The notes under the pieces are model-generated. The model was not told the origin of the DNA. It worked only from the letters and a program-made list of their open reading frames with translations, and did not search any database. 21,326 nt of DNA from the IMG/VR virus record IMGVR_UViG_3300048104_000775, positions 1-21,326 of that record. One strand, written 5' to 3'. The position numbers were made by a program, and so were the translations under genes. The stretch comes from a virus. This document shows, one piece after another, positions 1-21,326 of the stretch (its first letter is position 1; the number at the start of each line of letters is the position of its first letter).

Positions 1-1
1 A

Positions 2-415
2 AAGAAACAAATTAAAAACCTTAAGACAGATGAGGATAAAAAGCGACTCGAAGAGATCGCTGGAGAAATCGCTACATTAAGAAAAGATATCATTAATGTC
101 GAGACATCTTATTCTAATTTATTTAATCATACTGCCGACGTTCGAGCAGAAAATAAAGTTATTCAATGGTATATTCTTCATTTAACGTTTATACAAAAAG
201 ATGATTCTGATGATTCAACTCCTCTATTTGAGGGAAATGACTTTGATCAAAAGCTTCAAACTTATTATGAGCTAGAAGAAAATGGAGATGAGCTTTACGA
301 CTTGGTTGGTGGAAAAATCGCAGCCCTATACAGCTTTTGGTATTATAGTTCTGGCGCGGTATCTACGGCCGATTTTGAAAAGTTAGACAACGATATCGAA
401 GAGGGTAACATTTAG
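2..415 (+). CDS. Putative tail assembly chaperone, 3' part only (5' end outside window)
   Basis: An open frame enters from the left edge (first full codon at 2) and ends at TAG 413-415, giving 137 residues. The first 30 or so residues are Lys/Glu-rich and look helical (KTDEDKKRLEEIAGEIA), followed by mixed aromatic/acidic sequence (VIQWYILHLTFIQKDD) and an acidic end. No catalytic motif, signal peptide or membrane segment is seen. I do not recognise the family from sequence. The assignment rests on position: in siphoviruses one or two small acidic, helical tail assembly chaperones (lambda G and GT) sit just before the tape measure gene and coat it during tail assembly. The stop lies 5 bases before the GTG of the next gene, so the two are probably translationally coupled. 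It could instead be an unrelated small structural protein. Confidence 0.55.
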   Translation, partial: KKQIKNLKTDEDKKRLEEIAGEIATLRKDIINVETSYSNLFNHTADVRAENKVIQWYILHLTFIQKDDSDDSTPLFEGNDFDQKLQTYYELEENGDELYDLVGGKIAALYSFWYYSSGAVSTADFEKLDNDIEEGNI

Positions 416-420
416 TATGC

Positions 421-1407
421 GTGGAAACTGTCAAGCGCAGAAAAATATTTAGAGATATAGTTCGAGGTTTCTCTGCTACAATCTTTAAAGATGATTATGT
501 TTACATAAAACACTTGACTCCTCATGATCAAGTAGAACTTGAGGAGATAGAGGAAAAATATTTTAATATAGCTTTAAGAAAAGGAGTTCCCACAGAAGAG
601 GATATGCTCGCCTACCTTAAACAAGAGGGCGAATGGTCTGAGGATGACGATAAGTTTATTGTTGACAAGCAAATATTTGTAGAAAATTTAAAAAAAGCAC
701 AATCTAAAATAATTCTTAAATCAGATGTTGATCGACAATCTAAGTTGATCGAGAAAGAGGAAAATTTATTGCGGCAAAAGCAATTTCAAAAAATTTCTTT
801 GATCGGAAACACTTGCGAAAAATATGCAAAAGATAGATTAAATGATTTTTATATGATTAAAAGTTTTTTCTCTGATGTTGATATGAAGAAGCCTTTATTT
901 AGTCAAGATAAATTTGATGAGCTTGATAATCATGATATAAAAGTTGTTATAAATAGATACAATGAAATATTCGAAAGCTTTAATGAAGAAAGTATACAAT
1001 ATACTATACTAGAAGATTTTTATAATCCATATTTAAGTTTTGCTGAAGATAGTATGCAATTTTATGGAAAAGCATTTTGTGATTTAACATACAATCAAAT
1101 AAGATTAATTGTATATACTAGAGTATTTAAAAATATATTTGATACAAATGAAAATATTCCTGAAAATATAAGAAAAGATCCTGCGAAATTGCTAGAGTTT
1201 GGAAGCAGCTCTAGGGAGGAGCGGGACAAAGCTAAGGACAAACTTTCGCAGGGAGATGGAGGCACTATAGTTGGGGCGAAGGATGAAGATTATGAGTATC
1301 TTGGAGTCGAAAAGCCAAAGAATACAATCAATCTTCATGAAGAAGCAAAAAAGAAGGGCGGTACTTTAAATATGGAAGATTTAATGAAATTACATGGCGT
1401 AGGATAA
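421..1407 (+). CDS. Putative second tail assembly chaperone-like protein (unrecognised family)
   Basis: 328 residues, starting at GTG 421. The frame is closed upstream by TAA at 406-408, and the nearby ATG at 417 is in a frame that ends within 12 codons, so GTG is the best start; a purine stretch, GAGGG at 401-405, could serve as a weak, distant ribosome site. Residues 1-75 carry an LTPHDQVELEEIEE segment, residues 85-125 are a charged likely coiled coil, residues 130-240 are helical and aromatic, and residues 260-328 are a hydrophilic Gly/Lys/Glu tail that looks disordered. No known domain is recognised. Its place immediately before the tape measure suggests a chaperone or length-control partner (T part of lambda G/GT). 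I find no slippery heptamer joining it to the preceding gene. Base composition changes abruptly inside it: 901-1200 is about 23 % G+C and 1201-1320 is 50 %. Confidence 0.6.
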   Translation: METVKRRKIFRDIVRGFSATIFKDDYVYIKHLTPHDQVELEEIEEKYFNIALRKGVPTEEDMLAYLKQEGEWSEDDDKFIVDKQIFVENLKKAQSKIILKSDVDRQSKLIEKEENLLRQKQFQKISLIGNTCEKYAKDRLNDFYMIKSFFSDVDMKKPLFSQDKFDELDNHDIKVVINRYNEIFESFNEESIQYTILEDFYNPYLSFAEDSMQFYGKAFCDLTYNQIRLIVYTRVFKNIFDTNENIPENIRKDPAKLLEFGSSSREERDKAKDKLSQGDGGTIVGAKDEDYEYLGVEKPKNTINLHEEAKKKGGTLNMEDLMKLHGVG

Positions 1408-1431
1408 TTTTGGTGTATTAATACCTTATCT

Positions 1432-1437
1432 AAGGAA
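1432..1437 (+). promoter_or_regulatory. Ribosome binding site of the tape measure gene
   Basis: AAGGAA, 9 bases before ATG 1447, in the 39-base gap after the previous gene. A second AAGGAA at 1439-1444 is too close to the ATG to be the main site. The doubled site fits a start that needs its own initiation rather than coupling. Confidence 0.55.
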
Positions 1438-1446
1438 TAAGGAAAT

Positions 1447-4400
1447 ATGTCTATAAATTTAAATGTAAACGGTAATACGGCCCCGCTGGAGGCAGCTGTT
1501 CAGGCGGCTGTAAACAGAATTCGCAAGACTCCAATCAAGGTAACTGTTGACGATAAGGGTGCTACTCAGCCCTTGGGCAATATGAAGCGGGGCGCTGATG
1601 AGTTTAGCAAATCGATGGAAGCTGCGAACGCTCGTATTATAGCTTTTGGAGCAAGTATGGCGATTATAAATGGAATTTCTGACGCATTCAAAGCTATGGT
1701 CACCAATGTCGTTCAGGTAGAAAAAGCTTTGGCAGATATTAATGTTGTGATGGGTTTAAGTTTGGCTAACTTGGATAAGTTTTCAGACTCTTTATTTAAG
1801 GTAGCAAAGGAAACTGCTGCAAGTTTTGATGTAGCCGCTGCTGCAGCCACGGAATATGCACGTCAGGGTTTAGCTGTCGAGGAAACTTTAAAAAGAACCA
1901 AGGACGCTTTAATCTTGACTCGATTAACAGGCATGGACTCTGCAAATGCAGTTAAAGCTTTAACTGCTGCGATGAATACATACGGAGATGAAATAAAAGA
2001 TACTACTCAATTGGTTAGTAAGTTTGCCGCAGTAGACGTTAAGTTTGCGGTTAGCGCAGAAGACTTTGCTGATGCAATATCTCGTACTGGTCAGGCTGCA
2101 AAAAGCGCTGGAGTGGATATTGATGAATTGGTTGGTTTGATTACTGCCGCTCAGCAGAAAACTGCGCGAGGAGGTAAGGTGATTGGAAACTCGTTTAAAA
2201 CAATTTTCACGAGAATAGGAAGAACTGATACATTAAATCAATTAGAAAACTTGGGCATTGCTGTTCGAGATGTCGAAGGAAATACAATGGGCGCAAAAAG
2301 AATTTTGACTGATCTTGCAAATACGTTTGACTCTTTGACCGAGTCGCAAAAAGCTCAAATTGCACAAACAGTTGGTGGAGTTTTTCAAATCAATGTTCTT
2401 AAGGCTGTATTAAGTGATGCCGCGAAACAAAACGGAATTCTTGCGAACGCAACACAAATTTCTGCAGGAGCTACGGATGAAGCTATACAAAAGAATGAAC
2501 AATTAAGAAGCACGATGTCTGCAATGGCTAGCGAAACAGGTCTCGCGCTTAAAGAAGTTTCTGCCAAAATAGGGGAGCTCGCGATAGCTCCTGGAATGGA
2601 AAAGATTTTAAATATCGTTAAAGGTTTTGCGGAGGGAGCTTCTGATATGCTTGGAGATGGAGAGTCTTCTGGAAATAAATTTGCTACAGGTTTTTTAAAA
2701 GGACTCGGTAATATTATTACTGGTCCGGGATTGGTTGTTATCGTTGCCGTGTTTGGCAAACTATTTTTGAAAGCGGCTCAGTATGCTCGAGAAAGTTTGA
2801 GCTCGTTGATTGGTGTTACGAGTGAAGCTCAAAAACAAAAAGCTATACAAACTTCTTTGGTCACTTTATTTGGTCAGAACGCAGCTCTTAGCAAGGAGAT
2901 GTTGCGCACCGATATCTCTCGAACAGAAAAAGAAAGAATAATTCTTGGATTGCTTAAAGCTCAGGTAGTGGAAGCTAATGCTTTAAACACTATCGCGAGA
3001 AGTTCTGCAGCTAATTTGTATCAAAAAGGTTACGGATCTAATCTTGCTCCCAGAGGAAAACCTCGCCGTACAAGCGCGCAAGGTTATATACCTAATTATG
3101 TAGACGCTGAGCGCCAGCAGGCCGCACAAGGTGGGTATGCTGCTGGAAGTATTCGCAGTATGAACATGCCTGGCGAAGGCTCGGTAATATATAATAGCGC
3201 AGAAAAGGTAAAGAATTTTAAAGGCATGAGTCAGCCCGCGATTATGCCTCCAAAGTCAAGTAAAGCTGGAGAAAATTATCAACAAGCATTTGATAGTATA
3301 CATGGATTCGATCCATATGCCGCAGGAGGATATATACCGAATTTTGCGAAAAAAACCGCATCTAAAACTTCTGATATTCCACGAAATCTTAATTCTAAAA
3401 AACTGGGAGATCTGAATAAAGATTCTTCTTTAATTTTATTAACCGCTGACTCTTCTGCTGATAGCGAGTCGAGGTTCTTTGTAGGAAAAGACCCTAAGGG
3501 TGGGACAAAAATTTTAAACACTGCAGATCTAGCTTCAAAGAGGACTACGGGTTATTACCAAGTAGATGTTCCGTATTATTCTCTAGATAAAAACGACAAA
3601 AGTAGGAAAAGCAAAATAGACTTACCCTCGATACAAAAGGCAATTACTGCTGCAGCATCAGGCAAAGCTCTTGATATAGCCAAGCAAATTGTCGGGGGAG
3701 AGAAGAATTTAAAACCTTTTAATAGAGAACAAATTAAAGAAACATTTAATAAAGGCGCTTTTAAGGGCGCCGCTGGTAGCGCATTCGAGAGTGCAATAGC
3801 TGCAGCCCTTGACTCTTATTTGTTTCAAGATTATAAAGCAAGAACTGATACATCTGCGATAGATTTACCTTATGACCCTAAGGTGTTTCAGTATTTTGGA
3901 GCTCCTCCTGGCGCTGGGAAAATGGGGGCAGAGGTAAAAGCTGATCTAGCTAACAATTTGCAACAAGGTGCCGCCAATAAGTTTTATCAGGTTTTAGCGG
4001 GGGGTCGTGCGGCATGGCAATATAAGGATAAAAATTTTAAGGACCAAATGAGGGGGTCGGCTGAAGATGCAGGTTTGGAAAGAAGGGGGGGCGCTTATTT
4101 TAAGAAAGGTAGGGCTTACGGTCATATTCCAAACTTCGCCGCAGCGCGACTAGCTCTCACGGGTGGATTGGTTGGAAAAAACAAATTTGGCAATATAGAT
4201 CGCAGGCAGATGACAAGACTAGTAAGATCTAATCCTTACTTCAACGGCTTGATGAATGAACATCTTACATGGGACAGTTTTCCGAAAAAAGATAAGCGTA
4301 AATTAAGCAGGTGGCTACTCAAACAAGGGGTGTCTAACCGAGCCTTACAAGCGTATGGTCTTGCAAGCATGCATTCAAAATCGATCGGAGAGGGAATCTC

Positions 4401-7400
4401 AAGCTTAGCTATGGCGAAAGGCTATATTCCTAACTTTGCTGACCCATTATCTGATGCGATAGGTAGGGAAAAAGAGGCTGGAGTTCCTGTTTCTAAAATA
4501 CGAATTGGCTCCCATCCTGCACTCATGGGTAAAAGCAATCCTGTAGGACTCGGCGTGACCAATACTGACGATGAACCAAATGGACTGCGCGATGTATTTG
4601 GTGCCGCTAATGGATATGTGCCAAATTATGCACCGACTCCATTAACATACTCTGATATAGGTTCCGGCAGAAGCGGAGGCTCTTCAGCTGCGCAGGCACA
4701 AATGGAAAAAAGCGCCAAGCAGTACAATAAAAGTCTGCAAAGATTAATAAAACTTTTTGAGCGAAAAAAACTGAGTCACGAGCAATTAATAAAAGGTTCA
4801 AATAATTTAAATCAAAAATACAGAGTAAATGCAAGTGCATCTTCAAAAGTGTCTAAAGAACTTAATTCTATGCAAGGCTCTATTGGTAAAGCTAAAGCGG
4901 GTCTAGAAAGAGCTTCATTATCTTATCAAAGAAGTTCGGTTGGTAGACTCTCAGCTGGCGCGGGAAGAATGTTCAGTGGTAACGCCGGAATGATGATGAT
5001 GATGGGTGCGCCGATGGCCGCAGGGTTCTTGCAGAGTGATGGGCCAGGGCAGGCGGGAATGGGCGGGGCTGCGTATAGCGCCGGAGGAGCATTAACTGGA
5101 GCAGCTTCCGGAGCTATGATGGCAAGTATGGTCGCCCCAATGTTTGGTCCCGCAGCTCCATTGGTGATTGCCATGGGAGGTTTAGTTGGGGGGTTTAAAG
5201 GTTTTATCAGTGCTCAAGAAGAAAACACAAAAGCTTTAGAGAAAAATAGACAAGAGCTCGTTCAAAAACAAACACAAACGGCCTCTCAATCTTTATCAAA
5301 AGTTGTACAAGCTTCTGAGTTGAGAACTTCACTTAAGCAAGCCAGTTTAGTAGGCGAGGGAGATAAGCTTGGTCTAGGCCAAGACGATTCCGTCATAAAT
5401 CTCATTCGGGAGGTCGGTAAAAAATCTAAAGGCTTTAATTTTGATGAAAAAGGGCAAGGGAAAGGAAATCTTCAGGGCATTAATAAAGGTGATTTTGAAA
5501 GGTTTTCAAGTTTAATGAACTGGAATGCCAAAACCGGAGATATAGAGTCCAAATCCAAGTTTGAGGATGGAGACGCCGAGACGATGGAGAAATGGTATAA
5601 TAAACAAACGAGAGAGTATACCCAAAGAGAAAGCGAAGATTTTAAGGTCTATAAAAAAGTCTCTAAAAAAATAATGGACCTACCGGATAATCAGGAAGCT
5701 CCGATGCCTCAAGATCTGCGAAGTTTTCTAAAAAGCAGAGATGGAGATGCTGAAGCCGGAATGAATGCGTCAATAGATTATATTTTAAAAAACGAAGCGG
5801 GTAACGAATTTGAGTTCGGCGATCAAAAGTTCGATAGAGAAAATTACCGAAAGCTTATGAGGGGCGAGCGGTCGGTGAATAGCAAAGGCAATAATGTAGA
5901 TGCGCTGGACCTAGAAACAAGAGGTAATGCTTTAACCGGTCAAGCTGAAGGCATATTAGATAAAGAAAATAAAGCGAACGGCGAAAAATTAAAAGGGATT
6001 ATTGTTCAGATTGATAACCAAAGAATGCAAATAACTGCTCAACGAGCTATAGCGATGAAGCAGTTAGAGATTAAAGACCACTACTCAGAAATTTCTGAAG
6101 ATTTAAAATTTGAAGTTATGTTAATGGGAAGTTTGATGACAGATAAGCAAAAAGCTGAAAACAAATACCTTCAAGCAATAAACAAATCCGCAGAAGCTTA
6201 TGAAAAATCCGCAGCTTCTGCAGATGGTCAATTAAGGACAGGGTTACTAAATCAAATAAAAGGTAGTGCCGACGTTCAAGGTTTACTTAAAGAATCATTG
6301 GGCCTTGAAAAAGGCGCTCAGTTTCAAGATATTAGTGACAAGGTTGGAAGTTTAACTGGAGGCCAGATGGTCGAAAAACTAAAGGAAATAGCGGCTGACT
6401 CAGACACAGAAGACACCATGCGTAAGGCTATAAATGATTTACTTACTGTAGAGATAGACAAAAGACAAAATATTTTAGATATCGCAGAAAAAACTAAAAC
6501 GAACTCCACAGATCAAGCAACTAGAGAGCAAAAGATTAATAATATACTCGCAGGTCGATCTCAAATTATAAAAGATTTAGAAAGGGGAAATCGCATGTCT
6601 TCAGAAGATCTTCGATCTTCCCAGAAAATCCGAGGGTTTACCGAACAAGTTGCCGCAGCAAAAAGGTTAAATGCTGTAGGCCCAGGATACCAAACCAAAA
6701 GAGAAAGAGAAAATTTTACAATGTCCGAGAAAAGATTTGGATTAGAATCTAAAATCACAACTCTCGAAGAAAATAAGGCAAAATCTATAGGAGAGCTAAA
6801 TATAGAAAAAGAAAAAACTAATCAAGTGATTGACCAAGACAAACTCAAAAATTTAAGACAAAACAAAAAAGATGCAGAAGATTATAGTGAGCCTTTGTTA
6901 ATTTCTGACCAAGACCTAGAAACACTGAATAAGTTGGAGGAACTTGAGGTCGAAAGAATTAAAAAACTAGAAGAAATCGAACAAAAAATAAAAAACATAA
7001 ACTCCGAAACGGACAGCGAAATAGACAAAGCAAAAATACTTTTAGAAAAAGAAAAAGAAAGATTAGAGATAAAAAGAAAACACGAAACTGGACCTGGAGC
7101 ATTTGGTAGGGGGTTGGCGGGCGGCATGAAAAGCATGGCTGAACAAGTTGAAACGATGGACTACGAGCTTGGAACAAGGCTTCCTCAAACATTTGCTAAT
7201 GGTTTGTCTGGAGCGTTCATTGAGGCGATCAATGGAGCCAAGGACTTGGACGACGCGCTCAGAGAAGCTGGCTTGAATTTCTTGAAGATGATTCAAGAAG
7301 CCATGATGCAAAAAATGGTCATGCAAATGATGGGAGGCTTGGGATTTTCGCAAGGAGGTAATGTCCGCAATTACTCGAAAGGCGGAAATGTTCCCGCAAG

Positions 7401-8496
7401 AGTTTCGAATGGAGAATATTTAATGAGTCGAGAGGCTGTAAATAAATACGGCGGATCATTTATGCATGGATTGAACGCCCGAGGAAAAGCTCCTGGATTT
7501 TCTTCTGGAGGAAGAACTATTCAGCCAGGATCTCAACTCTCCGTTAATCCGGGATCCTTTGATTCAGGCAGAAAATACCAAAGACGACAAATGTCGGGAT
7601 TCTTTTACAGTGGCCAAGGAAATACCATGGGAATGAGAGAGGATCAAGAAACTGTTCGTGGAATAATCGCAGAGAGAGAGGCGAAGAGAAGAGAAGAGGA
7701 AGCTAAGGCTCGAGCAAAAAAACAAGAAAAGAGAGCTATGTGGGGAATGTTAGCTTCGACTGTAGCTATGGGCGCTATAAGCCACATGATGAGTGGAGGG
7801 ATTGATACGCGGACTGCAGGCGCAAAGGCTGATGGTTATACTGCAGACACTCCTTCTGGGGTTAGGTCTGCTACAAAAGATGGTTACCAATACAGTCTTC
7901 TGCCTGGTGCTAGTTCTGAAGGATTTGATAATGTTTCTAAAACCAGAAGCTGGAACCCTTTTAGCTGGGGAGGTTCTGGGGCTAGCATGAACGAAAGGCA
8001 ATTTCAATTTAATGATTTTCAGACTTCTCCGAATTATGGCGTTCCCCTCGACCCGTTCGGGTATAATGATCCTAGGCTTGCGTATTTTGGCGGAAAGATA
8101 AGCAACTACGCAAATGGCGGACCTATTTCTGGAAAGCCTGGAATCGATCAAATTCCAGCGATGCTTAGCGAGGGCGAGTATGTCGTTAAGGCTAGTAGTG
8201 CGAGACAGATTGGTAAGCCAATGCTTGACCGAATAAATGCTGGAAAATTTTATAATGGAGGAGCTGTTTCCGAAATGGAGGAAGCTTCTGATTCTGGCAT
8301 TTCTGGTGGAAAAACTAATAATATTAATATATCCGTAAACATAGAAAAGGGATCAGTTAAGTCTGAAAACAGCGAATCCAAGGGCGATGACGAAAAGGAA
8401 AAATCTGAAGGTTCATCTCTAGCCGAAAAAATAAAAGAGCAGATTTTATCTGTTATTATTGAGGAACAGAGACCTGGCGGAGTTCTGGAGGATTAG
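1447..8496 (+). CDS. Tail tape measure protein with embedded repeat-flanked modules
   Basis: 2349 residues. It is expected to fill the tail tube lumen, set tail length and be ejected with the DNA. Residues about 85-330 match the TP901-type minor tail/tape measure core (PhageMin_Tail style), e.g. TEYARQGLAVEET, LTGMDSANAVKALTAAMN and a VGGVFQINVLKA end. A hydrophobic segment follows at about 426-443. Residues 546-1062 are a modular region punctuated by five GYIPNFA-type motifs and holding a nuclease-like domain. Residues about 1180-1255 are Gly/Ala/Met-rich and hydrophobic, with a five-Met run at 1182-1186, a likely membrane-interacting part. Residues about 1260-1880 are charged and helical, ending in a coiled coil (about 1825-1880). 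The end (about 1885-2349) resembles lambda-type tape measure C-termini (LDDALREAGLNFLKMI, then repeated Gly-Gly ... GEY[LV][MV] units). The assignment as tape measure is very secure from length, composition and place; the internal cargo interpretation is inference. It ends 2 bases before the next start. Confidence 0.95.
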   Translation: MSINLNVNGNTAPLEAAVQAAVNRIRKTPIKVTVDDKGATQPLGNMKRGADEFSKSMEAANARIIAFGASMAIINGISDAFKAMVTNVVQVEKALADINVVMGLSLANLDKFSDSLFKVAKETAASFDVAAAAATEYARQGLAVEETLKRTKDALILTRLTGMDSANAVKALTAAMNTYGDEIKDTTQLVSKFAAVDVKFAVSAEDFADAISRTGQAAKSAGVDIDELVGLITAAQQKTARGGKVIGNSFKTIFTRIGRTDTLNQLENLGIAVRDVEGNTMGAKRILTDLANTFDSLTESQKAQIAQTVGGVFQINVLKAVLSDAAKQNGILANATQISAGATDEAIQKNEQLRSTMSAMASETGLALKEVSAKIGELAIAPGMEKILNIVKGFAEGASDMLGDGESSGNKFATGFLKGLGNIITGPGLVVIVAVFGKLFLKAAQYARESLSSLIGVTSEAQKQKAIQTSLVTLFGQNAALSKEMLRTDISRTEKERIILGLLKAQVVEANALNTIARSSAANLYQKGYGSNLAPRGKPRRTSAQGYIPNYVDAERQQAAQGGYAAGSIRSMNMPGEGSVIYNSAEKVKNFKGMSQPAIMPPKSSKAGENYQQAFDSIHGFDPYAAGGYIPNFAKKTASKTSDIPRNLNSKKLGDLNKDSSLILLTADSSADSESRFFVGKDPKGGTKILNTADLASKRTTGYYQVDVPYYSLDKNDKSRKSKIDLPSIQKAITAAASGKALDIAKQIVGGEKNLKPFNREQIKETFNKGAFKGAAGSAFESAIAAALDSYLFQDYKARTDTSAIDLPYDPKVFQYFGAPPGAGKMGAEVKADLANNLQQGAANKFYQVLAGGRAAWQYKDKNFKDQMRGSAEDAGLERRGGAYFKKGRAYGHIPNFAAARLALTGGLVGKNKFGNIDRRQMTRLVRSNPYFNGLMNEHLTWDSFPKKDKRKLSRWLLKQGVSNRALQAYGLASMHSKSIGEGISSLAMAKGYIPNFADPLSDAIGREKEAGVPVSKIRIGSHPALMGKSNPVGLGVTNTDDEPNGLRDVFGAANGYVPNYAPTPLTYSDIGSGRSGGSSAAQAQMEKSAKQYNKSLQRLIKLFERKKLSHEQLIKGSNNLNQKYRVNASASSKVSKELNSMQGSIGKAKAGLERASLSYQRSSVGRLSAGAGRMFSGNAGMMMMMGAPMAAGFLQSDGPGQAGMGGAAYSAGGALTGAASGAMMASMVAPMFGPAAPLVIAMGGLVGGFKGFISAQEENTKALEKNRQELVQKQTQTASQSLSKVVQASELRTSLKQASLVGEGDKLGLGQDDSVINLIREVGKKSKGFNFDEKGQGKGNLQGINKGDFERFSSLMNWNAKTGDIESKSKFEDGDAETMEKWYNKQTREYTQRESEDFKVYKKVSKKIMDLPDNQEAPMPQDLRSFLKSRDGDAEAGMNASIDYILKNEAGNEFEFGDQKFDRENYRKLMRGERSVNSKGNNVDALDLETRGNALTGQAEGILDKENKANGEKLKGIIVQIDNQRMQITAQRAIAMKQLEIKDHYSEISEDLKFEVMLMGSLMTDKQKAENKYLQAINKSAEAYEKSAASADGQLRTGLLNQIKGSADVQGLLKESLGLEKGAQFQDISDKVGSLTGGQMVEKLKEIAADSDTEDTMRKAINDLLTVEIDKRQNILDIAEKTKTNSTDQATREQKINNILAGRSQIIKDLERGNRMSSEDLRSSQKIRGFTEQVAAAKRLNAVGPGYQTKRERENFTMSEKRFGLESKITTLEENKAKSIGELNIEKEKTNQVIDQDKLKNLRQNKKDAEDYSEPLLISDQDLETLNKLEELEVERIKKLEEIEQKIKNINSETDSEIDKAKILLEKEKERLEIKRKHETGPGAFGRGLAGGMKSMAEQVETMDYELGTRLPQTFANGLSGAFIEAINGAKDLDDALREAGLNFLKMIQEAMMQKMVMQMMGGLGFSQGGNVRNYSKGGNVPARVSNGEYLMSREAVNKYGGSFMHGLNARGKAPGFSSGGRTIQPGSQLSVNPGSFDSGRKYQRRQMSGFFYSGQGNTMGMREDQETVRGIIAEREAKRREEEAKARAKKQEKRAMWGMLASTVAMGAISHMMSGGIDTRTAGAKADGYTADTPSGVRSATKDGYQYSLLPGASSEGFDNVSKTRSWNPFSWGGSGASMNERQFQFNDFQTSPNYGVPLDPFGYNDPRLAYFGGKISNYANGGPISGKPGIDQIPAMLSEGEYVVKASSARQIGKPMLDRINAGKFYNGGAVSEMEEASDSGISGGKTNNINISVNIEKGSVKSENSESKGDDEKEKSEGSSLAEKIKEQILSVIIEEQRPGGVLED
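3082..4632 (+). repeat. Five dispersed GYIPNFA-type protein motifs inside the tape measure
   Basis: The motif G-[YH]-[IV]-P-N-[FY]-[AV] occurs at residues 546 (GYIPNYV, nt 3082-3102), 628 (GYIPNFA, 3328-3348), 892 (GHIPNFA, 4120-4140), 992 (GYIPNFA, 4420-4440) and 1056 (GYVPNYA, 4612-4632). Four are preceded by a small or polar stretch such as AQ, AG, AK or AN. The pieces between them are 75, 257, 93 and 57 residues long and unlike each other. Codons differ among copies (tat ata cct, tat ata ccg, cat att cca, tat att cct, tat gtg cca), so the protein motif is kept by selection or is old, not a recent DNA duplication. I remember similar motifs in metagenomic phage proteins, but know of no established function. 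Confidence 0.9.
3349..4119 (+). other. Candidate PD-(D/E)XK nuclease-like module within the tape measure (residues 635-891)
   Basis: This is the longest piece between two GYIPNFA-type motifs. It contains an order of residues typical of the PD-(D/E)XK fold: a helix with GSAFESAIAAAL (Glu781), then acidic residues in ARTDTSAIDLPYD (Asp801, Asp806), then a short hydrophobic strand with AEVKAD (Glu829-x-Lys831), followed by helix-like NNLQQGAANKFYQVLAGG. The first 120 residues of the module look like a separate strand-rich lead-in (SSLILLTADSS, ESRFFVGKD). The call is from motif spacing only; the fold is not proven, and the module could be a catalytically dead or unrelated domain. Confidence 0.5.
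4984..5211 (+). other. Hydrophobic Gly/Ala/Met-rich segment of the tape measure
   Basis: Residues 1180-1255 contain a five-Met run (1182-1186), a Gly/Ala/Ser-rich stretch (about 1205-1230) and a strongly hydrophobic run ending in LVIAMGGLVGGFKGF. Tape measure proteins often carry such segments, which are thought to enter the host inner membrane during DNA ejection. No other segment of the protein is as long and uncharged. Confidence 0.6.
7381..7512 (+). repeat. First copy of the tape measure C-terminal GEY unit
   Basis: Residues 1979-2022 read GGNVPARVSNGEYLMS, then AVNKYG, a Leu-Asn pair and a closing Gly-Gly. The second copy at 8116-8262 has the same order: Gly-Gly, Pro-Ala, S-x-GEY, a hydrophobic pair, Gly, I-N-A-G, Gly-Gly. 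This unit is common near the ends of tape measure proteins and supports that identification. Confidence 0.7.
8116..8262 (+). repeat. Second copy of the tape measure C-terminal GEY unit
   Basis: Residues 2224-2272: GGPISGKPGIDQIPAMLSEG, then EYVV, a helix and DRINAGKFYNGG. It is a diverged copy of the unit at 7381-7512. Between the two copies lie about 200 residues with an Arg/Glu/Lys-rich helix (about 2075-2100), a short hydrophobic stretch and Gly/Ser/aromatic sequence. Confidence 0.65.
8487..8492 (+). promoter_or_regulatory. Ribosome binding site deciding the GTG start at 8499
   Basis: GGAGGA inside the last codons of the tape measure gene, 6 bases before GTG 8499. This strong match at ideal spacing supports the GTG start and tight coupling to the upstream gene. 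Confidence 0.75.
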
Positions 8497-8498
8497 TC

Positions 8499-10166
8499 GT
8501 GAGTTTTTCCAATTATCAACAAAAAATTATTATTAATGGTTTTGCTTTATCAGGAGTGAAAAGTGTTGATGGTAGCTACGGAATAAACGAATCTCCCGTA
8601 AGAGTTGCTGGAGTTGGGTTTGTTGACGCTTTAATAAATTCTCCTCTCGAGGGCAGTTTTTCCATATCTAGAGATATGGTTAGTCAGGATCCCTTGGTAG
8701 AGGTAAACTCTTTAGGGAAATATAAATATGAGGAAGATTATATTAGTGGGGTCATTTTATATGATGAAGGAAGCAAAGGGTTTGGATTTTCTAAAGGTAG
8801 AATGTCTCAATATTCGGTGTCATGTTCTGTAGGTCAAGTTCCTGAAATTAGAACAGACATTCGAGTTTTTGGAGAATTGGGAGCTTCTGTGCTTAGCAGC
8901 TCTTTTGTTGAAATTAATCCAGAGTCACCGCATTTTCCTTTTGGTGGAGACAGCGTTTTTCTTACAGATAAAAATGGAACAGCTATTGTTGATGGGGCAG
9001 AAAATTTAAAAACACAATGGAATGAAGGCTCCTTAACAATACCCAAAAATCTTTACGATAACCTTAGTAAGGAGTCTAGGTTGATAAAATATAGCGTGTC
9101 TTTTGCTCTTGGTTTTAATATTGTATCTGCTGGGTGGTATAACTCTAGCTGGTTTATTGTTGCAAATAAAGGCACTACTCAGGAGCTAAATTTTGGCTTA
9201 AATTATATTCCAACCGGATTAGATAATGACGCTTCTGAGGGTTGGGTTTTTAATAAACTTTTTGGGTGGGTTTATATATCCGCTTTAAATTTCGGGATAG
9301 GGGTAAAGCGGCAACTATACTTCTATGCGAGTCTTGTTTTTGAAAATAATACTGAATACTTTTGGGTTTGGGTAGATGAAGACGTTCTCGCTTCTCACGG
9401 TCTTGCATATTTTTTTCCTCAAAGTCAAAATTTCACTGGCGAAGGTTGGGGGCGTTTTTTCTTTGACTCTTTAGGGGAGTATGCAGCTATTGTTTATCTC
9501 TGGTCTGAGTCTACATGGTACGGCTTGAGCGATATAGGGTTTCAGCTTACACATTTAACTAATTTACAGGGTAGAGATTTGGATGCTTCGGCGGAGCCTA
9601 GTGATGCCGTCCCAGAAGATCATGATCAAGTTGTTGCTAGTCCGGATATTTTAGCCTTAGGGCAGGATTCTTTTAATTTATACCCACAAGTTGTTAATGC
9701 TCATCCACCTATTCAGTTTTCAGATCAGTCAAGCATTTCTATTAGCGTGGACGATTTTGATGCTGACGCTATCAGCGATTTTAGTTACACTAGGACGATT
9801 AATATGGAGCCTGTTTATGCAATACCAAAAGGTGATTTAGAAGATTGGACAAGTCAATCTCTCGCAACTCATAAAAACTTAGAGCCTGTGCAGGTAGACA
9901 CTCAGTACCCAATAGAAACTGATATAAATTTTACAATGATTGTATCAAATTACGAAATTAGGGAAATAAAAGATAGAATTCAGTCTGCCCCAAAAAGCGA
10001 TGTAGTTATAAACATCAAAGATTCAAAGACTGACGATTTGATAAACTCTTTTACTGGTCATAATGTTCGACTAATTTCGGAATCAATAAACTCATCAATT
10101 GACGAAGAAATGTCTATCTCGTTAACCTATAAAGGTTACGACACTCTTCACAACCCTGTTTTATGA
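8499..10166 (+). CDS. Tail tube-like/distal tail protein with inserted aromatic module
   Basis: 555 residues from GTG 8499. Residues 1-200 form a beta-rich domain (GFALSGVKSV, PLEGSFSIS, YSVSCSVGQVPEIRTDIRVF). Residues about 405-555 form a second one (SISISVDDFDADAISDFSYT, ending in MSISLTYKGYDTL). The same two-domain order is found in the next gene product, so I infer a pair of paralogous tube, distal-tail or hub proteins. Residues about 210-343 are an insert rich in Trp, Tyr and Phe (WYNSSWFIVANKGT, FGWVYISALNFG, WSESTWYGL) that recurs in the 2549-residue protein at 11077; residues 345-405 are an acidic linker. There is no signal peptide or membrane segment. The stop overlaps the next ATG by 4 bases (ATGA). 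Structural role confidence is fair; the exact place in the tail is unproven. Confidence 0.65.
   Translation: MSFSNYQQKIIINGFALSGVKSVDGSYGINESPVRVAGVGFVDALINSPLEGSFSISRDMVSQDPLVEVNSLGKYKYEEDYISGVILYDEGSKGFGFSKGRMSQYSVSCSVGQVPEIRTDIRVFGELGASVLSSSFVEINPESPHFPFGGDSVFLTDKNGTAIVDGAENLKTQWNEGSLTIPKNLYDNLSKESRLIKYSVSFALGFNIVSAGWYNSSWFIVANKGTTQELNFGLNYIPTGLDNDASEGWVFNKLFGWVYISALNFGIGVKRQLYFYASLVFENNTEYFWVWVDEDVLASHGLAYFFPQSQNFTGEGWGRFFFDSLGEYAAIVYLWSESTWYGLSDIGFQLTHLTNLQGRDLDASAEPSDAVPEDHDQVVASPDILALGQDSFNLYPQVVNAHPPIQFSDQSSISISVDDFDADAISDFSYTRTINMEPVYAIPKGDLEDWTSQSLATHKNLEPVQVDTQYPIETDINFTMIVSNYEIREIKDRIQSAPKSDVVINIKDSKTDDLINSFTGHNVRLISESINSSIDEEMSISLTYKGYDTLHNPVL
9126..9527 (+). other. Aromatic (W/Y/F-rich) module, copy in the tube-like protein
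   Basis: Residues 210-343. It shares with residues 607-737 of the next-but-one protein the ordered blocks WY-x-SSW, N-x-GT, GW[VL]YI, a [FC]W-x-W pair, and a closing AA-x-x-Y ... S-x-WYG. Aromatic blocks of this kind resemble surface-exposed binding repeats; the ligand is unknown. Confidence 0.7.
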
Positions 10167-11077
10167 GCAAGCCCTTTTTAAGATTTGAGGATGGAAAGGT
10201 TACTATAGGTTCTAGAGACTTAATGGTTAAAAGTGCAAACCTATCTATCGCTCCTAAATTACAAACAGAAAGAGTTTATGGAGATTATGATCCGAGTATT
10301 GCGGGAGCTAGAACTGAATTTGTAAATTTTTTACCCATTGCTTCATTGGCTGGAAGTCTTGATATTGAATTTCTTATTAACGCCGAGACATTTTCTAGTG
10401 GTAATACGAATAGTATTTCAAGGTTGTTTGAAATAGCGGAGGGAATGAGTGAGGGCCCTATAAACGAAAACTTGGTCGGAAGGTACTCTTTTAATAATAT
10501 GTACTTGCGATCTTTTGGCTTTAATGTTTCTCCGTTTAATGTTGTCAGGGCAAAAGCTTCGTACGACATATACGGAAGTCTATCAAAGAGCATTCCTTTT
10601 AGGTCTTCTCAGACCAGTAAAAATTTTGCCCATGGGTTAAAATCGTTTGGAGAAATGAAAGCTAGCAATGTTCTATCTGAGTCTGCCGTGCAGGGTCAAT
10701 TTGAAATAACAAATTTAGATTATACTATATTGGTGGAGAGAAAAATTCATCATCATATAAGAGATAATGAGCATACCTCTATCAATACTAAAGCTGACGG
10801 AGCCTTACCGTTTAGAGTGTCTGTGGAGTCTATAGAATCCGAGATGTCAATAAGCTCTAATGAGATTATACCTTCGCTCAATAATCGGGGCGATTATCAA
10901 TCATCAAGTTCTCCTTACGGAATTGAAGATTCTTCTATAAGTGCTTATTTGTATTCTATCGAGGGCTCTCAAATCGCTAGATTTTCTTGCAAAGGGAAAA
11001 TTCAATCTCAGTCCACCTCAATATCTGAAGGCTCCCTATCAAAAGGTAGTATAACCATAAGGGAGATAATAAAATAA
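10163..11077 (+). CDS. Tail tube-like protein, paralogue of the preceding gene
   Basis: 304 residues, ATG 10163 overlapping the previous stop by 4 bases. Residues 1-145 form a beta-rich domain with FGFNVSPFNVVRAKASYDIY at 118-137, which aligns with YSVSCSVGQVPEIRTDIRVF at 105-124 of the preceding protein (pattern V/P-x-x-x-R-x-x-x-x-[VI]-[FY]-G-x-L). Residues about 165-304 form a second domain whose QGQFEITNLDYTILVERKIH and SISEGSLSKGSITIRE segments align with the second domain of the neighbour. It lacks the aromatic insert. Lying between tape measure and M-like genes, it is probably a tail-terminal ring or distal tail component; a tube or minor structural role is also possible. The stop overlaps the next ATG by one base (TAATG). 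Confidence 0.6.
   Translation: MSKPFLRFEDGKVTIGSRDLMVKSANLSIAPKLQTERVYGDYDPSIAGARTEFVNFLPIASLAGSLDIEFLINAETFSSGNTNSISRLFEIAEGMSEGPINENLVGRYSFNNMYLRSFGFNVSPFNVVRAKASYDIYGSLSKSIPFRSSQTSKNFAHGLKSFGEMKASNVLSESAVQGQFEITNLDYTILVERKIHHHIRDNEHTSINTKADGALPFRVSVESIESEMSISSNEIIPSLNNRGDYQSSSSPYGIEDSSISAYLYSIEGSQIARFSCKGKIQSQSTSISEGSLSKGSITIREIIK
11059..11065 (+). promoter_or_regulatory. Ribosome binding site of the 2549-residue tip gene
   Basis: AAGGGAG, 11 bases before ATG 11077, within the end of the previous gene. With the TAATG overlap it suggests coupled translation plus independent initiation. Confidence 0.5.
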
Positions 11078-12276
11078 TGAGTTTTGTTGGTAAAATTGCA
11101 TGTGGAGTTGGGCATATTATTTGTTTGAAAACCAATGGATCTGTCTGGGGGGTTGGGTTTAATAAAAAAGGGGCTTTGGGGCTTCGACAAGTGCAAGGCT
11201 CTCAACCTGATGAGACAAGCTTCAAGAAGATGCTTGATGCTAACGGTTCAGCATTCGAGCTTTTACCTGGCGAAGATTGTCATCTATCTGCCAGCACAAA
11301 CAATTCGTTTTTTATAAAAAGCGATGGTTCTTCATGGGGAGTTGGCAGTCAATATAATGGCGTTTTATCTGATGGAGTAGTAAGCTTGGAAACTAGCGCA
11401 TCGTTTCCGGTTAAGGGACTTGGGCTTGAAAATATAATTCATGTTTCTTCTTCGGGTTCTCACGTCGCTTACTTAAAAAGCGATGGAACTGTATTGACTA
11501 TTGGTGGCAACTCTCAAGGTCAACTTGGAAACGGCTCGGTTGAGAATCAAAGCTTGCCTGTTCAGGTTATGGCCAACGCTTCAACCGTTTTTGATAACGT
11601 TAGTAAGGTTGAGTGTTCTGCTGGGTCCATTGTTTTTTTACGGAGCGACGGGTCTGTTTGGGCTGTTGGAGATAATTATAACGGAACTCTTGGCGATAAT
11701 AGCGGTCAAGATCGGTTGTTTCCTGTGCAAGTTGTTGATCAACAGGGCGACGCCTTATTGGACATAATTGATATTGCGTGTGGATATGATCATGTTTTGT
11801 TTCTAAAAAGTAATGGTACTGTTTTCGGAGCTGGACTTAATCGGTTTGGTCAACTAGCTCAAGGTTCGGGGGGTGGGTATAAATACTCCAGCGCTGTGCA
11901 ATTAAAGTCTGATTACGCTGCTCAAGACGTGCTTGAAGATATAATTTCTATTGATGCGGGTTATTATCATTCTGTTTTCTTGCGCCAAGATGGAAGCGTG
12001 CTTTCTGTGGGGATCAATGAACACGGAGAGTTGGGCGATGGTTCACAATCCGACAAAAAGGCGCCAGTGCTTTTAAAAAAACACGATCTTGGTACTTTAT
12101 ATGGAGTAAATTATATTCGTTGCGGAGCGTTCTTTACTAGTTGTTTATGCGACGATGGTTCTTTATGGGGGGTGGGTCAAAATAATTTTGGGCAACTCAG
12201 TGATGGAACCAAAGAAAATAAAAGTCTCGCGATTCAGGCAGCTCACGAAGACGGTACTTTTTTCAATTCTGTAAGT
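11077..12276 (+). other. Seven RCC1-type repeats (predicted beta-propeller)
   Basis: Residues 1-400 hold seven units of the form [FYC]-L-[KR]-x-[DN]-G-[ST]-x-x-x-x-G-x-N-x-x-G-x-L, at about 16, 79, 132, 187, 242, 301 and 356 (e.g. FLRSDGSVWAVGDNYNGTLG). Spacing is 53-63 residues. Seven repeats are the number that closes an RCC1 propeller. It sits at the very N-terminus, before a flexible linker. Confidence 0.88.
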
Positions 12277-15200
12277 ACTTATGCTCCTGGTCAATCTAGC
12301 CCAGATCCCACTCCAGATCCAGATCCCACTCCAGATCCAGATCCCACTCCAGATCCAGATCCCACTCCAGATCCAGATCCCACTCCAGATCCAGATCCCT
12401 ATTCTCCTCCTTCGTCTGTCGACCCTGAAAACCCAGAAGATTTAATTTTTGACGGAGATACCTTAGGTGGAGATAGTGCTTTCTTTCATCAGCTTGATAC
12501 AAATATTTCTAATTATAGTGGTTTTTTTGAAACAGGAAAAAACTATAAAAAGTTTGATTTTGTATTTGATTCTGGGGATGGTAAATTTTATTACGCAAAA
12601 GAAGACTTGACTTACGGTAGCGATATAACCCTAGAGGGTTCTGATCGATTTTTTCTTGAACCAAATGGGCCAACTTCGCTTGACGGAAATCCCTCTCATT
12701 ATATATACGATGAAAGAAATGAGTTAACCACCTTGAATAACGAATTGCAAGTCGGTCAAACTATTCATATAACTGGATCTTTGTTTGGGTCGGATGGATT
12801 TTATAAGATCTTGGATTATGAAAAAGATTTATATCGACCGGGTTCATTGGACGGAACTATAGCTGGAGTTCTTGATGCAACTCCTGTTGAGGGAGTCAAT
12901 AACTGGTATGAATCTTCATGGCTTTTTGTTTGTAATGAAGGCACGAATGAGGAAATAAGTGAGCCTTTTTTCTCAATCGTTTCTAGTGATCGATGGATTT
13001 TTCATAACATGCTTGGGTGGTTATACATAGCTCCTCAAGGACAACTTCAGGATGGCGTGTGGATTTTTTTTCCTAGAGAAGGAGTTAAAAGTTCTGCAGC
13101 GGAAGATGTTGGATGTTGGGTTTGGGCATCCATAGAAACATTACGAGGTGCATCAAAAATGTATGTAAGCGAGTCCGATGGAAATCATTTCGGTCCTGCT
13201 GGCAGCTGGATTCACTGGCGAAAATCAGGATATCCTGAGTTTGCTGCTGTTTTTTATAACTATGAATCATCTAGGTGGTATGGATTTAAAAAACAAAATA
13301 AAGGTGTGCAAGAAATAGTAAATCGTGGACCTCTTCCGGATTTTCCCACTTTTAGTCCTGAGTCTAGGGTTGGAGCTGGTTTGTCTGCAAGAATCCATAT
13401 CCAAGGGGTAGATGCACAAACAAGCATCAGGCAAGTTGAGGAGGTTTCTGACAATTTTATATCTATTAAAGCTATTGCTGAAAATTTATCTTCCGATAGA
13501 GACTCTTGGTCTAGCGATTTATTTTTCTTTGACGCTGATTACGGATCAAGCGTAGACTTTAAAGCTGATAATGTTATAAATAAATTCGGAGATGGGTATT
13601 ACGCTGTATCTCCAAAAGGCGTGAACTCCTTGAAGGCAGAAATTAATTTGCAGTTTAAAAATAGAAGTAATCGCGAAGCGAATGCTATAGTTCATTTTTT
13701 AGAAAGCCATCAAGGGCAATTGGATCAAGATGTTGAATCTGAAACTCTAAATTATTCTCAGGGGATATCTGGTTTTAGGTGGGATGGAAATTCTACATTT
13801 CACCCATACGATTCTACGGAGACGCAATCTAAAACTTTTTATTGTTCTGAATTTTCTCATAATTTAAATTTTGAAAATAATAATGATTTAAATGTTAAGC
13901 TTGTTAATTACAATACATCTTTGCTTAGAAAGTCTGAAGAGCTGTTTATTAAAAGGCCTGATGATTATAATGATCAGGATTATTATTCTTTAAATGATGT
14001 TGTTTTTGATACTGGTAATCATCAATACTATTATTGTCATAGCGGGGACGGATCTCAGTCAAGGCAGGGGCTTGAGCCTGTACAAAATAATACCGAATGG
14101 AATAGAGACTCTAGAGATTTTCAGAATGTTAATAAAAATTTTTGGACTCGCAGTTTTTTCTGGAAGCCTTCTCTTGGACTCAATGTCGCTCAAGACGTTG
14201 AGCTTAGCGAGGTGGATCTAGGGTTGCCGTATAAGCAGGTTTATAAAAATGGAATCAATCAAAACTTATTAAAGTTAGATCTAAATTTTAATAATAGATC
14301 TGATTTGGAAGCTTACGCTATTCTTCATTTCTTGGAGCAGCATTATGGCTCTGTTCCGTTTGTTTTTTCTCCTCCCGCTCCGTACGAAAGAAAGAAAAAT
14401 TTTATTTGTCAACAGTGGAGGCATACGTATAACTTTAAAGATAATCATAGTATATCTGCGACTTTTGAAGAGTTCCCAATTAATTTAACTAGTGAAAAGT
14501 TACTTAATAATATCGGGCCTTCTCCAAAAACTCCTGCAGAAATATTAATGCCTCAGGAGATTAGTGTTCGAGAGCAAAAAGATCAATCTCTGTGGAGTCA
14601 GGTTCAATTGAGAAAAATTAAATTACAAAATATAGGCGGGTACGATGCAGCTGTAGATTCTTTATTTTTTGATAGTGGAGAAGCTTTTTTTAGGCTTCTT
14701 GGAAAGCCTGAATTAGGCGATAATTATATTCCCGAAAATTTATCAAGCGAGGAGCCTTTAACTTCGGCTATTATATCTTCTGTATTCTTGGATATAGTTG
14801 GCGCATCTATCGGAGCAGATGATCTAAATCTTTACTCTCAGAAAAACCATTGGACAGTAGGTACTCTGTCTAGCGCTATACTTAATTCACAAAACTTTTT
14901 GGAGTTAGTTCCTGATGCCAGAAATATCAATATACTGTACATAGACTTACTGGGTAGGGCTGTTGAGGTTGGAGAAAATATTGACAATTTACTTGATTCG
15001 AATACTTTTCCTGATGCTCGAAGTATTGTGCAACAAATTAAGTTGCTAGAAGAATATAGAACTTTTCAAAAACAGTCGGTTAAAATCGTTCCGAGAAAAG
15101 TAAAGCAAAATCAAAAACAAATTACCATTCCGGACAATAAACTCAAGAATGTAGGCCTGAATGGTTCTACTGTTATGTTGACAACAGAAAGTGACGAAGT

Positions 15201-18200
15201 TTTAGAATTTATAGAAATTGACACGCAAGTTAAATTTCGTCAATACCTGGACGGCAAAATAGGCAAGGAGGGAGAGAAGTTGGTTGATTCTGATTACTTT
15301 GTAATCGAGGGGTTTGTTAAAAAATTTGGAACCAACATTTTGAATGATAACTCTGATGGTTATATTTTTGTAAAATATGATAATGATTCAAGAGGTTATT
15401 CTAGTAATTTTCTTATCGATTCCGATGGAGAGCTTGTGGATATTACTAATGCACAAGGTGATGCGATTGGTAATTTGGAGGTTGAGATAACAAACGGTTG
15501 GTTGTACGGAGATTTAAAATTAACATGGGATAGTAAAAGTATACAAAGTAAAATTCAGCACTGGATCGTAGCAGATTCTTCAGCAATTCGAGCTTTAAGG
15601 GTTCAGCCTTGGGCTCTATCTGCCAACGAGTCTTTTCAAGATTATCTCGACAAAAGTTTAGAGGTTATTCCTGCTCCTCGGATTAGCATGCCAACATTTG
15701 CCTCTGGATATACTGATGAAGACGAAAATTTTGTGCCTAAGGATAAGTGGAACTTTCACGCTCGGCATTTTTGTAAAACAGATGTTATTGTGAACTCTTC
15801 TATCTGGGGAACTCAGGATGTTCCAACTAAAAGCATCAAAGATTTAAGTAGTGATGCTTTAATTACATTCGCTAATACTGAAAATCTATCTGATTGGGCC
15901 AACGAATTAATTCCTCTTGGATTTTATTCCAGACAACAGATAGTTTCTGACGGAACAGGAGGTGATGAGGATGTCGGAAGTGTTAGCGCTATAACATCTG
16001 CTTTGCTTGGAAGGGTTGCCACAGAAGATGAAATCGAGGCATATGCCGGACAAACTGTTGAGGATGTTGTTAATGATTATTTAAGAAAAGAATTTGTCTT
16101 GAGTGGAAAATTTATTCAAAAAAATTATTTTGAAATAACCCTAGACTTTGTTCCGAGAAAAGCGGATCCTGTCTTATTCAAGGGGATGTGGGTTCCGTAT
16201 GAGTTAACTCTGCATTCAACCGGAGACGGAGGAATGCTTTTGCCTAGAGAACTTTCCCAAAACAATATTGGTGATGTAAATGGCTGGTCTCCTGGCCAAG
16301 ACTTTTTACTTTTTGGTACGAGTGTCGATGATGACGAGCACACTGTGCTTGATTATATATCAACTTCTGATAGTACGAAATTAAGAAATGGATACGCGTT
16401 TTCTTCTACGCAAAAAGGTATTTGTAAAATAAACCAGGAAATAAAAAATGATTCAGGTGAAACGGTGGCCATTCGGGCGAAAATTAAATTTAAACTGTTT
16501 GGAAGTTCTGTTTCTGCTGATATTAGCGATCCAAATAATCCTTCTGCTTTTTATGTTCCTGGTAGTTCTGGTAATTTAGAAGTGGTTGTGGGTGAATATG
16601 CTTCCAAGCATGGTATTGTTTATCGACAAAAAGAAACTTCTTTTGGAGATCAATTATCATTTGGACTTGTTGAGTTTAGTAATCAAGTTAGAGGTGGGGA
16701 TGGCTTTCAATATATTCGAAGAAGGCAAAGTTTGAATGAAGATTTTGGGCCCTGGGGGCATATAGAAGATGACAATTCGTTTAGGGCCTGGTGGGCCGCT
16801 CAACCCCATAAATTGTTAGATCTGGCAGATGCAGATGGTAATCCAAAAAAGAATGAATGGCCTTGGATTTATACAGACAAATATTGTACGATCGGAACCA
16901 ATAGCAACTGCTACAGTGCTCCGAGTATTGATGTAAATGGAAATGTTGAAGCAGTGAAATATGTTCGAAAATCTTGGATGCCTCTTTTAGCGAGTCTTTA
17001 TGCGCAGCACTTAGCGACTTCTGATGATTTAGAAATTATTCTTCAGGCAGAGTCTTCAGTTTTCGAATTTGATGATGATGCTGGAATGTGGAAACTAAAT
17101 GGAGATTACATTCCTGACTTGAATGGTTTTATTTCTTTTTTGGAGGTTAAATACCCTGACAATACGATAATTGTCGAAACCAGTGAAACTAATGAAGCTG
17201 GAGAGAGTGTTTCAGTATTTAAGTATATTTCTTTTAGCGAAATTAATAAATGGAGAGAGACTGATGAGCTTTATGTATTAATGAAAGAGTTTCTTGTTAG
17301 TGAAGCAGAAAATTATAAAATATATATCGAAAAAGCTGAATCTCAAGATTTTTCTTACTCTGTGGTTAATCAAGCTGGGGACGTGCATTTTTCTGGTTAC
17401 AATTCTATTCAGTCTGCTACTTTAGAGTGGGAAAGATTAAATAATAAATTTTTCTATAAAAATTTCGTATTCGAAGATGTTCATGGAGAGCTGAGAAAAT
17501 TTGCACACGTAGTAAATTGTGATCAATATTTTGCTAACCCCAATAACTCTTCTTCAAATCAAAGTTGGAGTTATACATATTTTGATAAAGCGTCCGAAGA
17601 TAAACTTAAAGCAATAAACTCAGCGTATCAAAATATACCTCACTCAACTGAGACTCACGATAATCAAAATTATGATATTATTAGATTTGGTATTGGTAGA
17701 AGTCCTTTGCCTGAGACTTCATCTAATGCAGGTTTGAAGATTAATGCTTACTATTATATGAGCTTAAACGAGGAGGTTAAGCGGGAAATCTCAATCGCAA
17801 TTGAAACTATCGAGTCAATAATTTCGACTCCAATGACTATAAATGTATTTTTCTCTGAGCAACCAAACGGTAGACTTGGCGAAGCCGCCGAGTCGTCTAC
17901 CAATGCTAACTGTTTCATTCATCCTAATTTAGATTATATAGTTGGCGGAATGGGTTCTAGCGATTTCTCTAGGCCTGTGTCTTCTTCTATAACAATTAAT
18001 CCTGATGGGTTGTATAAGAGTATTGAATGGCATAGAGACATAAATCCCGATTACGAGTCAAGACTTTTATCTCCTGTTTACTACCTCATGTTACACGAAA
18101 TACTTCATTCTTTGGGCGTTGGATCCATGTGGTTTTTTGGAGGTTATTCGCACAATGGAGGTACAGCGTATCAATTGTTCGATCATCCGCGCAGAACAAG

Positions 18201-18726
18201 GCTTTTATCTGATAATATGCAGGAATCTCTTATTTGGGGGGGCACTATGAAGTCTTACGCAGAAAAATATTTATTGACCGAGGTGACTACATCTAATAAT
18301 ATTTATTATATAGGAGAACATGGCTCCGACAAATTTATAGATTTGTGCGCTTCCAGAAACGTAACGCATGGTGGTGCGGCTCCATATTTTCTGCGCGAAG
18401 GTGTAGCGGGGAACCCTTCTGCTATTCAATTTACGTACGACACAAAAATTGCATTATCTCCTCTAAGCAGGAGTATGGCAGCTGATCACGTTGCAGAGTT
18501 ACCGAGAATTAAGGAGATTTATTCCGGTGATGCGTTACAAGCAGTCCAATTATCTCCAGTATTTTCTGACGAAATTATGTCTATAGTTTACGACCCTGAG
18601 GACAACAAACCAATGGTAATATCAAGTATGACCATCGGCATGCTTCAAGATTTAGGTTTTTCTGTAGATTATTCTGTGGCAAATGATAGCGACCAACACT
18701 TGACATTAAACGATAAAATCTTATGA
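11077..18726 (+). CDS. Giant mosaic tail tip protein: RCC1 propeller, gpM-like domains, metalloprotease
   Basis: 2549 residues at the place of lambda M (gpM is about 110 residues). In order: RCC1-type repeats (1-400); Pro-Asp linker (409-441); a short Y-x-x-x-D-x-V ... YY segment like carbohydrate-binding family 5/12 (485-530); aromatic module (607-737); first gpM-like domain (817-945); a second Y-x-x-x-D-x-V segment (965-1025); second gpM-like domain (1027-1136); two DUF4214-like repeats (1228-1332); a long beta-rich part not recognised (1340-1635); a third DUF4214-like repeat (1637-1682); a part with paired Cys and Trp-rich sequence not recognised (1690-2170); and a leishmanolysin-like zinc protease (about 2175-2535, HEILHSLGVGS at 2340). 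There is no signal peptide, as expected for a virion protein. The gpM parts would anchor it to the tape measure/tip complex, while the propeller, aromatic and CBM-like parts likely bind host surface ligands and the protease trims surface protein. The functions of the added parts are inferred. It overlaps the L-like gene by 4 bases. Confidence 0.85.
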   Translation: MSFVGKIACGVGHIICLKTNGSVWGVGFNKKGALGLRQVQGSQPDETSFKKMLDANGSAFELLPGEDCHLSASTNNSFFIKSDGSSWGVGSQYNGVLSDGVVSLETSASFPVKGLGLENIIHVSSSGSHVAYLKSDGTVLTIGGNSQGQLGNGSVENQSLPVQVMANASTVFDNVSKVECSAGSIVFLRSDGSVWAVGDNYNGTLGDNSGQDRLFPVQVVDQQGDALLDIIDIACGYDHVLFLKSNGTVFGAGLNRFGQLAQGSGGGYKYSSAVQLKSDYAAQDVLEDIISIDAGYYHSVFLRQDGSVLSVGINEHGELGDGSQSDKKAPVLLKKHDLGTLYGVNYIRCGAFFTSCLCDDGSLWGVGQNNFGQLSDGTKENKSLAIQAAHEDGTFFNSVSTYAPGQSSPDPTPDPDPTPDPDPTPDPDPTPDPDPTPDPDPYSPPSSVDPENPEDLIFDGDTLGGDSAFFHQLDTNISNYSGFFETGKNYKKFDFVFDSGDGKFYYAKEDLTYGSDITLEGSDRFFLEPNGPTSLDGNPSHYIYDERNELTTLNNELQVGQTIHITGSLFGSDGFYKILDYEKDLYRPGSLDGTIAGVLDATPVEGVNNWYESSWLFVCNEGTNEEISEPFFSIVSSDRWIFHNMLGWLYIAPQGQLQDGVWIFFPREGVKSSAAEDVGCWVWASIETLRGASKMYVSESDGNHFGPAGSWIHWRKSGYPEFAAVFYNYESSRWYGFKKQNKGVQEIVNRGPLPDFPTFSPESRVGAGLSARIHIQGVDAQTSIRQVEEVSDNFISIKAIAENLSSDRDSWSSDLFFFDADYGSSVDFKADNVINKFGDGYYAVSPKGVNSLKAEINLQFKNRSNREANAIVHFLESHQGQLDQDVESETLNYSQGISGFRWDGNSTFHPYDSTETQSKTFYCSEFSHNLNFENNNDLNVKLVNYNTSLLRKSEELFIKRPDDYNDQDYYSLNDVVFDTGNHQYYYCHSGDGSQSRQGLEPVQNNTEWNRDSRDFQNVNKNFWTRSFFWKPSLGLNVAQDVELSEVDLGLPYKQVYKNGINQNLLKLDLNFNNRSDLEAYAILHFLEQHYGSVPFVFSPPAPYERKKNFICQQWRHTYNFKDNHSISATFEEFPINLTSEKLLNNIGPSPKTPAEILMPQEISVREQKDQSLWSQVQLRKIKLQNIGGYDAAVDSLFFDSGEAFFRLLGKPELGDNYIPENLSSEEPLTSAIISSVFLDIVGASIGADDLNLYSQKNHWTVGTLSSAILNSQNFLELVPDARNINILYIDLLGRAVEVGENIDNLLDSNTFPDARSIVQQIKLLEEYRTFQKQSVKIVPRKVKQNQKQITIPDNKLKNVGLNGSTVMLTTESDEVLEFIEIDTQVKFRQYLDGKIGKEGEKLVDSDYFVIEGFVKKFGTNILNDNSDGYIFVKYDNDSRGYSSNFLIDSDGELVDITNAQGDAIGNLEVEITNGWLYGDLKLTWDSKSIQSKIQHWIVADSSAIRALRVQPWALSANESFQDYLDKSLEVIPAPRISMPTFASGYTDEDENFVPKDKWNFHARHFCKTDVIVNSSIWGTQDVPTKSIKDLSSDALITFANTENLSDWANELIPLGFYSRQQIVSDGTGGDEDVGSVSAITSALLGRVATEDEIEAYAGQTVEDVVNDYLRKEFVLSGKFIQKNYFEITLDFVPRKADPVLFKGMWVPYELTLHSTGDGGMLLPRELSQNNIGDVNGWSPGQDFLLFGTSVDDDEHTVLDYISTSDSTKLRNGYAFSSTQKGICKINQEIKNDSGETVAIRAKIKFKLFGSSVSADISDPNNPSAFYVPGSSGNLEVVVGEYASKHGIVYRQKETSFGDQLSFGLVEFSNQVRGGDGFQYIRRRQSLNEDFGPWGHIEDDNSFRAWWAAQPHKLLDLADADGNPKKNEWPWIYTDKYCTIGTNSNCYSAPSIDVNGNVEAVKYVRKSWMPLLASLYAQHLATSDDLEIILQAESSVFEFDDDAGMWKLNGDYIPDLNGFISFLEVKYPDNTIIVETSETNEAGESVSVFKYISFSEINKWRETDELYVLMKEFLVSEAENYKIYIEKAESQDFSYSVVNQAGDVHFSGYNSIQSATLEWERLNNKFFYKNFVFEDVHGELRKFAHVVNCDQYFANPNNSSSNQSWSYTYFDKASEDKLKAINSAYQNIPHSTETHDNQNYDIIRFGIGRSPLPETSSNAGLKINAYYYMSLNEEVKREISIAIETIESIISTPMTINVFFSEQPNGRLGEAAESSTNANCFIHPNLDYIVGGMGSSDFSRPVSSSITINPDGLYKSIEWHRDINPDYESRLLSPVYYLMLHEILHSLGVGSMWFFGGYSHNGGTAYQLFDHPRRTRLLSDNMQESLIWGGTMKSYAEKYLLTEVTTSNNIYYIGEHGSDKFIDLCASRNVTHGGAAPYFLREGVAGNPSAIQFTYDTKIALSPLSRSMAADHVAELPRIKEIYSGDALQAVQLSPVFSDEIMSIVYDPEDNKPMVISSMTIGMLQDLGFSVDYSVANDSDQHLTLNDKIL
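12301..12399 (+). repeat. 18-base tandem repeat encoding a PDPTPD linker
   Basis: Five base-for-base identical copies of ccagatcccactccagat (12301-12390) plus half a copy (12391-12399), encoding (PDPTPD)5-PDP at residues 409-441. It is in frame, so copy-number change would alter linker length without breaking the gene. It separates the propeller from the rest of the protein. Confidence 0.95.
12889..13296 (+). other. Aromatic (W/Y/F-rich) module, copy in the giant tip protein
   Basis: Residues 605-740. Blocks NWYESSWLFVCNEGT, MLGWLYIAP, GCWVWAS, and AAVFYNYESSRWYGF line up in order with residues 210-343 of the protein encoded at 8499. It lies between the first CBM-like segment and the first gpM-like domain. 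Confidence 0.7.
13525..13911 (+). other. First lambda gpM-like domain
   Basis: Residues 817-945. FFFDADYGSSVDFKADNVIN, then FGDGYYAVSPKGVNSLKAEI, then a helix with EANAIVHFLESHQG, an FRW block and a Cys-containing strand (FYCSEFSHNLNF). This is the order of lambda minor tail protein M (FGDGY-x-x-x-x-x-x-G-x-N, helix with FLE-x-H-G, F-x-W, Cys strand). gpM acts in tail tip assembly. Confidence 0.75.
14155..14484 (+). other. Second lambda gpM-like domain
   Basis: Residues 1027-1136. LDLNFNNRSDLEAYAILHFL, EQHYG, PFVFSPPAPY, and FICQQWRHTYNF match the first copy closely (shared L/I-x-L-x-F-x-NRS-x-x-EA-x-AI-x-HFLE-x-H-x-G). The FGDGY turn is replaced by LGLPY, so this copy is more diverged at its start. 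Confidence 0.72.
14758..16122 (+). other. DUF4214-like helical repeats (three), split by a beta-rich part
   Basis: Helical units with the pattern h-x-x-h-h-G-R/A ... h-x-x-F: residues 1231-1276 (SSVFLDIVGASIGADDLNLY, then ILNSQNFLEL), 1284-1331 (INILYIDLLGRAVEVGENID, then QIKLLEEYRTF) and 1637-1682 (VSAITSALLGRVATEDEIEA, then YLRKEFVLSGKF). LGR followed by an acidic stretch and an S/E-E-F/Y end is typical of DUF4214, found in large extracellular bacterial proteins. The role here is unknown. Confidence 0.5.
17599..18681 (+). other. Leishmanolysin-like zinc metalloprotease domain
   Basis: Residues about 2175-2535. A helix plus strand (IAIETIESIISTPMTINVFF) leads to LGEA, then the zinc motif HEILHSLGVG at 2340-2349 (His2340, catalytic Glu2341, His2344). 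No His lies at the usual eleventh position, as in the M8 family, where an insertion separates the third ligand; His2471 (ADHVAEL) is my candidate. EIMS at 2499-2502 (Met2501) fits the Met-turn, and SSMTIGMLQDLGFSVDYS matches the closing helix typical of M8-like proteases. Confidence 0.8.
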
Positions 18727-19820
18727 GCGAATCTTCTTCAAATTTAAATAAACAATTAGTCTCTATGAATCCCGATTCAATAATAGAACTATTTGAGATT
18801 GATTTTAGCGATATAACTTTAGATTCTTCTGTATTTGGAGATGATATAGGTCCAGAGGCTGTATATAGATTTACCTCTATGATTAATGGATCAAACCCTA
18901 TAGTTTGGCAGGGGAAATCTTACCAACCTATGCCTATAAAGATGGAAGGATTTGAAAGTAGTGGGGCAGGAAAGTTGCCTAGACCCTCTCTATCTCTCGC
19001 TAATCCCGAAGGTATTTTTTCAAAAATAGTATACTCAAATCAAGATTTCTTAAATTGTAAGGTCACAAGAAAAAGAACGTTCTTGAGGTTTCTTGACGAG
19101 GAAAACTTTCAAAATAGGAATCTAAATGAAGACTTTAAAAATCCATTTGGGAGCTCAGATATGAAAGCTCAACTTCCTGATGATGTATATTTCATAAACA
19201 GAAAGACTCTTGAAGATAGAGAGCAAATTCGGTTCGAGCTCGCTTCTCCTTTAGAGCTAGAAAACGCTTGGGTTCCTGCTAGAAAAGTTATGTCTAATTA
19301 TTGTTCCTGGACTTATCGATGTGATATCGGTTGTGGTTACAAGGGATTACCTATAGAGACTATTGATGGAGCTAGCTTGACGAAAGGTTTTTCTGTGGAG
19401 GAGAAAAAGAAAAACGGGGAAATAGATACAGGAAGAGTTGATCCACAAAATTATACTGCTATGATGGCCGATGTTCCGCATTGGTCTAGTCGGGATGCGC
19501 AAGACCTGCCTTTGAGTTATCTTGTCGGAGATGTCGTACAAATTGTTCAAAAAAATACGCAAAACCCGTATTCTAGAACTCCTCAAGTATTTGTTTGCTG
19601 TCAAAATCATAATAATAAAGATCAGGTACGTCACCCTTTTTTGCATAAAGATTTTTGGTTAAAAGATGAATGCTCAAAAACCGCCAACTCTTGCAGAAAA
19701 AGATTCTCAGATGATTTTAGAAGTCTTAATGAATATAATACTATTCCTGGCACAGACTCAAACGATAGGGGTTTAAGATTCGGAGGTTTTCCTGGAACAG
19801 AGGATTATCCGATTGAGTAG
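18723..19820 (+). CDS. L: Lambda gpL-like minor tail protein (iron-sulfur tip protein)
   Basis: 365 residues, longer than lambda gpL (232). Residues 20-190 are the beta-rich N-terminal part (IIELFEIDFSD; VWQGKSYQPMPIKMEGFE; RPSLSLANPEGI; ELASPLELENAWVPARKV). Then come NYCSWTYRCDIGCGYKG (Cys194, 200, 204) and DECSKTANSCRKRF (Cys317, Cys324, spacing C-x6-C), ending in LRFGGFPG. These are the signature parts of gpL, whose C-terminal Cys residues hold an iron-sulfur cluster in lambda. Between the Cys pairs lies a roughly 110-residue insert with YLVGDVVQIV ... QVFVCCQNHNN ... FWLKDECSKT, similar to the CBM5/12-like segments of the upstream protein. It starts in an ATGA overlap and overlaps the K-like gene by 8 bases. 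Role: connects the distal tail ring to the tip. Confidence 0.9.
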   Translation: MSESSSNLNKQLVSMNPDSIIELFEIDFSDITLDSSVFGDDIGPEAVYRFTSMINGSNPIVWQGKSYQPMPIKMEGFESSGAGKLPRPSLSLANPEGIFSKIVYSNQDFLNCKVTRKRTFLRFLDEENFQNRNLNEDFKNPFGSSDMKAQLPDDVYFINRKTLEDREQIRFELASPLELENAWVPARKVMSNYCSWTYRCDIGCGYKGLPIETIDGASLTKGFSVEEKKKNGEIDTGRVDPQNYTAMMADVPHWSSRDAQDLPLSYLVGDVVQIVQKNTQNPYSRTPQVFVCCQNHNNKDQVRHPFLHKDFWLKDECSKTANSCRKRFSDDFRSLNEYNTIPGTDSNDRGLRFGGFPGTEDYPIE

Positions 19821-20142
19821 GGATATCCCTCAACATCTCTTTCAGGAAATAGAGAATTTCTCAAGGCTTAAACCTGAAGAAGAAACCTGTGGGGTGATAG
19901 TTGATACGCTTGGGGATTTGTCTTTTATGCCGTGTGATAACTTAAGTAATAATAAAAAAGTTCATTTTTTAATTGATCCTAAAATTTTAATTGATAATTC
20001 TGTTATTTTTATTTATCATTCTCATGTGAATCATTCTTCTAAACCTTCTGTTCCTGATATAAGAGCATCTAATGCTCTTGGTATTCCTTATTTGATATAT
20101 AGTTTGAGGGATTCTGACTTTTATTTATATAATTGTGTATAA
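19813..20142 (+). CDS. K: JAMM-family metalloprotease, lambda gpK-like N-terminal domain only
   Basis: 109 residues from TTG 19813; AGAGGA at 19799-19804 lies 8 bases upstream, and no ATG or GTG start that keeps the fold is nearer. The JAMM motif is complete: Glu24 in PEEETCGVIV, then HSHVNHSSKPSVPD at 69-82 (His69, His71, Ser79, Asp82: H-x-H-x7-S-x2-D). Lambda K carries a JAMM domain followed by an NlpC/P60 cell-wall peptidase; here the protein ends right after the JAMM domain, with normal stop and close spacing to the next gene, so no frameshift is suggested. It sits between L-like and I-like, exactly as in lambda. Probably a tail tip protease needed for assembly or entry; its substrate is unknown. 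Confidence 0.9.
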   Translation: MSRDIPQHLFQEIENFSRLKPEEETCGVIVDTLGDLSFMPCDNLSNNKKVHFLIDPKILIDNSVIFIYHSHVNHSSKPSVPDIRASNALGIPYLIYSLRDSDFYLYNCV

Positions 20143-20148
20143 TAAAAT

Positions 20149-20153
20149 AAGGA
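20149..20153 (+). promoter_or_regulatory. Ribosome binding site of the I-J fusion gene
   Basis: AAGGA, 9 bases before ATG 20163, in the 20-base gap after the K-like stop. A second purine run (AAGGGAA, 20156-20162) touches the ATG and is too close. Confidence 0.5.
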
Positions 20154-20162
20154 ACAAGGGAA

Positions 20163-21326
20163 ATGAAAACAGTATATCTTCATGGAGAATTAGGTAAGAA
20201 GTTTAGAAGCAAATGGCTTCTAGATGTCGAGTCTTTGCCCGAAATAATAAGAGCTATAGATTCAAACGAGGAAGGCTTTTTGAATTTTTTAGTAGAAAAA
20301 ATTTCTGAGGGCGTACATTTTTCCTTTATGAGTAAAGATGCTGATTATGTGAATTCTAGTAATAATCCTGAGAAGTATATATATTGTGGAGATTTTGAGA
20401 GCGGGTCAACTCTTCTAGATGAAGAAATTCATATTTGTCCATGCGCTCATGGCGCAACAGTATTTATTCCTGCCGCTGTAGCTTTTGTTACCAGTAAAGC
20501 TTTTTTTCAGGCTGTTATTTTTGCAGTAATATCTTACGGTGTAGCTGAGCTAACTAAGCCTCCAGACCCTCCCAAGGTTGATAATAAAACTATATCTACC
20601 AAGTCTTATATATTAAACGGCCCTAATAATGTAGCATCTCAAGGAGTCGCTGTTCCGATTGGATATGGAAGATTAAAAATTGGCGGAGTAAATATAGGGG
20701 TCGAGCGCGAAATTCGTTACAAGCAAACTACAGAAAATAAGCTCGAATCTTATACTTTTATAAAGTATTTAGAACTATTATGCGAAGGTCCTATAGAAGG
20801 ACTTGTTGATGAAAGCGGAGCGGTAATAAGAGATACTACCCCAGAAGATTTTGCAAAAGCGACGTTTCTTAATGATACGGTTGTTAAAAATAGCAGCGGT
20901 TCATTGAATTATATTTTAACCGAAGAGAATAATGACGACCAAGTCAAATATGTTAAGGGTTTGTCGCAAAATAAAATTCTTCAAGAGGATGGTGTTTGCT
21001 ATATTCGAGCTTATGATGCTATATTGCACGGAACCCCTCCATTTATTACGAATGAGGGGACTAGCAGTGAACCTCATACATTGAATAAATTTTTTAAACG
21101 AAATAATGCTGCGCAGCCAACGGCGGAATGGATAGATTATGCAATACATGGTGAGTTTGGAAAGGGAGGAGAATCGAGAATTATTTCGCACTCTGTTTAT
21201 AACTCGGAAGTTAATCAAGTAACAATGGCATTTAAGGCCGAACTTTCTTATACGGAAGTATCTGACCAGGGTTCGCAGACGACTCTATATAATTTTGTTG
21301 ATTTTATTATTTTAGTCGAGCGCGAT
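20163..21326 (+). CDS. Fusion of lambda gpI-like tail assembly protein and start of gpJ-like host specificity protein (3' end outside window)
   Basis: Open from ATG 20163 to the last base of the window, 388 complete codons with no stop. Residues 1-60 match lambda-type tail assembly protein I (MKTVYLHGELGKKF, AIDSNEEGFLNFL). Residues 97-130 are a hydrophobic segment after ICPCAHGA, as in gpI, and 149-175 hold the conserved end, YILNGPNNVASQGVAVPIGY, then GRLKIGG. From about 195 the frame continues without a break into the start of gpJ: YLELLCEGPIEGLVDESG matches the SEGPIEG start of J, followed by beta-rich sequence (WIDYAIHGEF, MAFKAELSY, FIILVER). In lambda I and J are separate genes. J is the central tail fibre that binds the host receptor; the fused I part may be built into the tip or be cut off. 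The receptor-binding end is not in the window. Confidence 0.9.
   Translation, partial: MKTVYLHGELGKKFRSKWLLDVESLPEIIRAIDSNEEGFLNFLVEKISEGVHFSFMSKDADYVNSSNNPEKYIYCGDFESGSTLLDEEIHICPCAHGATVFIPAAVAFVTSKAFFQAVIFAVISYGVAELTKPPDPPKVDNKTISTKSYILNGPNNVASQGVAVPIGYGRLKIGGVNIGVEREIRYKQTTENKLESYTFIKYLELLCEGPIEGLVDESGAVIRDTTPEDFAKATFLNDTVVKNSSGSLNYILTEENNDDQVKYVKGLSQNKILQEDGVCYIRAYDAILHGTPPFITNEGTSSEPHTLNKFFKRNNAAQPTAEWIDYAIHGEFGKGGESRIISHSVYNSEVNQVTMAFKAELSYTEVSDQGSQTTLYNFVDFIILVERD

Follow-up and report, generated by a model that had tools for sequence, protein, structure and literature searches.

Introduction

Phages and conjugative elements encode polyvalent proteins, which are long, carry 2–15 domains, and are believed to enter the host together with the DNA (Iyer et al., 2017, PMC5512222). 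In polymorphic toxins, a constant delivery part is joined, at a pre-toxin junction element, to a toxin that is replaced by recombination (PMC3482391). Contractile injection systems deliver effectors that resemble tape measure proteins (TMPs) and carry diverse functional domains, as described in the available portions of two reports (Sle1, PMC13277306; PMC11126660). Among phages themselves, the TMP of mycobacteriophage TM4 contains the peptidoglycan hydrolase motif mt3, and deletion shortens the tail (PMC1796659). In a survey of domain shuffling in phage proteins, TMPs were flagged by sequence, with no genuine recent TMP mosaicism confirmed (Smug et al., 2023, PMC10684548).

The TMP gene studied here lies in a 21,326-nucleotide stretch of viral DNA (IMG/VR record IMGVR_UViG_3300048104_000775), referred to below as the window. 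ART, GNAT, nuclease and ParB-like domains are common to polyvalent proteins and to this system, and several enzymatic domains in one protein, a feature of polyvalent proteins, are found here when the family is taken as a whole (SNase, GNAT, P-loop and nuclease-like). In contrast to polyvalent proteins, however, the carrier is the ruler of tail length, and each domain is bounded and swapped; the word "tape" does not occur in the polyvalent protein paper (PMC5512222), and we found no repeated boundary motif in it. As in polymorphic toxins (PMC3482391), a variable domain is exchanged at a conserved junction, but those toxins have a single C-terminal variable domain and immunity genes, whereas here there are several internal slots with one motif between all of them, and the constant part resumes afterwards. 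Sle1-type effectors carry a C-terminal functional domain and belong to bacterial nanomachines, while the arrays described here are internal and belong to phages; the available portions of those reports (PMC13277306; PMC11126660) mention no boundary motif. TM4 is similar in having an enzymatic domain inside a TMP, although this is one wall-degrading motif, compared with the many signatures of intracellular-type enzymes, in exchangeable cassettes, found here (PMC1796659). Our reading, to which we assign a probability of about 0.62, is that the TMP carries an array of exchangeable cassettes bounded by a short motif, with the cassettes serving as cargo and the motif as a standard joint.

The tape measure gene and its five motifs

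The TMP is an open reading frame of 2349 aa (1447..8496, + strand, as are all features below) that matches PF10145 PhageMin_Tail (E = 1.7e-28) and PHROG tape-measure families. The PhageMin_Tail domain (residues 120–311; 1804..2379) is located within a constant N-terminal head that is 75–99% identical among close relatives, and cultured phages matched the TMP only over this stretch, at about 25%. The position of the gene is that of the long gene upstream of lambda-like tail-tip genes, which here encode a Phage_min_tail domain protein, minor tail protein L, and a JAB (K-type) protein. The window also encodes an HExxH protein. A Kyte-Doolittle scan detected a hydrophobic segment at residues 416–449 (2692..2793), and when 99 complete TMPs were scanned in the same way, the segment was at a fixed position, about 93 aa upstream of motif 1.

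The original prediction described five GYIPNFA-type motifs, at residues 546, 628, 892, 992 and 1056, and all five can be read from the open reading frame: GYIPNYV (motif 1, 3082..3102), GYIPNFA (motif 2, 3328..3348), GHIPNFA (motif 3, 4120..4140), GYIPNFA (motif 4, 4420..4440) and GYVPNYA (motif 5, 4612..4632). Only 1.3e-4 copies would be expected from composition over 2349 aa. Adjacent motifs were also spaced as predicted (75, 257, 93 and 57 aa, counted from the end of a motif to the start of the following one), and the motif is indeed kept while its codons vary, the five copies using different codons. Slot 1 (3103..3327) contains a conserved short module, G, of 75 aa, which is predicted to be a small folded domain, and slot 2 (3349..4119) contains a hypervariable cassette of 257 aa, cassette A, with a PD-(D/E)XK-like signature. 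The 93-aa helical cassette K in slot 3 (4141..4419) is present in some relatives and missing from others, and slot 4 (4441..4611) holds a second conserved short module, B, of 57 aa (REK..AGVP..NPxGLGVTNTxDEP).

Structure prediction with AlphaFold2 placed all five motifs within linkers of pLDDT < 50 that separate folded modules, suggesting that the motif occupies a disordered or flexible linker between domains. A hinge had been among the anticipated roles, and no single continuous fold was predicted to span the motifs. The description of the protein as an otherwise ordinary tape measure did not hold, since its middle is predicted to form four separate domains.

The motif recurs across a diverse family of tape measures

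To examine how widely the motif occurs, IMG/VR was searched with codon-degenerate DNA patterns, with a scrambled pattern as a control. GYIPNFA and GFIPNFA each matched at least 120 stretches, compared with 2 for the scrambled GPYNIFA. From the matching proteins, we collected 547 copies of a 10-residue element, [A/K][A/S]xG[FY][IV]PN[FY]A, in 180 non-redundant proteins, with usually 2–8 copies per protein and two or more in 165 of the 180. The proposed boundary element thus recurs in multiples in TMPs, with differing domains between copies; the motif is present as first described, but the conserved unit is longer, at 10 residues. Position −1 is occupied by A or S in 91% of copies and position +7 by A in 81%; G, P and N are held at 98–100%, which is owed in part to the search pattern itself. 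Beyond positions −2 to +7, information drops to about 0.3 bits, and the flanking linker residues are unconserved.

All motif proteins with an intact N-terminus, except one chance match, belonged to one TMP family, whose members are 25–100% identical. Confinement to a single lineage with fixed sequence between copies would have spoken against the original prediction; the motif is confined to one family, but a very diverse one, and the sequence between motifs is far from fixed, with intervals of 50–1249 aa that are unrelated in sequence and length. This variety, together with the prediction of separate domains, counts against the possibility that the copies mark duplicated tape units, the ordinary repeats of TMPs, for which unit duplication has been proposed in the available portion of one report (PMC3271669); for the motif region, that explanation is already refuted and retains almost no weight.

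In 257 Gb of bacterial genomes, there were 107 motif matches, nearly all of them single copies in short or unrelated open reading frames, and four multi-copy proteins. The motif was missing from stretches of Geobacillus TP-84, marine virus AG-345-O18 and Synechococcus S-SM2, and tblastn searches of cultured phages with the B module, the G module, and cassettes A and C gave nothing convincing. A literature search with GYIPNFA and its shortened forms found no biological use.

The high conservation of the motif bears on whether it is a mere inter-domain linker, an ancestral relic at which exchanges appear because intradomain recombinants die. Both the predicted disorder and the breakpoints at motifs (see below) would be expected of such a linker, and so would the restriction of intact motif proteins to one TMP family, bar the chance match. 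A neutral sequence, however, would not hold G, P and N at such levels over 547 copies, even allowing for the part owed to the search pattern, nor would it be conserved between homologues down to 25% identity with free third codon positions and unconserved flanking residues. We consider a plain linker to be rather improbable.

Cassettes are exchanged, gained and lost at the motifs

The modules between motifs had been predicted to be exchangeable, and comparison of closely related phages showed them being swapped. In pairs with TMP N-termini that are 95–100% identical, the domains between motifs 2 and 3 were just 20–40% identical. For example, L345 and L366 are 100% identical at the N-terminus, 30% in slot 2, 95% in the next module and 89% over the remainder, and the reverse pattern was found in L352 and L379 (N-terminus 85%, slot 2 100%). 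In 47 pairs, DNA similarity broke and resumed within about 25 bases of both motif starts, at −1 to +25 nt relative to motif 2 and −13 to +6 nt relative to motif 3, so that motifs 2 and 3 form the 5′ and 3′ edges of the swapped cassette. In one of these comparisons, 99.5% identity over 10.2 kb stopped at the final base of motif 2. Cassettes were also gained or lost: one of the pair L376 and L380 lacks a cassette that in the other lies precisely between two motifs, and two cassettes corresponded to one in L330 and L332. Modules recurred in varied order (F-C-A in L083, C-A-A-H-F-B in L016). Cassettes are therefore swapped, gained and lost with breakpoints at motifs, and strongly variable cassettes stand beside constant neighbours. 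These comparisons show directly that TMPs have recently swapped domains, which the large survey could not confirm (PMC10684548). In L345 and L366, the slot changed with little other difference over about 18 kb, making a tightly linked immunity gene less likely. The near-identical relative L326 loses DNA similarity to the window at 4629, inside motif 5. Between the window and L325, similarity stops at 4905, away from any motif.

The clustering of breakpoints on motif codons could suggest that the motif DNA is a dedicated recombinase site, shuffling cassettes at the DNA level. Such a site should be conserved as DNA, yet the 316 exact motif copies are encoded by 194 different 21-mers, and third-base identity among copies within one protein is 0.58, compared with 0.51 expected. 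This explanation is largely refuted, and we regard it as very improbable.

Enzyme signatures in the cassettes

Among the cassettes of the family are some that look like SNase, GNAT, P-loop kinase, HAD phosphatase and others; the TMP of the window has only one enzyme-like cassette. The SNase match has an E-value of 1.9e-9 and the GNAT match lies above the Pfam cut-off, while the HAD, kinase and ART assignments were made by eye or fall under curated cut-offs. A sequence search of the structure database with the P-loop cassette returned mainly Walker-type matches (best E = 7e-4), and PADLOC gave one weak match.

The enzyme-like cassette of the window is in slot 2, where G777, E781, D806 and E829-x-K831 form a PD-(D/E)XK nuclease-like signature. 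The E-D-[DE]xK residues are retained in 118 cassettes whose mean identity is 9%, and the E...D...[DE]xK core was matched by 162 of 468 segments (E 97%, D 100%, K 99%). Although the domain was modelled confidently (pLDDT 86, pTM 0.81), comparison of the model with PDB and BFVD gave no match at E ≤ 0.001, and thus no restriction-endonuclease-like fold was recognized; Pfam, NCBIfam and PHROG scans of 40–118 members gave scattered chance-level matches and no family. The nuclease reading rests on the residue signature, because neither a fold match nor a profile family was found, and on present evidence this putative nuclease should not be filed in the PD-(D/E)XK superfamily.

Possible roles of the cassettes and the motif

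These observations are consistent with a model in which a cassette array is inserted at one fixed place, about 540–630 residues from the N-terminus and soon after the constant hydrophobic segment, each cassette being bounded by AAxG[FY][IV]PN[FY]A in a flexible linker. Most of the large cassettes would be enzymes (nuclease-like, SNase, GNAT, P-loop kinase, HAD, and possibly ART and protein kinase), which we infer would exit the virion with the TMP during infection and function inside the host cell, aiding takeover or countering defence. A globular domain of 250 residues is hard to accommodate in the tail tube and would have to be unfolded for passage or removed beforehand. The motif would be retained as a standard joint, allowing any cassette to be spliced in without disturbing the tape, and exchange would proceed by recombination via shared motif codons. 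For the motif itself, we favour a role as a short docking peptide for the tail-assembly chaperone or the tube wall.

Alternatively, the motif might be a cleavage site, at which a protease of the phage or of the host cuts the TMP during assembly or after injection and frees effector domains, much as phage maturation proteases act on internal head proteins. The sharp, short consensus, the disordered linkers and the small flanking residues would suit a protease, peptidases built into polyvalent proteins are believed to process them (PMC5512222), and the HExxH and JAB-domain proteins are encoded in the window. However, no protease could be linked to the motif, the JAB gene is of the lambda K type that is usual among tail genes, and five cuts would break the continuous tape that sets length, unless made after assembly. 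We consider cleavage unlikely.

If the cassettes are exchangeable cargo joined at a standard motif, the tail ruler, mainly viewed as a coil with a structural role and as a channel through the membrane, would become a cargo carrier with standard connectors. Should they also be injected effectors, the genomes of uncultivated phages would form a readable catalogue of host-takeover enzymes that can be found with one short motif, and the role of the motif in loading proteins into the tail would become directly testable. More tentatively, and with somewhat less than even confidence, tails may be reprogrammable multi-effector injectors with a universal docking or release peptide, in which a nuclease-like cassette of new fold is swapped in an arms race with hosts or rivals.

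The C-terminal region and tape length

The C-terminal tape region (4633..8496) contains a second hydrophobic segment (residues 1229–1252; 5131..5202) and two GEYL/GEYV elements, at residues 1989 and 2243. We considered whether the motif was derived from GGxxP...GEFV, an element at the C-termini of ordinary TMPs. Its GEFV part occurs widely in phages (341 records), but the link to the motif is weak because the matches listed start past the GGYIPG part. Length variation in the family is concentrated in the middle of the TMP (CV 0.43, compared with 0.07 for the head). The possibility that cargo is offset by a shorter tape was rejected, since there was no negative correlation and total length rises with cargo, with a slope of 1.34.

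The window tape measure protein and its motifs

The tape measure protein (TMP) is encoded by an ORF at 1447-8496 of the window (2349 aa; PF10145, E 1.7e-28, and many PHROG tape-measure families). In its translation, G[YH][IV]PN[FY] occurs mid-protein at residues 546, 628, 892, 992, and 1056 with codons that differ between the five copies, as the original prediction had stated, and composition alone would give 1.3e-4 copies. The segments between consecutive motifs (slots 1-4) carry modules, lettered by recurring type, in the order G-A-K-B. An AlphaFold2 construct spanning residues 538-1075, with 55 relatives, predicted slots 1-4 as folded and placed motifs 1-5 in low-confidence stretches (1-14, 90-114, 342-375, 441-461, and 516-538 in construct numbering), which speaks against a single continuous fold running across the motifs.

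Among 99 complete TMPs, a hydrophobic segment lies ∼93 aa ahead of the first motif in 95, the cassette region is free of such segments in 98, and a further one follows the last motif, typically by 169 aa, in 61; thus, the stretch occupied by the cassettes is soluble, with a possible membrane segment on one side and often on both. Length varied most in the middle (CV 0.43, versus 0.07 for the head and 0.17 for the tape), and total TMP length increases with the length of the middle.

Cassettes are exchanged at the motifs

That the modules between motifs are exchangeable, as originally proposed, was evident in close phage pairs, where cassettes are swapped, gained and lost with their edges at motifs, and the motif is a peptide-level boundary element. 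In 39 relatives of the architecture N-G-A-B-C (N, the N-terminal part), the neighbors of slot 2 are conserved (N-terminus >74%; G and B medians 84-99%), and slot 2 itself has a median of ∼30% identity, whatever the closeness of the phages. Loci L345 and L366 share 99.5% identity along a 10.2-kb stretch whose end, L345:10890, coincides with the final base of motif 2 (10870-10890), and identity of 95-98% resumes at 11617, with motif 3 starting at 11620; L352 and L379 present the opposite case, with slot 2 identical and N-termini at 85%. Across 47 close pairs, which are not independent because some loci recur in many of them, similarity was lost -1 to +25 nt from the motif 2 start and regained -13 to +6 nt from the motif 3 start. 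Gain and loss were seen in L376, which has a cassette, bounded by motifs 2 and 3, that is absent from L380 (N-terminus 99%), and in L330, which has two cassettes at the place of one in L332.

Similarity between the window and L326 (97.8%) stops at 4629, within motif 5 (4612-4632), so it was at this motif that the C-terminal tape was replaced; with L325 it stops at 4905, away from any motif. The window's C-terminal tape (4633-8496) is only 39-47% identical to those of L325 and L326, whereas identity in the TMP heads and cassettes is 95-100%.

Spread and conservation of the motif

Codon-degenerate patterns for GYIPNFA and GFIPNFA each gave at least 120 matches in IMG/VR, and a control with the same codons scrambled (GPYNIFA) gave 2. 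At ∼112 of the 120 matches listed, GYIPNFA lay in a long ORF, mostly in more than one copy. Prokaryote genomes (257 Gb) yielded 107 matches, nearly all lone copies in short or unrelated ORFs; the multi-copy proteins among them were on MAG contigs (L163, L175, L212, L229). The merged set, drawn from the listings of at least 120 matches among others, comprised 180 non-redundant proteins with 547 motif instances, and 165 of the proteins had two or more copies. The predicted recurrence in multiples in tape measures, with differing modules between copies, was borne out.

The consensus of the 547 instances was [A/K][A/S]xG[FY][IV]PN[FY]A, with little information in the flanks on both sides; its core letters were partly set by the search pattern, and A/S at -1 and A at -2 were not part of the query. 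There were 194 different DNA versions among 316 exact copies, and third-base agreement between copies within a protein was barely higher than expected (0.58 versus 0.51); selection therefore acts at the level of the peptide. We favor the idea that the peptide is kept because it would dock to an assembly chaperone or to the tube. It may instead be kept as a cleavage site, or as a plain joint, although a rigid G-x-x-P-N core with free neighbors better suits a recognized peptide than a neutral linker.

N-terminal parts were homologous to that of the window in 92 of 93 cases, at 25-100% identity, the sole exception (L025) being an unrelated protein with one chance motif copy; thus, the motif marks one very diverse TMP family. 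The alternative of a motif confined to one lineage with a fixed sequence between copies therefore stands as to the single family and fails as to the sequence, since the modules vary. Because most loci were gathered by searches requiring the motif, the frequency of motif-free relatives was judged from a search with the window N-terminus, which found 68 loci, mostly close relatives; all but one of the TMPs read from them matched the strict motif pattern, and in the remaining one (L383) the motif takes the variant form G-L-V-P-N-[FY]-A. The motif was absent from every cultured phage tested, the INPHARED set not being open to pattern search. Two same-family TMPs (L022, L302) have only two motifs; these lie close to the C-terminus and flank an EAAGLLRAA..VANTSEAIIP module resembling module B.

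Cassette content

Inter-motif segments are recurring modules in varied order and number (F-C-A in L083 and C-A-A-H-F-B in L016, whereas many TMPs have only A). Cassette A, the commonest, fills window slot 2, between motif 2 (3328-3348) and motif 3 (4120-4140). Only G, E, D, and K are kept in 118 diverse members (mean column identity 9%), and 162 of 468 segments contained the core G-x-x-F-E ... [FIL]-D ... [DE]-x-K, which is the same pattern of residues as in PD-(D/E)XK nucleases. The AlphaFold2 model of the slot-2 cassette (alignment A6; pLDDT 86, pTM 0.81) had no match among solved (PDB) or viral (BFVD) structures, and the cassette matched no family profile; we therefore term it nuclease-like rather than a PD-(D/E)XK member. 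The fold of slot-2 cassettes is possibly new, and its active site would be of the nuclease type.

Functions predicted for other modules include a staphylococcal nuclease (PF00565, E 1.9e-9) and, in two modules, a GNAT acetyltransferase (PF00583), all above cut-off; one module resembling a P-loop kinase (Walker A GPAGSGKST) and one resembling ParB_N (E 0.015); and, by eye only, HAD-like (DxDGT), protein-kinase-like, and ADP-ribosyltransferase-like modules. These predicted enzyme signatures would match the host-takeover and counter-defense roles proposed for polyvalent proteins.

In L351 and L354, slot 1 holds ∼600-670 aa of degenerate GSKNQ..PPQERQ repeats. Very long TMPs with 8-11 motifs, their ORFs still open where the fetched DNA stops, were found in L376, L377, L378, and L380, and L378 has a 122-aa cassette in two near-identical copies, a recent internal duplication. 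Outside motif TMPs, a 126-aa ORF on a viral contig (L430:6001-6351) is 43% identical to P-loop cassette C and is a possible source of cassettes.

Relation to known systems

Four known kinds of protein each resemble this system in part: polyvalent proteins, polymorphic toxins, TMP-derived effectors of contractile systems, and enzyme-bearing TMPs. A tape measure with a cassette array split by one repeated motif was not found described in the literature, preprints and subscription papers aside; Smug et al. (PMC10684548) report being unable to confirm any recent mosaicism in TMPs. If delivery were proved, the system would be close to a kind of its own.

Other tail genes in the window

A 109-aa protein (19813-20142) whose sole domain is JAB (PF14464, E 6.6e-8) stands at the position of lambda K, without the NlpC/P60 half. 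The tail protein at 11077-18726 (2549 aa) is an unusual fusion: it has RCC1 repeats at the N-terminus (Pfam, E 2.9e-67), a DPDPTP repeat at 12316-12387, a Phage_min_tail domain over residues 1027-1132, and, at the C-terminus, the metalloprotease-like motif HExxHxxG in the form HEILHSLGVG (nt 18094).

Follow-up and report, generated by a model that had tools for sequence, protein, structure and literature searches.

The tape measure protein of an uncultured tailed phage, probably marine, contains an internal cassette (residues 635-891; 3349-4119, +) that related phages exchange as a whole by recombination bounded by short GYIPNFA-type motifs. The cassette was delimited by homology and by its invariant, putatively catalytic residues. 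We lean towards reading it as a polymorphic nuclease effector of PD-(D/E)XK type that would be delivered with the virion and exchanged in-frame at these motifs. That the segment is an exchangeable cassette with the motifs as its borders, which is the most important feature, could not be seen by the initial annotation of this DNA, which was made from the single sequence.

A motif-bounded slot in the tape measure protein

The window, that is, the whole stretch of 21,326 nucleotides that was analysed, encodes the carrier of the cassette in an open reading frame at 1447-8496 (+). Its product is a 2349-aa tape measure protein (residue numbers used for the motifs are open reading frame positions minus 2). 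Its membership of the tape measure family is indicated by a PhageMin_Tail domain (Pfam PF10145, E 1.7e-28; residues 120-311, 1804-2379, +), by matches to PHROG tape-measure profiles with E-values down to 7.7e-49, by its length, and by its place in a tail gene cluster that runs on to lambda L/K-like minor tail genes (18723-20142, PHROG). The cassette is placed between two hydrophobic segments, one 5' of it (residues 423-441; 2713-2769, +; Kyte-Doolittle 2.19 over 19 residues) and one 3' of it (residues 1229-1247; 5131-5187, +; Kyte-Doolittle 1.71), which may have a membrane role. The window also encodes a 2549-aa protein (11077-18726, +) that begins with RCC1-like repeats and contains a tract of DPDPTP repeats and, near its end, an HExxH metallopeptidase-like motif (MLHEILHSLG).

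Five GYIPNFA-type motifs were detected in the tape measure by motif scan, at residues 546, 628, 892, 992 and 1056. Motif 2 (GYIPNFA, residues 628-634; 3328-3348, +; pattern match) forms the left border of the cassette and motif 3 (GHIPNFA, residues 892-898; 4120-4140, +) the right border, where DNA identity between related phages resumes. The cassette is flush with both, as the initial annotation had stated, since motif 2 ends at residue 634 and motif 3 starts at residue 892. The others are motif 1 (GYIPNYV, residues 546-552; 3082-3102, +; motif scan), motif 4 (GYIPNFA, residues 992-998; 4420-4440, +; pattern match) and motif 5 (GYVPNYA, residues 1056-1062; 4612-4632, +; motif scan). Two exact matches to the GYIPNFA DNA pattern lie in the window, with 0.00 expected. 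We did not find the string YIPNFA in any paper of the literature searched, the coverage of which was incomplete.

The slot between motifs 2 and 3 is filled by a segment of 235-308 aa in 56 of 60 tape measures (59 IMG/VR loci found with the tape-measure N-terminus, plus the window), and these 56 segments form one homology cluster. No empty slot was seen among the tape measures of the close group.

Conserved residues of the cassette

Among 44 distinct cassette segments, the median pairwise identity is 0.18, and G777, E781, D806, K831 and K845 are each present in 44/44, with E or D at residue 829. A motif-pattern scan that added 80 loci, together with a segment-profile search, enlarged the set to 86 distinct sequences spanning the core. 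In this set, the helix G777-S-A-F-E781 (3775-3789, +) has its glycine in 86/86 sequences and its acidic residue as Glu in 82 and Asp in 4. D806 (3862-3864, +) is present in 86/86, and the (D/E)XK motif E829-V-K831 (3931-3939, +) has E or D in 85/85 and K in 84/85. The residue at K845 (3979-3981, +), in the helix after the ExK strand, is K in 74 and Q in 10 of 85. The same succession of Glu (helix), Asp, (D/E)xK and K/Q (helix) characterises the PD-(D/E)XK superfamily, in which E/D swaps at sites like 781 and 829 and K/Q at sites like 845 are also seen. From the single sequence, E781, D801, D806, E829 and K831 had been read as following the order of such an active site. All five lie at the positions claimed, and E781, D806, E829 and K831 proved to be conserved, but D801 varies among homologues and was dropped as a catalytic residue, leaving D806 as the conserved Asp.

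Three downstream control stretches of the same proteins, two of which matched the cassette in identity level, have either no invariant columns or only invariant G, P or L; the stretches at a median identity of 0.19-0.21 have no invariant residue other than G or P, and none that is acidic or basic. Homologue alignment, first with 44 and then with 86 sequences and with these controls, thus showed that the E/D/ExK residues of the cassette do not vary freely. The cassette is under strong purifying selection, with dN/dS values of 0.05-0.36 within allotypes (21 pairs) and of 0.086 between the cassettes of the window and of L004. A nuclease-type cargo domain inside the tape measure is well supported by its sequence signature.

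Predicted fold and profile searches

AlphaFold2 models were obtained for the window segment with 46 sequences (pLDDT 78, pTM 0.75) and for a compact relative in L079 with 58 sequences (pLDDT 89, pTM 0.77). The two models share one topology, in which a three- to four-stranded N-terminal sheet is followed by helices. The C-terminal order in both is helix (Glu), short strand (Asp), helix, strand (ExK) and helix (K), so that the Glu, Asp, (D/E)xK order of the alignment recurs in the models, and the modelled elements appear to place the conserved residues where a PD-(D/E)XK site requires them. The core of that superfamily is alpha-beta-beta-beta-alpha-beta. Both models lack the strand usually found between the Glu helix and the Asp strand, and the topology is thus not the textbook one.

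Searches of the PDB with Foldseek and VIA-align gave no significant match for either model, and Foldseek against BFVD gave nothing significant. Cassette searches of Pfam, PHROG, NCBIfam and PDB sequences matched no nuclease family. Weak matches of the cassette to ryanodine receptor and lectin were rejected as chance similarity due to low complexity. Because no solved fold and no sequence profile matches the cassette, we call it PD-(D/E)XK-type by its signature. For the structural part of the initial annotation, the models give a confident alpha/beta domain in which the conserved residues sit on the elements where they are expected; a nuclease fold is suggested by the conserved signature, and the searches found neither a solved PD-(D/E)XK relative nor a profile match. 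In profile comparisons, the cassette aligned with an L061-type segment (probability 62, E 7.6e-5), and E, D and ExK fell in register, without significance, with those of a second nuclease-like type found in L062 and L068.

Exchange of cassettes between related phages

The identity of the N-terminal 530 residues is no predictor of cassette identity among 39 tape measures (Spearman 0.035, p 0.34). We compared 118 locus pairs with matching upstream DNA; the cassette is shared in 21 of them, and in the other 97 the match ends at motif 2. Relative to the end of this motif, the break lies between -22 and +4 nt (median -3), and in 84 of the 97 breaking pairs no more than 60 nt separate motif 3 from the point where the match resumes. 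In L031 and L049, 10.2 kb of DNA agree at 99.5% until the last bases that encode motif 2; cassettes of unrelated DNA follow, and from motif 3 the DNA identity is back at 95-98%. The pairs L032/L049, L044/L053, L034/L066 and L043/L044 likewise break at motif 2 and resume at motif 3. L015/L016 and L015/L018 also diverge at motif 2, but their match returns at the next motif instead, because L015 has an extra segment. The reciprocal case was also found: L047 and L060 have cassettes that are 92-97% identical (DNA) in backbones that are ~70% identical. Other parts of these tape measures are likewise diverged and partly mosaic, so that exchange by itself is no proof of an effector role.

A comparison over 45 kb was possible for the contigs behind L031 and L049; identity is 95-99.7% in most aligned blocks and 81-89% in a few. 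Three stretches of at least 150 bp cannot be aligned: the cassette (726 bp), 192 bp in the same tape measure and an island of ~970 bp, which takes in the end of a ~2780-aa protein as well as the beginning of the gene that follows. We read the ~2780-aa protein from its sequence as a tail-tip/fibre protein, and the gene after it appears to carry an endosialidase-type chaperone-like end. The cassette and the tail-tip/fibre end are the only two large islands that differ between these otherwise near-identical contigs, which puts the cassette in one class of variability with the receptor-binding tip. No co-exchanged neighbour gene was found beside the tape measure in L031 and L049, which argues against a linked immunity gene. 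The tail-tip island corresponds to L281:8865-9835 and L285:15506-16369 in these two otherwise near-identical phages.

Proposed function of the cassette

Exchange of the cassette with constant catalytic residues suggests that tails deliver interchangeable enzymes into infected cells. In other phages, tape measures are known to be ejected and to act at the inner membrane, and the lambda tape measure has been labelled beside inner-membrane entry proteins (PMC13190303). By this model, the tape measure would leave the tail as infection begins and bring the domain into the inner membrane or through it; the cassette would enter with it and refold in the cell. There, it might cut DNA other than that of the phage (the host chromosome, a plasmid, a resident prophage or satellite, or a rival phage) or disable a DNA-based defence. 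Its allelic diversity could be kept by host-to-host differences in targets or inhibitors, as for receptor-binding tips, and the GYIPNFA motifs may serve as short joints at which modules can be exchanged without disturbing the tape measure.

A nuclease could also act on the phage's own DNA, for instance by trimming or nicking its ends in ejection or packaging. The conserved catalytic residues would fit such a role, and the domain would be near the phage DNA both in the tail and at the site of entry. We consider it unlikely, since it predicts neither the 23 allotype clusters (50% identity) into which the 44 segments fall nor exchange between near-identical phages in step with the tail-tip end alone.

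A selfish, homing-type cassette, which would cut the tape-measure gene of a co-infecting phage lacking it and be copied in by recombination, would account for the sharp borders and for the spread between backbones, and homing endonucleases often invade tape-measure genes (PMC10448857). That the slot is occupied in all tape measures of the close group, with alleles that are replaced and not inserted, makes this origin rather improbable. The homing endonucleases known there are separate intron or intervening genes, whereas the cassette appears to be an in-frame domain free of an intein-like break.

As to the enzyme itself, the missing fold match and the unusual strand order would suit a metal-dependent hydrolase or binding domain of another fold, which has a similar E/D/ExK/K arrangement and does not cleave nucleic acid. 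The order of the residues, and the substitutions accepted at them, fit PD-(D/E)XK enzymes as generally known, and we give this alternative a similarly small chance. A purely structural insert, free to vary and without enzymatic role, is very improbable: tape-measure rods do vary widely and other segments are equally diverged, but invariant charged residues occur in the cassette and not in the control stretches, and selection on it is strongly purifying.

In many phages, no gene is longer than that of the tape measure, which is usually seen as a ruler with a cell-wall enzyme at most. If our preferred reading, the delivered nuclease effector, is correct, tails deliver enzymes that are active in the cell ahead of any phage gene expression, from a slot that is exchanged as often as the tail tip. 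It makes tail-borne early host takeover, action against plasmids or rivals, and counter-defence testable.

Comparison with known systems

The cassette would work most like Tme and the MuF polymorphic toxins. Tme, of the contractile injection system of Streptomyces davawensis, is a tape-measure-related protein of a tail-like particle that bears a nuclease domain, and its endonuclease activity has been measured (PMC11126660). The Tme nuclease is C-terminal, of EndA type (DRGH/H-N-N) and part of a bacterial system, whereas the domain described here is internal, PD-(D/E)XK-like and encoded by a phage; motif-bounded exchange is not described for Tme in the accessible part of that report (PMC11126660).

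MuF polymorphic toxins of temperate phages combine, in a virion-type protein, a conserved part with variable toxin domains that include nucleases (PMC5576092), and the tape measures likewise have a conserved carrier with an exchangeable, putatively enzymatic domain. MuF proteins are encoded beside the portal gene and have the toxin at the C-terminus, whereas the carrier here is a tape measure and the cassette is internal, at residues 635-891 of 2349. Most MuF toxin genes have a small candidate gene for immunity just behind them (PMC5576092), whereas none downstream of the cassette travels with it between L031 and L049. The polyvalent proteins of phages and conjugative elements are multidomain proteins predicted to be injected with DNA (PMC5512222), as proposed here for the carrier of the cassette, and their cargo includes DNase domains and acetyltransferases (PMC5512222, PMC7824862). 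Their survey does not mention tape measures, and the carrier, the GYIPNFA-type joints and the nuclease family differ here (PMC5512222).

An enzyme domain inside a tape measure is also known from muralytic domains, such as the lytic transglycosylases of enterococcal phages (PMC10194240); these target peptidoglycan at entry, whereas the cassette has the signature of a nucleic-acid enzyme. In phage ICP1, homing endonucleases tie a nuclease to the tape-measure gene and to genetic exchange (PMC10448857), but they are separate intron genes, whereas the cassette is a tape-measure domain in a slot that is always filled. In the close group, we found neither empty alleles nor splicing elements, the latter judged by sequence. 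In the literature searched, which was incompletely covered, we found no description of nuclease cassettes with motif borders in the tape measures of phages.

Distribution and other slot modules

As sole query, the window segment detected four close relatives in IMG/VR, near-identical or 83% identical; wider relatives were reached through the tape-measure N-terminus and the motif DNA pattern. Neither the segment nor any of three diverse relatives matched a record of a cultured phage. Relatives of the tape-measure N-terminus are encoded by at least 575 viral stretches. The few metagenome-assembled genomes with matches (Flavobacteriales, Neomarinimicrobiota, Halobacteriovorax and Verrucomicrobiales) may contain binned phage contigs; one of them, L194, carries the nuclease segment.

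One module is recognisable in the window tape measure, and in its relatives several segments are bounded by motifs. Those of other GYIPNFA-bearing tape measures hold other modules, for example a GNAT acetyltransferase in L119:2246-2653 (-) that scores above the Pfam cut-off (23.4 vs 20.7 bits), and GNAT-like segments in L114:262-696 (+) and L258:11228-11680 (+) that are near but below it. The order G..E, D, ExK was also found, outside the same alignment, in L062, L072, L087, L101, L121, L136 and L272. We tentatively propose, as a possibility that falls a little short of an even chance, that GYIPNFA-bearing tape measures are general modular cargo trains: one to ~10 motif-bounded slots would inject exchangeable effector enzymes at the first moment of infection, and slot content would evolve like the receptor-binding tip. 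In that case, the slots would hold several kinds of nuclease, acetyltransferase and, probably, kinase-, phosphatase- and ADP-ribosyltransferase-like domains. The GYIPNFA-type motif is a simple handle for finding such cargo in uncultured phages.

Six other motif-bounded segments, L272:12668-13561 (+), L118:2625-3200 (+), L260:9863-10756 (+), L099:6392-7444 (-), L103:2209-2718 (-) and L084:7900-8379 (-), resemble ADP-ribosyltransferase, kinase, HAD phosphatase and P-loop ATPase domains by eye; Pfam gave no support above its cut-offs for these resemblances. L258, L260, L262 and L272 have very long tape measures of at least ~2,250-2,830 aa (open at the sequence edge) with 8-11 GYIPNFA-type motifs, and L262:6179-6925 (+) matches DUF7178 (E 1e-12). 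The second nuclease-like module (GAIAEKEF...GIDF...LVEIKAR) occupies the slot after the first one in L062:12198-12809 (+) and L068:12617-13228 (+), and the L062 copy has a sub-threshold match to the restriction enzyme BsoBI (E 0.041).
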